From Fabrea salina (taxonomy: Eukaryota; Ciliophora; Heterotrichea; Heterotrichida; Fabreidae): DNA of 64,000 bases. Location: positions 1 to 64,000 of the forward strand of contig JALIHJ010000029.1 in NCBI GenBank assembly GCA_022984795.1, read 5' to 3'. Under the pieces are notes generated by a model. The model saw only the letters and a list, made by a program, of their open reading frames with translations, made no database searches and was not told the origin of the DNA. Numbering within the stretch: the first letter of the stretch is position 1; every line of letters begins with the position of its first letter. A program made the translations under genes and the position numbers. Of the stretch, positions 1-64,000 are shown piece after piece.

Positions 1-1003
1 CACCCTAACACCCTAACACCCTAACACCCTAACACCCTAACACCCTAACACCCTAACACCCTAACACCCTAACACCCTAACACCCTAACACCCTAACACC
101 CTAACACCCTAACACCCTAACACCCTAACACCCTAACACCCTAACACCCTAACACCCTAACACCCTAACACCCTAACACCCTAACACCCTAACACCCTAA
201 CACCCTAACACCCTAACACCTAACACCTAACACCCTAACACCCTAACACCCTAACACCCTAACACCCTAACACCCTAACACCCTAACACCCTAACACCCT
301 AACACCCTAACACCCTAACACCCTAACACCCTAACACCCTAACACCCTAACACCCTAACACCCTAACACCCTAACACCCTAACACCCTAACACCCTAACA
401 CCCTAACACCCTAACACCCTAACACCCTAACACCTAACACCTAACACCCTAACACCCTAACACCCTAACACCCTAACACCCTAACACCCTAACACCCTAA
501 CACCCTAACACCCTAACACCCTAACACCCTAACACCCTAACACCCTAACACCCTAACACCCTAACACCCTAACACCCTAACACCCTAACACCCTAACACC
601 CTAACACCCTAACACCCTAACACCCTAACACCCTAACACCCTAACACCCTAACACCCTAACACCCTAACACCCTAACACCCTAACACCCTAACACCCTAA
701 CACCCTAACACCCTAACACCCTAACACCCTAACACCCTAACACCCTAACACCCTAACACCCTAACACCCTAACACCCTAACACCCTAACACCCTAACACC
801 CTAACACCCTAACACCCTAACACCCTAACACCCTAACACCCTAACACCCTAACACCCTAACACCCTAACACCCTAACACCCTAACACCCTAACACCCTAA
901 CACCCTAACACCCTAACACCCTAACACCCTAACACCCTAACACCCTAACACCCTAACACCCTAACACCCTAACACCCTAACACCCTAACACCCTAACACC
1001 CTA
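1..1003. repeat. Telomere, (CACCCTAA)n, C-rich strand
   Basis: About 121 head-to-tail copies of CACCCTAA form the left chromosome end, with the C-rich strand reading 5' to 3' inward, as expected at a left terminus. The 8-mer is the heterotrich telomere unit. Four units are 7-mers (CACCTAA), arranged as two adjacent doublets at 217-230 and 431-444, separated by exactly 25 normal units. The array stops sharply at CCCTA|GAATAG, and an open WD40-like frame ends only 33 bases further in. Confidence 0.98.
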
Positions 1004-1036
1004 GAATAGAATTAAATAATAAAACTAGAATAAAAA

Positions 1037-1798
1037 TTAATAAATTAAGTTAACTGACCATACATTATGAGTATGGCCTGTAGATAGGTCCCAAACTCTC
1101 ACTGAGTAGTCTCTAGTGCCACCTCCAGACACCAAGTACCAAGTTTTCCACTCGTCAGAAAAGTCAGTTAAGAATTTCACTGAACTCAAAAGCCCCCACT
1201 TTAATTTCACATTAAAATGGCTCCCAGGCTCTCCAGGAAATTCACAGACACCTTTTTGCCAATTCCTGGGGTGTTAGTTAACAAACACTTACTAGAAAAT
1301 GTTATACTTACTTAGAACCAACCAAATCTTCTTGTAGCCTTCTTCCAGTAGACTCGCTCGACCCATCTTAGCCTTCCACTTGAGGTGCGTTTCTTCAAAA
1401 GATAACTTGATTTGCTCCTCTTCCTCCATGATCTTCTTCGTCACCTCGTCCGTAAACTTTGCTCTCCCTGGTCCTTTCCACTTCAATAGTCTGCGGTAGG
1501 CAAAGACGTTGACAAAGTGCATCATCATGCTCCTCACTTCCTTGAAATCTGGATTCAGCACTTTCTCCGAACTCAAAAACTTGTGCCTCTTCTGCTCTTT
1601 ACTGCTCATTGATCCAACTTCCGGTAGAATGTCTGATTCAGGGAACCTGTCCATAGCTCTTTCAAAGTCAGGAATCTCGCAAGGCAGTAAGTTTCTAATC
1701 TCTCCAGTAGATTCCTTTCCGATATTTCAATACACTCCTTTTTTCCCTTCTTTTCTTCTTTCTCTCCTTGATCTCTTAGCTGGTAGCATCCCTGACAT
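1037..1798 (-). pseudogene. Subtelomeric WD40-type gene, probably decayed
   Basis: One minus-strand frame runs from an ATG at 1798 (preceded by GATAAA, typical of starts here) to a TAA at 1037. It is interrupted by a TGA at 1727-1729 and by a small cluster of stops between 1276 and 1294. The first part is basic (MSGMLPAKRSRRERRKEGKK), the middle is helical and charged, and the last 79 codons end in a recognisable WD40 blade with YLVSGG, then DYSVRVWDLSTG. No 15-nt GT-AG intron removes the stops; 21-nt and 42-nt GT-AG stretches would keep frame but do not match the intron class seen elsewhere in the window. I read it as a decayed member of the WD40 family found again at 1862-2608 and 8044-9333. 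A real gene with unusual introns is the alternative. Confidence 0.5.
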
Positions 1799-1861
1799 TT
1801 TATCAACCCCTTATCTGTTAATTCCCCCCACTTTCTCCCTATAAAAGTCCACTAATTTTCA

Positions 1862-2608
1862 TTAGGGAATTTTGGACTCCCTAACACCCCAACCCCCTAT
1901 ATGGCGGTGGGCCTTAAAAAAAAAGGCCCACCCACCCGCCATATAATGGTCAGTCTTGGAAATGGCCACTGATAAGACCCGATCACTATGGCCTCTTAGA
2001 ACTCTAATCAGATCTCCAGTAATTAGATTCCACACCCTAAGTGTTTTGTCCCAACTACCAGAAACAATGTATTGGTCCTTGCTAGAAATGGCCACTGACC
2101 TAACATAATCACTATGGCCTGTTAGTACCTGAGTGGTTAGTCCAGAAGCTAGACTCCACACTCTAAGTGTATTGTCATAACTCCCCGACACAACCCACTC
2201 GCCATTGCTAGAAATGGCTACAGACAATACCCCATTACTATGTCCCTTGAGTACTTGGGTTACTCGTGCAGTAGCTAGACTCCATACTTGAATGGTGGAA
2301 TCAACACTAGCAGACACTAGTACTCCTTTCTTCAGAGACACAGGAACTGATCTGACACTGCCAGTATGGCCTTCAAGAACCTTGGTTTGTCTAAACACAG
2401 GTCTCACTACTTCAGAGTGGAAGGAGGCTTCATAGAGTTGCTTGTTGACTCTTGCAATTCCTATTACCTCCTCAGAACTCAGGAACTTAAACACCTCGAG
2501 AATAGGTCTTAGATTACCTACTCTTTCAAAGGTGAATAGTTTCTTTGGTTCTCTCCAAAGTCTGACAGTATTATCTTCACTTCCGCTCACAATCAGTCCA
2601 GGTTCCAT
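1862..2608 (-). pseudogene. F-box-like plus WD40 protein, C-terminus disrupted
   Basis: The 248-residue frame starts at ATG 2608, directly after an in-frame TAA. It opens with half a WD40 blade (VSGSEDNTVRLW), then an F-box-like helix block (residues about 35-70, with FKFLSSEEVIGIARVNKQLY), then at least three highly similar WD40 repeats with GHS/GHT and SGS.D.T.RVWSL signatures. F-box/WD40 proteins usually act as SCF ubiquitin-ligase receptors. The fourth repeat breaks off after DHYM, where the frame enters the hairpin at 1898-1945, and the last 25 or so residues are unrelated read-through. Neighbouring repeats are close to each other in DNA, which suggests recent repeat amplification. I call it truncated; expression is unknown. 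Confidence 0.6.
1898..1945. repeat. Long GC-rich hairpin with A-tract loop
   Basis: A nearly perfect inverted repeat has its left arm at 1898-1915 and right arm at 1923-1945, separated by a short run of A. The arms begin and end with TATA and differ by one small insertion in the right arm (extra CACC-type bases). It sits exactly where a WD40 repeat of the minus-strand gene stops matching the family. It may be a small inserted palindrome or MITE-like remnant, or a structure formed at a break. Confidence 0.6.
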
Positions 2609-3391
2609 TTACCAGGCAGTACCAGAAAAGACAAAACTTTAAAGGAGCTACTTTATTGGGAGTCCAGTCTTGCTTTGGTTACTAGTTATCAAAGAATTGT
2701 GTGTGAATTAATCGGAGATAGATAATCAAGCACAACAAGCAATCAAGCATTACATCTGGGAACTAGTGCTTAATACACCTAGAACTCAGAGTTTTAAAGT
2801 AATTCTTGACACCCAAGTTGAAAGTGGTTTATAAGGGACCAACTCTTCTGATAGTCTTAGAAACAAGCTTTTATTGATAGGTAAAGTAATCTTCCTGGAA
2901 TTTACAAAGTCAATCCTTTTGATAGGAACTCAGTAGATCTATTGATTACATCATGCTTCATGAACACTTGGCTACTTACTGGCTTCTTTGGTCTATCCAG
3001 TTGAACACAAACATCACAGTCTGATTATTGGTTTAGGTATAATAACTAGACGTCTGGAGTTATGTTCATTACAGAAGCCTTTCAGAAAACTGCAGTCTGG
3101 ATTAAGTCAGAGTAATGGAAGTAATAGTAGAAAGGGATCCTAGCAAACAGTGAAAAACTAGGTTGTTAGGAACACAGTCTAAGACTAAGGAGTGTAGTTC
3201 GTAGAGATCAAAGAATGCAAGGAAATTCCGATTCTCGAAACAACTTACTAATTCTACTAATGTGTTTAGAGATCTGAGACTTAGTGAAAAGCACGCCCTA
3301 ACACCCTAAGCATAGAGTTGCCATAAACCACAGAAGTTACAGCAACAACCTAGACTCAATAAACAAACTCTGAGTATTGTCTATCCTATAA
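2609..3391. other. Subtelomeric non-coding stretch
   Basis: About 780 bases with frequent stops in all frames and no convincing gene or 15-nt intron pair. It holds a 14-base interstitial telomere motif (CCCTAACACCCTAA) at 3296-3309, about 80 bases before the next start codon. Otherwise I see nothing. Confidence 0.6.
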
Positions 3392-4582
3392 ATGGAAAAT
3401 AACCCAGTGCTTGCATTAGACTCGGAGGTGTCCAAAGACTCACTCACTCAGTACATTTGTGCACTCCAGAGATTATTCAACAGTGACATGAATGAAGAGA
3501 CTCTAGGAGTATTTAATCAGGAAGTGGATAGACTCAAAAAGTCACTTGGTCTATCCAAAGTCCCCAAGAACTACAAGGGACTCAGAGTACTCGAAAGGGA
3601 TAATGCAATCAAAGTGCTGGCATTCCTGGCTGTGTACAAGAACAGCCAAATAATCAATGAAGACTTTGAGTACTTCCAAAGAGAGAAGGTGCCAATCAGT
3701 CGTACTTTGAGCCTTTACATGAGACCAATAGAAGAAGACTCTTTACTAGGCGAGTTAAATGAGACTACAGGAGAAGCAGAAATCAAAAGAAGAATAGTGC
3801 TTTCTTTTTGGGTTACTGCGCTTTTACATGACATGAGGTTGAAAGTTCTGCCCTACATAGAACTACCGCTTTCCTCAATAGAGAAAATCCCCCCAGAAAT
3901 GTTTGGTTTCTTAGAGCGAGTAGTCGAAACCACTGCATTCAGAGCTGCATTAAGAAGGATTCCAGAACTGAAAGTAGCAAGGACATCTGAAGTTTTGGGG
4001 AAGCTGAAAGAAAGCTCTTACTTTTGTGATAGACTACCAGAAGGAGTGCAAGGAGTCTCTGTGCTGGGTAATCATGTGATTCTGACAAAAGAATATGATT
4101 ACAGAATAGAGGGCAGTAGGAATGAACGTATAATAGGGCAAATATCATTTGAAAGCACTTTGATACACGAACTGGGTCATATACTGTACCGATTTCATCA
4201 GGAAGAAAACTGGTACAAACTCAGTCCAGAAAAGCCCTGCAAAAGAATCAGAATGATTCAAGAAGAACTCAACGAAGAGGTCAAACTTCCTCAGAAAAGA
4301 ACACCCAGTGACACCTTTGAAGAAACTCAAGAAAGTGAAATGGGCAACCACTTAGAGACTCAGCTATTTGGGTTCAGAATTGAGGAAATGAACCAAGACC
4401 TAGCTGAATTCTTGGTAGAAATTTCCAACTGGAATGCATCGCTAGAAAGTTTCCAGGAAGAAGTACTCAAGAACTACAGACAAGGAGTCAGCAAGGGACA
4501 GAAGTCATTCAAAATGAAGAAGTCAGTTGAGTACAGAGCAGGCATTGCTGGGTGCTTCTACGACATAAACAGACACAAGTGA
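3392..4582 (+). CDS. HELGH zinc-metallopeptidase-like protein
   Basis: The single-exon, 396-residue protein starts at ATG 3392 and ends in TGA. Residues 259-263 read HELGH within STLIHELGHILYRFH, which fits the HExxH zinc-binding and catalytic helix of metallopeptidases. A downstream acidic segment around residues 315-345 (with ETQLFGFRIEEM) could provide a third ligand. The N-terminal 200 residues are helical and unlike any family I can name. There is no signal peptide or membrane helix, so a cytosolic or nuclear location is likely. This is the only clearly intact large gene in the outer 6 kb. I cannot assign a peptidase family. Confidence 0.7.
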   Translation: MENNPVLALDSEVSKDSLTQYICALQRLFNSDMNEETLGVFNQEVDRLKKSLGLSKVPKNYKGLRVLERDNAIKVLAFLAVYKNSQIINEDFEYFQREKVPISRTLSLYMRPIEEDSLLGELNETTGEAEIKRRIVLSFWVTALLHDMRLKVLPYIELPLSSIEKIPPEMFGFLERVVETTAFRAALRRIPELKVARTSEVLGKLKESSYFCDRLPEGVQGVSVLGNHVILTKEYDYRIEGSRNERIIGQISFESTLIHELGHILYRFHQEENWYKLSPEKPCKRIRMIQEELNEEVKLPQKRTPSDTFEETQESEMGNHLETQLFGFRIEEMNQDLAEFLVEISNWNASLESFQEEVLKNYRQGVSKGQKSFKMKKSVEYRAGIAGCFYDINRHK

Positions 4583-4707
4583 AGAACCTTAAACACCCTA
4601 AGTAATGATTAGGATCTTAAGTTCTTGTTGGTTGATTGTTTTGATAACTCAGTAAGTTGACATTCAAAATCAAAGAGACTGCAATAAGCAAGTAGTAAAA
4701 CATCTAG
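4583..4707. other. Spacer with interstitial telomere motif
   Basis: Downstream of the peptidase-like gene, with an ACACCCTAA motif at 4593-4602 just after the stop. No gene is seen. Confidence 0.5.
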
Positions 4708-5031
4708 TTAGCTGCATTCTGTCCTTTGAGTTTGTGTAATGAATGCATTGCTACTAGGTAGACAAGAACAAAAACTACATGCAGTAGTGTATAACGCCCT
4801 AATTGAGAAGTTTGCTGGTAGACCTAAATAGTCCTTGATCTTAAACATAGTTACAACTGCAGAAGTAAGAACAGTGTAACCTAAAATAATCTGAGTCTTC
4901 CAAAAGACAAGAACCAGGTACAGTCAATAATAGACTGCAGCAAACACTAAATAGTAGTACTTACTAGGTTTCTGATTTCAGATGGTACCGAACAAAACAC
5001 ACTATCATAGACTTCTGTACTCCTGGTGCAT
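4708..5031 (-). pseudogene. Decayed small membrane-protein gene
   Basis: A minus-strand frame from ATG 5031 to TAA 4708 (108 codons) reads like a compact polytopic protein. It has a hydrophobic helix YYYLVFAAVYY followed by LYLVLVFW and later GYTVLTSAVVTMF, but it contains four internal stops (three TGA and one TAG). All lie in the first half; the last 71 codons are open. No 15-nt introns explain them. At least two TGAs fall where tryptophan would suit a membrane helix, consistent with TGG to TGA decay. Neighbouring genes use TGA as a real stop, so recoding is unlikely. I do not recognise the family. Confidence 0.4.
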
Positions 5032-5362
5032 TATTAAGGGTAGGTAAAGACTTTTGAGATGACTGGGTGTAGCATCCATAGAAGTGAGTTAGAACTCGAA
5101 ATCAAAATCAAAGTAACTCAAAAAGAACACTCAATACAACTTAGCATCAGTTACCTTAAAGAACTTAAGAAGAGCTGTGATATGCTACTTAAAGACTGCA
5201 GAGTCACAAAGAACTACCTAGCACTTTTATATTGATTTTAGTTTGGTGTGTTTCATTGTTATGAATATTCCCCCACGTAGTTGCTGTGAAGATCCCTAAT
5301 ATTATTATGCAAACTGGAAGAAGAAATTGCCCCAACAAGCCAGATCTCCGGGCAAAGAGAAT

Positions 5363-5629
5363 ATGGGTGGAGAAGGCTCGAAATTGGATTCCAGAAAAAA
5401 GATGACCAGAAAAGGGATTGTGGAGGACCAACCTGAGCATGAATTTTTCAGGGTTCATAAGGATGTCCAAGAACTCAGGGATGTGGCTAACGCAAACCAG
5501 AGGGACATCCGGGCTCTGTCTGAAAGGTTGGAGAACCTCCACTGGAAAATCAACATGCTTTGGATGGTTCAACTACTGACGATTGCCTACGTCTTACTGA
5601 GGGCAAGCTTCACCCCTCAAGACTTCTAA
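5363..5629 (+). CDS. Small tail-anchored coiled-coil protein
   Basis: The predicted 88-residue protein starts at ATG 5363; the frame is open a little further upstream but has no earlier ATG. A basic N-terminus is followed by a short coiled coil (about residues 30-62, VHKDVQELRDVANANQRDI...LSERLENL) and a single hydrophobic segment near the C-terminus (LWMVQLLTIAYVLL). The layout matches tail-anchored membrane adaptors, with the bulk in the cytosol. It lies alone in the subtelomere with wide spacers. No family is recognised, and an upstream exon cannot be excluded. Confidence 0.45.
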   Translation: MGGEGSKLDSRKKMTRKGIVEDQPEHEFFRVHKDVQELRDVANANQRDIRALSERLENLHWKINMLWMVQLLTIAYVLLRASFTPQDF

Positions 5630-5759
5630 AGGTGAGTAATTAATCAATTAACTTGTAGCTTAAAGTCTTAAGTACTTTAAATAGGGTGTTAGTGACTTTA
5701 GTTCTGCCAACAATGGTTTGAGTAAGAGCAGTACTTGAAGCAGACAAAAAAGAACCAGA

Positions 5760-6130
5760 ATGATTTTGATAAGACTCAAGTTGATGGATAATTCAGTTGG
5801 GAGTACTTTGACTACAAAAATGCAGAAACTGTGCTTGAACTTTGATGTCACTGAAACTAACCTGTTCTTTGTGGTTGCTATTTCTGATGCTACTGAGTTT
5901 ACAGACCAACTGATCATTTCTCAACCAGACTTTGAAATGCTTTGAAACTAACTCCAAGTGCCAAGAAGGTCAAACTGCTACAGATTTACTTCAGCAACGA
6001 AGAAGGAATCAGGAAACTAGCTTGTCTAAAGCCCATTGCAGAACTCACAAACAAGAGAAGAGGCAAGAAACACCACAATGGAAGGCACCCAATATCAATA
6101 GATTCGTTTGAGAGGTTTCTAGAAGCCTAG
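5760..6130 (+). pseudogene. Possible broken gene in two frames
   Basis: Two adjacent plus-strand open frames look like halves of one protein. The first ends at a TGA at 5943-5945, and the second, in another frame and without an ATG, continues to a TAG at 6130. The first half is mixed hydrophobic (NLFFVVAISDATEF). The second is basic, with KRRGKKHHNGRH. No 15- or 16-nt intron joins them. It fits the pattern of decayed genes in this subtelomere, but both halves are short and chance is possible. Confidence 0.3.
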
Positions 6131-6280
6131 GGCAAAGCTAGTGAGTAACACGACTGATAAAAAAATGTTTAATAAGTTAATTGTTTGGGACTCAAGTATT
6201 AAGTTCTTCTTAGTAGCTATAGAGTCCAGTAACTTGGAGTTACTAAGTAAGTTGACACAGTAGCAATTCCTTGAAGAACT

Positions 6281-6372
6281 TCTAGAAACTAGACTCCATG
6301 CCTAGAGTGGTTTCTAATCAAAGTGTGACTGGACTACCAAGTCACTCTGACTGGTCCTCAGAAACTCAGGCA
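6281..6372 (-). pseudogene. WD40 repeat relic
   Basis: The minus-strand translation reads SDLVV.SHFD.KPL.AWSLVSR with two stops, matching the D..VVSGS.DKTLRVWSL.S core of the WD40 repeats at 1862-2608. The region is about 90 bases with no surrounding open frame. It is a small dead fragment of the same repeat family, left in the spacer before the transporter gene. Confidence 0.45.
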
Positions 6373-6497
6373 CCTCTAGATGTAAAGTTAGCAGTTTGAA
6401 GTTTGAGTACTGGGTTGGATTCAACTCAAAAGCAGTTTGTGGTTCTATAATTTTATGGTAGGTCCTGAATAAAGTTCAGTAACTAAGCTCGACATAA

Positions 6498-7892
6498 ATG
6501 GCAAATGGAAGTTTAGCTGAACCGTTCAATTCTAGAAGAGTGTGGAAAGTGGGTATTGTATCAAGCCTGGGTTCTTTCTTACTAGGCTACAATATTGCTG
6601 CTTTTAGTTCAATTGAGGCTGTGTCTTCCACCCTAGACTGGGGAGATCAAAAAGACACTTGGATTACAATAATGTCGGCTTTGATGCCATTAGGCGCAGT
6701 GGTAGGAGGAGCCATTGCAGGAGGCATCTGTGAAAGAGTTGGGAGAAGAAAAGGATTCATGTTTACCAACTTAGTAACTTTGATAGGGTCACTGATCATA
6801 GTACTTCCTGACACCATTGGGTTTGGATTGGGAAGGTTTACAACTGGTTTGGGAGTAGGTCTCTACACCTTTTTGGTTCCACTGTACTTAAACGAAGTCT
6901 GTCCAGTAGAAATGAGTGGGAAAGTGGGGACCCTGGTGCAAATCCAGATAAATGTAGGAGTAATAGTAGCTTACGCCTTTACACTAGTTCTGCCTACTGA
7001 AGACTACGACTCTAGTTCACTTACTTACTGGTGGATGTTTATCTTTGGGTTCCAAGCCCTAATAGGAGCAACCCAGTTCTTGGCATTTTTGTGCGTTTAC
7101 AAACTAGACACTTCAGTGTGGTACTTGAAAAAAGGACTCAAAGAAGAGGCTTTAGAGAGTCTCAAGCAAATTTACAGTCCAGAAAGTGCCGAAGAAGTGC
7201 TGGAGAAACTAGAAACCAAAGAAGACTCCGAAAAGTCAACAGAAACTGGGTACCAGTTTTCTTACAAAGACTTACTACTCTGCAGACGCGGGAGTGCCAA
7301 GTTGATGCGGCTAGGTTATTTAAACAACGTGTTCCAGCAGATGTCAGGAATAAACGCAATCATAACCTTCTCAGTAGTGATCTTCGGGCGTCTAGGAGGC
7401 GGAGTGTTTATGTCCAGAATCTACACTCTCATAGTGGGAGTCGTTAACATGCTGGCGTCGCTAATGTCAACTCCGATGATCGAAAAAGCCGGCAGGAAGT
7501 TCTTGAACGTTGGGGGACTGGCAGGAATGGCAGTGTGCCACTTGATTTCTGGAATTTTTGCAGGGCCTCTTTCAGACTGGAGCATAGTTTACCCAATGTG
7601 TTCGATCTTGGCGTACTTGGTGTTTTTCCAAGCCACAATAGGTCCTGTTTGTTATGTGTACTGTGGAGAAATCATGGACTCTGAAGGAATGAGCATCTGC
7701 ATGGCAGTCAACTGGTTTTCCTTCATCGTGATAGTTCCTAGCTTCACACCACTTGAGAACTGGCTAGGAATTTCAGTGCTGTTTTGGATATACTCCTTGA
7801 TTTGCTTTGCTGGTTTTGTGTACTTCAAGATAGACATGGTTGAAAGCAAGGGGTTATCCAAACAAGAAATTCAGAAGAAAATAATTAGTTAA
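6498..7892 (+). CDS. MFS sugar-type transporter
   Basis: The 464-residue single-exon gene encodes about 12 hydrophobic helices of the sugar porter family. Visible signatures are the N-terminal GYN loop (LLGYNIAAFSS), the GRR motif after helix 2 (ERVGRRKGF), the QQMSGINAII motif of helix 7 (canonical QQ.SG.N), and a second-half GRK (EKAGRKFLNVGG). The protein probably moves hexose or polyol across the plasma or a vacuolar membrane by facilitated diffusion or proton symport. The C-terminus is short and cytosolic. It is the first intact gene of the dense region and faces the WD40 gene tail to tail. Substrate cannot be told from sequence. Confidence 0.9.
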   Translation: MANGSLAEPFNSRRVWKVGIVSSLGSFLLGYNIAAFSSIEAVSSTLDWGDQKDTWITIMSALMPLGAVVGGAIAGGICERVGRRKGFMFTNLVTLIGSLIIVLPDTIGFGLGRFTTGLGVGLYTFLVPLYLNEVCPVEMSGKVGTLVQIQINVGVIVAYAFTLVLPTEDYDSSSLTYWWMFIFGFQALIGATQFLAFLCVYKLDTSVWYLKKGLKEEALESLKQIYSPESAEEVLEKLETKEDSEKSTETGYQFSYKDLLLCRRGSAKLMRLGYLNNVFQQMSGINAIITFSVVIFGRLGGGVFMSRIYTLIVGVVNMLASLMSTPMIEKAGRKFLNVGGLAGMAVCHLISGIFAGPLSDWSIVYPMCSILAYLVFFQATIGPVCYVYCGEIMDSEGMSICMAVNWFSFIVIVPSFTPLENWLGISVLFWIYSLICFAGFVYFKIDMVESKGLSKQEIQKKIIS

Positions 7893-8043
7893 GTATTTGC
7901 CTAGGCCCACGGGGTAGCTAATGTATCAATAATGAAATTTATATTCAATAAATTAGTTTTCTAAGAATAATTTATACTTAAGCTAGTTTGATGCTGTGGT
8001 ATCCAGATATTCATTTGTAAACACCCTAAGTTAATTTACGCAA

Positions 8044-9333
8044 TTACCCAAACTTAACTGAAGAGACATCATCTGTATGGTCCTGAGATATTTGAGTCTG
8101 TTTGCCGGTTTTAAGGTCCCAAACTCTGATTGTATCATCTGAACTTCCGGAAACTAAGTACTTCTCATTATCTGATAAATCTACTGAAAGCACTCCTCCA
8201 TCATGCCCTACTAAAACTAGGCTCTGTTGGTTAGTATTCAGGTTCCAAATTCTTATGGTTTTGTCACTGGAACCAGAAGCTATCAACTGGCCATTACTTG
8301 AAATACTTACTGACCAAACACTGCCAGTGTGCCCTTCCAAAGCTTGGATTTGTTTTCCTGCAGTGATGTTCCAAACCCTAACAGTTTTGTCTTTACTTCC
8401 AGAAATCAAAAGTTCCTTACTTTTTGAAATAGCTACTGAGTGGACTTCATCAAGGTGTCCTTTCAAAACTTGAATTTCCTGTCCTGTTGTAGTGCTCCAC
8501 AATCTGATAGTTCTATCTCTGCTTCCAGAAACTAGGAGTTCATCATCACTTGATAAGACCACTGAAAGTACTGCACTTCTGTGACCTATAAGAGTCTCAC
8601 TTGGTGCTTCAGAGTTCCAAATCCGAATAGTTCCATCGCCGCTTCCAGATACTACAAACTCACCTTTGTTCGAAGTTGCTACTGAGTAAACACTGGAGGT
8701 ATGTCCTTGAAGCACCCTGCTTTGGTGACCAGTAGACACGTTCCATATTCTAACATCATAGCTACTTCCGGAAACTATAAAGTCTTTGTTTCTAGAAATA
8801 GCCACTGATTTGACTTTGTAGTCGTGCAGTAGTTGAGTCTTTTTGCCATCAGCAAGGCTCCAAACCTGAACAGTTCTATCAAAGCTGCCAGATAAAACTA
8901 GTTTGGGGCCTTGCTGGTTTGAGTTGTTAATTGCAGGGACTGTTTCACTGCAGTTACAACTCTGGAATTTACTGAAGTAAAAACCAATTAAAATTCCAAG
9001 CAAGAGCACCCAGAGTGGAACTTTACTGCTGGAGCGAGTGGAAAGCATTCTTTTGATTGAGTTCTGGGCTTCTTCTAAGGCTTGTTCTTTAATGTTTTTG
9101 AGTCTGAGTAATTCCTCAAGGATTTTGTTGTTGTCTGCCCGAGTTAAGTTGCCTTGGTTGAGGTTGTTTATTTGTTGTTGGATTTTGTTGACTCTTTTTA
9201 GTTGGTTTTGTGTAATCTTTTCAATTTGCTTATTTAAGAACTGGTTTGTTTGAATTACTTCTTTTTTGAGACTTTGCAGTTTGTTGGAGTGTTCAGTTAA
9301 GTCTTGGACTATTTTGTTTGTGTTATTTTCCAT
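8044..9333 (-). CDS. Membrane-anchored coiled-coil WD40 protein
   Basis: The 429-residue protein begins with a Gln/Asn-rich coiled coil (residues 1-100), then a single membrane helix (about 105-121, VPLWVLLLGILIGFYF), then seven WD40 repeats (about 140-428) that should form one propeller. Repeats are very regular (SGS.D.T.R.WN...GHT..V.SV.IS), pointing to recent internal amplification. The helix suggests a type II or III membrane protein with the propeller on one side. The WD40 DNA resembles that of the decayed copies at 1037-1273, 1862-2608 and 6281-6372, so this may be the intact relative. Partners are unknown. Confidence 0.8.
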   Translation of the reverse strand: MENNTNKIVQDLTEHSNKLQSLKKEVIQTNQFLNKQIEKITQNQLKRVNKIQQQINNLNQGNLTRADNNKILEELLRLKNIKEQALEEAQNSIKRMLSTRSSSKVPLWVLLLGILIGFYFSKFQSCNCSETVPAINNSNQQGPKLVLSGSFDRTVQVWSLADGKKTQLLHDYKVKSVAISRNKDFIVSGSSYDVRIWNVSTGHQSRVLQGHTSSVYSVATSNKGEFVVSGSGDGTIRIWNSEAPSETLIGHRSAVLSVVLSSDDELLVSGSRDRTIRLWSTTTGQEIQVLKGHLDEVHSVAISKSKELLISGSKDKTVRVWNITAGKQIQALEGHTGSVWSVSISSNGQLIASGSSDKTIRIWNLNTNQQSLVLVGHDGGVLSVDLSDNEKYLVSGSSDDTIRVWDLKTGKQTQISQDHTDDVSSVKFG

Positions 9334-9364
9334 TTATTAACCTATTAAGTTTATATTCTTTACA

Positions 9365-11866
9365 TTAAAAGTTCTTGACTCTGAACACCCATTCAAGTGT
9401 TTCGCTGCTCCAGTCTATGAACTCAGTGTCATTCTTTTCACAGACTTCTTTGAGTTTCTGTTTGAAGATTTCAGAAGGGATTGGCTTTTTGTACTTGCAA
9501 TTGTAAAGGTGGACAATTGCAGGCTTGTTGAGGCCTTGGCCAACAGGTGGTTTCTTTGAGTCGTCTGAGTACAACTCTACTGAATTCTGGGCGATTTCAA
9601 CCACTTCGTCTAGATTCAGTCCTTCTAAGTCTGTTTCTCCTTCAAAAACAATTTTGCCGTGCTGGTTGTAAATGGTGAAGTCCTTGACCCTTTTAAGGTC
9701 TTCTAGTTTGAAACGTGCTAACTCCACTAAACTTGGTTTTATTTTGTAGCCTTCTTTTGTGAGTTTGGGAATGGTTTCTTCAGGTGCGAAGTCGTAAGTT
9801 TGTTCTCTGGGAGGAGAGTTCAGGACTATTACGGAGATTTCATCTTCTGGAAGGATTCCAGCTTGTCCAACAGTAAGTGATTCCTGCAGGATTCTGCTTT
9901 TGTGGATAAGTTGGGTCCTTTCACTTTGTATCCCTTGGATGTGAATCAGTACTTGGGACTTTATCCAAGACACAGGTGTAGTTTTTTGAACAGGCACCAC
10001 AAACCTAATTGGTTCAGGGTCAAAGGCCCTTAAAGAAATTTCGAAAGTTGGTTCTTGTGGAGGTGTTGGAGTAACTGTGTTAGCTCTGAAGTACTCTTTA
10101 TTGGACTCAGTTCTGTAGGGTACTAACTTTAGGTTGGAAAAACTGTTCCTTTTTGTATAGCTGAAAGGTTCAGGTTCTGAGGAGTTTCTGTAGTCCAGAA
10201 GGTTCACTGGTCTTTTGTCAAACCTTCTTTCAATGGGCTTTTTCCATCTAGTTTGGTTGGGAACTGACTTAGTGGGAGTTTTTTGGTTCTTGAGGATTCT
10301 TTCTAAGACGCTTGAAGGTCCGTCTTTTGTAGTTTGTTGGTGTTTTTCGAGATTGGTTTTTAGGATTTCTTCAGGGTTGGAGTTGGGATAGAGCCAACTA
10401 AGTCCATAAGGGTCCTTGTAGGCACTAGTGAGGTTGTCAACTTGTGCAGGTCTTGCCATAGCTGGAGTTTGCTGGAACTGAGTTTGTTGTTGTCCGATAA
10501 AGGGTTTGGGTGCATTGGATTGTTGGTTGAAAAGAGAGTTAGGTTGTTGAGTTGTCTGTGAAAACAAAGAAGACTGTTGGGCAGGCTGAGTTGGTTGAGA
10601 AAACAGAGAAGATTGTTGTGGAGTTTGAGTGGAAGAAAAAAGCCCTCCTTGGGGTTTAGGTGCAAATAAACTTCCAGTTTGGGGTTGACTTTGTCCAGCA
10701 AACATTGTCTGTTGCCCCGGCGCAGCTCCTTGGTTAGAAAAAAGTCCACCAACTTGGGATGTCTGGGGTTTCTGTTGTGAGAAAAGACCAGTGCTTGGAG
10801 CTTGCTGCGATCCTAACAACCCAGTGGACTGCGACTGATTAAAGAGGCCAGTAGTTTGGGGTTGGCTTTGAGGTTGTTGAGTGGGTTGGCCAAATAAGCC
10901 ACCTGCTTGGGGTTTAGGTTGGTTAAAAAGTCCACTTGCCTGCTGGGAACCAAGCATGCTTGATGGTTGACTTGACTGTGTTTGGGACTGGAAAAGACCT
11001 CCTTGACCTCCTAAGCCTGGCTGAGCAGAAGCTTGTCCAAAATTACCTTGTTGAGTTCCAAAAAGTCCTCCCTGAGATGGCTGCCCAAAAACTGAAGGCT
11101 GAGAAGTTTGAGAAGGCTGTTGAGCAATTCCACCGAATCCTCCTTGGGATGGCTGTCCAAATGCAGAGGGTTGAGAAGTTTGAGAAGGCTGTTGAGCAAT
11201 TCCACCAAATCCTCCTTGGGATGGCTGCCCAAAACCTGAAGGCTGAGGAGACTGAGAGGGTTGTTGAAGTCCACCGAATCCTCCTTGGGATGGCTGTCCA
11301 AAAGCTGAAGGCTGAGAAGTTTGAGAAGGTTGTCCAATTCCACCGAATCCTGAGGATTGAGAGGAAGTTTGTTGTCCAAATCCACCGAATCCTGCCTGAG
11401 ATGGTTGCCCAAATTGAGAAGTGCTTGTTTGACCAAACATGGACTGCTGCCCAAACCCACCTTGACCGAATGGTTTAGATTGAGCAGGGAGTTGAGAAGG
11501 TTGTGCCATAGTTTGAGCTCCGAATCCTCCGAAACTCTGAGGAGTCTGTAATCCTGTTTGTTGAGGTGCCTGTGCTTTAAGTTTATAGTCTTCGTGCCTC
11601 CACTCTTCGGTAGACTTAGCGTTAAAGTTTTGCATTGCTGTGAAGTGAGTAATGGTAGTTAAGCCAGATGTATCTCTGTCTTGAGTGGTGCTGTAAGGAA
11701 CTGAACCTGTTCCTTGAGGTGTGTTTCCAAAAGAGGATTGAGGCATTGGTCCTGCTTGAGGAGGCTGGGACACACTACTTGCAAAGCCTATAGGGTTTCC
11801 AAACCCCGTAGTAGCTGCTTGGCGAGGCACTTGATGCCCTGTCTGAAAACTTGCTCCGAAGTGCAT
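9365..11866 (-). CDS. NUP98: Nucleoporin Nup98 with Ubl insert
   Basis: The 833-residue protein is an FG nucleoporin of the nuclear pore. It has a GLEBS-type Rae1/Gle2-binding motif at about 70-96 (FTAMQNFNAKSTEEW...EDYKL). A long Gln-rich region with GLFG, GFGG and GLFSN motifs runs to about 480, and a linker follows. Residues about 608-682 look ubiquitin-like (VPVQKTTPVSWIKSQV, then ILQESLTVGQAGIL). The C-terminal Nup98 autoproteolytic fold is at about 701-833 (KEGYKIKPSL, VKDFTIY, LNLDEVVEI, KKPPVGQGLNKPA, EWVFRVKNF). The chain ends at NF, the position of the HF|S self-cleavage site of animal Nup98-96, so no Nup96 part is fused and no cleavage is needed. The ubiquitin-like block is not a part of Nup98 that I know. 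Confidence 0.93.
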   Translation of the reverse strand: MHFGASFQTGHQVPRQAATTGFGNPIGFASSVSQPPQAGPMPQSSFGNTPQGTGSVPYSTTQDRDTSGLTTITHFTAMQNFNAKSTEEWRHEDYKLKAQAPQQTGLQTPQSFGGFGAQTMAQPSQLPAQSKPFGQGGFGQQSMFGQTSTSQFGQPSQAGFGGFGQQTSSQSSGFGGIGQPSQTSQPSAFGQPSQGGFGGLQQPSQSPQPSGFGQPSQGGFGGIAQQPSQTSQPSAFGQPSQGGFGGIAQQPSQTSQPSVFGQPSQGGLFGTQQGNFGQASAQPGLGGQGGLFQSQTQSSQPSSMLGSQQASGLFNQPKPQAGGLFGQPTQQPQSQPQTTGLFNQSQSTGLLGSQQAPSTGLFSQQKPQTSQVGGLFSNQGAAPGQQTMFAGQSQPQTGSLFAPKPQGGLFSSTQTPQQSSLFSQPTQPAQQSSLFSQTTQQPNSLFNQQSNAPKPFIGQQQTQFQQTPAMARPAQVDNLTSAYKDPYGLSWLYPNSNPEEILKTNLEKHQQTTKDGPSSVLERILKNQKTPTKSVPNQTRWKKPIERRFDKRPVNLLDYRNSSEPEPFSYTKRNSFSNLKLVPYRTESNKEYFRANTVTPTPPQEPTFEISLRAFDPEPIRFVVPVQKTTPVSWIKSQVLIHIQGIQSERTQLIHKSRILQESLTVGQAGILPEDEISVIVLNSPPREQTYDFAPEETIPKLTKEGYKIKPSLVELARFKLEDLKRVKDFTIYNQHGKIVFEGETDLEGLNLDEVVEIAQNSVELYSDDSKKPPVGQGLNKPAIVHLYNCKYKKPIPSEIFKQKLKEVCEKNDTEFIDWSSETLEWVFRVKNF

Positions 11867-11972
11867 TTATTATATTTTCTATTTTCCTATTTGGACAAAT
11901 ATGGGGATTTATTAAGAGTTAAGTAACTAAAGTAATTCTAGTGAGTCGGTTGGAAGTTTAACAAAAATATAC

Positions 11973-12815
11973 ATGGAACTTGATGAACTTTTTTCAGAGT
12001 TTAAAGAAGCTTTTTACGGGGACGACTTTGACAAACAACTCATGCTGCACGAGTCCATTCAAAAGTTTAGCACTAAGAAGTCAACTCTGGAGTACGATAA
12101 GTTTCTCGAGGACATTGAGTACTTCGACGAGTGTATTGAACTTCTGCACTCCAAAGACTGGTCCTTGGTGGGAGAGACAGAAGAAATAAGAATAGAGTCA
12201 AAACCAACTCCAGATAACTTCTGCACACGCACTTCTTTGTTTGTGAACGCAAACATATTTTCGGTACTGTGTGTGCTTTCGGAAATTGAACTCATTCCCT
12301 CTTGGGTGGACGTCATAACCAACACCTCCATGATCAGGGAAGTTTCGAACACAAGAAAGTTGGCTTTTTACGAGTTTTGGTTTCCTTGGCCAGCGTCGCA
12401 TCGGGAGTGTGTACTAGAGTTTAGTTCTTACCCCATTCGTTCTGAGCAAGCAGCAATCATCATGATGAAAACTCCAAAGCATTCATCTTACCTTTCGACA
12501 CCTGTTCGTGCTACTTCGCCTGAAAGGAGCCTTGAAGTCAAAATTGGTGCTTTGTACGTTCAGTTCATTTCTCCTACTTGCAGCAAAGTTATTTTTGCAG
12601 TGAGAGCTCACGCTAACATAGTAATGATTACTTAGCCAGCAATGCCGCAGTGGCTTATTAACTTTGGCCTCAAATACATAATGTACTACCTCATGGTTTC
12701 GCTGCGCAACTCACTCAAACAGTTAAGTGGAAGTCAGTATGAACAAAGGCTCAAACAAAGGTCTGAGTACTACAAGTTCATTGCCAAAGTGATTCAGGTT
12801 AACATTAACTTTTAA
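11973..12815 (+). CDS. START-domain lipid-binding protein, two exons
   Basis: Exons 11973-12620 and 12636-12815 are joined across a 15-nt phase-0 intron to give 275 residues. The helical N-terminus is followed by a START-like lipid-binding fold (about residues 70-245), ending in the typical terminal helix with MPQWLINFGLKYIMYYL. Such domains carry sterols, phospholipids or ceramide between membranes or sense them. Without splicing the frame stops at the intron's own TAG, and the terminal helix is lost. The start is 106 bases from the divergent Nup98 start, and the next gene starts 4 bases after this stop. Confidence 0.75.
12621..12635 (+). other. 15-nt intron (START gene)
   Basis: GTAATGATTACTTAG, phase 0. 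It begins GTA, ends TAG and has A at position 10. If retained, its final TAG is an in-frame stop. Confidence 0.9.
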
Positions 12816-12819
12816 TAAA

Positions 12820-14034
12820 ATGCAGGAGGTGTACAAACTGAAAGTCTACGCAGAGGACTCGCGTGAAGAAAACTACAGCACTGCTGAAATCCACGTAAAC
12901 ACCACAGCAGAGGAACTTCTGAGTACAGTTTCTCCTAAGTTGCTGGGACTAAGTGCAAACCAACTCCAAGAATACGCCCTTTTCCTCATAATACTGAATT
13001 CGGAGTCTAACCTCAAAGAAAGGATGCTTGCTCCTTTTGAGTGTCCTCTCCAAATAATAGTAACTCCTATTTAGAAACGCACACCCAAGAACCTAGTAGT
13101 TAACCACGTGATAAAAAAGATCCAGGACCTAGAGAACCAAGATGAAGAAAATTTTGGAATGATGGAAGAAATTAAACCAGAGTGCATTATCAGGGAAGGA
13201 GGGCTCAAAAAGAAGTCCAGCAAAAAGTGGCAAGAAAGGTACTTTGTGCTGGACAGTCGGTGCATCTATTATGGCAAAAACAAAAAGAACCTAACTAGGG
13301 CCTTTTCAAGAATAGACCTGGAGTCGGTGTCCGTGAGAAGCTGCGAAGACTCTTTGTACGGCAAGTACTGCTTTGAACTTGTAACTCCACACAAAGTTTA
13401 CGTGCTGAAAGGAAACAACTCAGAAAACAAACAAAAGTGGATGCAAAGCATCTCGAAGCAGTGTGCAATCATTGCTGAAAACAAAGCCTTTGAAAACCTA
13501 AACGAGAAAATCCGGAGAGCTGAACTGCAAAGAGCAAACCGTGACGAAAAGGTTTTGATTTCTATGAAGAAGTTCGAAAACTTAATAGAAGTCAGGGAAG
13601 GAGTGAAGCTCTTAGTCAACTACATCAAAGACAACAAAGTTAAGGACTTAGTTTTCAGCATTGTAGAGTACACAGCAAATGCCGAACAGTACCCTTCTGA
13701 AGGACTGATTCATGCTGAAAGTAAGGCTTAAGTAGACACAATAAGCATACTGGAAGAACTTAAAAACGAAGGAAATGCTTTAGTTGACTTTGAAGAACTA
13801 GAGAAAAGCAAGTCCCAAGTTGCCTTTTCACGGAGTTCTTCAGAAAGGGGAGAAAAGGCCACCCTTGACAAAAACTTGTTCAACAAAATTTACTACAACT
13901 TTATGCTTTGGATACAAAGTAACGAGTTTCCTCTTATAGAAAAAAACCCTGACTTCCAGCATAAACTCCTGCAAATTCCTGCTGAGGCTTGGAAGACTAG
14001 AAAGCAGTCCAAGCGGCACTCTTTGGTGTTTTAA
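12820..14034 (+). CDS. PH-domain protein with possible RA/FERM-like N-terminus, three exons
   Basis: Exons 12820-13059, 13075-13720 and 13736-14034 give 394 residues. Residues 1-85 resemble a ubiquitin-like Ras-association or F0 module (tentative). A clear pleckstrin-homology domain follows at about 120-235, opening with EGGLKKKSSKKWQERYFVLD and closing with the helix KQKWMQSISKQC. The C-terminal half is helical. PH domains bind phosphoinositides, so this is probably a membrane-recruited signalling or cytoskeletal adaptor. Both introns are 15 nt and each contains an in-frame stop. The start lies 4 bases after the previous stop, and the next gene begins 3 bases downstream. Confidence 0.75.
13060..13074 (+). 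other. 15-nt intron 1 (PH gene)
   Basis: GTAACTCCTATTTAG, phase 0, A at position 10. Retention ends translation at TAG. Confidence 0.88.
13721..13735 (+). other. 15-nt intron 2 (PH gene)
   Basis: GTAAGGCTTAAGTAG, phase 1 (splits an AAC codon), A at position 10. Retention gives an in-frame TAA. Confidence 0.88.
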
Positions 14035-14037
14035 TAA

Positions 14038-14481
14038 ATGGCTTTTAAAACTACAATTGGAAGGCTTTGTCTGGTCTTTTTGTTCATACTTGGGGGAGTT
14101 TCTAAGTTCCAGGACCCCAGCCCTACAGCCAAGGCTCTGCAAGAAGGTTACTTGAAAACTGACGTGAAGTTCAGAGAACTCACTGGATCAGAACTGCCTT
14201 TGAAGCCCTCAATGGTGTCGCTTTACTCCCAACAACTTATTTACTTAACTGGAGGATTAGAACTAGTAGGAGCTATTCTCACGATACTCGGAAACAAACT
14301 TGGGAACCTTTTGCTAATCTTGCTTTTGGTAGCTTTCAACATAGTGATTCACAACCCTCTGTACGCCCAGTCAGAACAGCAGTTCCACAACGAAGTCATG
14401 CAAGCCCTGCTGAACCTAGGAGTGATGGGGGGCCTTATAATGGGCATGTCTACTTCTCAGGAAAAGTTGAAAACTGAATAA
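14038..14481 (+). CDS. DoxX-like four-helix membrane protein
   Basis: The 147-residue protein has about four hydrophobic helices. It begins with GRLCLVFLFILGGVSKFQDP, which matches the first helix and GxxKF/L loop of the DoxX/TMEM35-like family, followed by a second pair (LIYLTGGLELVGAILTIL and LLLILLLVAFNIVIHNP). Family members sit in bacterial, mitochondrial or ER membranes and often have poorly known roles, including redox or chaperone-like functions. The start follows the previous stop by 3 bases. The function here is unassigned. Confidence 0.6.
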   Translation: MAFKTTIGRLCLVFLFILGGVSKFQDPSPTAKALQEGYLKTDVKFRELTGSELPLKPSMVSLYSQQLIYLTGGLELVGAILTILGNKLGNLLLILLLVAFNIVIHNPLYAQSEQQFHNEVMQALLNLGVMGGLIMGMSTSQEKLKTE

Positions 14482-14519
14482 CCTAATTCCAGATTGTTCG
14501 GCACTAAGTAGTTTAATAA

Positions 14520-14999
14520 ATGGCGGCAATAAATGTGACCAATATCAAAGTCCTAAATAACCCGGCAAAGTTCCTAGACCCCTTTAAGTTCGAGATTACT
14601 TTTGAGTGCTTATCGCCGCTGAAGGGAGACTTGGAGTGGAAACTAATATACATAGGGTCTTCCGACGACGCTACTAAAGACCAAACACTTGATACTGTTT
14701 TAATTGGTCCTTTGCAGTACGGAATTATGCGATTTGTGTTTGAGACAGATGGCCCAGACATTAAAATTATTCCTAAAGATGAGGTAATTGGAATCACTGC
14801 AATCATTCTTTCGTGTTCTTACAACCAACAAGAGTTCTTCCGAATTGGTTATTACGTGAATAACCAGTACACAGAACAAGAACTAATGGAAAACTTGCCC
14901 CCAGAGCCGCTTCCTGACAAAATCAACAGAGAAATTTTATCAGACAAACCTAGAATCACTAGATTCCAAATTGACTGGACTGATGTCGAAAATGCTTAA
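14520..14999 (+). CDS. ASF1: Histone chaperone ASF1
   Basis: The 159-residue protein is almost only the conserved ASF1 immunoglobulin-like core. It starts AINVTNIKVLNNPAKFLDPFKFEI, has LEWKLIYIGSS, DTVLIGPLQYGIMRFVFETD, and GITAIILSCSYN...EFFRIGYYVNN. It binds H3-H4 dimers in the nucleus and hands them to CAF-1 or HIRA in replication-coupled or replication-independent assembly. Yeast has a long acidic tail; here the tail is almost absent, ending at DWTDVENA. Start chosen: ATG right after AATAA in an AT-rich spacer. Identification is secure. Confidence 0.97.
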   Translation: MAAINVTNIKVLNNPAKFLDPFKFEITFECLSPLKGDLEWKLIYIGSSDDATKDQTLDTVLIGPLQYGIMRFVFETDGPDIKIIPKDEVIGITAIILSCSYNQQEFFRIGYYVNNQYTEQELMENLPPEPLPDKINREILSDKPRITRFQIDWTDVENA

Positions 15000-15016
15000 T
15001 ACTTAATTAATTTATT

Positions 15017-17002
15017 ATGGAAGAAACCAATGAGTTGGAAGTTACTCCACTTATAAAGCAATACTTAGACATAGAAAGTCCCTGGAAAGGACCCTCTAAG
15101 CCCAAGTTAGAGTACTTAGGTGATATAGTAGATGCAGTAATTCATTTAGCATTTCCTCCTGAACCAAGGGAGGAGTTCCCTCCCGGGCCTCACTACTTGC
15201 CCCTGAAAGTGTGTGTGGTAGGTCCTCCTTTTTCTGGAAAACACACCCTAGCAAAACACCTTGAAACTAAATGGACTGCAAAGAGTTTTGAACTAGAAAC
15301 TATACTGGAGGATAGAGTGAAAGTTCTGGGTTTGAGACCTGAAGACTCTAAAAAGAAAAAGCAACAAGAAGAAGAGTCCCAGGTCTTCTCTGAAGAGTGC
15401 AAAAACAACGAAGCAGAAACTGCCCAGGAAAAGGCTCGTCTTGTAAGAGCTAAGTTGCGTGGAGTGCTTGGAGACGAACCCAAAGTAGAAGAAGAAGTTA
15501 AGAAGCCTTCAAAAAAAGAACCCAAACCCCAGGGATGGTGCCTGGTGGGGTACCCCAAAAGTCTTGAGGAAGCTAAAAGCCTTGAACTTGAGTTAAGTGG
15601 ATTTGTTCATCCCAGTGAAAAGCCCGAACCTATTGCAAGCCTCAAAAAGAAAGAAGCTGAACAAATAGCTGAACCTTCGTTTAAGTTAGACAGGCCACTT
15701 CCTTTGCAAAAGTCTGCTTTTGACATTATTTTTTGTCTGGAGGCTTCTGTAGAGACCTTAGTTAGAAGGGCAGTTGACAGAAGAGTAGATAACTCTGGAA
15801 ACGTTTACAACTTGACTTACAATCCACCTCCTGACAACTTGCTTCCCAAACTCAAGCCCATAGAGCACCCCGATGAAGAGGAAGTCAGGGAAATGTTTCA
15901 GGAGTGGTGTAGCATTTCTGAAGGTTTACTTGGTTGGTTTGGCAACTTTGGTGTTGGAGAGTGGAAGAGTCTTGAAGTTATACCTGAAATGACTGTAGAA
16001 GAGTTAAAGGAAAGGGTTGACCAGAAAGTCGAGGAGTGGCAAAACATGTCGAAAACTGAAGAAGAAGAGGAAGAAGAAGAGCCCCAGGAAAAAGAAACTC
16101 CTGAGGAACCCCGAGTGATTGGTTTTAGAGACACCTCCATTTCAATGACTGAGACTTTAGCCAAGAGTCTTTATGAAGTGTGGAGTGACTTGCGTAGAAA
16201 GTACCTGGAGGGGCTTTCGGAGAACTTAGAAGGAGTGAACACTATGAAGGCTTTGATTGAGGAGTCTATAGGACAGTTTTTAAAGTCGTACCAGAACTTT
16301 TTGTGCCGTCCAGACAACAAACAAAACCTTGTGGATCCGCTTGTGGAGAAACTAGAATACTTAATAGAGAAAAGAGCACTTATCACCAAAAGCTCCAGAA
16401 AAAGAATCTTTGAAGAAATAGACGAACTTTCGGACCAACTCTGGGACATAATAGAGCTTCGCAAAGAAGAGTCGCTTAAACACTTAGAAAACTTGAAAGA
16501 GAAAAAAGAAAACCTGGAAGTGTTGGAGCAAATCATAAAACTGACCAAAGACATGCTGCAGACTGAACTTGACTTTTTGTTTGGGTGTGCTGAACTGATA
16601 AGGCAGTTCCAAAACCAAGTTATGCAGGAAAGTTTGGAGAAAGTTAAAGCACCCCAACTAGAGGTAGGGGAGAGTGTTGAAGAAGTTTGCAAGGCTGCAG
16701 AGGAAGTTGCAGAGTGGCTGCCAAAAGAAGTTTGTTTTGGAAGTTTGAAGAGTTACTTTTCAGTTCGACAAGAACAAATAAGGAACTGGGCAAAGAGCGT
16801 GTTTGAAGCAGTGGACGCAAGACGGAAAAGTATGTTTCCCGTGATGGACGACTGGATAGTTGACTCAGTGGAAGCAGAAAACAAAATAGTGAACGACTTA
16901 GTGGACAGCTGGAAAGACTCAATCAAAGAAAGTAAAGCCCTAGAAAAAACTAAGTTAGAAAACAACTCTAGAATATTGGAAAGTCTTAGAGAGATTAAAT
17001 AA
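15017..17002 (+). CDS. Adenylate-kinase-like axonemal protein, SPEF2/CPC1-like
   Basis: The 661-residue protein has a P-loop at residues 69-77 (GPPFSGKHT) followed by a degenerate adenylate-kinase core with a lid-containing segment to about residue 275 (GWCLVGYPKSLEEA, FDIIFCLEASVETLVRRAVDRR). An acidic hinge (EEEEEEEPQEKE) leads into a long helical C-terminus. This arrangement resembles the nucleotide kinase region of SPEF2/CPC1, a C1b projection protein of the ciliary central pair. It lacks the N-terminal calponin-homology domain of that family, so it could be a separate central-apparatus kinase subunit. It is followed after 2 bases by the 7TM gene. Confidence 0.6.
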   Translation: MEETNELEVTPLIKQYLDIESPWKGPSKPKLEYLGDIVDAVIHLAFPPEPREEFPPGPHYLPLKVCVVGPPFSGKHTLAKHLETKWTAKSFELETILEDRVKVLGLRPEDSKKKKQQEEESQVFSEECKNNEAETAQEKARLVRAKLRGVLGDEPKVEEEVKKPSKKEPKPQGWCLVGYPKSLEEAKSLELELSGFVHPSEKPEPIASLKKKEAEQIAEPSFKLDRPLPLQKSAFDIIFCLEASVETLVRRAVDRRVDNSGNVYNLTYNPPPDNLLPKLKPIEHPDEEEVREMFQEWCSISEGLLGWFGNFGVGEWKSLEVIPEMTVEELKERVDQKVEEWQNMSKTEEEEEEEEPQEKETPEEPRVIGFRDTSISMTETLAKSLYEVWSDLRRKYLEGLSENLEGVNTMKALIEESIGQFLKSYQNFLCRPDNKQNLVDPLVEKLEYLIEKRALITKSSRKRIFEEIDELSDQLWDIIELRKEESLKHLENLKEKKENLEVLEQIIKLTKDMLQTELDFLFGCAELIRQFQNQVMQESLEKVKAPQLEVGESVEEVCKAAEEVAEWLPKEVCFGSLKSYFSVRQEQIRNWAKSVFEAVDARRKSMFPVMDDWIVDSVEAENKIVNDLVDSWKDSIKESKALEKTKLENNSRILESLREIK

Positions 17003-17004
17003 AA

Positions 17005-18723
17005 ATGGTAAAAAGTGAATTTTTGGCTTACTTTGTGCTGGCGTCCTTTTACACTTGCTTTTTCTTTTACTGCTTAGTCAAGTCTTATTCCTTTTACCAG
17101 TTCCACGATTCCTGGAAAGCTTTTAAGGGGTTTTATGTACTGTTGACAGTTCAGAATCTGTGCAGGTTGTTTTGTTACTGGTTGCTTTGTTTTTCCATCC
17201 AGAATGTGTTCTTTCCTCACGTTGGGTTCTCCTTTTTGCTTGTTTCAGTTCCCGAAACACTGTTTATTGGGGCGTACATATTTATGTTTTGGATCTTACT
17301 TAGAATCTACCACTACACCCACAGAGAGCTTGAAGAATTCAGTACTGGAAAAGAAAATTCAAGGGTTGTTTTGGTTTTGTTAGTGTGGTTGGGTCTCCAA
17401 ACTACAGTTTATGTTTTAATGTACTTAGAGTTCTTTGGACAAAGTGTTATTAAACTCTTAATTGCAGTTGAGAATCTAGTGACGGGCATTGCAATGATTG
17501 GAGTCTACTTAAGAGTCAGAGCTAAGTTTAGGAACTACCGTTCCAAAAGCAGTTACGCCAAAAAGTTCAGAGTGACTGTTGTAAGGACCTGCTTGATTTG
17601 GGCTTTCGGAAGGCTACTTAAAGCCAGTTTCTACTGCATAGATCATTTTGAACTAATTGATGACTTGGCAGCTGAAACTGGCAGCAAATATATAGTAGTG
17701 GTTTTATCAACCATAACTTTGATGGTTCTGAGTGAACTTTTGTGCACATTCCTAGTGTTGGACCAGAAGTTCTTTGACATCTTTTTGAGTAACTTGGAGG
17801 AAATCGTTATTGAAACCTCACTGATTGAAACACCCCATGCTCCAGACCCCTTTGAGTCTTTGCAGCCCGAACCAGTTTTGCTGTCTTACTTCAACTCTAT
17901 GAGTTCTCCTTTTATAGAGTCCAAAGAAATTGTTTTGCGAAACAAAGTTTCAGAAGGCAAGAAGAATTTTGGGGACTTGTACACAGCTACTTTCAAAACC
18001 CAACCCGTTATGGTGCGACGACTTACTTTGAGTCAACTAAGTGGTTACCTTTTGAAGCAACTCAGGCTAGAGATAAACGAGCTTAAGAAACTTGAAGCAC
18101 CTAACTTGTTGCCTTTTATTGGGGCAAGAATTCACTTGCCTCACGTGGATTTTTTGATGCCTTACATTGTTAATGGGTCTCTTTACTCAGCACTGCACAC
18201 TCGGAACGTGCTCTTTAGTTTAAAAGACAAACTGCGGATAGCACTTCAAGTAGCAACTTGCATGAAGGAACTCCACAGACAAAACAAAGTCCACGGACAC
18301 CTGACTTCCCAAAACGTGCTTTTGGACTTTGAGTGGAAAGCCTTGGTGGCAGACTTTGGACTTCTGCACTTCAAAAAGTTCACAGGACTGCTTATTGGGT
18401 ACCGCAACAAGTCAAGCTGGAGCAGCCCTGAACAACTCAACAAAAGTGCTAGAGTAGTTTCAAACCCAAGGTTTAACGACGATGTTTACTCCTTTGGAGT
18501 TTTGATGTGGGAAATATTCACAGGCAAAGTTCCTTTTGAAGGAGGTCACTGGCGCAAACTGCGCAAAAAAGTAGTTAAGCAGGGACTCAGGCCTGCTATT
18601 CCTGCAGAACTCCCTAAAGAAATCAGAGAACTCATACAGGTCTGTTGGTGCCAATACCCCCACACCCGGCCTTCTTTTAGCAGGATTTACAACAAACTGT
18701 GCGAACTGGAGTGCCAAGATTAG
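17005..18723 (+). CDS. Seven-helix membrane protein fused to a pseudokinase
   Basis: The 572-residue protein has about seven membrane helices in residues 1-255, resembling 7TM receptor or THH1/TOM1-like layouts. A protein-kinase fold of the tyrosine-kinase-like type spans about residues 305-570. The fold is easy to read (SLYSALH hinge helix, VHGHLTSQNVLLD, ADFGL, SWSSPEQL, DDVYSFGVLMWEIFTGKVPF, CWCQYPHTRPSF). The DFG at 450-452 is intact. However, the HRD motif is HGH (430-432) with no catalytic Asp, the loop Lys is Thr, and the beta-3 VAIK Lys is Arg (VMVRR, 335-339). It should bind partners or perhaps nucleotide without phosphorylating. A receptor-pseudokinase role in membrane signalling is an inference. 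Confidence 0.8.
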   Translation: MVKSEFLAYFVLASFYTCFFFYCLVKSYSFYQFHDSWKAFKGFYVLLTVQNLCRLFCYWLLCFSIQNVFFPHVGFSFLLVSVPETLFIGAYIFMFWILLRIYHYTHRELEEFSTGKENSRVVLVLLVWLGLQTTVYVLMYLEFFGQSVIKLLIAVENLVTGIAMIGVYLRVRAKFRNYRSKSSYAKKFRVTVVRTCLIWAFGRLLKASFYCIDHFELIDDLAAETGSKYIVVVLSTITLMVLSELLCTFLVLDQKFFDIFLSNLEEIVIETSLIETPHAPDPFESLQPEPVLLSYFNSMSSPFIESKEIVLRNKVSEGKKNFGDLYTATFKTQPVMVRRLTLSQLSGYLLKQLRLEINELKKLEAPNLLPFIGARIHLPHVDFLMPYIVNGSLYSALHTRNVLFSLKDKLRIALQVATCMKELHRQNKVHGHLTSQNVLLDFEWKALVADFGLLHFKKFTGLLIGYRNKSSWSSPEQLNKSARVVSNPRFNDDVYSFGVLMWEIFTGKVPFEGGHWRKLRKKVVKQGLRPAIPAELPKEIRELIQVCWCQYPHTRPSFSRIYNKLCELECQD

Positions 18724-18755
18724 TTATTTATAATACTTAATTAGTAAGCGCAGGA

Positions 18756-18953
18756 TCAACCTCCGCTCTCTATGGTTTCTTGGCGAAGTTTCCTTCTTTG
18801 GAAAAGTTTATTTTGGTCAATGTCCAAAACGGGTGCGTTTTGTTGCTTTCTTTGGGAGACTTTGATTCTTTCCCTTTCACGGAGGTTTTGGGTCTTTTTT
18901 TTGGAAACTTTTTGTTGGCTAACTTTACTGTCTTTGATTTCTGTACATCCCAT
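18756..18953 (-). CDS. Small basic protein, predicted N-myristoylated
   Basis: A 65-residue frame starts at ATG 18953 (after GATAAA, the usual start context). An in-frame ATG 24 bases upstream is possible. The N-terminus MGCTEIKDSK has Gly2 and Cys3, fitting dual myristoylation and palmitoylation, and would be lost from the N-terminus with the upstream start. The rest is basic and charged (VSKKKTQNLRERERIK). It could be a small peripheral membrane protein. It fills the space between the 7TM-pseudokinase and the SAM gene, on the SAM gene strand. It has no homologue I can name, and expression is unproven. Confidence 0.4.
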   Translation of the reverse strand: MGCTEIKDSKVSQQKVSKKKTQNLRERERIKVSQRKQQNAPVLDIDQNKLFQRRKLRQETIESGG

Positions 18954-19004
18954 TTTATCAGTATAAACCCAACCCATCTTTTAGCCTAAAAGGTAGTATA
19001 ATCA

Positions 19005-19637
19005 CTAGGAGTTAATGAATTCGCTAATTTTTCTCCTAACAGAAGGAGCTAGTCCTAGGTTCTCCATGTCCCTTTTGCTCAACTTTAAAAACTCCTCGAA
19101 ACTGACTCCTTCGCTTTGGAAAGCCCTTAGGTAACTCTGGAGTCCCAGACTTTGAAGAACAACTTCTAGTCTTTGCTCGGGAGGACAGTCCATGGCCTTT
19201 TGGAGGACACTTGCACTGCTGGGAACTTCCCGTTTGGTTTGGGGCAGCCTGATGAGTGTGTCTTGTGCAAGTTTGCGGGTTTTGCTGGGGTGGGGCTGTT
19301 GAAGTACTGAACTTGCAAAACGGTTTGAAATCATTGAGGGTTTACAGGGGGGCTTTAGAGAATTAGTTTTACGTGAAAAGGGATTAGTGGGCTTTTCAGG
19401 CGACAGACAAGCCTCTGAGTACCCCCTTTGTTGCTTGTCTTGAATAAGCAGACTTGCTCTTTTAAGGGCTTTTTCAGTGGACTGGTAGTCGAAGAACCCA
19501 GCCCTTACTTCCCTTTCTAGGTTGTCTATTAACTTTCCGTACCTGATGTGGTTTTTGACTTCGAAGTTTTGGATTTCCCAGAACTTACTTGCTTTGACTA
19601 AGTAAACTTTTTGGTTTGGAGCAATGGCGGGCTGCAT
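19005..19637 (-). CDS. SAM-domain protein
   Basis: The 210-residue protein has a helical N-terminus (to about 75), a basic Ser/Pro-rich middle, and a C-terminal sterile alpha motif domain (about 145-210). The SAM shows the five-helix pattern LEVVLQSLGLQSYLRAF, EGVSFEEFLKLSKRDMENLGLAPSVRRKISEFI. SAM domains form homo- or hetero-oligomers and often scaffold signalling or cilia-linked complexes. It is followed downstream by the small Gly-Cys protein on the same strand. Partner unknown. Confidence 0.75.
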   Translation of the reverse strand: MQPAIAPNQKVYLVKASKFWEIQNFEVKNHIRYGKLIDNLEREVRAGFFDYQSTEKALKRASLLIQDKQQRGYSEACLSPEKPTNPFSRKTNSLKPPCKPSMISNRFASSVLQQPHPSKTRKLAQDTLIRLPQTKREVPSSASVLQKAMDCPPEQRLEVVLQSLGLQSYLRAFQSEGVSFEEFLKLSKRDMENLGLAPSVRRKISEFINS

Positions 19638-19652
19638 ATTTATAAGCTTTTA

Positions 19653-20275
19653 TTAAACGTATCTAGGGCGGTAAGGCATAGTTGGACTGTCTTCTTCGGG
19701 ACTGTCGTATTCAACTATTGAATTGTTGTGGGAGTAAACGTCCAACTTCTGGTAAGAGTCAGTTTGGACTCCCTGGGCAGAGTAGCGGTGCTTGGGGACA
19801 GAAAACGACCTTATGGTTTCTTCTGAAGGAGTGGACTCTAGGTTGGTTTTGCGAACTGAATAGCCAGAAGGAGGCTTTTTGCCAGTCAATATTCTGGGTA
19901 TTGGGTTGGACTTTGAAGTGTTTATGGGGGTGAGGAGCCATGCTAATTTGGAGTTGAGTGAATTAGGGTTGAAGTAACTTTCTGGTTCTCTAACTACGAC
20001 TTACTTTTGAATTTTTTTAAGCCCAAAGGTTCAAGTGAAGTGAATTCTACTGAGCTTTTTTTAGAGTGTTTGTGGAAGTGTTGGAGTATCTGGGAGGAAA
20101 GGTTCCTTTCCTTTGCTTTCTGGAACAAGTTTTCTTTGAGTTTGCTAGGGGGGAGTGCTTCTTTCCGAGGAGGACTTCTGTACCTGCGGGCGTTCAAAGA
20201 GCTCAGGGGCCTGAATTTGAAACTGGGCTTCTGGGCTTCTGCGTCTAGAACTATGTTTTTACAACGAACTTCCAT
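19653..20275 (-). CDS. Basic low-complexity protein, two exons, frame unresolved
   Basis: Exon 1 (20275-20005) encodes 90 residues, basic with KPSFKFRPLSSLNARRYRSPPRK. Exon 2 (19989-19653) has a long open frame rich in Ser, Pro and Tyr ending PTMPYRPRYV. A perfect 15-nt intron lies between. Splicing as written joins exon 1 to a frame that stops after about 15 codons, whereas the long open frame of exon 2 needs a one-base shift. An A7 run (minus strand) lies just before the intron, so an assembly indel is the simplest explanation. The long frame has no internal start of its own. No family recognised; tubulin- or cilium-associated basic proteins look similar. Confidence 0.5.
19990..20004 (-). 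other. 15-nt intron
   Basis: GTAAGTCGTAGTTAG on the minus strand, phase 1, A at position 10. Retention gives an in-frame TAG. It belongs to the 19653-20275 gene whose downstream frame is off by one base. Confidence 0.75.
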
Positions 20276-20344
20276 TCTTCTTTAACGATTATTATGGAAA
20301 GATATGCTGCAATTAGGCGATTTGAATTATGTAATAATTAAGAA

Positions 20345-21808
20345 ATGGTAAGTTATATTCAGACCAGCGCGAGTTTCAGAGCAGACCACATGATCCAGCA
20401 AAGAAGAGCTCGGGAAGCACACTTAGAAAGCATGAACTCCCACCTGGCACAAGACTACAAGTTGCGGCACAAAGCCCACTGGGAACATAAAACTGACAAG
20501 AAAATAGAACAACTAACTTTGAAAAGCAAAGTTGAAGATTTGCGCAACAAGTACAAAGAAAACCTGGAGGCACGGCGCCGCCAACTTGCGCACTTGCTTA
20601 CTTCAGAAGAAGAAATGTACAAGGACGAGTACTTCAGGAACCAAGAAACTCCCCAAGACATCCGCCGTCGGATGGCCGAACGCGTGGCAGTTTTGAAAGC
20701 TGCTCGTGAAGAAGCTCGTCGAGAAGAAGTCGAGCACAAACTCAACCTGCGTTGGAAGCAAAGTGCGGACGAACTGAGGACAGAAAACTCGAAGGTGCAG
20801 GCGCAGTTGTGCAGGGTAGACCAAGAACGACAAATGATGGAGAAACAAATCAAGGAAAAGCAAGAACAAGACGACCAACGGATTTACGACGAACTTTGGC
20901 GGAGAGAAGGGATCAAGCGAGAACAACAAGAACAACGCAAAAAGGAGGAAAAGGACCAACTGCACCAACAAAGAATGAACTACTTGGAGTGGCAACGTCA
21001 ACTGCGCGAAAAACAAAGAGAGCAGAACACCATGGCAGAAGAGTACGAAAAACAAATGCTGAACCAACAGTGGGAACAAGAAAAACTCAGAGAAGCCCAA
21101 ATGCTGGAAGAGAAAAGAAGAACCATGCAAATGAAGAACCGAGAAATTCTGCAGCAAAACGAAATGAACCGACAAATCAAAAAACAAGAAGAACTCCAAG
21201 AAAAAGAACTCGACAAAGAAATGGTCCGGCAAATGGTCCGCAAAGAAAGAGAACAAGAAGAAAGGGAGTTCCTTGCCAAACTCGAAGCCCGGAAAGAAGC
21301 CCAACGACTCAAAGCCCAAAGAAGCCACCGCAACAAGTACGAAGAAGAACTCGAACGCCTCATTGAAGAAAACGCCCAAAAAGAAAGTGACGAACAGTGG
21401 CGACAGTTGCAAGAAAAGTGGCAACGTGAAGAAGCTGCCCGCATACAACTACTGACAGAAGTATACAACGACCGAGCCAGCAACATCCAAATAAAGAAAC
21501 AAAGAGAACAAGAGGAACGCCAAAAAGAACTAGAAGAAAGAGCCCGGATCGAAGAAGCAGTGAAGAAAGCTGAAGAAGAAGATCGCATGCGCCGAACCAA
21601 CAAACGCTTGGCAAAGGTAGAACACCAAGAAGAACTCAAGTGGCAAGCTGAAGAAAAAGAACGCAACATGAGGAAAAGCGCCATGGAAGAAATGTACGAA
21701 CAAAGAGCTGCAAAGCTTGCAGAGATCCAGTACCAACGTATGATCGAAGAAGAAAAGAAAAAGGGGCTCCAACTCCTTGATGAACTAAGAGCTAAAAGGC
21801 CCTTCTGA
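20345..21808 (+). CDS. CFAP53: CFAP53-like ciliary coiled-coil (TPH domain)
   Basis: The 487-residue, almost wholly helical, Glu/Arg/Gln-rich protein belongs to the trichohyalin-plectin-homology family. The block [21 protein letters not shown], then [41 protein letters not shown] in spirit, closely follows the CFAP53/CCDC11 layout (ERRNKLRELL...EENEYF, then DRMREKTKLLKEKNEKER). CFAP53 is a microtubule inner protein of axonemal doublets and is needed for motile cilia. The codon-rich antisense frames are shadows of its repetitive sequence. Divergent from the 20275 gene, 69 bases away. Other TPH proteins (MNS1, CFAP45) are alternatives. Confidence 0.8.
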
Positions 21809-21825
21809 TAAATCTAGCCATTAAA

Positions 21826-22341
21826 ATGGTGAATTTAAGGCTTCAAAAGCGTCTTGCCGCTAGTGTGCTCAAATGCGGAAAGCGCCGTGTGTGGATGGAC
21901 CCCAACGAGTTGCAGGAACTCTCCCTAGCCAACTCCCGTCAAAATGTCCGCAAGCTTGTCAAAGACGGGTTTATCGTAAAAACCCCCCAGAAAATCCACT
22001 CACGTGATCGTGCTCGCACACACAAACTTGCCAAAAGAAACGGCCGACACAATGGACTAGGAAAACGCGAAGGTACTGCCGAAGCCAGAATGCCCACTAA
22101 GCTCCAATGGATGAAAAGACAAAGAGTCCTCAGACGTCTTCTCAGGCGATACAGAGCCTCAAAAAAGATCGACCGCACTATGTACCACGACTTCTACATG
22201 GGAGCTAAAGGTAACATGTTTAAGAACAAGCGAGTGCTCATGGACGCTATCTTCAAGGCCAAGGCTGAAGCATTGAAAGAAAAGGCTTTAGCTGAACAAC
22301 AAGAAGCAAGGAGGCAAAAGTCCCGCAAGGCAAAGCGTTAA
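21826..22341 (+). CDS. RPL19: 60S ribosomal protein eL19
   Basis: The 171-residue protein matches eL19 from the first residue: [27 protein letters not shown], then [19 protein letters not shown], and [22 protein letters not shown], with the usual long basic C-terminal helix. It is part of the large ribosomal subunit and contributes to inter-subunit bridge contacts. Its stop TAA (22339-22341) overlaps the stop of the convergent CZIB gene within the shared TTAA. Start context is TTAAAATG. No intron. Identification is certain. Confidence 0.99.
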
Positions 22342-22793
22342 CTAACATCAGTTTGGATTTCGTAAACTCCAACTACCTGTTCTAGGTCTTCGTCGTACTC
22401 GCACCAGTCACTTTCTTCCAGTGACTCTTCAAACTGCTTTCCAGAAGAAGTCACAATTGCCCAGTTCGGACCAGGCTCCCACTTTGTGACTATGAGTCCT
22501 CGGCACTCCAAGTCAGCTACTTCCTGCATCTCTTCGTTGCTTTTGTAACCCTTGGCGGACCGGAAGTTAATTGTCCCTAGGTGTTCGCAGAACTTGCATT
22601 TCATAATGAAATTAAATGTTCCCCGAGTGCCTGAATGTTCTTGTTGTTTAGTGGGGTCTACAATGACTTCTTTGTGGTGGTCTTCTCCACAAGAAGAGCA
22701 CTTGACTCCCAAAACCCACTCTTTGCCCTCAACAGGAACTACTTCTTGAACTCCTTCAAGTCTTGCTTTGAACAGCAGTCTAAAAAACCCCAT
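22338..22793 (-). CDS. CZIB: CXXC zinc-binding protein CZIB (DUF866)
   Basis: The 151-residue protein is the right length for CZIB (C1orf123). It carries two CxxC pairs, [10 protein letters not shown] and [10 protein letters not shown], that bind one zinc, and the family ending [19 protein letters not shown]. The protein is a small eukaryote-wide cytosolic zinc protein that has been linked to copper-chaperone-like interactions. It is convergent with eL19 (stop codons share two bases) and divergent from the coiled-coil gene, whose ATG is 31 bases away. Confidence 0.93.
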
Positions 22794-22824
22794 TATAGGA
22801 TTATTGCTTGCACTAACAAATAAT

Positions 22825-23577
22825 ATGAAAACTGACGACTCAATTCAAAATAAGGCTTCGGAGATCCGAGCTAAGTACCAATACGCCTTTTTGTTTATTC
22901 AGAACTCACTAAACACCCTCACTAAACTTTTGAGGTACTGGGAAACCAGGTCTAAGCTGGCTAAGTTCCACAAATGGGCGGAAAGCACAGTCTACTGCAA
23001 CTGCATCCAAACTAACCAAATTGAAGCCTTTTACCAAACTTTTAAGTTACAGCTGTGCAGTTTAGAGACCTCACTTAAAAGCCACTTAAACTCCAACTTG
23101 TACACAGCATTCCTAAGAATTAAGCAGCAACACTTGGTGCTCCAAACTAAAGAAAAAACAAACTCAGACGTTGAGTCTTTCAAAACCCACCAAAACGCCA
23201 AGTTGAGCAAACTCCAACAGAACCAAGAAGAACTTTTGTCGAAAGAAAATGAACTCAGCCAGAAGTTGCAGAACTTAAAGCAAAAAGAAGACTCTTTTAA
23301 AGAAAAAATCAGAACCCTAACTGCCAACAGTTCTCGTCAAAAAACCAGAAAGCGCTCCTCAGAAGAAAAACTTGACGAAGAAATCGAAGACCTCCGCCAA
23401 GAAAACGCCAAGCTCTCTGAAAAGCTTTCAGCCATAGAAGGCAACGTAAATGACTACATCAAAGAAATGAGTGGGTTGCTTGAAGTAAAACAAAGGTCCC
23501 CTTCCAAAAAGTCCCTCAAAAAGAAAGGCAAGGGCAAGTCAGGAAAGCCTCTGATCACTTTAGACTTAGCTCGATAA
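22825..23577 (+). CDS. Coiled-coil protein
   Basis: A 250-residue protein from ATG 22825; the frame is open upstream but that part overlaps the CZIB start. It is helical throughout, with strong heptads at about 110-230 (LSKLQQNQEELLSKENELSQKL, EEIEDLRQENAKLSEKL), and ends in a Lys/Gly/Ser-rich tail (KKSLKKKGKGKSGK). The tail suggests nuclear or microtubule association. Its last 12 coding bases overlap antiparallel with the last coding bases of PSMG4. No family recognised. Confidence 0.7.
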   Translation: MKTDDSIQNKASEIRAKYQYAFLFIQNSLNTLTKLLRYWETRSKLAKFHKWAESTVYCNCIQTNQIEAFYQTFKLQLCSLETSLKSHLNSNLYTAFLRIKQQHLVLQTKEKTNSDVESFKTHQNAKLSKLQQNQEELLSKENELSQKLQNLKQKEDSFKEKIRTLTANSSRQKTRKRSSEEKLDEEIEDLRQENAKLSEKLSAIEGNVNDYIKEMSGLLEVKQRSPSKKSLKKKGKGKSGKPLITLDLAR

Positions 23578-23886
23578 TTTAGATATAATCGCTTCCTCTA
23601 TTAAGGGCAGCAGCATTTCTTCTTGTTCTTCTAAGTTGATTGAACAACAAAGGACCTGCCCTGTTTTTTTGACTAACTTCTGCACAAAACGGTTGTTTGT
23701 TTCAGACTGAATGTTGATGACTGAAGGGAGAGGTTCCTAAGTAGAGCTTACGTAGTTTGTTTGTATACCTAAACTCAAGTTGTTTAGGGAATTCCTGCCT
23801 ACAAACACATAGGCACAGCCTTCCAACTGCAGAATTTGTATTTGCAAGTTGTCATGGGAAGCACTGGGAATTTCTATGACCTCCAT
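23566..23886 (-). CDS. PSMG4: Proteasome assembly chaperone 4 (PSMG4/PAC4-like), two exons
   Basis: Exons 23886-23752 and 23736-23566, joined across a 15-nt intron, encode 101 residues. The protein reads LQIQILQLEGCAYVFVGRN, then LSLGIQTNYEPLPSVINI, RFVQKLVKKTGQVLCCSINL, PLIEEAI. This matches the PAC4 beta-strand and helix pattern (HVLRMADSLFLWVG, AVAMCSRYDSIPV, LAQRLARKTNKQVFVSYNL). PAC3-PAC4 guide assembly of the 20S proteasome alpha ring. Neither exon alone reaches 60 codons, so it is easily missed. The gene ends inside the 3' end of the opposite coiled-coil gene (12-base coding overlap). Confidence 0.85.
23737..23751 (-). other. 15-nt intron (PSMG4)
   Basis: GTAAGCTCTACTTAG on the minus strand, phase 0, A at position 10. 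Its TAG is in frame if retained. Splicing restores a continuous PAC4-like protein. Confidence 0.9.
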
Positions 23887-24177
23887 TTACTTTTAGATAA
23901 TTAAGTCTCTTAGCTGTTAACTCATGCCTTGCCAAACCATTTCTATCAGACCTTTTTACTGTACGAGTTACTCCAAGAAAGATCAACTAAAGTAGATGAT
24001 TTACTTAACTGCTGATTCAGACTTAAATGTAAAATCAGCATTAGTATACACTTAATTTTTTGTTTAGTTATTCTCTAAAATTACTATCTAATATAAATTC
24101 TATTGAGGCCTTTTTCTTGAGGCATTTTTGTGGCTATGAGTTATTAAAAAACCGGGTTTTAATAAAAGTTTCTAAAA
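23887..24177. promoter_or_regulatory. Long divergent spacer, PSMG4 / zinc-finger
   Basis: At 291 bases this is the longest divergent spacer in the dense region. No coding frame or RNA gene is seen. It is strongly AT-rich near the plus start and holds a near-palindrome around 24143-24163 (TTAAAAAACCGGGTTTTAA type). A regulated transcription-factor gene with more upstream sequence than its neighbours is plausible. Confidence 0.35.
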
Positions 24178-25020
24178 ATGAAAAACCCAATTGAAGAAGA
24201 ACGCGCGGCTCTCTGTGAGCCTGATGGCCACAAGATGGCCCACCAGACAACAGAAATCAGCTTAGCAGGAATCGATGATTCAAAAGTACCGTACACTCCT
24301 GTCAAATTAGTTAACTTCAAGGTGGAACTTAGAGAAACAAATGAGAACCCTTGCTTGGGAACAGAGTCTCTTTGTGTTAATTGCAAAAGCAAGTTGCCAG
24401 AGGACTTCCACGAAGTAGAAAAAACCTGCTCTAGAGAGATAACTTCTACTCCCAAGACACTTCCGTGCACTCCCTCGCCTATTTCTAGAAATCGCACTTA
24501 CCACTGTAGTTTGTGTGATCGCACATACTCACGACCTTCTACCTTAAAAACCCATATGCGAAAGCATACTGGTGAAAAACCCTTTGCATGCCCAATATGT
24601 TCGAAGGCTTTTGCAGAAAAAGGGAACTTGAAAACCCATATGCGAATTCACACGGGAGAAAAGCCTTTTGAGTGTTCTCAGTGTGATAAAAGATTTACCA
24701 CCCAAGGGCATCTTACAGACCACATGCGCAGGCATAACAATGAAAGGCCTTTTGTATGTTCAGAGTGCGGAAAAGGGTTTATGAGGTCAAGCACTCTAAA
24801 AATTCATATGCGAAGGCATTCCGGAGAAAGGCCTTACGAATGCAGTTACTGTTGCAAGGCTTTTAGTGAGTCCGGAAACCTAAAAACTCACCTTAGGACC
24901 CATACAGGGGAAAGGCCTTACTTGTGCAGTATAGAAGGGTGCCAAAAGTCCTTTAAAACTAAAGGACACTTGAACGACCACTTGAAGACTAAGCATACTT
25001 ATTTAAATAATGGTAGGTAA
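24178..25020 (+). CDS. C2H2 zinc-finger protein, six fingers
   Basis: The 280-residue protein has an unstructured N-terminus (about 1-100) with a CVNCKSK pair, then six consecutive C2H2 fingers from about residue 107. They are joined by canonical TGEKPF/SGERPY-type linkers. Fingers 1, 2, 3, 4 and 5 have CxxC...H...H with H-x3-H spacing, and the last has C-x4-C (CSIEGC) and H-x4-H. It is likely a sequence-specific DNA-binding regulator in the macronucleus. Such linker-perfect arrays are typical of animal KLF/SP/ZNF-like factors and less usual in ciliates. The 291-base upstream spacer fits a regulated gene. Confidence 0.9.
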   Translation: MKNPIEEERAALCEPDGHKMAHQTTEISLAGIDDSKVPYTPVKLVNFKVELRETNENPCLGTESLCVNCKSKLPEDFHEVEKTCSREITSTPKTLPCTPSPISRNRTYHCSLCDRTYSRPSTLKTHMRKHTGEKPFACPICSKAFAEKGNLKTHMRIHTGEKPFECSQCDKRFTTQGHLTDHMRRHNNERPFVCSECGKGFMRSSTLKIHMRRHSGERPYECSYCCKAFSESGNLKTHLRTHTGERPYLCSIEGCQKSFKTKGHLNDHLKTKHTYLNNGR

Positions 25021-25026
25021 TCGTAA

Positions 25027-25641
25027 ATGGAGTTCGAAAACTTCGAAGACTTAGACACAAAGCGACCAGACGTGTTTGAGAACAGACTGGAAGAAGCTTT
25101 GCGGCTCAAACAAAAAGGAAACGTTTTCTTCCAACAAGAAGACTACTTCAACGCCGAGTACTTTTACCACTGTGCTCTGTACCATGTTGACTTTGACCCC
25201 ATGCAGTGGAACTTCGAGTTACTCGACATACACAGAGAAAAAGCCCTGGAAGTTAAAGTGCCTGTTTGTCTGAACCTTGCTGCTGTTAGAATTCACCTAG
25301 AAAACTTCGACAGTGCAGTTCACCTTTGCAATGAAGTGCTTAAAGACGACCCTAACAACTCAAAAGCTCTCTACAGAAAAGCCCTTGCACTTAAAGCCTT
25401 GAAGGAATACGAAGGAGCCCTTCAAGCTGTAAGTACTGCTTTTAACTTGTGCCCGAAGAACTCCCGGATTTTTAACCTCAGGAAGGAATTAAAGAGACTC
25501 AATAACATTGAGTACCAAAAAGCCAAAAAGTTGTGGAAAGGCAAGTTCAAGACTAAAACTAAGAAGTTTTCCTTTAAAAAAGCACTTTCGATGCTCAACC
25601 CTTTAAACCTACACTACTTTTACCTGCCTCCAGTTATATAA
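25027..25641 (+). CDS. TPR protein
   Basis: The 204-residue protein carries about three tetratricopeptide repeats at residues 15-150 (ALRLKQKGNVFFQQEDYFNAEYFYHCAL, VCLNLAAVRIHLENFDSAVHLCNEVL, KALYRKALALKALKEYEGALQAV). The arrangement is like the TPR part of FKBP/AIP-type co-chaperones with a basic tail (KKLWKGKFKTKTKKF) but no isomerase domain. The clamp suggests binding to Hsp90/Hsp70 C-termini. It starts 6 bases after the zinc-finger stop and ends 6 bases from the convergent gene. Confidence 0.75.
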   Translation: MEFENFEDLDTKRPDVFENRLEEALRLKQKGNVFFQQEDYFNAEYFYHCALYHVDFDPMQWNFELLDIHREKALEVKVPVCLNLAAVRIHLENFDSAVHLCNEVLKDDPNNSKALYRKALALKALKEYEGALQAVSTAFNLCPKNSRIFNLRKELKRLNNIEYQKAKKLWKGKFKTKTKKFSFKKALSMLNPLNLHYFYLPPVI

Positions 25642-25647
25642 TGTAAC

Positions 25648-25996
25648 TTAGTTATGCAAAAGAATCTTTTCAAGTAAAGGGCTTAAGCACTTCTGCTTCA
25701 TAAAGTCTAAACTCCTCAGTTTTTCTGCGTGGAGCTCTAGAAACTCAGCTAAGTTAGCTTTAAAAGAGTTTGAGTCTTCATCTGCAAAGACAAACTCGTC
25801 TATTTCACCAGAAAGTCTAACTAAGTTGTTTATGCTTTCCAAAGAGTGTTTTTGCAAAGCCTTTACTCTGTCGTACTCTGAAAAGAAGCATTTGCTGGGC
25901 TGGTTATTAATGGTTCTGTTTAGCCTGGAGTAAGAAGTTGCTTCAGTTAAGGCTTTTGGCTTCAACTAGCCAGTTTTCGACTACTTGATCACTCAT
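25648..25996 (-). CDS. Small helical protein, one-base frame break near its start
   Basis: A 105-codon open frame (25965-25648; NRTINNQPSKCFFSEYDRVKAL ending LEKILLHN) lacks its own ATG. The only nearby ATG (25996, MSDQVVENWLVEAK) is in a frame offset by one base. A 16-nt GT-AG stretch (GTCGAAAACTGGCTAG) would join them, but it lacks the GTAA start and A10 of real introns here. Alternatively one A too many in the AAAA at the frame change restores ENWLVEAKALTEATSYS. The ATG overlaps the stop of the upstream RCC1 gene (ATGAGTGA). Family unknown. Confidence 0.5.
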
Positions 25997-27830
25997 TTTT
26001 ATCATTAAAAAGAAAAGGGTCCAACTTAACCAAAGCTTGGGCACGGTTGGATATTTCAGACCGCAAAGCAGTAATTAACTTTTGGTTGTGGGCTCTTTGG
26101 TTTGAAAGTTGCTCTGAAAGGGTGCTGTTTTGGAATTCCAAGTTAGAAACTTGAGTAGTGGCTTCTTTTAGTTGGGTTTCTAACTCTTCAATTCTTTTTT
26201 GTGCAGTAGTTTTTTCAGACTCCAACAAGTGGATTTTAGACTGGCACTCTGTAATTTTTTGGGTTTTTGTTTGGGCAGCAGAGTGGTGTTCCTCAAGGGC
26301 TTTATTGTAACTTTCTTGAAGCATCCCGAGCTGCAGTTTAAGGTCTTTGATTTTGGCATGTTTGGCTTCCACGACTGAGTCTCTTTTTCTGTGGTCTTCT
26401 TGAGTTCGGTAGTAGAGTTTGTGGTACTTGATCTGAAGGGAGTTGTTTTCCTGGGTTTTTTCTTGAACTTCTTGTTCTAGTTTGTGGACTTTTTCTTTGT
26501 ACAAACTTAGTTCCCAGTCCTTTTGTTCTTCTTCCTGAATAATGTTTCTTCGGCTTTTTTCTAGTTGGTAAACTCTTTCTTCTAATCCTTTAATGCTTTC
26601 CTTCAACAAAGGCACTCTGTTGGTTTTTTCCTTAAGTTTTTCGTTTTGTTTTTGGAGTTTTTCTTTTTGAGCAGCAAGTCTTTTTATCAGGTGTTGGTGT
26701 TCAAGTTGAGTTTCTCTTGTAGTCATTACTTCTCTTTCGTAGTTATGCAGTTTATCAGTAGCCTGACTAACTTCAATTTGCAAGTTTTTGTTTTTTTCAA
26801 TAAGTTTTTGGAGTTTTAAGGAGGCATTGTTCTGTTGTGAATTTCCAGAGTTCTTGCCCAAACAGTATACAAAGCCACTTCCACACTCAATGTCTTTAAT
26901 AGTCAACCCAGAAAAAGTACTCTGCAACTTGGGCTCATTACTGTCCTCCATGCCCCAACTCCAAACTTCTCCTTTTTCAGTTAAGCCGTACCCAAAACCC
27001 ACTCCCAAAGAAACTTTTTTGAACTTAGTAGACACTAATTTGGGCTCCAGGATGTCGTTTCCCCAGGTGTAGAGTTTTTGGTCTTTCACCACACAAGCAG
27101 AGAAGTTACTTGCAGCAATAGCCACAGCTTGGTCGGGGAGTTCTACTTTGAGGGGAATACTTGAAGACTTGGTGTTTCCAATCCCTAGTTGTCCAAAAGT
27201 GTTTGCTCCCATAGAGTAAACTTCTCCACTTTCAAGAAGCACCAAAGTGTGAAAGGTACCGCACTTAAAGTCTTTGGCTTGACTAGGCAACTCAACTTGC
27301 ACAGGAGTTGCTGAAGAGTTCCTTCCTTGGCCAATTTGCCCAACTTCATCAGAACCCCACATGTACAAGTTCTTCCTTAAACACCCCATGTGCCGGTAAC
27401 CTATAGAAATAAAACTTCCAGTAATAGACAAGAGCTGTGGGTAGTAAGCATCTTCAAAGCTACCTGTGCCCAAAACGCCATACTTTCCTTGTCCCCACAC
27501 AAACACCTCTCCTTCTTGTGTGACTCCTCCAGAGTTTTTGTCCCCACAAGCTACTTGAATGAATTGCTTGTCAGAAAGCACAGGGAAGGGCTCTGAAGAC
27601 TCAATCACGCCTGGTCCTGTTCCGAGTTGCCCAGACTTGTTGTTTCCTAGCATGTAAAGTTTGTAGTAATTTGAGATCAACCCAACGTGTTCGCTTCCAC
27701 AACTCACTCTTAGTACTTTTAAACCCAAACAAGTTTTTTGGGGCTTGGAAATTAGGTCCTTAGTTTCTTGGCCAAGTTGGCCAGAAGAGTTTTCGCCCCA
27801 AACAAATATCTGGGTAAATTCGTCAAGCAT
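25989..27830 (-). CDS. RCC1-repeat protein with long coiled coil
   Basis: The 613-residue protein has an N-terminal seven-bladed RCC1-like propeller (about 1-330), with repeats such as FVWGENSSGQLGQ, YMLGNNKSGQLGTG, FVWGQGKYGVLGTG and YSMGANTFGQLGIGN. A long coiled coil covers about 335-600. It may act as a guanine-nucleotide exchange factor or scaffold; ciliates have many RCC1-coiled-coil proteins associated with cilia, basal bodies or cortex. The stop TGA (25989-25991) lies inside the first codons of the next gene on the same strand. Confidence 0.88.
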   Translation of the reverse strand: MLDEFTQIFVWGENSSGQLGQETKDLISKPQKTCLGLKVLRVSCGSEHVGLISNYYKLYMLGNNKSGQLGTGPGVIESSEPFPVLSDKQFIQVACGDKNSGGVTQEGEVFVWGQGKYGVLGTGSFEDAYYPQLLSITGSFISIGYRHMGCLRKNLYMWGSDEVGQIGQGRNSSATPVQVELPSQAKDFKCGTFHTLVLLESGEVYSMGANTFGQLGIGNTKSSSIPLKVELPDQAVAIAASNFSACVVKDQKLYTWGNDILEPKLVSTKFKKVSLGVGFGYGLTEKGEVWSWGMEDSNEPKLQSTFSGLTIKDIECGSGFVYCLGKNSGNSQQNNASLKLQKLIEKNKNLQIEVSQATDKLHNYEREVMTTRETQLEHQHLIKRLAAQKEKLQKQNEKLKEKTNRVPLLKESIKGLEERVYQLEKSRRNIIQEEEQKDWELSLYKEKVHKLEQEVQEKTQENNSLQIKYHKLYYRTQEDHRKRDSVVEAKHAKIKDLKLQLGMLQESYNKALEEHHSAAQTKTQKITECQSKIHLLESEKTTAQKRIEELETQLKEATTQVSNLEFQNSTLSEQLSNQRAHNQKLITALRSEISNRAQALVKLDPFLFNDKNE

Positions 27831-27843
27831 TATTTATTAAGAC

Positions 27844-28389
27844 TTACGCAGTAACTGTTTTCTCTGCTTCGTTTTTAGTTCTAAGGGCCTTATTGCTGAG
27901 TTTCAAAGCATCGCCTTTTACCTTGCGAAGCATCTTTACATACTTTTTGTTGGTTCTCCATTCTTCAAAGTGCTTTTTGCTGTTGAGAACAGGGCTTTTG
28001 GATTCAATTCTTCTGAGAAGGGCTTGGTTTTCTTCTGTAATTCTCGAAAGTTCTTGTTTTCTTTTGAATAAGTTCAAACTTCCTTTAGCGGCTTGAATTA
28101 AGGGTTTAGAAACGCTTTTTTGTATAGTCGGACTTTTGCGATGCGAAATCTGACTGAGTCGCTCTACCAGAATTTGGTTGGCCCTGGAAACTTCTTCTTC
28201 ACGCTGTATGGTTTGGAAGGGTTTTTGTCTAGGTGTAGACTTAATGATTTTTTTGGACTCAGGAAAGTGGTTGTCTATGCGGTTCGAGTCTTTGTTCTTG
28301 ATGTCTGCTAAGCGCATCTTATGGAGTTTTTGGGAGTACTTTCTGTACCAAGCGTTTTGTTTGTTTTCTGCTTCCGTGCTGAACTGCAT
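27844..28389 (-). CDS. CFAP97/hemingway-like ciliary protein
   Basis: The 181-residue basic protein has the CFAP97 (KIAA1430/Hemingway) signature at about 120-150, SRITEENQALLRRIESKSPVL followed by an aromatic and W (HFEEW). Homologues associate with motile cilia and axonemal microtubules. N- and C-termini are charged. It is read in the same direction as the RCC1 gene, 13 bases upstream of it, and is divergent from the PEX39-like gene (36 bases). Assignment rests on one short motif. Confidence 0.6.
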   Translation of the reverse strand: MQFSTEAENKQNAWYRKYSQKLHKMRLADIKNKDSNRIDNHFPESKKIIKSTPRQKPFQTIQREEEVSRANQILVERLSQISHRKSPTIQKSVSKPLIQAAKGSLNLFKRKQELSRITEENQALLRRIESKSPVLNSKKHFEEWRTNKKYVKMLRKVKGDALKLSNKALRTKNEAEKTVTA

Positions 28390-28425
28390 TATAATGGAGC
28401 CACCAATTTAATCGTATAATAATAA

Positions 28426-28881
28426 ATGATCAAGTCTTTCGAGGAGTCCGTAGATACTTTGAAGCAAGCCAACAACAACAACTTCAAACACAATTCTTTC
28501 ACCAACAAACAACTAAAACTCATTTCTTACTACTTAATAGAGCTGCTTAAGTCCCCACAAGAACACTCAACAATCAGCTTGAATAACTCAGTGTTCCAGC
28601 AGTACTCCACTCCTGAACTAATCCACTCGCTCTGCACTTTGGGGTTCCAAAAAACAGAAGAATCCCTAAACTTTGCAGGCGACATTGAGTCCCTCCAAAA
28701 CCAAAAGCAAAAGTTCCTGGACGTTCTGCACGAGAAAAGACACTACTCCTTTGCTGAAGTTTCAGAACTCATTGAAAAAGGCGAAAACCCTCCTGGAATC
28801 CAAACTATCGACGACAGCGCTGCACCCAACACTCCTTCACAGCCCCAACTAAACAAGCCCAAAAAGCCTTGGGAGCCCTAA
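28426..28881 (+). CDS. PEX39/PEX14-like protein with KPWE motif
   Basis: The 151-residue protein has a helical N-terminal half and a C-terminal segment YSFAEVSELIEKGENPPGIQ (about residues 104-124) followed by a terminal KPKKPWEP. The F..V..L...G..PPGIQ plus [K/R]PWE arrangement is the one described for PEX39 and parts of peroxisomal import factors that cooperate with PEX7 in PTS2 import. It would thus be a peroxisomal protein import helper in the cytosol. The N-terminal half is not part of the short animal PEX39 and may be a lineage addition. Confidence 0.6.
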   Translation: MIKSFEESVDTLKQANNNNFKHNSFTNKQLKLISYYLIELLKSPQEHSTISLNNSVFQQYSTPELIHSLCTLGFQKTEESLNFAGDIESLQNQKQKFLDVLHEKRHYSFAEVSELIEKGENPPGIQTIDDSAAPNTPSQPQLNKPKKPWEP

Positions 28882-28887
28882 TAATAA

Positions 28888-29661
28888 ATGTCTGAAACTA
28901 AACTTTACAGGGAATGGAAAAGGGCTCCCACAAACCCAGCTTTGCGGAAGTACACAAAAGAAACCATGCTCCAAAAGTTCTCAGACAACGCTCCCAAGTT
29001 TGAACTTACAGACGAACTAAATAAAGTTTTTAGTTCACAAACCCTTAAACCCCTACTCGCAACAACTCACCCACTTCCAAGTGTTTCTAACTCCCGAAAG
29101 CTCCAAAAAAAGCAGAAACAAAAAGTCCCAGAGTGGCACTTCCAAGGAGCGGACTTAACTACTCCTGGGATTTCAATTGAACCCGGAGTCAAAAACTTGC
29201 CTTTAAGTGCTTTGAAAGAAGAGTTTTCCCAAATCGACGAGTTGTTTGAAAAGAAAATCAAAGAAGAAAACTCCGAAAAAGAAGAAGAACTTCCCCAATG
29301 GGACGACCCTAGTGGACCAACTGAGTTCATTCCTATAGTACGTTACCCTTCAGAACTAGTTTACTCCTACTTAGAAAAAGGCAGCCCTTTTGCAGCAGAA
29401 ATCAGTGACTACTCTGAACTGGACACTTACGGCGGGCTAACTCCACTCCCTTACTCAAAGCCATTCCAGAAGCATTGGTTTTACAAAGACCCCCGCAAAA
29501 ACACCCAAGGTCCTTTTTGCAGCATTGAAATGTTCAACTGGAGTGTTGGAGGGTACTTTCCCGAAAACTTACAACTAGCCTTAAATAACTGTAACAGTTT
29601 CCTACCACTCTACGTTGTGATGATGGAAACTAGAGTGAAAAGAACTTTAAAGACTCCCTAA
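28888..29661 (+). CDS. GYF-domain protein
   Basis: The 257-residue protein has a C-terminal GYF domain at about 193-250. It shows HWFYKDPRKNTQGPFCS, then MFNWSVGGYFPENLQLAL, matching W.Y.D..G..QGPF...M..W...GYF. GYF domains bind proline-rich PPG[W/F/Y]-type peptides and occur in GIGYF/CD2BP2-like factors of mRNA repression or splicing. The N-terminal 190 residues are charged and probably disordered. Begins 6 bases after the PEX39-like stop. Confidence 0.85.
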   Translation: MSETKLYREWKRAPTNPALRKYTKETMLQKFSDNAPKFELTDELNKVFSSQTLKPLLATTHPLPSVSNSRKLQKKQKQKVPEWHFQGADLTTPGISIEPGVKNLPLSALKEEFSQIDELFEKKIKEENSEKEEELPQWDDPSGPTEFIPIVRYPSELVYSYLEKGSPFAAEISDYSELDTYGGLTPLPYSKPFQKHWFYKDPRKNTQGPFCSIEMFNWSVGGYFPENLQLALNNCNSFLPLYVVMMETRVKRTLKTP

Positions 29662-29705
29662 ACCTTTACATATTAATTAACCTTATTAATTATTTCAACT
29701 AAATT

Positions 29706-30392
29706 ATGATAAAAAACAAATTTCTTAGTCCGCCCAGAAGAAGGAACCAGGTTCCTCACCAACAACCCATAAGAATCAAACCTATAGCTAAGAAAACCAG
29801 AAGACTCCTTCCGTTGATCAACTCCAACCCAACTATCGCAGGCCTAAACAATAGTTTTGCGCACCCACCTTCTGTAAAGAGCCAAAAGCGCAGCATTGAC
29901 TCTGTTAGTAACTCTAAAAACAAAAGTCAGTTTTCTCCTGCAAATTTAAGACCCCAGTTGGAGAACTCCCAAAACTCCGACGTTGACTTCCTCAGAAAAT
30001 TTTGTGACAAACTTATGAAAGACCAAGCCAAATTAAGGCGCAAACTACGCAGCCAAGAAAGCATCATCAAAAGGTTTGAAGGTCCCAAGCAGCCAGTGTT
30101 CACTGAATCTCATTCAAAAAGCATTGACAATTCCCGCACAGACACTCCTAGTCAAAGTGTGCCAAAAAGGAAACAACAACCCAACAACGACGAATCAATG
30201 TTCCAAGTTACTTTTTCTGCCCAGATTTCACCTAAAAAGCAAGAAGAAAATGAGTCATTTTCTTTCAAAGCTTCGGAAACCCGCAACTTCAGCAGAGAAG
30301 CTATAAAGTGCTATAAAATCCGAGCAAAGCCCAAATTCAGAAGGTTTCCACAAGACTTTTTTGCAACGAGCAAAAACCCCAAACTTACTTGA
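29706..30392 (+). CDS. Basic low-complexity protein
   Basis: The 228-residue protein is rich in Lys, Arg, Ser, Asn and Pro. It has one short predicted helix (about 94-125, FLRKFCDKLMKDQAKLRRKLRSQ) that could be a coiled coil. No signal peptide or membrane helix. It may be a disordered microtubule- or nucleic-acid-associated protein. It sits between the GYF gene and the outer-arm docking gene, all on the plus strand. No family recognised. Confidence 0.55.
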   Translation: MIKNKFLSPPRRRNQVPHQQPIRIKPIAKKTRRLLPLINSNPTIAGLNNSFAHPPSVKSQKRSIDSVSNSKNKSQFSPANLRPQLENSQNSDVDFLRKFCDKLMKDQAKLRRKLRSQESIIKRFEGPKQPVFTESHSKSIDNSRTDTPSQSVPKRKQQPNNDESMFQVTFSAQISPKKQEENESFSFKASETRNFSREAIKCYKIRAKPKFRRFPQDFFATSKNPKLT

Positions 30393-30425
30393 AACAGTTA
30401 ATGTAAACATAGTAATTAATATAGA

Positions 30426-31808
30426 ATGGCTTCTACTTTTAGAAAAAGCAACCTGGAAAAAAGCCAAGTAATCGCTGAGGCAGAGGCCCAGAGACTCGAA
30501 AGGGACACTGAAAACTTCACTGTGAAACTGGAACACGAAAGACGCACTTCTAATCTCCTGGACAAAGAACTAGAAGAACTCAAGCAAAAATGCGAAGACA
30601 AGAAACAAAAGATCAGGAACCTACAAACCAAGAACAAAGAACTCAAAGCAGACCAAAAAATCACCATGATTGAAACTCAACTTGAAGCTGCCGAAAAACG
30701 CTTATCTGACTTCAAAACCCAAAACAACAACTTACGCGAACAAATCGACAGTATCCGCATTCAGAACAAAAACAGCACCAAAGACAACCTCAAAGTTTCA
30801 GATGAGATCTCACGCACTCGCTCCCAACTCAGTCTTACCAACGAAGATGTGTCCAAGCTTAAGAAAAGCCAAGAACTAACCCAAACCAACCTCCACAAAA
30901 CCCAAAAAAGCTTGATAGAGACCCGCGAGATGTTTTCCGAAAGAATCAGCACCCTTACAAGCAAGATCTTAGAAGACAAGCTCCAAGGCACTAAGTTTGT
31001 CAAAGGCATCACTGTGAAGTACGCAGAACCCATAGCTAATGCCAGCGAACTCCTCCAACTCAACAAAAACGCAGCCGAGAACTGGATGAGGAAGTGCAAA
31101 GAACTCCAAGAAAAGATTTCAAGCCACCGGAGTTTTGTGGAACAACTCAGAAAAGCCATGAGCACAATGCAGGAGCAAAGTTCGCTAAGTACCTATGAAG
31201 AAGTAGTTTCCAGTTTCATTAAGAGTTTCGAAGAAAACTTAAGACTCAACAACTACATTTGCGAAGTGGCCGAAGAAATCAGTTCTATTGAAGAAGAAAT
31301 TGCTAAAAACACCCAACAAATCAAGGACTTCAAAAACTTCAAAGACGAGTCAGAAGACTCCAAACAGCAAAAACTCCAAAGCAAAAGGGAGTCTTTAGAA
31401 ACAGTCAAGCAAAAAAGAACTGCTGCTATCCAAAAAACAGCTTCAATCAAGCAAGCTTTTGAGTGCATCCAAGTGAACATAAAGTCCATTTCAGAACTTC
31501 TTAGCAACTTCAAGTTCAACTCTGAATTCTTTAAGAAAGAACTCAACTTTGAAAGCACCGAAGTTTACCTGAACCAAATAGAAGAACTCCTGGAGGCTTT
31601 TCTGCAGTGGAATAACTCTTTAGAAAACAAACCCCAAGTAAACATGACCAAAGAACTTCCTCCTTTGAAGCACCCTAGAGTCAAGGCCCCTGACGTTATC
31701 TACGAAACTCACTCTGACGAAGAGTCCTACCCCTTGTCCTCCAAGGAAATCAGGGACAAAGCTATGAAGGTTCTGAATAAAAACTACTCAGTCCAACAAC
31801 TTAACTAA
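30426..31808 (+). CDS. Outer dynein arm docking complex-like coiled coil
   Basis: The 460-residue protein is coiled coil from about 1 to 390. The block TYEEVVSSFIKSFEENLRLNNYICEVAEEISSIEEEI (about residues 258-295, given here in parts) resembles the conserved LV..F...E..NF.LFNYV.E.N segment of CCDC114/CCDC63 (ODAD1/DC2). These proteins anchor outer dynein arms on doublet microtubules. The C-terminal 60 residues are Pro-rich. Other long ciliary coils are possible; I am moderately sure. Confidence 0.6.
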   Translation: MASTFRKSNLEKSQVIAEAEAQRLERDTENFTVKLEHERRTSNLLDKELEELKQKCEDKKQKIRNLQTKNKELKADQKITMIETQLEAAEKRLSDFKTQNNNLREQIDSIRIQNKNSTKDNLKVSDEISRTRSQLSLTNEDVSKLKKSQELTQTNLHKTQKSLIETREMFSERISTLTSKILEDKLQGTKFVKGITVKYAEPIANASELLQLNKNAAENWMRKCKELQEKISSHRSFVEQLRKAMSTMQEQSSLSTYEEVVSSFIKSFEENLRLNNYICEVAEEISSIEEEIAKNTQQIKDFKNFKDESEDSKQQKLQSKRESLETVKQKRTAAIQKTASIKQAFECIQVNIKSISELLSNFKFNSEFFKKELNFESTEVYLNQIEELLEAFLQWNNSLENKPQVNMTKELPPLKHPRVKAPDVIYETHSDEESYPLSSKEIRDKAMKVLNKNYSVQQLN

Positions 31809-31866
31809 ATGGTTACCGGCCCGGCATGTATTTATGTAGTTACTTAAACAGGTATAAACTTCTAAT

Positions 31867-32430
31867 TTAGTTGCTTGTGAAAAATATACTTAACTCTGAC
31901 AACTCTTCGTTCTGCAAAGCCTCTAGATGCTCTGGTACCTCAAAACTTTCGTCTTCTGTTGAAGACTCTGAGTAAACCAAAACCACTTCTCTGAAAAGTT
32001 GCAGCTGAGTGTCCACTTCTTGGACATATAGTTTCCAGTCAAGTGCTTCCAGCATTGTGGACTCCATGTCTTTGAGTTCTTTGCAAGTCACTCCGCCTAT
32101 TTTGGCGAAATCTTTGGCTTTGAAAGGGATGTCTTGGGAGTACTTGTAAGCTATCACAATCGAAGTGAAAGCTAATCTATGGACGTTGTTTGGAGTAAGT
32201 TGCAGCAGTGGAAAGGAGTTTAACAGCTTGTTAATGTAAATGTAAGCTAGTCCAAAGACTTCGTCAGGACAGCTAAGCATCTCTTGGAGCCTTTCAACGT
32301 AACTGAGCAAGTTTAAAGGAGGGGGTTTCCTGCGTGAAAACAACTTAAACTGAGTTTCGGGACCTTCGGCTTGTTTCTGGTTCTGTAGCTTGATAGAAAC
32401 CTTGTGGCAAAACCCTTGGATGACTGACAT
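31867..32430 (-). CDS. PHO80/cyclin P-U type cyclin
   Basis: The 187-residue protein has a single cyclin box at about 38-150. It shows LLSYVERLQEMLSCPDEVFGLAYIYINKLL, NVHRLAFTSIVIAYKYSQD, and GGVTCKELKDMESTMLEALDWKL, the classic PHO80-like cyclin pattern. It would activate a PHO85/CDK5-like kinase in nutrient or cell-cycle control. There is no destruction-box-like N-terminus. Convergent with the docking-complex gene across 58 bases. Confidence 0.85.
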   Translation of the reverse strand: MSVIQGFCHKVSIKLQNQKQAEGPETQFKLFSRRKPPPLNLLSYVERLQEMLSCPDEVFGLAYIYINKLLNSFPLLQLTPNNVHRLAFTSIVIAYKYSQDIPFKAKDFAKIGGVTCKELKDMESTMLEALDWKLYVQEVDTQLQLFREVVLVYSESSTEDESFEVPEHLEALQNEELSELSIFFTSN

Positions 32431-32486
32431 CTTTTAATTCTAAACAATCTTTTTATTACTGTTGTTCCAGAATTTAAAACTCTCCA

Positions 32487-32978
32487 CTAATAAGTATGGA
32501 AAGTCCTCATCTCTTGGATACGGTTGTGGTTCCTTTTGCGAATAAAGATGTAGTAGATCGCAAACAGAACTAGAAAAGTACCTGAAACTACTACAACTGC
32601 GACTGTGTCGGAAGCTCTGTTGTCCACTTTGAGTTCTGATGCCCTAACTAAGCGGACTTGGGAGTTGGCGAATTTAAAGGTAGAGCTTACCTCATAAGAC
32701 TCTGCGTAGTTTAATCCCTGATTTAAATTAGAACCTTCTAGTTCTTCTGAAGTTTCTTGGTTGACTTTCGGTTCTTGAAACTTAGGCTGATTTCTAGTAG
32801 TGGAGTAGGACCAGTCGTCAACTTTTATGATGTCGGGCTCGTTCTGGTCGTAGTCTTTGGTGTCTACCTGAGTAGGCCCGTCTTGGTAGTTAGTGTCGTC
32901 CACAGAAATCACATCTTCTTCGTTGTTGGTTTGAGAAACCACACATAGAACTGCTATACTCAAAAGAATGAGTTTCAT
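32487..32978 (-). CDS. Type I single-pass membrane protein
   Basis: A 163-residue protein from ATG 32978 has a signal peptide (KLILLSIAVLCVVSQ), an acidic Asp/Asn/Gln-rich ectodomain with TN.EDVISVDDTNY-type repeats, a membrane helix (about 128-150, VAVVVVSGTFLVLFAIYYIFI), and a short basic cytosolic tail (RKRNHNRIQEMRTFHTY). It is probably a secretory-pathway or cell-surface protein. The tail YRxx-like and HTY ending may aid sorting. No family recognised. Confidence 0.65.
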   Translation of the reverse strand: MKLILLSIAVLCVVSQTNNEEDVISVDDTNYQDGPTQVDTKDYDQNEPDIIKVDDWSYSTTRNQPKFQEPKVNQETSEELEGSNLNQGLNYAESYEVSSTFKFANSQVRLVRASELKVDNRASDTVAVVVVSGTFLVLFAIYYIFIRKRNHNRIQEMRTFHTY

Positions 32979-33012
32979 TTTCAACAATTATTTAATTACT
33001 TTAATATAAGCA

Positions 33013-34611
33013 CTAAGTACATTCATCCCTTCTAAACCTAAGACTTTTACGTTCCAGTGACTCGTAGATTGAGTTTGGGCACCCCAAAAGAGAACTTGCA
33101 CAACCCCCTTCAGCAAGTTGTTTCAAATTCAAAAAAGCGTCTCTGAACCGCGAAGTTTCTTCTGAGAACTCACCACAAATGAACTTGGCAAAAGAAGGAC
33201 TGATGTCATGTGTGCAAGTTAGTTTGCACAAAGTGTCTTCACTGGGAGTTTCTAAGTCCGCTGTTTCGCTATCTTGGGTGTTAGAGGAGCACCTGCGGGT
33301 AGAAACTCCCAGTTCTCTGATTTCATAAATGCTGCTTTTACAGTTTACTCTAGTGTACTCTTCAGTTTCCAGAATGTAGTTAGTGTCTGAAGCTTCTACT
33401 TCTGAAAACTCAATGAAAGCATACCCCTTTTCAGTAGTTACTTTGCACTTAAGAAGCATTTCCAGCTTTTCTTTTTTGTCAGACAAAAGACGGACCTGGT
33501 AGTACTTACAGTCGTCCTTTGAGTGGTAAACTTCAAACTTAAAGGTCATAACGTCCCACTGCTTCCTAAGTTCGGTTTCAGTTACAAACTCTACTAAGGA
33601 CTCTACACTGCACCTTACTTCAACTTCTTTTTTAATCAAGAAGTTCCCACAACAGGACTTGTAAGAAAGACTTAAGTCTCCAGGGTACTTGTTGCTGGTA
33701 AACTTTTTCCAGTCACTAAAAGCTCCTTTGGGCTTGGAAGGGTGCAGTGGAACTTCTTTGGCTTCCCAAAGTTTGAAAGTAGTTAAAGCTTCTTGGTTGT
33801 TACACAGTACGTACTCAAAGACCCTAGGGTCGCTTTCATAGTGTTCTTTGATGATTTGGAGTATGTTGTAGGCTTTGCACGCAGAAGTTCCGGGGAATTC
33901 CCCTGTTACGTGTAAGTCCAAACTAAGTTTCCTCAACAAATTAATCTCTAAAGCTAGAAATTGGCCCTTAACTACTTCTGAGTACTTGTAAAAATCTTTT
34001 CTCAGGAGTTTGTTGAGAGTGGTTAAAGCTTTTGAACCAACTCCAATAGTGCCACACAGAGGCCCCAAGCTGTTTAAAAGCAAGTTAACTGCAAGGGTGC
34101 TTACAGGGCTTTTTTCTGAGAAAAACTCTTTTTCAAACTTTTCAAGTGCTCTGGATCTTTTATTTTCATTTTGGACGCGCCTTAAAAACTGGGCAATGCA
34201 CTTGTCAGAGGTAGAAAGACTGCAAGTTTTGGACTGGGTCAGTTGAGTCCAGGGTTCTGGAATTTCTAAGAACTCCAGAACTTTAGGCATGTTTGAGTTT
34301 TCGCTTAGGGTGGTTTTTAGCCAGTTTTCCAGCATCTGCTTTCTTTTTTCCAGCAGTTTTTGGGTTTTGGCGCGGAAAGACTTCTTTTTGGGGAAGTTGT
34401 CATTTGCAGGCAAGTTTTGCTTAAGGGACTTCCTGAGTGCTCGGAATTCCCGGTACCTTTTAAAGACTTGGTGCTTGTAAGAGTGGAACTTCACTTCAAC
34501 TTTGTATTCCTGAGTAAACCTTACAGTGTGTCCTTTGTTCATAAAGTTGCTTTGCTCAACAAAAATCATTACTGGAATTTTAATGCTCAAGCAGCCATCT
34601 GCTAGTTCCAT
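33013..34611 (-). CDS. PX-START protein
   Basis: The 532-residue protein has an N-terminal PX domain (about 10-118; FKRYREFRALRKSL, FPKKKSF, RKQMLENWL) that binds phosphoinositides, typically PI3P on endosomes. A central helical block of about 170-260 follows. A C-terminal START-like domain (about 310-420; VEVRCSVESLVEFVTETELRKQWDVM) carries lipids. The combination suggests lipid transfer or sensing at endosomes. The tail is Ser/Cys-rich and basic. Tandem with the zinc-ribbon-like gene on the minus strand. Confidence 0.85.
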   Translation of the reverse strand: MELADGCLSIKIPVMIFVEQSNFMNKGHTVRFTQEYKVEVKFHSYKHQVFKRYREFRALRKSLKQNLPANDNFPKKKSFRAKTQKLLEKRKQMLENWLKTTLSENSNMPKVLEFLEIPEPWTQLTQSKTCSLSTSDKCIAQFLRRVQNENKRSRALEKFEKEFFSEKSPVSTLAVNLLLNSLGPLCGTIGVGSKALTTLNKLLRKDFYKYSEVVKGQFLALEINLLRKLSLDLHVTGEFPGTSACKAYNILQIIKEHYESDPRVFEYVLCNNQEALTTFKLWEAKEVPLHPSKPKGAFSDWKKFTSNKYPGDLSLSYKSCCGNFLIKKEVEVRCSVESLVEFVTETELRKQWDVMTFKFEVYHSKDDCKYYQVRLLSDKKEKLEMLLKCKVTTEKGYAFIEFSEVEASDTNYILETEEYTRVNCKSSIYEIRELGVSTRRCSSNTQDSETADLETPSEDTLCKLTCTHDISPSFAKFICGEFSEETSRFRDAFLNLKQLAEGGCASSLLGCPNSIYESLERKSLRFRRDECT

Positions 34612-34662
34612 TTTATTATAAACATCTCAAAATTTTCAATTCGTTAAGAAATTTATTGGAGG

Positions 34663-35151
34663 TCAAGAATTGCTATGGTTCTTAATTTGGGCTTTGAGGG
34701 CTTTGTACTTTTCTTTGTACTTATCAGCTTGCTCAACCAGGATCTGCAGCGACCTTTCATCGTACTTATTGAAAATACTGGGTTCTGTCTGGGCTTCTTG
34801 GTCTTTGAACTGTGTGTTGATTTCGTACTCTGCTACGTATATGATCAGCCAGTCCCAAACTTCTTCTGTGCTGTGGGGGAACTTCACAAGCCCGTAGCTT
34901 TTTCTGTAGGGATCTCTTTCTATCTTCCTTCCGTTGTGGAGTTGTCCTTTGTAAGTCCAGTAACACTTAAAGAAGTATATGTCCAGTATTTCGGAAATCT
35001 GTCTTTTACACCCTCCACACTTACTTAGTTTGGCAGTTTTTGCTACGTCGAACTTAGAGTTTTTTCCCAAGTACAACAACATAGGTTTGTTTTCGTAAGC
35101 GCAGTCTGGTGTCAAGCACCTGACCGAGAAATAAGCCCCATTATGAATCAT
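34663..35151 (-). CDS. Cys-rich zinc-binding-like protein
   Basis: A 162-residue protein from ATG 35151, chosen because the frame has no earlier ATG. Residues 5-60 read GAYFSVRCLTPDCAYENKPMLLYLG, then SKCGGCKRQ, then FFKCYWTYKG. That is CxxxxC...CxxC...C, a probable zinc ribbon of a kind seen in many protist proteins next to ubiquitin-like or RING modules. The C-terminal third is a coiled coil (QILVEQADKYKEKYKALKAQI). The ATG is only 10 bases from the divergent plus-strand ATG at 35162. Function unassigned. Confidence 0.6.
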   Translation of the reverse strand: MIHNGAYFSVRCLTPDCAYENKPMLLYLGKNSKFDVAKTAKLSKCGGCKRQISEILDIYFFKCYWTYKGQLHNGRKIERDPYRKSYGLVKFPHSTEEVWDWLIIYVAEYEINTQFKDQEAQTEPSIFNKYDERSLQILVEQADKYKEKYKALKAQIKNHSNS

Positions 35152-35161
35152 TTCCAAGAAA
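35152..35161. promoter_or_regulatory. 10-base divergent start-codon spacer
   Basis: Minus ATG 35151 and plus ATG 35162 are separated by TTCCAAGAAA. At least one transcript must begin inside, or with a leader inside, the other gene. Confidence 0.5.
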
Positions 35162-35983
35162 ATGCACAGGCGCAAACTTCGTGACTTGAAAGCCAAAACC
35201 GAGCTTAGTAACTACAGGCAAAAGTCAGTTCCTTCTAACGCTACTGCGTACCTTTCTTTGGTCCAGTCTAACTTAAGCCAAACCAACACTCCTAGAAGCA
35301 AAGCTGAATCCCACATGCGTTGGAAAAGAAGAAAACTCGAAAGACAACTTGTAAGTTTTAGTTAGTTGCAACTTAAAAGCAGCCAAAAGGTAGACCAGAG
35401 GAAGTCTGTTGAAAAAGTTATTACTGAAAGTCCCCAACTCAGGGAACTTCCTGTCACTAGACGTCTTAACTCACAGAACTCTTACAGACCTGCTTTGAAC
35501 CGCAGTGAGTGGGAAGACTTCCGCAGAACTTCCCCTTCTCAACTTAAGACTACACTTCCCCAAAGCGTTCTTAAAAAAGACTTGCAAGGAATCAACCAAA
35601 TACTTGAAAAGCACAACCAACAAGAACAACTCCAGGAGTCCAAGCAAAAAGCCAAAGACCAAAACCGACTTAGTTTGCGGTTAAAACTCTTTGAAAGACA
35701 CCAAAACACCCAAGTTTTAGAAGCTAAGTCTGGAGTAATCAAAAAAAGGTCAAGTACCTCTTTTGCAAGAACTCAAGAATCCCCTAACTGCTCCCAAAGA
35801 CTCACTCAACTGAGTCTTCCTAAAAAAACTTACCACCTTGGGTCTTTTTTCATGCACAAAGACTTTAGAGGCTTAATCCATATTGACTTTGCAGACGCTT
35901 TGAAAAGCACTAAACGGAGCAGAAGGGACAGTTTAAAGTCCTCAAATGCAAATATGAAATCTCTTAATTCTAAAGTTATTTAG
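35162..35983 (+). CDS. Basic helical protein, two exons
   Basis: Exons 35162-35350 and 35366-35983, joined across a 15-nt phase-0 intron, give 268 residues. It is Lys/Arg/Ser/Gln-rich, with a helical segment at about 130-180 (VLKKDLQGINQILEKHNQQEQLQESKQK, in part). Basic, Ser-rich termini suggest microtubule or nucleic-acid association. It starts 10 bases from the minus-strand zinc-ribbon gene and ends 8 bases before the rhomboid. Not recognised. Confidence 0.65.
35351..35365 (+). other. 15-nt intron
   Basis: GTAAGTTTTAGTTAG, phase 0, A at position 10, in-frame TAG if retained. Confidence 0.88.
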
Positions 35984-35991
35984 TATATAAA

Positions 35992-36885
35992 ATGGCCGGA
36001 ATTCACGGGTTCAGAGATTTGCCTCAAGAAGACCGAAACAGACAGAACCGCTCAGAAAGCAACTCTGGAGGAAGTCGTTTTGCAATGCTGGGGTACGGCT
36101 TTACGATGGGCACCTCAGAAGAAGCTAGGAAGGAGTCTTTTGGACAAATGCTTAAAAACATATTTTGTCCTTTCTTTGAGGTCAGGTCCTTTGTGTTCAT
36201 CACGTTAGTAATAGATGTGGTGATGTTTATAATTACAGTCTTTTACGACTTTAACACTTCTAAGTTCCTGACCCCCACCTACGATTCACTTGACACCTTT
36301 GGAGCTAAAAACCCTCAAAAGCAACAAGAAGGCCAGATTTGGAGGTGGGTAACTCCTATGTTTCTGCACGCAGGTTTAACCCACTTAGCTTTCAACATGA
36401 TAATGCAGTTGATTTTAGGGTTTCGTTTGGAACCTACTGTAGGTTGGAAAAGAACAGGTTTCGTTTACCTTATCTCAGGAATGGGTGGTATTCTTTTCAG
36501 CAGTTTGTTGAGTGACTCTTTGTCAGTGGGGGCATCTACTGCAATATTTGGAATGATGTCAGCCATGATTGCTTGGATCATCATGAACTGGAGCAGTTTG
36601 GGACAGGACCCTTCTAGATGCATTACTTTGTTTTGGCTGATTATGTTGGTGGTGTTCAACTTTTTGTTTGGATTTGTAAGCTTCACTTAGGGATTCAGTG
36701 GAAGAACTGACAACTGGGGACACTTGGGAGGACTGATAGTTGGGTTCCCTGCAGGACTGGCTGTTTTTAACTACATTGACCAACCTCCCCAGAACGCAAA
36801 GTACACCAAATGGGCTTCAGTTGGCTTTTTGTCAGTGTACTTTTTGCTGTTCTATATAATATTCTACACTGTTGTTAACACCTAA
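35992..36885 (+). CDS. Rhomboid intramembrane serine protease, two exons
   Basis: Exons 35992-36675 and 36691-36885 give 292 residues with a cytosolic N-terminus and about seven hydrophobic helices. The rhomboid signatures are complete: WRWVTPMFLHAGLTHLAFNM (H126, H131, N135), GASTAIFG with catalytic Ser182, and in exon 2 WGHLGG with catalytic His239. It cuts transmembrane substrates within the lipid bilayer. The 15-nt intron separates the serine from the histidine exon, so an unspliced product would be inactive. Ends 23 bases before the TBC gene. Confidence 0.95.
36676..36690 (+). other. 15-nt intron (rhomboid)
   Basis: GTAAGCTTCACTTAG, phase 0, A at position 10. Retention stops the protein before the catalytic His helix. 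Confidence 0.92.
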
Positions 36886-36908
36886 TTAACTTATTAAGAC
36901 TCTGGGTT

Positions 36909-37907
36909 ATGAAAATACAATGGACCCAACTTCACAATAAAATGAAAGAAGAGGGTTTAGATAAGTACGGGTTTTACTCTGTTGACCCTAGAAGTTCCTT
37001 CACAGAGAACTTGCCCAGAGAAAACGCGCGGCTTGAAAAGTGGCAAGACATGCTTTACCGCTGGGACTACAACACCAAGCGACGCCAAGACTTCATCAAA
37101 AAGAGAGTTCGAAAAGGAATCCCAGACGGACTGCGTGGAACTGTTTGGCCCAGACTAGCCAAAGCAGAAGAGTTGAAAAAAGAGTACCCTGAGAACTACT
37201 ACTACTCTTTACTGGAAAACGGCGAGTCTCCTTGCCTAGGCCAGATCATGAAGGACATAAACCGGACCTTTCCCGACCACATTCTATTCAGACATGAAGA
37301 AGGACAGGAAGCTCTGCTGAGGGTCCTGAAGGCTTACTCCCAGTTTGACCCAGAAGTGGGGTACTGCCAAGGAATGGGGTTCATTCTTGCGATTTTTTTG
37401 ATGTACCTCAAAGAAGAAGATGCTTTTTGGATGATGGCAGCTGTGATGAGTTCTTACGGAATGAGGGAGTTCTATTTGCCTGGAATGCCAGGAGTTTACA
37501 AGTCCTTTTACCAGGTGAACGGTTTGCTGAAACATTACCTGCCAAGTCTGTGGGACTACTTAGTTGACCTTAAGATTTACCCTTGCATGTTTGCCCCGGC
37601 TTGGCTGATGACTCTGTATGTAAACTTTTTCAAAGTCGACACAGTTTTAAGAATACTTGACGTGTTTCTTAACGAAGGCCCTAAAATCTTGTTTAGGGTG
37701 TACATCACAGTTTTTAAGTTACTCAAAAGCAAACTAATGACTATGAGTTGTGACCAGATTCTAGAAAGCATGAGAGTTTTAGCAAACGACTTTGAAACAG
37801 ATACGTTCATTAAACAAATATTTAAAATTTCTTTAAGTAGAAAAAGACTGCAGCAACTACTAAACGAGTACGAAACAAATCCTAACTCTGAATTAATTAA
37901 TTGGTAA
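36909..37907 (+). CDS. TBC-domain Rab GAP
   Basis: The 332-residue protein is nearly all TBC domain (about 70-290). It has RKGIPDGLRGTVWPRL, the arginine finger motif IMKDINRTFP, and the glutamine finger YCQGM, so it should be an active GTPase-activating protein for Rab proteins in vesicle traffic. Later helices (FAPAWLMTLYVNFF, ILDVFLNEG) complete the fold. It is convergent with the kinesin gene, with 8 bases between stops. Confidence 0.94.
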   Translation: MKIQWTQLHNKMKEEGLDKYGFYSVDPRSSFTENLPRENARLEKWQDMLYRWDYNTKRRQDFIKKRVRKGIPDGLRGTVWPRLAKAEELKKEYPENYYYSLLENGESPCLGQIMKDINRTFPDHILFRHEEGQEALLRVLKAYSQFDPEVGYCQGMGFILAIFLMYLKEEDAFWMMAAVMSSYGMREFYLPGMPGVYKSFYQVNGLLKHYLPSLWDYLVDLKIYPCMFAPAWLMTLYVNFFKVDTVLRILDVFLNEGPKILFRVYITVFKLLKSKLMTMSCDQILESMRVLANDFETDTFIKQIFKISLSRKRLQQLLNEYETNPNSELINW

Positions 37908-37915
37908 TGTTTTCA

Positions 37916-39703
37916 TTATTTCTGGATTCTGAGTTCTTTCAGTTGCTGCTGCATCTTCACCATGTTGTTTCTGCAAAGCGACAACTCGTCCTTAAGTATT
38001 GAGATCTGTTCGTCTTTTTCAGAGATTTGGTTTTTGAACTGGTTCAAAAGGAGGTCTTGTTCTTCGATGATGCTTATCAAGTCAGTGACTGAGGGTTCTT
38101 CAAACTTTTCTTCAAACAGGGGTTCTTCTTGGTCCAGCAACTCCTGGATTTCTTCGATTTTGTCGATTAGTAAGGTTTCGCGTTTGTTGTACTCTTCTTC
38201 AACCTCAGGCACTTTCTTTTCTACTTCGGCAAACGAGGACTTCCTAGGAGTGTTGGGTGACTTGTACTTGTGTAAAATGGACTCTTTGCGTTGAAAGGTC
38301 TTTTCTGCTGAGTGGTCTGGAACTAAGGTGTTGGACCTCCAGACTGAAATCCTTCTTGAAGCTCTTTGTTGTGTACTTGAGTCTTTCTCAAAGAACTCTT
38401 CAGTGTCTAGTTCCTCTGAAGCTGGAACTGCTTCTCCACCTACCAAAATCAGTGAAGAGTACTTTTCAAGTTGCGACTGAATCTGAAGTTTTTCTTGGAG
38501 CAAAGCTTCCAACTTGGCATCTAAGGATTCTTTTTCGTCCTTCATGTTGAGCACTTCTCCTGTTAGTTTTTCGATTTCTGCTTTTAAGTATTCTTCGTTA
38601 GACTCTTTTTCAAGTTTAAATTCAGTTTCAGCAAGTTGGTTTTTAAGTCTGTTTATTTCAGCTTCGTACCGCATGATTAAGACCTTGCTGTCCAGAACTT
38701 CGTTTTTAGAAAGCACTTGCTTAACCTTTTTGGCTCTTTGAGCAAACTTCAGTGTGCTTAAGTTTTCGTCGTAAGAACTTGCACTGGGTGAAATGTTGCA
38801 GATAATTACTACTTTAGAGTTGCCTTGAAGAGCAGGTCTTAGTAGCCGAGTCAGTTTACTGTCTCTAAAAGGAATAGGTGCTGAGTTGTGCTTGTCACTA
38901 AGTCGCATAATGACAGTTCCTAAGGTGAGTAAACTCCGGTTGATATACATCATTTCTCTAGACCTACTTTTAACTGCTTCTATGTTGTGTGCTGACGCAC
39001 TTTCGCTGCCTGCTAAGTCAATTAAGTTCAGAGTTGCAAGTGTGAGGTCAGTGGGGTCTTCTTTGCTTTTGCTTTCAACTATGATTCTGAAGATACTGTG
39101 GGAGCGTGAACTTCTTTGGTTAAAGTTAGTAGAGGCTATTTGTTTGTTGGCTTCGCCCATGTACAGAATGGAGTGTACTTGGTTGATGGAAGTGCACACT
39201 TCTTCAGTAAGGCCTACGATCTTGACCCCTTTGTTCTTGTCTTCTTGAATACTTAAGTTAATGTTGTTGGGGTTCAGCAAGTCGTTCACACACTCGTTGT
39301 AGAGTTCAATGTAAGAACACCTCAACAAAAACTCCCTGTTGGAAGACTGTTGTATGTACCCAAACACTGAATTGGTACTCAACGGAACTATGCCTGGGTT
39401 AGTTTTGCGGTTCCCATGCATTGTGAAGGTTTTTCCACTGCCAGTCTGCCCGTAACAGAATATGCACCCGTTGTAGCCCTCCATAGAGTTCCAAATGACC
39501 TTTTCTCCCAGTTCCTCAAAAACTTCGTTGGTGCTGATGGTGTTGTCAAATACTCTGTCGTACACAAAAAGTTTAGATGTAGAAACATCCCTAATTGAAG
39601 TAGGCCCTGGCAACTCCCAAGCTGCACTCGTCCCAAGTTCCACTTCTCTGGGCATGAAGGGCCGAACCCTTACTGCGACTGTAAGGTGTTCTTCTCTTTG
39701 CAT
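37916..39703 (-). CDS. Kinesin, N-terminal motor (kinesin-7-like)
   Basis: The 595-residue protein begins with the motor domain (about 5-330): VAVRVRPF, P-loop GQTGSGKT, switch I NQRSSRSHSIF, switch II DLAGSE, and the closing NLSTLKFAQRAKKVKQ followed by a neck and a coiled coil. The short tail is coiled coil with an acidic Ser-rich hinge. The early motor and the sequence after TSKLFVYDRVFD resemble kinesin-7/CENP-E-like motors, but subclass is uncertain. It should be a plus-end-directed microtubule motor. Its ATG lies 15 bases downstream of the tRNA-Thr gene on the same strand. Confidence 0.93.
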   Translation of the reverse strand: MQREEHLTVAVRVRPFMPREVELGTSAAWELPGPTSIRDVSTSKLFVYDRVFDNTISTNEVFEELGEKVIWNSMEGYNGCIFCYGQTGSGKTFTMHGNRKTNPGIVPLSTNSVFGYIQQSSNREFLLRCSYIELYNECVNDLLNPNNINLSIQEDKNKGVKIVGLTEEVCTSINQVHSILYMGEANKQIASTNFNQRSSRSHSIFRIIVESKSKEDPTDLTLATLNLIDLAGSESASAHNIEAVKSRSREMMYINRSLLTLGTVIMRLSDKHNSAPIPFRDSKLTRLLRPALQGNSKVVIICNISPSASSYDENLSTLKFAQRAKKVKQVLSKNEVLDSKVLIMRYEAEINRLKNQLAETEFKLEKESNEEYLKAEIEKLTGEVLNMKDEKESLDAKLEALLQEKLQIQSQLEKYSSLILVGGEAVPASEELDTEEFFEKDSSTQQRASRRISVWRSNTLVPDHSAEKTFQRKESILHKYKSPNTPRKSSFAEVEKKVPEVEEEYNKRETLLIDKIEEIQELLDQEEPLFEEKFEEPSVTDLISIIEEQDLLLNQFKNQISEKDEQISILKDELSLCRNNMVKMQQQLKELRIQK

Positions 39704-39712
39704 TTATATCAT

Positions 39713-39719
39713 AAAAAAA
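39713..39719 (-). terminator. Pol III oligo-T terminator of tRNA-Thr
   Basis: Seven T bases on the minus strand at the 3' end of the tRNA, ending 10 bases before the kinesin start codon. Confidence 0.7.
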
Positions 39720-39791
39720 GCCCCCAGCCGGACTCGAACCGGCGACCTTTTGCTTACAAGGCAAATGCTCTACCAACTGAGCCATAGAGGC
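39719..39791 (-). tRNA. tRNA-Thr (UGU)
   Basis: The 73-base gene folds into a full cloverleaf. The acceptor is GCCTCTA with TGGGGGC, the D arm has GCTC...GAGC, the anticodon stem is TTTGC/GCAAA with loop CTTGTAA (anticodon TGT), and the T arm is GCCGG TTCGAGT CCGGC with discriminator T. No intron and no encoded CCA. Internal A and B boxes are present for Pol III, and a run of T follows (complement of 39713-39719). It sits between two divergent protein genes. Confidence 0.97.
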
Positions 39792-39838
39792 TTCTGGGTT
39801 TGAAAGCCCTCATTTACTTAAATAAGTCTACCTTGTAA

Positions 39839-41554
39839 ATGGACTTTGAAGAACAAGAAGAAATATTCATTCCTGAACAAGAAGAAAACAGCTTGAAAGA
39901 CTACACTCCCCAGAAAGACCAAGTAGTGTTTTTAGTTGACGCAAGTGCTTCTATGTTTCAGCCTAATCTCCAGAACCAAGTTCCTTTTTTCATGGTGATC
40001 AATGCCACCATTAACTTTTTGAAAGACAAAATCTTGGCTTCTGAGTCAGACAACATAGCTGTGGTGCTTTACAACACTCAAAACACTCAAAACCACATGG
40101 AGTTCAGCCAGATTGTTGTCTTGCAGGAACTAAGTCCTCCCGACGCACCTAGAATTAAGCAACTCCAGGAATTACTGGACCGCAAAGACTACCAACATGG
40201 ACATGGTTCAGCACTGCTCGTAGAGGCTCTTTGGTTGTGCCACGACTTGCTGACACACAACACTAGTTCTTCTTCAAGGCGGATTCTGTTGTTTACTGAT
40301 GAAGACCAACCCAATCAAGACAAACCCCACGACATGCAAAGGGCACTTACAAGGGCCCGGGACTTAGGCGAGCAAGACATAACTTTAGAAGTGTTTCCTT
40401 TTAACAGACTGAACCACAACTTCGACTTCAGGCTGTTTTATGCCCAAGCTGTGATTCTAGACGAGGACGAAGCAGCCCAAGAAGTCACAGGCGCTGAAAA
40501 GCTAGAAGAACTCATGAGCATCATGCACAAAAGAGAGTTTAAGAAAAGAAGACTTGGGACTCTGGACTTTGTGCTTTCTCCTTACATGAAGATAGCTGTT
40601 AACTACTACTGCATGTTGCGGGAAACTAAAAAACCCACTCCAGTTAAACTGCACTCTGAAAGCAACAAAAAACTAAAAACAACCACTAGTTGGATTTGCG
40701 AAGAAACAGGCAAGCAACTCTGGGACCACGAAGTAGGCCACCACTACGAAATGGGAGGCCACAAAATAGTGTTTACTAAAGAAGAAGTCAGCAGAATCAA
40801 AAGTTTTGACTCCCCAGGAATTAAGCTCATGGGGTTCAAAGCCAGAGAAAAACTTAAAGACTACATGAACACCAGATCGAGTTACTTCATTTACCCCGAA
40901 GACTCCAGAATTCGGGGGTCAGCACAAGTCATGCATGCACTTATTGAAGAAATGAAACAACTAAACAAAATAGCTATTGCCAGGGTGATTCCTCGCCAAG
41001 GCACTTTAGTTAGGTTTTCTGCTCTTTTACCAAGCGAAGACCCCAAAGGCTTCAAACTAGTGTTTTTGCCCTTTGCTGACGACATAAGGAACCCCGAAAC
41101 GCTTAAAGGCCCCACTGAAGCTCCAGAACCCACCCAAGAAATGGTGAAAAGTGCTTCTGAAATGATGGAAAACATAAGACTTAAGGAATTCGACATAAGC
41201 AACTACTACAACCCCGAAATCCAGCACTTCTACGCTAACTTAGAAGCCTTGGCCCTTGAAGCTCCCAACCCACCGCCTGTGCCAGATGCTCTTGAGCCAG
41301 ACGAAGAAGGTCTCCAAACAAAAGAACACCACATCCAGAACTTCTTTACCCAAGCTGAGTTGGGGAGTTTGAAGAGACCTGCAGCTTCCAAAAGCACCAG
41401 CAAAATGGTCAAAGGCGAGTTTGGACAAGGCAACTACAGTGAGTCTGAGCTCAAAAAGATGAAAGTTGCTGAACTCAAGGAACTCTGTGTAGAAAAAGGC
41501 TTAAACAAAACAGGCAGGAAAGACCAACTCATTGAAAGAATACTAACAAGTTGA
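39839..41554 (+). CDS. XRCC6: Ku70 DNA end-binding protein
   Basis: The 571-residue protein follows the Ku70 plan. It has an N-terminal von Willebrand-like domain (about 25-230; QVVFLVDASASMFQ, RRILLFTDEDQP), the central Ku beta-barrel (about 240-470), the C-terminal arm, and a SAP domain at about 536-571 (LKKMKVAELKELCVEKGLNKTGRKDQL). The SAP marks Ku70 rather than Ku80. It binds broken DNA ends for non-homologous end joining. In ciliates, Ku is also tied to rejoining after programmed DNA elimination. The last 12 coding bases overlap antiparallel with the DUSP gene. Confidence 0.93.
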   Translation: MDFEEQEEIFIPEQEENSLKDYTPQKDQVVFLVDASASMFQPNLQNQVPFFMVINATINFLKDKILASESDNIAVVLYNTQNTQNHMEFSQIVVLQELSPPDAPRIKQLQELLDRKDYQHGHGSALLVEALWLCHDLLTHNTSSSSRRILLFTDEDQPNQDKPHDMQRALTRARDLGEQDITLEVFPFNRLNHNFDFRLFYAQAVILDEDEAAQEVTGAEKLEELMSIMHKREFKKRRLGTLDFVLSPYMKIAVNYYCMLRETKKPTPVKLHSESNKKLKTTTSWICEETGKQLWDHEVGHHYEMGGHKIVFTKEEVSRIKSFDSPGIKLMGFKAREKLKDYMNTRSSYFIYPEDSRIRGSAQVMHALIEEMKQLNKIAIARVIPRQGTLVRFSALLPSEDPKGFKLVFLPFADDIRNPETLKGPTEAPEPTQEMVKSASEMMENIRLKEFDISNYYNPEIQHFYANLEALALEAPNPPPVPDALEPDEEGLQTKEHHIQNFFTQAELGSLKRPAASKSTSKMVKGEFGQGNYSESELKKMKVAELKELCVEKGLNKTGRKDQLIERILTS

Positions 41555-42082
41555 GTTATTTAAACTTATAGACTCTTCAAAGCGTTTCAACTGGTGCATA
41601 AATCCAGTGTTGGGCATGGCGTTTTTCCTTTTGTCTCTAACTAGTCTAAAAGCTTCTAAAAGACTGCACTGGAGTTCTTTCATCACGTAAGCAATGCACA
41701 CAGAAGCAGACCTGCTTTTCCCAGCAAAACTAAATAAGAACTACCAGTGAACCAACACCTTCCCAAAGGTTCTTGCAGAGTCAATGAACTCAAAGCACTC
41801 ACTAAGCACTCCTAAAAGGTCTTCACTTCCGTTGTCTTCTAAGTGGACTTGTTTGTAGTGGAACTCTCCAGAGTGCAGTTCTTGTATTTCACTAGCTATG
41901 ACTAAGATATGCGTGATGCCCAACTCTAAAAGTTTGTCTTTGGAAAAAGCTGCACCTATGCTTCCCAGGTACAGGTTGTCCAAAATCAGGGCAGGAAAAG
42001 GGTCGGTCTTGGCGTACTTAAGAGCTAGTGCAAGCTTTATGTGGCGCATTAGTTCTTTTTTGGGTTCTTCTTTTGGTTCCAT
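41543..42082 (-). CDS. Dual-specificity phosphatase, two exons
   Basis: Exons 42082-41745 and 41729-41543, spliced across a 15-nt intron, give 174 residues. The DSP fold is clear (ALILDNLYLGSIGAAFS, ITHILVIASEI, YKQVHLEDNGSEDLL). The active-site loop HCFAGKSRSA (H112, C113, R119) is formed by splicing: the intron splits the TGT codon of the catalytic cysteine (TG|T). The general acid Asp is likely in LEDNGSED. Start chosen at ATG 42082, 4 bases from the divergent GID4-like ATG. The last 12 coding bases overlap the Ku70 end. It probably dephosphorylates Ser/Thr and Tyr on MAP kinases or other substrates. Confidence 0.88.
41730..41744 (-). other. 15-nt intron splitting the catalytic Cys codon (DUSP)
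   Basis: GTAGTTCTTATTTAG on the minus strand, phase 2, A at position 10. Unspliced reading gives VLVHW then TAG. Spliced reading gives VLVHCFAGKSR. Confidence 0.93.
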
Positions 42083-42086
42083 AAAA
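42083..42086. promoter_or_regulatory. 4-base divergent start-codon spacer
   Basis: The sequence CAT-AAAA-ATG places the DUSP and GID4-like start codons four bases apart on opposite strands. Confidence 0.5.
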
Positions 42087-42545
42087 ATGCTAACTGTGAA
42101 GCCTGTTAAGCTTGCACCTGGAACTTGTTTTGTAGGAGTCAAAAAAAGCTTTTCGGAAGAAGAAGGCCCAGCACTTACGCTTAAAATTGACAGAGTCTCG
42201 CAGAATTACTTAAGTGGGGAAGTCGAGTGCGAAAACCACAGGAGAATCTGGGACGGGGAAGCTTCAGAGGGCTTCCCGGGTGCTTTTTCTTCTCTGAAAA
42301 GCAACTCTTTTCCAGAACTGCTGCTTTGGACTAACTTCCAGAAGTTAGGAAGTGCTAGGAACACTTTGTTTTTGAGAATAAAAGAAGAACAGGGAGGCAT
42401 TTATTTCCTTGCTTTTGACAAAAGTTACGGGGGCTTCTGGGGATACTACTTTTTGCAAGAAGAACGCAGAGTGCAGAAGGTGTTTTTGCAGTACAAGAAT
42501 TCTGGGACTTTTGGAATTTCAAACGGAATCTTAGAGTATCTATAA
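42087..42545 (+). CDS. GID4/Vid24-like substrate receptor
   Basis: The 152-residue protein starts at ATG 42087, the only ATG available before the conserved part. LAPGTCFVGVKKSF...LTLKIDRVSQNYLSGEVEC, then NTLFLRIKEEQ and GIYFLAFDKSYGGFWGYYFLQE matches the beta-barrel of GID4 (LYPGSRFRGHQKS, YLCGYLKI, FMRWKEQF, GFYYICFQKS...GYYY). GID4 is the N-degron receptor of the GID/CTLH ubiquitin ligase. The middle loop (FFEGEI in yeast) is shortened to WDGEA. Assigned by eye. Confidence 0.6.
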   Translation: MLTVKPVKLAPGTCFVGVKKSFSEEEGPALTLKIDRVSQNYLSGEVECENHRRIWDGEASEGFPGAFSSLKSNSFPELLLWTNFQKLGSARNTLFLRIKEEQGGIYFLAFDKSYGGFWGYYFLQEERRVQKVFLQYKNSGTFGISNGILEYL

Positions 42546-42592
42546 GTAAAGTTTAAATTTTTTAAGCTAAAATGGGAGTATAATTTAGTGAA

Positions 42593-43462
42593 ATGATAAG
42601 GTGGCTAGTACTTGCTTGTGTAGTAAGCACTTCTTTGGGTTGGTGGTGCACCGCCCACATGACAATTGCTTTGATTGCTCAGAGAGAACTTGAAGGAACT
42701 CCTGTTTGGGACAAAGTGAATGAAATACTGAATCCTTTGTTTGGAGACTTGACTCACAATATTGCAAACAGCTTTGTGGAAACAGCTTGTTGGGCTGATG
42801 ACTTACAAGAATGGGGTCTTTTCTTTGCTTACCCCTGGCACTTCATAGACCAGCCTTATAACACTGTGGGGTTCTTAAATGCTACAGCTTCAGGACCCAA
42901 TGTTTTGTGGGCAATCGATCAAGCTATTGAGACCCTAACTTTCGATCCTCCAAGTCCTGCTATTCTTGAGAAGTCTATGATGATGAGGTTCTTGATTCAC
43001 TTTATGGGAGACATGCACCAGCCTCTCCACGTAACTAGTATGTGGAGTCGCGACTTCCCTCACGGAGACTACGGAGGCAACTTACTTAAAATCAAGTGGG
43101 ACGAAAACATAGTTGAGTTGCATGCTTTCTGGGACGCAGGTGTGGGTTATTTGGAGTGGGACGTTCCCAGACCTCTAGATGCTAAGGGTTGGGGCCAGAT
43201 TGCTACTTACGCAGACTGGGCTACTTCTAACTACACGCGAGCAGACCTCGAGGACCTTTTGCAAGTAACTGACAGAACTTACTGGGCAGAGTTTAACTTT
43301 TTGACTGCAGTTAACTACTGTTACAATGGAATCCAGCAGTACCAAGTGCCCACTCAAGACTACATAGAAAGGGCGTGGCCTATAGTTATGCGGCAAATTG
43401 CCTTGGCTGGTTACAGACTGGCGGATGCCCTTAAGTCTATTTACGGAACTAATAATATCTAA
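42593..43462 (+). CDS. S1/P1-type zinc nuclease, secreted
   Basis: The 289-residue protein has a signal peptide (1-16) and a mature N-terminus W17, which with H22 fits the canonical trizinc site of S1/P1 nucleases (Trp1, His6). Other ligands are visible: ETACWADD, PWHFID, HFMGDMHQPLHV and VELHAFWDAG. It degrades single-stranded DNA and RNA, probably in food vacuoles or extracellularly, and contributes to nutrient recycling. Stop codons of this and the ArfGAP gene are directly adjacent (convergent). Confidence 0.95.
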   Translation: MIRWLVLACVVSTSLGWWCTAHMTIALIAQRELEGTPVWDKVNEILNPLFGDLTHNIANSFVETACWADDLQEWGLFFAYPWHFIDQPYNTVGFLNATASGPNVLWAIDQAIETLTFDPPSPAILEKSMMMRFLIHFMGDMHQPLHVTSMWSRDFPHGDYGGNLLKIKWDENIVELHAFWDAGVGYLEWDVPRPLDAKGWGQIATYADWATSNYTRADLEDLLQVTDRTYWAEFNFLTAVNYCYNGIQQYQVPTQDYIERAWPIVMRQIALAGYRLADALKSIYGTNNI

Positions 43463-44467
43463 TTAAGAGAATCTTTGTTGAAACTTGCTCCAAAAATTAA
43501 CAGCTTTGTCTTTGATTTTTTCTGCCTTTTCAGCAGCAATGTGGGCGTACCTAGCAGCTTCTTCTTTAAAGTAGTCAGCGTCTAGTTCTGGCTTGGACTG
43601 TTCTCGGCCAAAGTACATGTCGCTCGAGATGGCTTTTTCGCCTGAAAGTTGTTGCATTCGCATTTTCCTGAAGGTGTCGTCTTCCTTGGAGTTGTTGAAG
43701 TCTTCTGAGGAGATAGCTTTTTTTTCAGTGGTTTTGCGTGAAGCAATATGTGCAGGTTTGGGTTCGAGTACTATAGTTTTGGGTTTTTCAGGGGGTTTTA
43801 GGGGTTGTGGTTCAAAGTACTCTTCTTCACTAGGAGGTTTGAAACTCACAGGCTTAAACATGAACCCTGAGGGTTTGGACTCGTTAGTTTTGGTTTTTCG
43901 AAAAGAGTGAGTTTTGGAAGTGTCTAAAGGAGCGCTTTGCTTGAACCTATAAGTTTGGGGCTTGACTGGCAAAGGGGGGTCTTCGGTCTTAGGCACCTCT
44001 GGCTGGGTTTCTTCCAACTTAACTTTTGGTTTAGGTTCTGACTCAATGGGTTCTTCTTTGGGCAGTGGAGACAAGTCTTCAGAGTTTTTTTTAGGGTAAA
44101 TTTGGCAAACAGTTTCAAACAACTCAGTTCTCCACCTTTCAGCAATTTGGGACGAAAAGTCTACAGCGCCTTGGACTCCATGACTTCTAAAGAACTCTTT
44201 GGCCTTTTTGTTGCCTGCGTTTTCCATGAAACACAGTTGTCTTAGACTCCAGAGGTCGTAGTCCGAAGACCTTACAAAACTCAGGTGGGATCCCATTTGA
44301 CGGTGGTGCGTCGTACAGTTGTAGCACAAGAATATTCCCAAGTTAACTGAACACCAACTAGGGTTCCGATTGCCGCATTCAAAACAAGTTTGGTTTTCTG
44401 GGCTGAGCTTAAGTTTGGCAAACACTGAGTCTCTGTAGTCTTTGTCAACTTTAATGTCAGGGTCCAT
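43463..44467 (-). CDS. ArfGAP2/3-like protein
   Basis: The 334-residue protein has an ArfGAP domain (about 15-125). It carries the C-x2-C-x16-C-x2-C zinc finger (CFECGNRNPSW...FLCYNC) and the arginine finger in HHRQMGSHLSFVRS. The C-terminus is long and disordered, with Pro/Glu/Lys repeats and a final helix (YFKEEAARYAHIAAEKAEKIKDKAVNF) similar to the lipid-binding helix of ArfGAP2/3. It turns off Arf GTPases on Golgi COPI vesicles. Confidence 0.92.
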   Translation of the reverse strand: MDPDIKVDKDYRDSVFAKLKLSPENQTCFECGNRNPSWCSVNLGIFLCYNCTTHHRQMGSHLSFVRSSDYDLWSLRQLCFMENAGNKKAKEFFRSHGVQGAVDFSSQIAERWRTELFETVCQIYPKKNSEDLSPLPKEEPIESEPKPKVKLEETQPEVPKTEDPPLPVKPQTYRFKQSAPLDTSKTHSFRKTKTNESKPSGFMFKPVSFKPPSEEEYFEPQPLKPPEKPKTIVLEPKPAHIASRKTTEKKAISSEDFNNSKEDDTFRKMRMQQLSGEKAISSDMYFGREQSKPELDADYFKEEAARYAHIAAEKAEKIKDKAVNFWSKFQQRFS

Positions 44468-44493
44468 GTTAGTATTATTTACAAGTTGTTAAG

Positions 44494-45249
44494 TTAACTA
44501 TGGTAGGGGTTTCCTTGTAAGTGGTCGTCTATGTCAGTGACCATCCAATCTGAGGAACAAAAGGGCCAGTTGCCTCTGTTGCAAGCAAAGTAACTAATGA
44601 TCCAGCCCGTAGACACAACATTCTGCAGTAGTCCAGGTTGCATTTTTTTCATGATTTCAAATCTGAACTTGTGTCTTTCAGGGTTGGTGCTTTCGTTTCC
44701 AAAAATGACTTCTGAGTTTTCGTTTTTGACAATAAGCTTAACTGAGGAGTAAACTACTACATCTACTTTGAAAACTAAGTGGTTGTCTTGGGGTTTGCCT
44801 AGTTTTGTGTAAAAGAAGATATCTTGTGTGTCGAGTCTGGGTTCTTCTACTAAGTTTTCTCTGTAGTCAGCTAAGCTTTCGACTTCGTAAGAGTTGTTTA
44901 CGTTCTGGTTGCGCACTAAGTCTACTCCTTTTGTGACTTGTGCATTGTAAAAAAACACAAATACAGGAGAATCAGTATTTACAATTTGAAGCGAGTGGTT
45001 CCTCCGACCTACTGTGGACAAGCAATTGTGGACCTCGGAAAGCATCCTAGGTTCCAGCACTGACTTAAGTAAGTAGTCTTCTTGGTTGACCATTCCTTTT
45101 AGGAGGGACTTGAAAGCTAGTTCAAAACCAGGCTTGATCTCTTGGAGTTCCTCGTCCAGTTTAGGTCTCAAAGGAAGTAAGTTGTAAAAACCCTGTCCAT
45201 TGAACTTCCAAGGGAATCTTAAGTGTTCGAATTCCTTTGTCAGATTCAT
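44494..45249 (-). CDS. Possible Tim44-like mitochondrial protein
   Basis: A 251-residue protein from ATG 45249 (an upstream ATG at 45309 would extend into the opposite cNBD gene and is less likely). It has a helical N-half (GFELAFKSLLKGMVNQEDYLLKSVLEPRML) and a beta-rich C-half. The layout with a helix-then-sheet fold weakly resembles the Tim44/MBA1/mL45 domain. The tail is aromatic and Cys-containing. It is 6 bases from the divergent cNBD start. Function uncertain. Confidence 0.5.
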   Translation of the reverse strand: MNLTKEFEHLRFPWKFNGQGFYNLLPLRPKLDEELQEIKPGFELAFKSLLKGMVNQEDYLLKSVLEPRMLSEVHNCLSTVGRRNHSLQIVNTDSPVFVFFYNAQVTKGVDLVRNQNVNNSYEVESLADYRENLVEEPRLDTQDIFFYTKLGKPQDNHLVFKVDVVVYSSVKLIVKNENSEVIFGNESTNPERHKFRFEIMKKMQPGLLQNVVSTGWIISYFACNRGNWPFCSSDWMVTDIDDHLQGNPYHS

Positions 45250-45255
45250 TCTAAA
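45250..45255. promoter_or_regulatory. 6-base divergent start-codon spacer
   Basis: TCTAAA separates the ATG of the minus gene (45249) from ATG 45256. Confidence 0.45.
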
Positions 45256-46662
45256 ATGGAAACTAGAACAATGGAAAAGCTCCTTCTGAACTCCCAAAAT
45301 CCAAAACATTCCAAGCCCTCTTCACTAAGGTCTTCTCCTAATAAGCACTTAAGTCCTACCTTCCCCTTAACAACTAGAAGCAGAGTGCTGCCTGGAAGCT
45401 TTGCACACAAAAAAAGATCAAGCTGTGGTGGACCTGAACTCAACTCAACCACTCCTAAAAGCAACCCACGAAAGTCTTCTATGGCTGAAACTGATTTTTT
45501 TCCTAGTTGGCTATTGGGAAGAGAAGACTTTAAGCAGATTATAACTCGTTTAGAAAACATAGACAACTTAGACATAGGGGAGGTTTGTGAAAAGTCCCCA
45601 GACTCCAGGGATGAAATAGACATTAAGGCCATTAAGCACTGGGCTAAACGGTACAGTTTCTTCGACAACTTAACTACTTACACTATGAACGAAGTTTGCA
45701 AACAACTAAAGCACAAGTTTTACGACAAAGGAGAAGTAATCATGCAAGAAGGTGACATTGGAGACTGTGTGTACTTCATAATCAACGGGAAAGTAGGCAT
45801 TTACAAAGGAAAAACTAAAGTCAACACTTTAGGACCTCCTCACAGCATAGGCGAAAAAGCTTTGGAAACTGATTCCACTCGCACAGCTACCATCAAAGCT
45901 TTAGTTCCTACCAACTGTTTAATCCTCACTAGGGAAGAGTATGCTTCTTCAGTGCTTTCACACAAAGCCACTGAAAAAATACAAATCGTAGAGTTCCTGA
46001 AACAAGTAGAGTTCTTTAAAACCTTGCAAAGAGGCAAACTAGAAGGACTCGCTTGGGGAATACAAACTTCCAAGTATCATAAAGGCCAACTAGTCTACAA
46101 CCAAGGTGATCACCCTTCCCACGTTTTCATAGTTAAAAGAGGTTCAGTGGAGATCAACGCGTTTGTCACTCTAACCCAAAAAGCAAGGATTCCTAGGTTC
46201 AAGCACAAAGAAGAATTTTTAGTTAACACCAAAAACTACATCCAACTTATAAGGAAGTGCAAGCCTGGAGAAGTCTTTGGAGAGCAAGAGTTTTTTCCTC
46301 TGCAAACTCGCAAACTCCAAGCAACTAGCTCTAGCGAAAACACCCTGCTCCTGATAGTGTCTATTGAAACCTTGAACCAGAACTTAAGTGACAAAGACAA
46401 AAAAGACTTAGTTAATATGCACTCTGCAAGGCCTACTACTCAGTCTCTTAAAAAGAAGTTGTCTAAAGACCTTTTTCTGAAACACCGCAAGTACAAAGCT
46501 ATTTTAGAAGCTGCTAATGTCTCTCCCATGCCTTACGGACGGTTCTTCCTGGACCAAAGGACCAACAAGAAAGAAGAACTTGCTAAACAAATCACCTCTC
46601 TGCACAACAAAGAACTTTCCAGAAATCTACTGAAGTCCAGGTTTAGTATAACTAATAAATAA
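45256..46662 (+). CDS. Cyclic-nucleotide-binding protein, two cNBDs
   Basis: The 468-residue protein carries two cyclic-nucleotide-binding domains, about 128-245 and 248-390. The first shows YDKGEVIMQEGDIGDCVYFIINGKVGIY and a phosphate-binding cassette GEKALETDSTRTATIKA with the conserved Arg, so cAMP or cGMP binding is plausible. The second has HKGQLVYNQGDHPSHVFIVKRG but its cassette (FGEQEFFP) is atypical. No kinase or channel domain. It resembles CNBD2-like proteins. The next ATG directly follows its stop (TAAATG). Confidence 0.85.
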   Translation: METRTMEKLLLNSQNPKHSKPSSLRSSPNKHLSPTFPLTTRSRVLPGSFAHKKRSSCGGPELNSTTPKSNPRKSSMAETDFFPSWLLGREDFKQIITRLENIDNLDIGEVCEKSPDSRDEIDIKAIKHWAKRYSFFDNLTTYTMNEVCKQLKHKFYDKGEVIMQEGDIGDCVYFIINGKVGIYKGKTKVNTLGPPHSIGEKALETDSTRTATIKALVPTNCLILTREEYASSVLSHKATEKIQIVEFLKQVEFFKTLQRGKLEGLAWGIQTSKYHKGQLVYNQGDHPSHVFIVKRGSVEINAFVTLTQKARIPRFKHKEEFLVNTKNYIQLIRKCKPGEVFGEQEFFPLQTRKLQATSSSENTLLLIVSIETLNQNLSDKDKKDLVNMHSARPTTQSLKKKLSKDLFLKHRKYKAILEAANVSPMPYGRFFLDQRTNKKEELAKQITSLHNKELSRNLLKSRFSITNK

Positions 46663-47151
46663 ATGTATCCTAGCCAAAGTGAAGCAACTTGGACCCAACA
46701 AGTTAGTTTGCCAGACAACATTTTAGAAGAACTCGAAACAGAAGAAGTTTTTTGGAAAGACGTAGTTAACTTAGCTGTTCCCAAAACTGAAAAGTTCAGT
46801 GCTAGCTCTGGTTGGGTCAAAGCTTTGTCTTACTTAAGACTTCCAACAGACAACGCTCACTTAGGACTCAGTGAAGGAGAACTAAGCCACCCACTTAATA
46901 CTTCCAACTGCAAAGCCTTAGTTGAGTCCTCCAAAGTAGGAATGTTGCTTCTCCAAATTTCTGAAGTACTTGGAGAACGCACTTTCAAAGCTAAGGACTT
47001 AACAGGTGAGGTGCTGTGTGCTGTGCATCCTTCAGTGCTTCAAAAGTACACTCTGGAAGAATCCCAGGTCATTCTTTTATACGAAGTAGTAGTTCTGCCT
47101 AAGTTTTTACTTAACATCACTCTTAAAAACATAGTAAAGATTTTCCATTAA
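46663..47151 (+). CDS. Unknown 162-residue protein
   Basis: The start codon abuts the previous stop (TAAATG) with no spacer. The sequence is mildly acidic at the N-terminus (LEELETEEVFWKDVVNLAV) and has a helical hydrophobic C-terminal third (VILLYEVVVLPKFLLNITLKNIVKIF). No signal, membrane helix of clear length or motif. It is 2 bases from the next gene, so three plus-strand genes here are nearly fused. Not recognised. Confidence 0.55.
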   Translation: MYPSQSEATWTQQVSLPDNILEELETEEVFWKDVVNLAVPKTEKFSASSGWVKALSYLRLPTDNAHLGLSEGELSHPLNTSNCKALVESSKVGMLLLQISEVLGERTFKAKDLTGEVLCAVHPSVLQKYTLEESQVILLYEVVVLPKFLLNITLKNIVKIFH

Positions 47152-47153
47152 AT

Positions 47154-47951
47154 ATGTCCAAGCCGCCCAAGTCAGAAACTTCTGGCTGCTACAAATGCAA
47201 AGCCAGTTTCAGTCTCAAACTGCCTTCAATTGAGTGTCCTTTTTGCAGTCGCAGATTCTGCAGACAACATGTAAGAGGGTCTTCCAAGTCCTCAGACTTA
47301 ATATGTGACTACTGTGAAAAGCAACAATTGAAAGAAAAACTCAAAGAAGAAACCAGACCTCAGTTAGAAAGCTTAAGGAAGGAACTGGAGTCTTTGCTTG
47401 AAGAAAAGGAAATCCAAAGACAAGAAGTCAAGGTAAAAACAGGAGCCCTAACTCGACTTGAAAAGCAACTACAGAACAGCAGTGTCCAACACAAAGATAA
47501 AATAAACTCACTCAACAAAAAAATCAACCAAGAAACAGAAGCCAAGAACAGACTTGGCAGTGTAATTCTGAGTTTGAAAAGCGCCTGGAACGAGTCAAGC
47601 GAGAACGAAACCTTTGTAAAAGACAAGTTCCAAAGACTAGAACAAGAAAAACTCCAAGAAGAAAAAGAACTAGCTACTATGCACAAAACCCTCAGTCAAC
47701 TTACAATAACTCTGGACGGACTAAACTCTCAACTAAGAGACACTATAGAGTTCACTAGACTCAAAATACTAAGCTGTCCTGAGTGCTACAAAAAACTCAA
47801 AGTAGAACTTGAAGCCCAGATTAAAGAAATACTTAACCACGAAGGCAGACAAAGCTTGATGAAAAGCTTCTTTAAACGGTCAAGTATCCGCCCTAGTTTG
47901 CAAAACTACGACAAGTTAGAAAATAAGTCGTGCAACTGCCTAATATTTTAA
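47154..47951 (+). CDS. Zinc-finger coiled-coil protein with CaaX box
   Basis: The 265-residue protein has an N-terminal Cys/His cluster (CYKCKASFSL, IECPFCSRRFCRQHVRG, ICDYCEKQ), like a short FYVE/RING-type zinc finger. A long coiled coil follows (about 50-210), then a second CPECYKK pair. It ends CNCLIF, where the final CLIF fits a CaaX prenylation box (with a second Cys two residues before it that could be palmitoylated). It should be a membrane-tethered scaffold, probably in vesicle traffic. Confidence 0.75.
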   Translation: MSKPPKSETSGCYKCKASFSLKLPSIECPFCSRRFCRQHVRGSSKSSDLICDYCEKQQLKEKLKEETRPQLESLRKELESLLEEKEIQRQEVKVKTGALTRLEKQLQNSSVQHKDKINSLNKKINQETEAKNRLGSVILSLKSAWNESSENETFVKDKFQRLEQEKLQEEKELATMHKTLSQLTITLDGLNSQLRDTIEFTRLKILSCPECYKKLKVELEAQIKEILNHEGRQSLMKSFFKRSSIRPSLQNYDKLENKSCNCLIF

Positions 47952-47955
47952 GTAA

Positions 47956-48666
47956 TTAAGTGTTGTAGAATTCAAAAGAGTCATCAGCAGAAGCCAGTAT
48001 GTAAGAAGTGTGGCATTTCATAGGTTCTACGATTTCTTCGAGTTGGGCGTCTTTGAACTTTTCGTAGGCAGAGTTGACTTGGTCCATTTCAACCTTGAAC
48101 TTCTCAAATACTTCGTCTTCAAGTCGTTTGATTAGCACAGTGTAGTCGTTGATTTCTATAATGTCGTGGAACTCTTGGTACCTTTCATTGAAGTAGTTCA
48201 GAATTTCAATAGTTTGCTCCCTGGTTAAAGAAGAACTGTGGTCATCGTTGTACAGAGGAGTCACTAAGTTTTCAGCGTACTCTCTGAGTTCGTTGTCTGA
48301 GTCGTAGTAGTTCACAGAGTCTTCAAAGACATTTTCACTCACCCAGTACTTTTTCAGAACAGCGTTTCTAGTTTCCTCTATTAAGTTTTTGTTTTTGTTG
48401 TTGAAACTAATAACTATGTTTTCGTACTCTATTGTTTTGGAAGGGAACTTCCTTCGTTCTTCCCGACAAGTGTTGTAAGCTGGCCAGTACTTACTTGAGT
48501 ACATTCTCCGGATTTCGCTGCAAACTTTTTTGAAGTCTTCAGGTGCAAGGACCTCTACAGTTATAAACGGGTCTTGCTTTGTGCTTTTTTTCTGCAAAAA
48601 ATAAAAGTAGCTTCCTAGTGCTACAGCTCCTGATGCTATTAAAAAGTCTCTGATTAGTGTTTCCAT
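47956..48666 (-). CDS. Membrane-anchored protein of unknown function
   Basis: The 236-residue protein has one N-terminal hydrophobic helix (FLIASGAVALGSYFYFL) followed by a basic stop-transfer, then an acidic, Tyr-rich soluble domain (YPAY-like, NYYDSDNELREYAENL) with several helices. Probably anchored in the ER or mitochondrial outer membrane. Its ATG directly follows the stop of the coiled-coil gene upstream (TAAATG on the minus strand). No family recognised. Confidence 0.55.
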   Translation of the reverse strand: METLIRDFLIASGAVALGSYFYFLQKKSTKQDPFITVEVLAPEDFKKVCSEIRRMYSSKYWPAYNTCREERRKFPSKTIEYENIVISFNNKNKNLIEETRNAVLKKYWVSENVFEDSVNYYDSDNELREYAENLVTPLYNDDHSSSLTREQTIEILNYFNERYQEFHDIIEINDYTVLIKRLEDEVFEKFKVEMDQVNSAYEKFKDAQLEEIVEPMKCHTSYILASADDSFEFYNT

Positions 48667-50115
48667 TTACTTCAACTTATGAATGATACTTAATAGTTTT
48701 TTGAGTTGGATTGTGTTAGGGACTTCTTTGCGCAGGGAGTCAAACGAGCTTTTTTGGGCAGCTAAGTCTTGGTTCGTAGTTTCTAGTTGGCTTAGTAAAC
48801 TTCTGTTGTGGGACTTTTGGTGCTTTAAGGATTCTTTGAGTTCAGTTATCTGGGCTTTTTTAGCACTTAAAGCTTCTTGCGTGGGTGGTTTTAAAGAGTT
48901 AAGTTGGAACTTTAAGTTATCGTTTTCTACTTTGAGCAAAGTTATTTCTTCCAAGAGCCTTTTTTTCTCGGCAAAAAAGTTGTAGTCTTTGATTAAAGGT
49001 TTAAGTTCTTTTTGGGAGTTTAAAACACCTATTTGGGACTCCAGCGACTCGTTTTTAGCTAGTGAATCCTGGAGTTGCACTTGGAAATTGTGGTTGGATT
49101 CTCTGAGTTGGTTGTTTTCAGCTTCTAAAAGGTAAAGTTTTTTTTTAAGCGTAACTAATTCTTGGTCTTTTAGTTTATTTTGTGTTTTGAAGTAGTTGAG
49201 TGACTGGTTCAGTCCTCTAGAGTGCTTTTCGAAGAAGTTAAGTTTGGAAGCTGTAAATGAGCATTCGAGTTTGAGTTCTTTAACCTCCGTTGGAGGTCTA
49301 AGTAGCTCTAGTTCCTTTTTTTGGTTTTCAACAACAATTTCGAGTTGTTTTAAGTATTCATCTTTGTGTCTTTGGAACTGTAGGTCTTTGATGAGTCTTC
49401 CTTTTAAGTCAAGCAGTTTTTCTTCGAGAACCTTTGTTTCCTCAACTGTAGTGAAACCCATTGAAAAGTTTAGTTTCTTGCAGACCAGGCTTTTAACTTG
49501 TTGAGAAAGTGCAAAAAATTTGTCTTGCAGGGAGTGGTTAGTTGCTACTTCTTGTTGGAGTTGCAACTTAAGTTCTTGGGATTCTTGACTGGACTCCAGC
49601 AAAGCTTTGTAGTCTTCCAAAAGGTGCTTATAGTCTTCTTTGAGTTTGATTATTAAAGGTGCTTTTTCTTCTAAGTCACTTAAAAGTCCGTGCAGTAAGT
49701 TTTCTAGTGTTTTTAGTTTAGACTTGGTTTCAGTGAACTCGGCAAACTCAGAAGCCTTAGACTCTATTTCGCTAAGTAATTCGTTTAAGTGGAACTCTAA
49801 AAACTTAACTTTTTCTTGCATGTAAATTTGTGACTGGATAGCTGGGGCCTTTTGCTCGATGTCTTGTAGAAGCTGGGTTAAGCTTTGCTCTAGCACTTGA
49901 AGTTTGTGTTCCGTTTCTTTGGTTCTCTCTAAAAAAGGGGCTTTTTCTTCGATATCAGACAGCAACTCGTTAAGTTGGGTTTCTAGGAATTGTTTTTTCT
50001 TTTGGTCTTCTTTGTAAGTGACTATTTGTTTTTCCTGGGCTTCGATCTGGGAAAGGATGTCTTCTAAATGGGTTTGCAAAGTTATTAGTTTGTCTTCTGG
50101 GCTCAGTTGTTCCAT
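48667..50115 (-). CDS. Coiled-coil protein with 31-residue tandem repeats
   Basis: A 482-residue coiled coil from ATG 50115. The first 160 residues hold at least four tandem units of exactly 31 residues around the core LE..LNELLSDIEEKAP (LETQLNELLSDIEEKAPFLE, LEQSLTQLLQDIEQKAPAIQ, LEFHLNELLSEIESKASEFA, LENLLHGLLSDLEEKAPLII). Heptads continue with no globular domain. It is likely a structural cytoskeletal or basal-body protein. The unit length is 93 bases. The start is 9 bases from the divergent gene. Confidence 0.75.
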   Translation of the reverse strand: MEQLSPEDKLITLQTHLEDILSQIEAQEKQIVTYKEDQKKKQFLETQLNELLSDIEEKAPFLERTKETEHKLQVLEQSLTQLLQDIEQKAPAIQSQIYMQEKVKFLEFHLNELLSEIESKASEFAEFTETKSKLKTLENLLHGLLSDLEEKAPLIIKLKEDYKHLLEDYKALLESSQESQELKLQLQQEVATNHSLQDKFFALSQQVKSLVCKKLNFSMGFTTVEETKVLEEKLLDLKGRLIKDLQFQRHKDEYLKQLEIVVENQKKELELLRPPTEVKELKLECSFTASKLNFFEKHSRGLNQSLNYFKTQNKLKDQELVTLKKKLYLLEAENNQLRESNHNFQVQLQDSLAKNESLESQIGVLNSQKELKPLIKDYNFFAEKKRLLEEITLLKVENDNLKFQLNSLKPPTQEALSAKKAQITELKESLKHQKSHNRSLLSQLETTNQDLAAQKSSFDSLRKEVPNTIQLKKLLSIIHKLK

Positions 50116-50124
50116 TTGATTATT
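50116..50124. promoter_or_regulatory. 9-base divergent start-codon spacer
   Basis: TTGATTATT separates the minus ATG (50115) and plus ATG (50125). Confidence 0.45.
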
Positions 50125-50886
50125 ATGAATTATCATAGGCTAGCAGGCTTGATTTGGGTAGTTTTTGTTTACTATGTTTGGTTTATGCTTAGGAAGCTGA
50201 AGTACTGGAGGTATTCACTGGCAGTTGTGTTAGTGATACTTGCAAGTTTACTGCTTTTTAAGGACACCCAAATCAGTGTCACAGTATGGCTAGGATTGGA
50301 GCTTTCTGTTAAAGCTTACGCTGCTGTTATTTCAAGCACTGCACTTTTGATAATTGCACTTGCTGGATTTTTTTTGCATGTGGCTATTATTGAAAACTTT
50401 ACCTTAAACTTCCAAGCAGACTGTAACTTACTAAAGCCAATAGGAGATAGCTTTCTTCTAAGAGCAAGCTTAGTTCCACTTATGATTTCTTGTGGGTTTC
50501 CTCTGTTTCACACAATTATTACTCTTTCAATACTTAGGGCTGGTTTAGGGTGTTACTCTATCTTTGTAGAGCAAAAAGCCAGCAACCAAGAAGCTGCCTT
50601 TGTGACAGTTGGGTTATTTATTAGAGAATGCTACTCAGTGTACTCTTACATGATTACTGGAAGTGCTTATCCTTTAGTTATTGTGGAGTTTGTTTCTAAG
50701 TTAGTGACTACTCCTGGAATTGACTTCTTTGAAGAGACTAGCAACCTTTACGGCTACAGGTACTTGTTAGTATTTACTTACTTAGCAGGTATGGTAACAT
50801 TCAGCTGGCTGTTTCCACTGATAATGAACCCTAGCTTATTTAAAGGCTGGCCATTGGATTACTACCACAGCTTAAATGAAACTTAA
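50125..50886 (+). CDS. Polytopic membrane protein, unknown family
   Basis: A 253-residue protein from ATG 50125 with about six hydrophobic helices (LIWVVFVYYVWF, LAVVLVILASLLLF, AAVISSTALLIIALAGFFLHVAII, ASLVPLMISCGFPLFHTIITL, LLVFTYLAGMVTFSWLFPLIM). There is no signature motif I can name. It is likely in the ER or plasma membrane. It lies 9 bases from the divergent coiled-coil gene, and the PLAC8 gene follows after 7 bases. Confidence 0.65.
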   Translation: MNYHRLAGLIWVVFVYYVWFMLRKLKYWRYSLAVVLVILASLLLFKDTQISVTVWLGLELSVKAYAAVISSTALLIIALAGFFLHVAIIENFTLNFQADCNLLKPIGDSFLLRASLVPLMISCGFPLFHTIITLSILRAGLGCYSIFVEQKASNQEAAFVTVGLFIRECYSVYSYMITGSAYPLVIVEFVSKLVTTPGIDFFEETSNLYGYRYLLVFTYLAGMVTFSWLFPLIMNPSLFKGWPLDYYHSLNET

Positions 50887-50893
50887 TAATAAA

Positions 50894-51316
50894 ATGTCTC
50901 AAAAGTGGCACCAAACTCCTTTTGACTGTTTGAGTAACACCAAAATGTGCCTTTGGGCAACCTTTGTCCCTTGTGGGTGCCAGTGCATGCAAGCGGTCGA
51001 CGCAATGCTACTTACTACTAAAGAAGAAGAAAAAAACAAAAGCTTTATGAAGGCATGCTTATGTGGAGTTTTTTTATGTTGTCTAGGAGGGTTTTACAAT
51101 AGACTTAAACTGCGCGAAAACCTAGACATATTTGATTCTAGTCTTTGTGACTTAGCTTTTTGGATTTACTGCAGTCCTTGTGTAGCCACTCAAGAATGGA
51201 TGGAAGTAATGCAGCACACTAACCGAGTAAAAGAAAAAACTATTTGGGAAGTTGCCAAACAAATCTGGGGCAAAGAAGACCAAGGAGGAAACCCTAACGA
51301 AGACAATCAGATGTAA
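50894..51316 (+). CDS. PLAC8-family Cys-rich membrane protein
   Basis: The 140-residue protein has the PLAC8 pattern: an F-D-C start (TPFDCLSNTKMCLWATFVPCGCQCMQAVDAM, in part), then a Cys-rich hydrophobic stretch (CLCGVFLCCLGGFYNRLKLRENL) and a third Cys segment (CDLAFWIYCSPCVATQEWMEV). Members act in metal resistance, cell-size control or membrane lipid processes. It is probably in the plasma membrane or secretory pathway. The start used is ATG 50894; an ATG further upstream would overlap the previous gene. Confidence 0.85.
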   Translation: MSQKWHQTPFDCLSNTKMCLWATFVPCGCQCMQAVDAMLLTTKEEEKNKSFMKACLCGVFLCCLGGFYNRLKLRENLDIFDSSLCDLAFWIYCSPCVATQEWMEVMQHTNRVKEKTIWEVAKQIWGKEDQGGNPNEDNQM

Positions 51317-51333
51317 TTGGCGATTATAAATAA

Positions 51334-52134
51334 CTACCCAAACTTAAGTGTTAGTTGTTCTAGTATAGACACAGTAGCTAAAGCATGGATTATGTACTGA
51401 ATCATTCTCATTTGCCAGCCTGAGTAAACCACTCTGAGTCTCTGTAGGAAACTAGGATGCAGTGCTATGTCTTGTCTCAGGCCTTTCCAAGTTAAGTTTT
51501 CGTACTTCTGAAGGTGTGTCTTGGCAAAGTCCAAAGGCATTATAGCTGACACGTTCAAAATGCCAACAAGGGTTCCACAAAGACACAAACTAGAGTAAGA
51601 CAACTCTTTGGTACCTTCAAGCTCCCTAAAAAGTTCCCTAAACACTGAGTTGCCCCCTAAAAAAGTTACCCAAGAAACACTTTGGCGCAGCATAAGTGGA
51701 AAAACTCCTGAAAAGAGTTCTGTGAGTGCTTGTTTTTGCGTTAAAAAGCCAAGCAAAGAACTTAAAGGAGCTGTCATTAGCCAAGTTTTAACTCTTTCTA
51801 AGGGGCATATAATGTAACTTTCTATCAAAGCTATAGTTAAGCCTGCTAAGTTCTGACTAGAAACTTCAGACACTCCTAGGGTTTTGTAGAACTTAGGAAC
51901 TGAAATCATAAGTGGGAATCTGTAGGCTTGCTTAATACTGCACCTCAAAGCATTAGGAACTAGTCCTGAGTAAAACCTTTTTGGCCCGTAACTCCAAGTC
52001 TCTTTTATTATATTTAAAGCACTTTGGCCAGGGGAAATCTGTTGTCTTGTTTTAATGAACTCCAAAGGGTGCTCAATAGGCAACAGAGCCACTCCCCTAG
52101 CTAGGCCTACTAACGAAATGTAAGCATATTCCAT
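51334..52134 (-). CDS. Mitochondrial carrier (SLC25 family)
   Basis: The 266-residue protein has the three-fold carrier signature P-x-[DE]-x-x-[KR]: PIEHPLEFIK (shifted), CPLERVK and MPLDFAK, each at the end of an odd-numbered helix, with six helices in all. It should reside in the mitochondrial inner membrane and exchange metabolites. The short loop contents do not identify the substrate. The first repeat carries HPLEF in place of the usual PxD/E, so it is somewhat divergent. The TMEM43 gene lies upstream on the same strand, its stop 6 bases before this start. Confidence 0.9.
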   Translation of the reverse strand: MEYAYISLVGLARGVALLPIEHPLEFIKTRQQISPGQSALNIIKETWSYGPKRFYSGLVPNALRCSIKQAYRFPLMISVPKFYKTLGVSEVSSQNLAGLTIALIESYIICPLERVKTWLMTAPLSSLLGFLTQKQALTELFSGVFPLMLRQSVSWVTFLGGNSVFRELFRELEGTKELSYSSLCLCGTLVGILNVSAIMPLDFAKTHLQKYENLTWKGLRQDIALHPSFLQRLRVVYSGWQMRMIQYIIHALATVSILEQLTLKFG

Positions 52135-52140
52135 ATTATA

Positions 52141-52989
52141 TTAAGAGCACATAAAGTACACCCCAGTTGCAGAAAGCACTGAACCTAACACTCTAGCAAT
52201 CCAGATGTTTCTAGAGTTCCTTTTGTCTAAAAGCTCTACCAGCTTTTCACAGGGCACCTCTCCTTCTTCCACAAGTAACCAGCTTCCTTTGTAGGGTTCT
52301 ATTTTGTTCCTTCTTTGTTCTCCTATAACACTTACGTAAAGGTTATTTGGAACGTACGAGTACTTTACTTTGTAGTCGCCTACAACTGGTTTTTTGTAGG
52401 AGTTGTTTTTCCTGACTTTTTTGGTTAAGTAGTAGTACTCTGAGTCTTTGTAGGCAACAAAACCCTTTTTCTTAATGTGTTCTTGTTCTTCTGGCTTGAG
52501 AAGTACTGGTTTGAAGTCCCAAACTGTAGTAAGTTTATCAACCACTTCTCTGCCTACTGTAAAAGGAGCTAGGTAATACTCCTGGCCTGCATAGATTTGG
52601 TCAGTCAAAAACTTCCACTGGGGGTTCTTTTTGGACTTGGGGTGCGACTTTGAAGGAATAGAGTCAAAATGCCACACTGGACGGAACTTCCCAGAGTCCT
52701 TTGACCACTGGAACATTTCTACTTTTCTAAATAGCTTAGCTGCTTGGATTTCTATTCCTAACTGAGGGTCCTTCAAATAGGTGCCTTTTGTGTTCCTCAG
52801 CATCCCAGAAGCATACACAAGTTTTCCTTCGTTTTCAGGAAGCACTTCCATGGGCTCTTTAACGTTTTCTTTGATCGTTCTGAAGACGTAATTGGCATAA
52901 GCATAGTACACTTCACACACCACCCAAGCAGCAGCCGAAAGGCCAAAAAGGCCATAGCCAAGTTCTTTTAAGGGTGTTTGGTTTTCCAT
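52141..52989 (-). CDS. TMEM43: TMEM43/LUMA-like membrane protein
   Basis: A 282-residue protein from ATG 52989 (MENQTPLKELGYGLFGL...). It has an N-terminal membrane helix and C-terminal hydrophobic segments around a luminal domain with YASGMLRNTKGTYLKDPQLGIEI, then KLFRKVEMFQWSKDSGKFRPVWHFDSIPS. This matches the TMEM43 family, a protein of the inner nuclear membrane and ER. Starts 4 bases from the divergent GNAT gene ATG. Confidence 0.8.
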   Translation of the reverse strand: MENQTPLKELGYGLFGLSAAAWVVCEVYYAYANYVFRTIKENVKEPMEVLPENEGKLVYASGMLRNTKGTYLKDPQLGIEIQAAKLFRKVEMFQWSKDSGKFRPVWHFDSIPSKSHPKSKKNPQWKFLTDQIYAGQEYYLAPFTVGREVVDKLTTVWDFKPVLLKPEEQEHIKKKGFVAYKDSEYYYLTKKVRKNNSYKKPVVGDYKVKYSYVPNNLYVSVIGEQRRNKIEPYKGSWLLVEEGEVPCEKLVELLDKRNSRNIWIARVLGSVLSATGVYFMCS

Positions 52990-52993
52990 AAAT
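52990..52993. promoter_or_regulatory. 4-base divergent start-codon spacer
   Basis: CAT-AAAT-ATG: the TMEM43 and GNAT genes start 4 bases apart on opposite strands. Confidence 0.5.
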
Positions 52994-54205
52994 ATGGACT
53001 CCTTGCCTGACGGAATAGTTATAAAGCAGTATAACGAAGACATGCACCCCTTGCTTGAGGACTTAGAAATTTCAACAGCAATTCCTCTGGGCAAGCAGTT
53101 CCCTCTGAACCAAATTAAAGCTTGCAACAGCCTCCAACAGAACTACAATGCCAAGTCCAAGCAATTTAAAGAATTCATTATCCTGGTGGCTTTGGAAGAA
53201 CTGACACAAAAAGTAATAGGTGTAGTCAACGCTGTAGTTAAGAAGGTACTTTTTTCAGGCAAGTCAGAAGTGAAAGTGGCCCAGATGTTTGGACTTAAAG
53301 TCCACAAAGCTTACAGGAGAAAAGGCATTGCGTCTAGCTTGTGCTTGAAACTTGAAGAACACCTGTTTAAGTTAGACGTTTCTTACCTGTACGTAAAAGC
53401 AGACTCTACTAACTACAAAGCCAAAGGACTGTACATGAGTAAACTAAACTACATGGAAGCCTCGACACTGCGTGTAAAGATCCTCAACGCAGAAAAGTCT
53501 TCTGAGTATGTTTCAAAGGTCTCTGTAGACAAGGGTTTGCGACTTACCAAAGACCACTATCAAGACAAAGACATGACACTAGTGGACATTTGGGACGTTT
53601 TTAAGTCAAATTACTATGTAGGTACTTATGTAGCAGAAAGTGGGGACAGCATTGCTGGAGTGTCTTTGTGGGACTCTTCAGGCTTAGAAGACATGAACCT
53701 CGTCAAAGTTATTTTGGAGTTGGAAACCCTAAAGAAACCCTTTGTGCATGTACTATGCTTGTTGGGTATACTCTTACTCACTCTAGCAAGCTTGGCTTTG
53801 ACTGTGGTTGGTTTCCACTTAATAAACTCCTGGTTTTTTTCAGTTTGTTTTTTGGTGTTGGCTGTTTGGGTGCTGATTAAGGTGCTTAAGTTTGGTTTTG
53901 TGTTTGTGAAGTACTCGCACTACGCCATTTACAAAAAGCAAGCAAGGCGTGGGAAACTGTTTGGTTTGTTTTACAAAGGAGAAGAATCTGCCCGCAAGCA
54001 ACTGGTCAAACAACTAATTCAGGGCGTTAAGTACGAAGCTCAGAAACTAGGACTGGAATACTTAATTTTTGAATACGGCAGTAAAAGTCCTCAAGCTAAG
54101 TACTTCCCAATTTACAACTTTTCAATGCAAGTACTTCAAAAAGCTTTAGGAAGAGCCTCAGTTAATGAATGGTCAGCTGAGAGCTTTCTAGATCCAAGAG
54201 AATGA
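52994..54205 (+). CDS. Membrane-bound GNAT acetyltransferase
   Basis: The 403-residue protein has an N-terminal GNAT domain (about 1-170). It includes the acetyl-CoA-binding pattern YRRKGIASSLCLKLEEHL (R/Q-x-x-G-x-G/A) and a beta-bulge region VSYLYVKADSTNYKAKGLYMSKLNYME. Two adjacent hydrophobic helices at about 255-305 (VLCLLGILLLTLASLALTVV, VCFLVLAVWVLIKVL) place the enzyme on a membrane. The C-terminal domain looks like a second, degenerate GNAT half. The gene resembles HLS1-like or N-acetyltransferase proteins. The stop abuts the AMPK-beta stop. Confidence 0.75.
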   Translation: MDSLPDGIVIKQYNEDMHPLLEDLEISTAIPLGKQFPLNQIKACNSLQQNYNAKSKQFKEFIILVALEELTQKVIGVVNAVVKKVLFSGKSEVKVAQMFGLKVHKAYRRKGIASSLCLKLEEHLFKLDVSYLYVKADSTNYKAKGLYMSKLNYMEASTLRVKILNAEKSSEYVSKVSVDKGLRLTKDHYQDKDMTLVDIWDVFKSNYYVGTYVAESGDSIAGVSLWDSSGLEDMNLVKVILELETLKKPFVHVLCLLGILLLTLASLALTVVGFHLINSWFFSVCFLVLAVWVLIKVLKFGFVFVKYSHYAIYKKQARRGKLFGLFYKGEESARKQLVKQLIQGVKYEAQKLGLEYLIFEYGSKSPQAKYFPIYNFSMQVLQKALGRASVNEWSAESFLDPRE

Positions 54206-54985
54206 TTATTTAATCGGTTTATAGTAAACAGTAGTAACAAATTTGTCACGGTACCGCTGAGTGGTAGTGAGTCCTATAACGCGTTCGTTAGCTCTGACTC
54301 CTAAGTGGTTCAGAATTACGTGGGGTGGAATAGGCAGTTCGTTGGAAGGCAAGTTGTTTTCACCAGCCAGTTCAGCGTTAGTCTGTTTTATAGGAGAGTT
54401 GAAAGGAATGGTTTGCTTTTGCCTGTAGTCGTAAGAATTAGAGTGGTTAGTAAGTACATAGTGCAGGTGGAGGGGCAAAGGGTCAGGTTCCATAGTTGTG
54501 AGATCTGCGCAGAGTTCCTGTGTGTACGTGTCTGCCAACTTAGCTTCTTCAAAGGTTTTTTTGTTTTCTTCGAAAGTAGAAGTGTCAATCCAGTTGTTGA
54601 TGTTGCCGTGTTCGTCCTTTTTCGTGGGTTGGTCAGGAGCGAACCTCCACTCGTTATCTACAATGAACTTATACTCATGAGTCACTCCTTTTTCCAAAAG
54701 TACTTCAAGTTGGAACTCGCCGTCTGCTTTTTCCATGCGGAGTCTTTCTCTCCAGCCGTTAAAAGACCCTATCACAAACACTTCGTTGCCTCCGAAGTTC
54801 CACTTGAAAGTCACAGAAGTTTTGTTAGGGTCCGAATTCATGGCAGAAGTGTCAATTAGTGAAGAGCCTAAAGAACTCTCTTTGCTCGAAGCGTCTAAGT
54901 TAAGGCTGTCAGTGTGCTCAAGGTCTTCTCCTTGGATGAATGAGTTGGTTTGGTTGCTTTCGGGCTTGGCGTTCTGACTTCCCAT
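54206..54985 (-). CDS. PRKAB: AMPK beta subunit
   Basis: A 259-residue protein from ATG 54985. It has an N-myristoylation signal MGSQNAKP, a CBM48 glycogen-binding module (about 70-150; VTFKWNFGGNEVFVIGSFNGWRE, EYKFIVDNEWRFAPDQP) and the C-terminal ASC domain (about 185-259; PLPLHLHYVLTNHS, PPHVILNHLGVRANERVIGLTTTQRYRDKFVTTVYYKP) that docks alpha and gamma. Energy-sensing heterotrimer; myristoylation localises it to membranes. The starting ATG is 10 bases from the divergent Prx5-like gene. Confidence 0.95.
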   Translation of the reverse strand: MGSQNAKPESNQTNSFIQGEDLEHTDSLNLDASSKESSLGSSLIDTSAMNSDPNKTSVTFKWNFGGNEVFVIGSFNGWRERLRMEKADGEFQLEVLLEKGVTHEYKFIVDNEWRFAPDQPTKKDEHGNINNWIDTSTFEENKKTFEEAKLADTYTQELCADLTTMEPDPLPLHLHYVLTNHSNSYDYRQKQTIPFNSPIKQTNAELAGENNLPSNELPIPPHVILNHLGVRANERVIGLTTTQRYRDKFVTTVYYKPIK

Positions 54986-54995
54986 TTTATAAAGT
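54986..54995. promoter_or_regulatory. 10-base divergent start-codon spacer
   Basis: TTTATAAAGT between AMPK-beta (54985) and the Prx5-like gene (54996); it includes TTTATA. Confidence 0.5.
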
Positions 54996-55454
54996 ATGTT
55001 AAAAAGAAGTATCCACACTGGAATGGTTATTCCTAGAGCTAGAGTTGCAGTGGTTCAGAAGTTCTACAAGCAGGTAGACTTGCAGTTCAACATAGACTCC
55101 TTTACTTACTTTTCTAACAAAAACGTGGTTTTACTAGGTTTTTCAGGAGCTTATTTGCCTGACGAAGACTTAGTTGGGGAACTCGACAAACTCGGAGAAG
55201 AAGTAGAGGACTATGCACTCTTAGGTTTAAGTGTGAACGACCCCTACGTACTCCAGAGGTACTCTAAAAACTTTAAGTCAAATATAGGATTCATTGCAGA
55301 CGCAGCCGGCCACTTAACTAGAAGTTTGGAAGCAGGAGTGTATATTAAGAAGTACAACATTGGGTTGCGCACTAAGCCTTTCTTAAGCGTGATTAAAAAA
55401 GGAGTAGTTACTGCAATGCTTGACAAGGATTCTAAATTAGTTAACCAGTTATAA
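54996..55454 (+). CDS. Cysteine-free Prx5-like protein
   Basis: The 152-residue protein has a basic N-terminal presequence-like part (MLKRSIHTGMVIPRARVAVVQKF) and the peroxiredoxin-5 fold: VVLLGFSGAYLPD, LLGLSVNDPYVLQRY, IGFIADAAGHLTRSL, GLRTKPFLSVIKKGVVTAMLD. In active Prx5 the first motif is GAFTPTC with the peroxidatic Cys; here it is GAYLPDE, and the whole protein has no cysteine at all. It cannot reduce peroxides. It probably has a structural or chaperone role in mitochondria (inference). Confidence 0.8.
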   Translation: MLKRSIHTGMVIPRARVAVVQKFYKQVDLQFNIDSFTYFSNKNVVLLGFSGAYLPDEDLVGELDKLGEEVEDYALLGLSVNDPYVLQRYSKNFKSNIGFIADAAGHLTRSLEAGVYIKKYNIGLRTKPFLSVIKKGVVTAMLDKDSKLVNQL

Positions 55455-55458
55455 CTAA

Positions 55459-56028
55459 ATGAAGGCGGGAATTCTTCTTGCAAACCACCAAAAAGCGCCA
55501 ATAATGGTAATTAGCTCTAAATGCATAGTGTTAGGAGCTCCTGGAGTAGGCAAAACTAGTTTTATAAGCAAGTACCTTTACTCGTATGCACCACCAAAAC
55601 CTACTTACAAAGACGCTCCTAAGACCTACAAGTACACTATGCCTTTTCCTCCACCGGCAACTACTTTAGAGATCCAAGAGTGCATTGAAGCCCCTGAAAG
55701 TTTGTTTTCTTCAGTGATTTTAGTTTACGACCCAAGCGAGCCCACTACTTTAAAGCACATTGAAGAGGAGTATTTAAAACTCAAGAAACGAAGACTGCCT
55801 TTTGGGTGCTCAGTAGTGAGCCTTGTTAAAGGGAAGCACAGTCACACAGCCGGAAGGAAACTTGCAGAAAGTTTAGGTTTGGCTTTTTTCACAGCAGACA
55901 TCAAAAGCAGGAACTCCGTTAAGCGGTGCTTTAAGTTGTGTTGGAAGTGGGCCAAAAAGAACCTGACTTGGGAAGCCAGAAAGCCTGTGTTGTTTTGTAG
56001 GTTCAAATTAAAGTTGCAGTTAGTTTAA
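55459..56028 (+). CDS. Degenerate Ras-like GTPase
   Basis: The 189-residue protein has a clear P-loop GAPGVGKTS (about residues 26-34) within CIVLGAPGVGKTSFISKYL, and a Rab-like order of strands. However, switch II DxxG is missing (EIQECIEAPES), and the NKxD base-recognition motif reads SLVKGKH (no NKxD). It lacks a C-terminal Cys for prenylation. Nucleotide specificity is doubtful, so it may be a pseudo-GTPase. It starts 4 bases after the previous stop. Confidence 0.6.
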   Translation: MKAGILLANHQKAPIMVISSKCIVLGAPGVGKTSFISKYLYSYAPPKPTYKDAPKTYKYTMPFPPPATTLEIQECIEAPESLFSSVILVYDPSEPTTLKHIEEEYLKLKKRRLPFGCSVVSLVKGKHSHTAGRKLAESLGLAFFTADIKSRNSVKRCFKLCWKWAKKNLTWEARKPVLFCRFKLKLQLV

Positions 56029-56044
56029 GTTTATATATGCGTAA

Positions 56045-57340
56045 ATGGACTTTGCAGAAAACGAAAGCGTTAAAGAAGCAATAACTAGGGCTTACGAGTG
56101 CTGTGACATTGATGAAGACGGACTTATAAGTTTAGAGGACCTTAAGATCTCAGGAGGACTTGAAACAGACCGAGAAGCACAAGTACTTTTTGAAACCCTA
56201 AAAGCTGGGAGTGCTGGTCCTTACGTGACTTTTGAAGAGTTTAAATCAGGCATCATAGACTGTCCTAACTTACTAGAACAAATCAAAGAACAGCCTAAAG
56301 TGCCCAGACTCCAACTTCAAATAGAAGAGATTGAAGAAGAGTACATTCCCAGCACCTCCAGGAACTGGTGTCCTGACTTAGAAAAGCTCATTCAAGACAT
56401 CAAACAAGTAACTGGAACTAACGAAGTCAACATTTTCAGTCCAACTTCTAGAAACAACACTCACCCTGCTGAAAAACTCAAGTACTGGGTTAACTATGCT
56501 TTGAAGAAGACACAGTACACTCCAGTGCACTACTCAGTTACTAAAACTGCAGCAGCACTTTGTGACTACATTATGTCTAAAGACTCAGAACACCAACTAG
56601 AAACCCAAAACTTGCAACAAACTCTAAAAGACAAACAAGAACACACACTCCAACTCCAAGACTCCCTTTGCAAACTAAAAGCCCAAAACCAAGAACTCTT
56701 TGAAGCTCTTAACAAAATAGAACAAGAAACCACCCAAACCAACAACGAACTTCACTCACAACTCCAAAAAACCAAAGCTAACGAAGCAAAAGCCAAAAAC
56801 CAAGTACTAGACGTCCAAGAAGAAATCCACAAAAAAGAAACACAAATAAACCTACTCCAGACAGAACTAAGACGTTTGTCCAGTTTAAAAGCTCTAGAAC
56901 ACATTAGAGGTTCTGAAATATCTCCTCAAGCATTCCACAAACAAAGACTCTTCCACCAAACAAAGTCTTGCTTCACTTCACCTGTTCCTTCGCCCAAAAC
57001 CACTATTAAGAAGAGGCTGTTCCAAGAAGACAAAGACCTCCTTCAAGAAAACCAACAACTGCGCAAAGAAAACCAAAGACTCATTGCTTCCAAAGAACAC
57101 GACTTCCAGTTGTTCCTTGAAAAAGAAGACTCTTACAGACAAAAGATCGAACAACTTAAAGCCAAAATCAAAGACTTAAAACTAGAACAGTTCGAAATAA
57201 AACCTTCTGAAGAACTCAGTGTGTCTAGGTCCCTTTTCGAAGATGTCCACATGCTCGAAGAAGCCACAAGCACCCACCTCCTTTTTGCCAACGAACTGCC
57301 TAAGCCCTCCAGAAACAGGTGCTGTGGCTTATTTAAATAA
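56045..57340 (+). CDS. EF-hand plus coiled-coil protein
   Basis: The 431-residue protein begins with an EF-hand pair (about 10-75): the first loop DIDEDGLISLEDL is canonical, the second degenerate (KAGSAGPYVTFEEF). A long coiled coil covers about 175-410. The layout is like Rab11-FIP3/centrosomal EF-hand coils. It could bind Ca2+ and act as a cytoskeletal or trafficking scaffold. Ends in a basic Cys pair (RNRCCGLFK). The MsrB-like gene begins 6 bases later. Confidence 0.75.
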   Translation: MDFAENESVKEAITRAYECCDIDEDGLISLEDLKISGGLETDREAQVLFETLKAGSAGPYVTFEEFKSGIIDCPNLLEQIKEQPKVPRLQLQIEEIEEEYIPSTSRNWCPDLEKLIQDIKQVTGTNEVNIFSPTSRNNTHPAEKLKYWVNYALKKTQYTPVHYSVTKTAAALCDYIMSKDSEHQLETQNLQQTLKDKQEHTLQLQDSLCKLKAQNQELFEALNKIEQETTQTNNELHSQLQKTKANEAKAKNQVLDVQEEIHKKETQINLLQTELRRLSSLKALEHIRGSEISPQAFHKQRLFHQTKSCFTSPVPSPKTTIKKRLFQEDKDLLQENQQLRKENQRLIASKEHDFQLFLEKEDSYRQKIEQLKAKIKDLKLEQFEIKPSEELSVSRSLFEDVHMLEEATSTHLLFANELPKPSRNRCCGLFK

Positions 57341-57346
57341 CTAAAT

Positions 57347-57787
57347 ATGCTAAGAAGAATTACAAGGAGGTTCAGTGAAGAACTCGTCCGCAAACTAACG
57401 CCTCACCAATACTTCATCACACAAGGAAAAGGAGTTGAAAGACCCTATACAGGAGAGTACTGGGACTGCAGAGACATTGGCACTTACCACTGCATAGTGT
57501 GCACACAGCCCCTATTCCACTCCCAGCAAAAGTTCTTTCCAGAGACTGGACACTGTGCTTTCTGGGGAACTCAAGAAGAAGCTGTAAAAACTCAGGAAGA
57601 GTCTGAAGTGCAGTGTGCGAACTGCAGTGCGCACTTAGGAACTCTGAGTCAAGACGGACCAGTGCCTACAGGACTTCACTACCAAATTAAGTCTGGCGCT
57701 CTTAGGTTCGAGCCAATGCCTTGGTTCGAAGCCCCTCCTACAAAGAGACAACGCAAAGAAGCCAAAGGCAGAGTAAGGAAAAATTAA
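57347..57787 (+). CDS. MsrB-like protein lacking the catalytic Cys
   Basis: The 146-residue protein has a basic mitochondrial-like N-terminus (MLRRITRRFSEELVRKL) and the MsrB fold with both zinc CxxC pairs (C49-C52, C90-C93), GEYWDCRDIGTYHC, and DGPVPTGLHYQIKSGALRFEP. In active MsrB the last motif is RYCINSAAL with the catalytic Cys; here the Cys is Gln113, and GWPSF is GHCAF. Methionine-R-sulfoxide reduction should be lost unless Cys70 substitutes. A structural role is plausible. Confidence 0.8.
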   Translation: MLRRITRRFSEELVRKLTPHQYFITQGKGVERPYTGEYWDCRDIGTYHCIVCTQPLFHSQQKFFPETGHCAFWGTQEEAVKTQEESEVQCANCSAHLGTLSQDGPVPTGLHYQIKSGALRFEPMPWFEAPPTKRQRKEAKGRVRKN

Positions 57788-57975
57788 CTCATATTTAAAC
57801 AGGTCTGAGAACACTTTAACAGGTCATAGTTGGAATTTAAGTTCTTGTTAAGGTTTTTAGGGTGTGTATTCACTACTTCTTTGTTTTGGCAGTTTTTAAG
57901 TCTGGACAAGCTAAGACTTAATGTTCTGGAGTCAAAAATTAAGTTTGCAATGTAACTGTAGTTTTTATGAGTAAA
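57784..57975 (-). CDS. Possible small gene, no ATG seen
   Basis: A 63-codon minus-strand frame (THKNYSYIANLIFD...LLKCSQTCLNMS) is open from a TAG at 57976-57978 to a TAA at 57784-57786. The latter overlaps the MsrB-like stop through a shared TTAA, exactly as at eL19/CZIB. No ATG or 15-nt intron supplying one was found, so it may be chance or a decayed gene. The 58002 gene is divergent from it. Confidence 0.25.
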   Translation of the reverse strand, partial: FTHKNYSYIANLIFDSRTLSLSLSRLKNCQNKEVVNTHPKNLNKNLNSNYDLLKCSQTCLNMS

Positions 57976-58001
57976 CTAGTTTTTTTAATAAAGATTCAAA
58001 G

Positions 58002-58997
58002 ATGGGATTGTGGTACTTAGGTCTTTTGTTACCGGCAGCACTGGTGGAGTACGGACTGTACACTTTGAAGCCTGTAGCCGACTACTACTCTTCAAAGCCA
58101 GTTGAGGGCTTAGATGTTTCTAGAAGGTATGATGTTAATAAGTGGAGCAGAATCAAGTTTTATATTGGAGCTTACTTTTTGCTTCCTTGGCGGCTTGCTC
58201 TTATGATGTTTAGTGTAGTAGCTGATTATTTAGTTACCAAGCTAGCCCTGATTAACTGGAACAACCAACCTAAACCGCTTCCTAAATGGCGTAGAACAAT
58301 CATCGCTAATGCCACAAGGTTCTTATCTAAGATTCTTTTGTTAGGAGCTGGATTCTGGAAAGTCGAAGAAGTAGGCAAACCTTCAGACCAGGCTTGTGTA
58401 ATCGCTTCCAACCACTGTTCTTGGGTAGACATCATTTACTTCTTAACCTCCCCTGAGTTTCCTAGCTTTGTGAGCAAAGACGATGTTGAGCAAATGCCTT
58501 TTATAGGAGCCATAGCTACTGCTATTCAGTGTGTGTTTGTGAAAAGACTTACAGGAAAGGAACAAGCACTTAAACAAATGGCTGCTAGACAGTTATCCAT
58601 TAAAAACCAAGAAGGCTACCCTAAACTTTTGGTGTTTCCTGAAGGAACCACTACCAATGGCACTGGGCTCATAAGGTTCAAGAAGGGCGGGTTCGTTGAA
58701 AAGGTTCCTGTGCAGCCAGTGTATTTAGAATATTCAACGGGGGACTTTTCGCCTTGTCTGGAGATTGTGCCTATGGTAGCTCACGCAATTCTTCTAGCTT
58801 GCCAGTTCAGTAACAAACTTAAGGTGCACAGACTTGAAACTGTTACTGCAAAAGAAGACTGGACTCCTCAGGACTACGCACAGTACGTGAGAAATGTAAT
58901 TTCGCATCGCTTTGACCTACCTCAGTGCGAAGTGACCTTTGAGGACATATCAGACCTTTACTACAAGATTTTTAACTTAGAAAAAAAGATTAACTAG
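58002..58997 (+). CDS. PlsC-type acyltransferase, copy 1
   Basis: The 331-residue protein has one or two N-terminal membrane helices and an acyltransferase domain. Motif I is SNHCSWVDIIYF (H-x4-D) and motif III is FPEGTTTNGTG. It resembles lysophospholipid acyltransferases of the LPCAT/LPEAT type, acylating lysophospholipids in the ER. Copy 2 follows at 59003 with the same length (constant offset of 1001 bases), and three DNA blocks are almost identical, suggesting recent gene conversion. Confidence 0.88.
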   Translation: MGLWYLGLLLPAALVEYGLYTLKPVADYYSSKPVEGLDVSRRYDVNKWSRIKFYIGAYFLLPWRLALMMFSVVADYLVTKLALINWNNQPKPLPKWRRTIIANATRFLSKILLLGAGFWKVEEVGKPSDQACVIASNHCSWVDIIYFLTSPEFPSFVSKDDVEQMPFIGAIATAIQCVFVKRLTGKEQALKQMAARQLSIKNQEGYPKLLVFPEGTTTNGTGLIRFKKGGFVEKVPVQPVYLEYSTGDFSPCLEIVPMVAHAILLACQFSNKLKVHRLETVTAKEDWTPQDYAQYVRNVISHRFDLPQCEVTFEDISDLYYKIFNLEKKIN

Positions 58998-59002
58998 TAA
59001 TT

Positions 59003-59998
59003 ATGGGAATTTGGTATTTACTGCTTTTAGTTCCTTTAGTTTTGGTGGAGTATTCACTCTACAAACTTACACCAGTAGTTAAGTACTACTCGTCTGACTC
59101 ACAGCAAGAATTGGATGTTTTGAGAAGGTATGATGTTGGCAAGTGGAGCAGACTCAAGTTTTACATTGGGGCTTACTTCTTGATGCCTTGGAGGCTTATT
59201 CTGATTATACTTAGTGTAGTGGTTGACTATTCACTTATCAAGCTAGCTTTAACTAAGTGGGGGAGTTGTTCAAAGCCTCTTCCTAAGTGGCGCAGGAAAA
59301 TTATATACTACAGCACAAGATTCTGGGCAAGGGTACTTTTGTTAGGAGCTGGATTCTGGAAAGTCGAAGAAGTAGGCAAACCTTCAGACCAAGCTTGTGT
59401 AATCGCTTCCAACCACTGTTCTTGGGTAGACATCATTTACTTCTTAACCTCGTCTGAGTTTCCTAGCTTTGTGAGCAAAGCAACTGTGCAAGAAATGCCT
59501 TTTATAGGAGCCATAGCTACTGCTATTCAGTGTGTGTTTATTGACAGAGTCTCTGGCAAAGAGGAAGCCCTTGCCCAAATGACCCAAAGACAGTTATCCA
59601 TTAAAAACCAAGAAGGCTACCCTAAACTTTTGGTGTTTCCTGAAGGAACCACTACCAATGGCACTGGACTTTTGTTTTTCAAAAAAGGAGGTTTCATGGG
59701 AAAAGTCCCTGTGCAGCCAGTGTACTTAAAGTATTCACTTGAAAACTTTTCGCCTTGCATGGAAGTTGTGCCTATGGTAGCTCACGCAATTCTTCTAGCT
59801 TGTCAGTTCAGTAACAAACTTAAGGTGCACAGACTTGAAACTGTTACTGCAAAAGAAGACTGGACTCCTCAGGACTACGCACAGTACGTGAGAAATGTAA
59901 TTTCACAGAAACTAAGCATTCCTCAAAGCCCACTAAAGCTTGAAGACAAAGTTGAAAGACTGCAGCAAATTTACAACTCAAAACAAAAACTTACTTAA
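59003..59998 (+). CDS. PlsC-type acyltransferase, copy 2
   Basis: The 331-residue tandem copy of the 58002 gene has the same HCSWVD and FPEGTTTNGTG motifs. N- and C-termini differ more than the catalytic core (LLLVPLVLVEYSLYKL versus LLLPAALVEYGLYTL; different last 20 residues). The two probably share chemistry but may differ in substrate or place. Near-identical DNA blocks: 59336-59480, 59588-59667 and 59766-59904. Convergent with CWC25 after 6 bases. Confidence 0.88.
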   Translation: MGIWYLLLLVPLVLVEYSLYKLTPVVKYYSSDSQQELDVLRRYDVGKWSRLKFYIGAYFLMPWRLILIILSVVVDYSLIKLALTKWGSCSKPLPKWRRKIIYYSTRFWARVLLLGAGFWKVEEVGKPSDQACVIASNHCSWVDIIYFLTSSEFPSFVSKATVQEMPFIGAIATAIQCVFIDRVSGKEEALAQMTQRQLSIKNQEGYPKLLVFPEGTTTNGTGLLFFKKGGFMGKVPVQPVYLKYSLENFSPCMEVVPMVAHAILLACQFSNKLKVHRLETVTAKEDWTPQDYAQYVRNVISQKLSIPQSPLKLEDKVERLQQIYNSKQKLT

Positions 59999-60004
59999 CA
60001 GTAC

Positions 60005-60766
60005 TTACCTTCTTTGTTTAGACTCCAAAGCACTTTCTCTAGTTTTCTTCATGAACTTCGGGTGTTCCTTGTGGTGTTTTTTACAATAGTCCTTTTCCTT
60101 AGAGTCTCTATAGTGAGTTAGTTGCTCAGCATCCTGCTTCATTTGCAAGTACAACTGCGAGCGTTCTTCTTCAGTCATTTTGGGAGCACTTCTTTTCTTC
60201 CTAGGTTCAGAGTCACTTCTCTGTGAAGAGTTGGTTTCGTTGTCTGACTCTCGGTGCTTCCTTCTTCGTTTGCGGCCTTTTTTCATGTTTTCAATGTCTT
60301 CTTGGAGTTGCTTCATTTTAACAGGGTTGTTGAGTATGTCTTTTTTGCGACGGAGTTCTTCTTGCATTATCGAGTAAAGAGGGTCTTCGTGGATCTTGGT
60401 GAAGCGCTCGTTGGCTTGGTTAGCTGTGGTCTCTTTACAAAGCGTGGGTCTCCACTCAGGAGCAGGAGCTTCAGGGTCTTGCTCTACGTAAGGTTTTCCC
60501 AAAAGGTACTCTTCGCTGCTGGTGTTTTTGATTGCAGTGCCTTCGTACATCCAGTCAAGTCTTTCTAGGTGGGACTTAGGAATTAGTCCTGCTTGTGCTT
60601 GGATCTTTTTGATTTCTTCGTAGTGTCTTTCTTCTTTGAGGCGGCGTTGGGCTTCCCTCATTTGGCGTTGTCGTTCTTTTTCAGCCTGTTCGGCTTTCCA
60701 AACCTTTTCGATGTTTTGGAAGCTTCCAGTGTGCCAACTTTTTTTGTTCAGAAAGGCTAAGCCCAT
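60005..60766 (-). CDS. CWC25: Splicing factor CWC25
   Basis: The 253-residue protein starts MGLAFLNKKSWHTGSFQNIEKVWKAEQ, the hallmark CWC25 N-terminus, then helical QRQMREAQRRLKEERHYEEIKKIQ and ERLDWMYEG. The tail is charged and basic. CWC25 promotes the first catalytic step of pre-mRNA splicing by the spliceosome, near the branch helix. It is 2 bases from the upstream FKP-protein stop on the same strand. After the last codon, the sequence GGTAAGTACTG looks like a strong 5' splice site, but its 15-nt candidates end in AAG, so I do not propose an intron. Confidence 0.93.
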   Translation of the reverse strand: MGLAFLNKKSWHTGSFQNIEKVWKAEQAEKERQRQMREAQRRLKEERHYEEIKKIQAQAGLIPKSHLERLDWMYEGTAIKNTSSEEYLLGKPYVEQDPEAPAPEWRPTLCKETTANQANERFTKIHEDPLYSIMQEELRRKKDILNNPVKMKQLQEDIENMKKGRKRRRKHRESDNETNSSQRSDSEPRKKRSAPKMTEEERSQLYLQMKQDAEQLTHYRDSKEKDYCKKHHKEHPKFMKKTRESALESKQRR

Positions 60767-60768
60767 AT

Positions 60769-61977
60769 TTATATTACACTAAAAACTCTTTTTTCAAGTT
60801 CTTCTAAAAGAGAAAAAACACTTTTGTCAGTGAGGAAGGTAGCTTTTAAGGTATACGTTTGGTTGGCTTTGTCTGTGTAAGTGGTTGTTTCTCTATAGTC
60901 TTTTTTGGGACTTTTTTTGTACGAAAGATTTTGTGTGGAAAAGCGTTCACAGGTAGGTGGGGGAGTTTTGGACCTTTTTAAGGTTCTAGGTTTGAAAGTG
61001 CAGTTTTCGAGTTCCTGGAGTTCTTTTAGTTCTCTGTGAACAAACTGTTTTTGGGCTTTTTCTTGGAGTTTACAGTTGGCTAGTCGGTAAAGTCGGTCCT
61101 TGTCTATAGTTCTTTTTTGAGGAGTTTTTTTAGACTCCACTTGGGGTTCTGGGCTTTTGGACTTTTTCAAAGGCATGTTGTAGTTTCTGGTTAAAAAGTT
61201 TTGGAAGTCTTCTTTGTTTAAGTATTTTACAGGGGCTGAAACTTGCACTGGCTCTGGCTTGGTGTGGTCTTTGGACCTCCAGGCTTCTGCAAGTTCTTGA
61301 GAGTTAGGGTTGATTTGGGGTTTGAAGGGGCAGTGCTTTTTGTAAACGGTTTCTGCAGCTTCTTTTTTGCGTTGAGTGAGTGACAGTCCTCTTTTGTATA
61401 AGTGCTCAGTGACGTTTTGGGGCCTGGGCTTTTCGTAAGGGTTGGTGTTGGGTTTGAAACTGGGTTTTTTGTTCATAAAGTGTTCTACTGCTTCTTTGCG
61501 TCTGACTAGTTGCTCTTTGTGGTGTTTGAGGAGTCTTTCTTCAACTGTTCCAGAGTGAATTTGAAACATCTTTCTGGAGTTCTTGTTGATTTCTGGAGTG
61601 TGTGGGTGTGAAGGTGGTTGTTGACTTCTAAGTTCATAGTAGTGGTTAACTTGGGCTTCCCAAGCTGTAAGTGGGTCTTGGTACCCTGGAGGAGTAGGTG
61701 GTCTTGGTTCAGGCGTAGCAGACTCAAAAAGCATTTGGGACCTGGTTGCTTCTATTTTGCGGTTTTTTTCGTTTTGCCAGTCAGTCATGTACTCCAAAAA
61801 GGCACTAGGGTCTCTGTCGCCTATGATTTCACGGGACTTGTCTGAGATCAAAGGGTAGTCTTGGAGAGAGCTGAGTTCTTCGCGTTGCTTTATTTCTTGG
61901 GCGAGTTCTCTTTCTTGTTCTCGCTTTTGCAGAATAAGCATTCCTCTTTCGTAAATGCTTTTTTCGGTTAAGTCCAT
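60769..61977 (-). CDS. FKP-motif repeat protein, probably cytoskeletal
   Basis: The 402-residue helical, basic protein has three repeats around an F-K-P motif (PSFKPNTNP, CPFKPQINPN, CTFKPRTL), separated by charged helices (LVRRKEAVEHFMNKK, QRKKEAAETVYKKH, KAQKQFVHRELKELQEL). Such helix-plus-FKP repeats recur in axonemal and basal-body proteins of ciliates and other protists. No signal or membrane segment. Start is 5 bases from the divergent Gemin5-like ATG. Confidence 0.6.
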   Translation of the reverse strand: MDLTEKSIYERGMLILQKREQERELAQEIKQREELSSLQDYPLISDKSREIIGDRDPSAFLEYMTDWQNEKNRKIEATRSQMLFESATPEPRPPTPPGYQDPLTAWEAQVNHYYELRSQQPPSHPHTPEINKNSRKMFQIHSGTVEERLLKHHKEQLVRRKEAVEHFMNKKPSFKPNTNPYEKPRPQNVTEHLYKRGLSLTQRKKEAAETVYKKHCPFKPQINPNSQELAEAWRSKDHTKPEPVQVSAPVKYLNKEDFQNFLTRNYNMPLKKSKSPEPQVESKKTPQKRTIDKDRLYRLANCKLQEKAQKQFVHRELKELQELENCTFKPRTLKRSKTPPPTCERFSTQNLSYKKSPKKDYRETTTYTDKANQTYTLKATFLTDKSVFSLLEELEKRVFSVI

Positions 61978-61982
61978 ATTAT
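61978..61982. promoter_or_regulatory. 5-base divergent start-codon spacer
   Basis: CAT-ATTAT-ATG joins the FKP gene (61977) and the Gemin5-like gene (61983). Confidence 0.5.
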
Positions 61983-64000
61983 ATGGAAGCCCAGATTCTG
62001 CCTGACTCGCCTTACTGGAACTTTACGAACAGTTCCAACGTTTCGGATTGCAACTCTTTTTGCTTGGCTTACTGTGCTTCTAATAAAGTAGTTTTGGTAG
62101 ACTTAGCTACAGGAAAGACCCAAAGCTTAGTTTTGTCTAAGAACTCAGATGCTTACAGAAAGCCTGTGTTTTTGTGCCTGAGTGAAGAAAAGCTAGTTTG
62201 TGCTTATAAACAGGGACACTTGGAAGCTTTTGAGTTAGGCAGCTTAAGAAGTACTTGGAGCTTGGAAATGCAAAGTGAAATCTTAGGAGTGAGTTTTTGG
62301 AAAGAGAGTTTAGTTTGCTCTGAGAAGGAAAGTGTGAGTGTTATAGAAGAAGGAAGAGTAGTTAAAAAGTACTCTGCAGGAGGCCCTGTTAAGTGCTCAG
62401 AGGACTGGTGTGTTGTTTTGGAGAAGGGCAAAGTTTGTGTTTTGCAGAGAGAAATCAATGAACTCAACAAGCAGTGCTTAGTTTGTGACGCTAAGGTATG
62501 GAACGGGCACTTTTACTTAGCTGTAGTGCACAAAGAAGTTACTGTTTACAAAAACATGCAAGTTCTAATGCAAAGAAGTCTGCCCAAGTCTAACTGCAAA
62601 ATGAAAAACCCCGTGCACTCAGTTCTTTTGTACAGCGAAGAAACTTTGTTTGTGAGTTTGCTGAACGGAGAAATAGTTATTTACTCAGAAACTAACAGCA
62701 GGTTCATGAACAACACACACACCAAAGCTATAATGGGACTGTACAAAACTCCTAGTGGAGTCTTGTCTGTGAGTATGGACAGAAAAATCATCCACTGGAG
62801 AGTCCAAATGATATCTGGAATCTTCTACACTGAGCCTATTTGGGAACTGCTGACTTTAGAAGCAAGTGTTCACAGTTTAGACTACTCCTGCGAGAACCTT
62901 TACGTTGCTTGTGGCAAAAAAACTCTTTTCTTGTACCAAACAAACACTGAAAAGGTGCTTTCTAGAAGCATTTGGAAGTGCTTCCAAAAAGAAATAGACC
63001 AGGTAGTTGCTAACACCTTCAACTCCGATTTAGTAGCTCTTGTCTACAAAGACCTTCAACTAGTAGTTTTGTCTGTTCCTGAAGAAAGCATCTTAAGTTA
63101 CCCTCACCTCCAAGTAACTAACTGTAGGTGGATTTCTCAGGATAAACTAGTTCTAGTTTCCTCTGATTCTACTTTTTTTATTTACGACACTCAAGAACTC
63201 AACTCTTTGTTCCACATAGACTTTAAAGTTACCTGCATCTTTGTAGAGGAGTTTATATGGGTAGGAACTTTCGAAGGAAACGTGCTTAAGTACAACTTTT
63301 CCGGTGACAGACTTTACAGCAGCACAGTGCACGAAAAAGAAATAACTTGCATGGAACTCTCTGAGCAAGGCTTGGCAGTGGGAAGCCAAGACACAAACAT
63401 TAGTGTGCATAGCGAAAGCTTTAAGCTTCTCAAAAAACACACTCGTCCTGTGCTAGCGGTGTGTTGGACTCCAAAGTACCTCTGCAGTTCTGGAATGGAC
63501 CATACTATTCAGTTGTGGAGTTTACCAGACCTAACGGCCAAGGGTAACATAAGGGAGCACCTAGGCGCTGTAAGGTTTTTGCGCTGGGCAAACGCCTTGG
63601 TTTCAGGCAGTGACGACCAAACTGTCAGAATTTGGAACTTGGACTCTGAGTTCAAGCACACAAAGCCTCCTAAACTGCCTACTTCAAAAAAGTACGAAGG
63701 AGGAGTTAAGTCTTTACTAGGAAGTTTGCACTTTTACGTGTACCAACAAAACAGAGAAGAAGCTCTTAACTCTATACTGGCACTTCTGACTTGCGAGGAA
63801 CAAACTACACAAAACAAACTTTTCAGAATGTCTAGAGAAAACGCACAGTCACTAGTTGAAGAAGTCCAGGCAGAAAACTACAGAGTAGAACTAGAGTTTT
63901 GGGTAAAAGGAAGCCAGAACCAAGGTGAAGTTTCAGGGGAAGTCATTAACCTAGACAAAGACTGGAGTGACTTAGCGCCTCTTTTAGGACACAGACAGTT
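61983..64000 (+). CDS. Gemin5-like WD40 protein, partial (runs off the window)
   Basis: The frame is open for 672 codons from ATG 61983 to the window end, so the C-terminus is missing. Multiple WD40-type beta repeats, several weak, lie in residues 1-560 (two propellers would fit). Clear ones are CSSGMDHTIQLWSLPDL and SGSDDQTVRIWNLDSE. A helical TPR-like block begins at about 565 (GSLHFYVYQQNREEALNSILALL). The layout of two propellers followed by TPR helices resembles Gemin5, which binds snRNA and mRNA cap regions in the SMN complex. Other double-propeller proteins are possible. Confidence 0.55.
   Translation, partial: MEAQILPDSPYWNFTNSSNVSDCNSFCLAYCASNKVVLVDLATGKTQSLVLSKNSDAYRKPVFLCLSEEKLVCAYKQGHLEAFELGSLRSTWSLEMQSEILGVSFWKESLVCSEKESVSVIEEGRVVKKYSAGGPVKCSEDWCVVLEKGKVCVLQREINELNKQCLVCDAKVWNGHFYLAVVHKEVTVYKNMQVLMQRSLPKSNCKMKNPVHSVLLYSEETLFVSLLNGEIVIYSETNSRFMNNTHTKAIMGLYKTPSGVLSVSMDRKIIHWRVQMISGIFYTEPIWELLTLEASVHSLDYSCENLYVACGKKTLFLYQTNTEKVLSRSIWKCFQKEIDQVVANTFNSDLVALVYKDLQLVVLSVPEESILSYPHLQVTNCRWISQDKLVLVSSDSTFFIYDTQELNSLFHIDFKVTCIFVEEFIWVGTFEGNVLKYNFSGDRLYSSTVHEKEITCMELSEQGLAVGSQDTNISVHSESFKLLKKHTRPVLAVCWTPKYLCSSGMDHTIQLWSLPDLTAKGNIREHLGAVRFLRWANALVSGSDDQTVRIWNLDSEFKHTKPPKLPTSKKYEGGVKSLLGSLHFYVYQQNREEALNSILALLTCEEQTTQNKLFRMSRENAQSLVEEVQAENYRVELEFWVKGSQNQGEVSGEVINLDKDWSDLAPLLGHRQ

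Follow-up and report, generated by a model that had tools for sequence, protein, structure and literature searches.

Closely spaced divergent genes in the macronuclear genome of Fabrea salina: general gene packing and possible near-leaderless transcription

Seven pairs of divergent genes whose start codons lie 4–10 nt apart in a 64,000-base stretch of Fabrea salina DNA (the window) are ordinary for this genome; the packing is general and divergent genes are not the tightest. We favour, with moderate confidence, a joint reading in which the seven pairs fall at the low end of the gap sizes found throughout a streamlined heterotrich macronuclear genome, and in which RNA polymerase II would start within ~10 nt of the ATG, producing near-leaderless mRNAs from tiny A/T initiators. 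The first-pass annotation had taken such extreme packing to suggest an unusual initiation mechanism. This is supported in part, by signs of short leaders. Gaps between tandem and convergent genes are, however, as small or smaller; the spacing reflects the packing of the whole genome and is not in itself evidence for an unusual mechanism.

The seven pairs and the gaps around them

The window comprises bases 1–64000 of a 266,719-base contig, in an assembly of 18.33 Mb and 103 contigs. The F. salina genome is 18.35 Mb in size; Zhang et al. reportedly described it in 2022 as the streamlined macronuclear genome of a heterotrich. Bases 1..1003 form a telomere of ~126 copies of CACCCTAA, an array of permuted CCCTAACA repeats in the form found in Blepharisma. 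Genes are read with the standard code, and the 34 predicted 15-nt introns (the only length allowed) all begin with GTA and carry an A at position 10 in 33 cases. Judged by telomere, code and 15-nt introns, this is a heterotrich ciliate macronuclear genome. Introns of 16 nt in the first gene model were judged spurious and were disallowed in later models. At 20345–20362 (+), a predicted gene model opens with a 3-nt exon, an ATG followed at once by a 15-nt intron; if real, the start codon would be the whole exon. The subtelomeric region 1004–6500 is poorer in gene models than the remainder of the window and holds a short WD-repeat-like ORF (1862–2608, −; labelled by eye), while a lone telomere-like CCCTAACACCCTAA lies near 3296–3309. 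Two tandem paralogues of 331 aa each, acyltransferase-like by eye and 5 nt apart (58002–58997 and 59003–59998, +), combine stretches that look near-identical with others that have diverged, a pattern like that left by gene conversion.

All seven ATG pairs were found where the first-pass annotation had placed them. There are two 4-nt spacers: AAAA (42083..42086) lies between a DUSP-like gene (−, start 42082) and a weakly GID4-like gene (+, 42087–42545), and AAAT (52990..52993) between TMEM43 (−, 52141–52989) and a GNAT acetyltransferase gene (+, 52994–54205). The 5-nt spacer ATTAT (61978..61982) separates a gene without a Pfam family (−, 60769–61977) from a WD40 gene (+, from 61983); the 6-nt spacer TCTAAA (45250..45255) likewise follows a gene without a Pfam family (−, 44494–45249) and precedes a cNMP-binding gene (+, 45256–46662). 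The 9-nt spacer TTGATTATT (50116..50124) is flanked by a coiled-coil-like gene (−, 48667–50115) and a membrane-protein-like gene (+, 50125–50886), both labelled by eye. Of the two 10-nt spacers, TTCCAAGAAA (35152..35161) stands between two genes without a Pfam match (−, 34663–35151; +, 35162–35983), the second of which has a 15-nt intron at 35351 and was scanned against Pfam in its first exon only. The other, TTTATAAAGT (54986..54995), contains TTATAA and is bordered by AMPK-beta (−, 54206–54985) and a weakly Prx5-like gene (+, 54996–55454). Among the gene names proposed in the first pass, TMEM43 and AMPK-beta were confirmed by Pfam. The others are weaker: DUSP rests on a DSPc match below the Pfam cut-off in a scan of an unspliced piece, GID4-like on Vac_ImportDeg (E 0.0017) and Prx5-like on Redoxin (E 0.0058).

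Genes were modelled with a custom gene finder based on codon usage, which allows only 15-nt introns, bans overlaps and includes a start-context term favouring A/T-rich contexts. The gap-length comparison that the first-pass annotation had envisaged across the whole genome was carried out on a 314-kb sample (1.7% of the genome) with 272 gene models, 91% coding; models shorter than 210 bases were excluded from the gap counts. Small gaps occur in all orientations. Roughly a quarter to a third of the gaps in each orientation measure 10 nt or less (16/61 divergent, 38/134 tandem and 20/59 convergent), the medians being 34, 19 and 16 nt, respectively, and divergent gaps in this sample are not significantly longer than tandem (p 0.10) or convergent ones (p 0.20). 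The distributions are the same in kind when the start-context term is omitted. Four of the 59 convergent gaps measure 0 nt; in the window, stop codons of convergent genes abut at 43462..43463 and likewise at 54205/54206, and a tandem stop codon runs directly into the next ATG at 46662..46663 (+). Short divergent gaps (10 nt or less) account for 6/12 in the window and 10/49 elsewhere in the sample (Fisher p 0.06).

Divergent gaps of 3 nt or less are absent from the sample (0/61, compared with 22/193 in other orientations; Fisher p=0.003), and the same 4-nt floor is seen without the start-context term (0/61 and 21/192), although it is weakened by the gene finder's ban on overlaps and by a test chosen after the data had been seen. 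Sites of the form CCAT-W(k)-ATGG number 26, 27, 32 and 22 genome-wide for k=2, 3, 4 and 5, with 14, 2, 2 and 2 for reversed controls; these counts cannot split real pairs from chance coding matches, and the floor therefore rests on the 314-kb sample.

Close tandem genes are often joined by TAATAA or TAATAAA leading into the next ATG (e.g. 28882–28887 and 50887–50893); TAATAA is present in 28/98 tandem gaps, compared with 14.7 in shuffles. Some longer divergent gaps are occupied too, since a tRNA-Thr gene (anticodon TGT; 39718–39792, −) lies within the 135 nt that separate a kinesin-like gene (labelled by eye; −, ends 39703) from the gene that follows (+, from 39839).

Leader length and signals at start codons

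Upstream ATGs can serve as a proxy for leader length, since an ATG inside the leader competes with the true start whereas one upstream of the transcription start does not. Counting the two other frames only, at 256 starts, out-of-frame ATGs occupy 1/1024 positions at −8..−3, compared with 219/21504 at −146..−21 (Fisher p 0.0009). The count is 8/1024 at −14..−9, and 14/1024 at −20..−15, where there is no depletion relative to the region farther upstream (p 0.27). Position-specific composition predicts 11.9 ATGs at −8..−3 where one was seen (ratio 0.08); this expectation is generous, as ATG falls below it in every bin, the 21 bins at −146..−21 giving ratios of 0.26–0.85 with a median of 0.54. 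The −14..−9 bin has a ratio of 0.52, and the lowest bin, −8..−3, is alone in standing out. Among 159 unambiguous starts, which have no nearby alternative, the figure at −8..−3 is 1/636. The close pairs alone give 0/128 at both −8..−3 and −14..−9, numbers too small to place start sites. Because out-of-frame ATGs are nearly absent at −8..−3 only, the data suggest leaders of ~8 nt or less.

Base composition also marks the start codon. Divergent and tandem gaps of 1–10 nt are 91–92% A/T and convergent gaps of that size 71%. At close divergent starts in the first-round 234-kb sample, A/T content is 0.82 over the 10 nt that directly precede the ATG and 0.55–0.61 farther out. An A/T-rich signal is thus found directly at the start, as near-leaderless transcription would have it. 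The first-pass annotation had reasoned that, with no room for an ordinary promoter, either leaders are almost absent or transcription starts inside the partner's coding sequence. The first branch gains support from the near-absence of out-of-frame ATGs over ~8 nt and from the A/T signal within 10 nt of the ATG, while the second fares worse, tests for signals in the coding sequence being mostly negative.

In the mechanism that we propose from these sequence patterns, an A/T-rich initiator, sometimes with TTATAA, would set the RNA polymerase II start within ~10 nt of the ATG, and mRNAs would be nearly leaderless as a result. In the closest pairs, the spacer and the margin of each start codon would be common to both initiators, and 5′ ends would therefore overlap by perhaps 10–20 nt at most. 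The polymerase would assemble over the partner's first codons, where a strong motif would not be needed. A tentative extension, to which we give less than even credence, is that one A/T stretch of 4–10 nt may hold the polymerase II start for both of two opposed genes, the enzyme assembling on codons of the partner and 4 nt being the lower limit between opposed start codons. The odds that opposed genes really use a single common core are modest.

In close divergent genes, the first codons are no richer in A/T (0.593, and 0.596 in tandem genes), and TTATAA is not in excess there (1 vs 0.57); A/T at third positions is 0.579, compared with 0.636 in tandem genes (p 0.08). These results, together with the lack of ATG depletion at −20..−15, speak against mRNAs that start 15–25 nt upstream in the manner of Paramecium, which in close pairs would place the start inside the partner's coding sequence with a 5′-to-5′ overlap of ~30 nt. 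We regard such starts as unlikely, even though leaders of this order are reported in other ciliates, with a median of 19 nt in Paramecium (PMC5485702) and ~18 nt, with a TATA-like box, in Halteria (PMC7858049); those reported leaders were measured and are longer than the ~8 nt suggested here. Overlapping transcription is also reported at more than 80% of the analysed loci of Encephalitozoon (PMC2803860), and AAAGCA, among four strings that were tested, is mildly raised at the 5′ end of the coding sequence in close divergent genes (14 vs 7.65; uncorrected p 0.025). Given this mild rise, the partner's coding sequence may hold promoter elements. A longer candidate element, AAAGCAYT, seemed enriched upstream and proved weak when compared with its rate in coding DNA. 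It was found 3 times at the 5′ end of close divergent coding sequences (1.4 expected, p 0.16), 6 times in divergent gaps (1.6 expected, p 0.006, uncorrected) and once in tandem gaps (4.4 expected). Elsewhere on the window's contig, a 69-nt divergent gap (bases 111626–111694, in L023) contains two inverted copies of AAAGCATT; this string occurs 6 times in the sample's divergent gaps, with 1.6 expected at the coding rate.

TTATAA, a palindrome picked after k-mer scans of the same sample, is present in 15/55 divergent gaps of 4–150 nt, compared with 4.9 in dinucleotide shuffles, none of 200 shuffles reaching 15. It is not enriched in convergent gaps (1/38 vs 1.6 in shuffles). Genome-wide there are 26 sites for the symmetric string CATTTATAAATG, compared with 4 for its reversed control, and a second such string, CATATTAATATG, has 6 where its control has 0. 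The enrichment of the palindrome in divergent gaps, the excess of CATTTATAAATG and the 4-nt floor described above would fit a single short bidirectional core in each spacer, a single pre-initiation platform that would co-regulate both genes and itself impose the floor. A precedent is found in Encephalitozoon, where a palindrome between head-to-head ribosomal genes 35 bp apart is reported as a proposed shared core. For F. salina we consider this arrangement improbable. At the 12 CATTTATAAATG sites examined out of 26, a modelled start lies on at least one side in all 12, on both sides in 4 and on one side only in 8, a scoring aided by the gene finder's preference for A/T-rich contexts. Among the 4 two-sided sites, L036 is doubtful, as its left frame, unless spliced, meets a stop codon after 7 codons; at another site, L037, both sides are open frames not taken by the gene model. 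TTATAA is moreover absent from the 8 sample spacers of 4–6 nt, and tandem gaps show a weaker excess too (12/98 vs 7.0 in shuffles, a count reached in 6/200), to which stop codons may contribute a part. The floor itself was tested post hoc under a ban on overlaps. TTATAA marks starts, at the examined CATTTATAAATG sites mostly of one gene.

Choice of start codons

In six of the seven pairs the gene finder chose both starts, with or without the start-context term. In the seventh it took 50185 in place of 50125. A metagenomic relative of this + gene, P0004 (253 aa, 92% identical), begins with a residue that matches 50125; the two proteins agree at 18 of their first 20 residues, and P0004 has Thr at the gene finder's later Met. 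As P0004 begins there, with Thr at the alternative Met, 50125 is probably the true start. For the 52989/52994 pair, the 97% relatives P0001 (282 aa) and P0003 (403 aa) share their predicted protein ends with TMEM43 and the GNAT gene, respectively. The longest contig is 50,572 bases for P0001, P0003 and P0004 alike, which suggests one syntenic contig. A search of viral contigs that used two of the proteins found no relatives.

In four of the pairs a start is an ATG internal to a longer ORF (three ORFs reaching 53043, 45309 and 50136, and one running from 41898), and the internal ATGs chosen in the first-pass annotation correspond to non-overlapping starts. When the most upstream ATG is taken throughout the sample, 10/61 divergent pairs overlap and 9/61 are 0–10 nt apart. 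At 32 close divergent starts, the first codons score as coding (0.218 per codon), like other starts, and the frame upstream scores as non-coding (−0.232). It is thus very improbable that several of the ATGs are not true starts, with later ATGs or upstream exons giving a spacing of 50 nt or more: the internal ATGs, the overlapping pairs and the gene finder's preference for 50185 would favour this, but first codons have a coding score, three genes share predicted protein ends with their relatives, and convergent gaps, which are independent of start calls, are equally small.

Known systems and meaning for Fabrea salina

Parallels to near-leaderless initiation are found outside the ciliates. Giardia leaders are reported to be mostly under 20 nt, with a short A/T-rich initiator that includes the start site (PMC3792122). 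Giardia lamblia is alike in this initiator and in having opposed start sites close together, as reported in the same paper; it differs in that start sites were measured there, while here they are deduced from sequence. In Encephalitozoon cuniculi, leaders under 7 nt are reported and a palindromic A/T signal is proposed for two divergent genes (PMC2803860). The short leaders that seem likely here, and the palindromic A/T signal at divergent genes, resemble this system. Unlike F. salina, E. cuniculi is described as a parasite with a 2.9-Mb genome, an example spacer of 35 bp and a CCC-like motif.

Within the heterotrichs, 3′ UTRs are reported to have a median length of 21–23 nt and are sometimes absent (PMC4967479), consistent with the 0-nt convergent gaps seen here, although those data concern 3′ ends and other species. 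Blepharisma stoltei is reported to have CCCTAACA telomeres and introns of 15–16 nt (PMC9942806), and resembles F. salina in its gene density, short intergenic regions, 15-nt introns and CCCTAACA-type telomere. Stentor is likewise reported to have 15-nt introns of the kind found here (PMC9505925), and short 5′ UTRs in ciliates are an assumption in PMC11441545. A search of the literature on heterotrich start sites and promoters found no title on heterotrich leaders; subscription journals, most of which lay outside that search, may hold such work.

Tiny head-to-head spacing is normal in the F. salina sample and is not by itself the mark of special pairs. Two numbers lend themselves to testing, the 4-nt floor in divergent gaps and the 8-nt footprint of missing upstream ATGs. 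If near-leaderless initiation is true, a free-living ciliate would transcribe its genes, which number many thousands when extrapolated from their density, from hardly any promoter DNA. The near-leaderless cases in the papers cited are parasites; F. salina would then show, in a free-living organism, how little sequence may suffice for a eukaryotic promoter.
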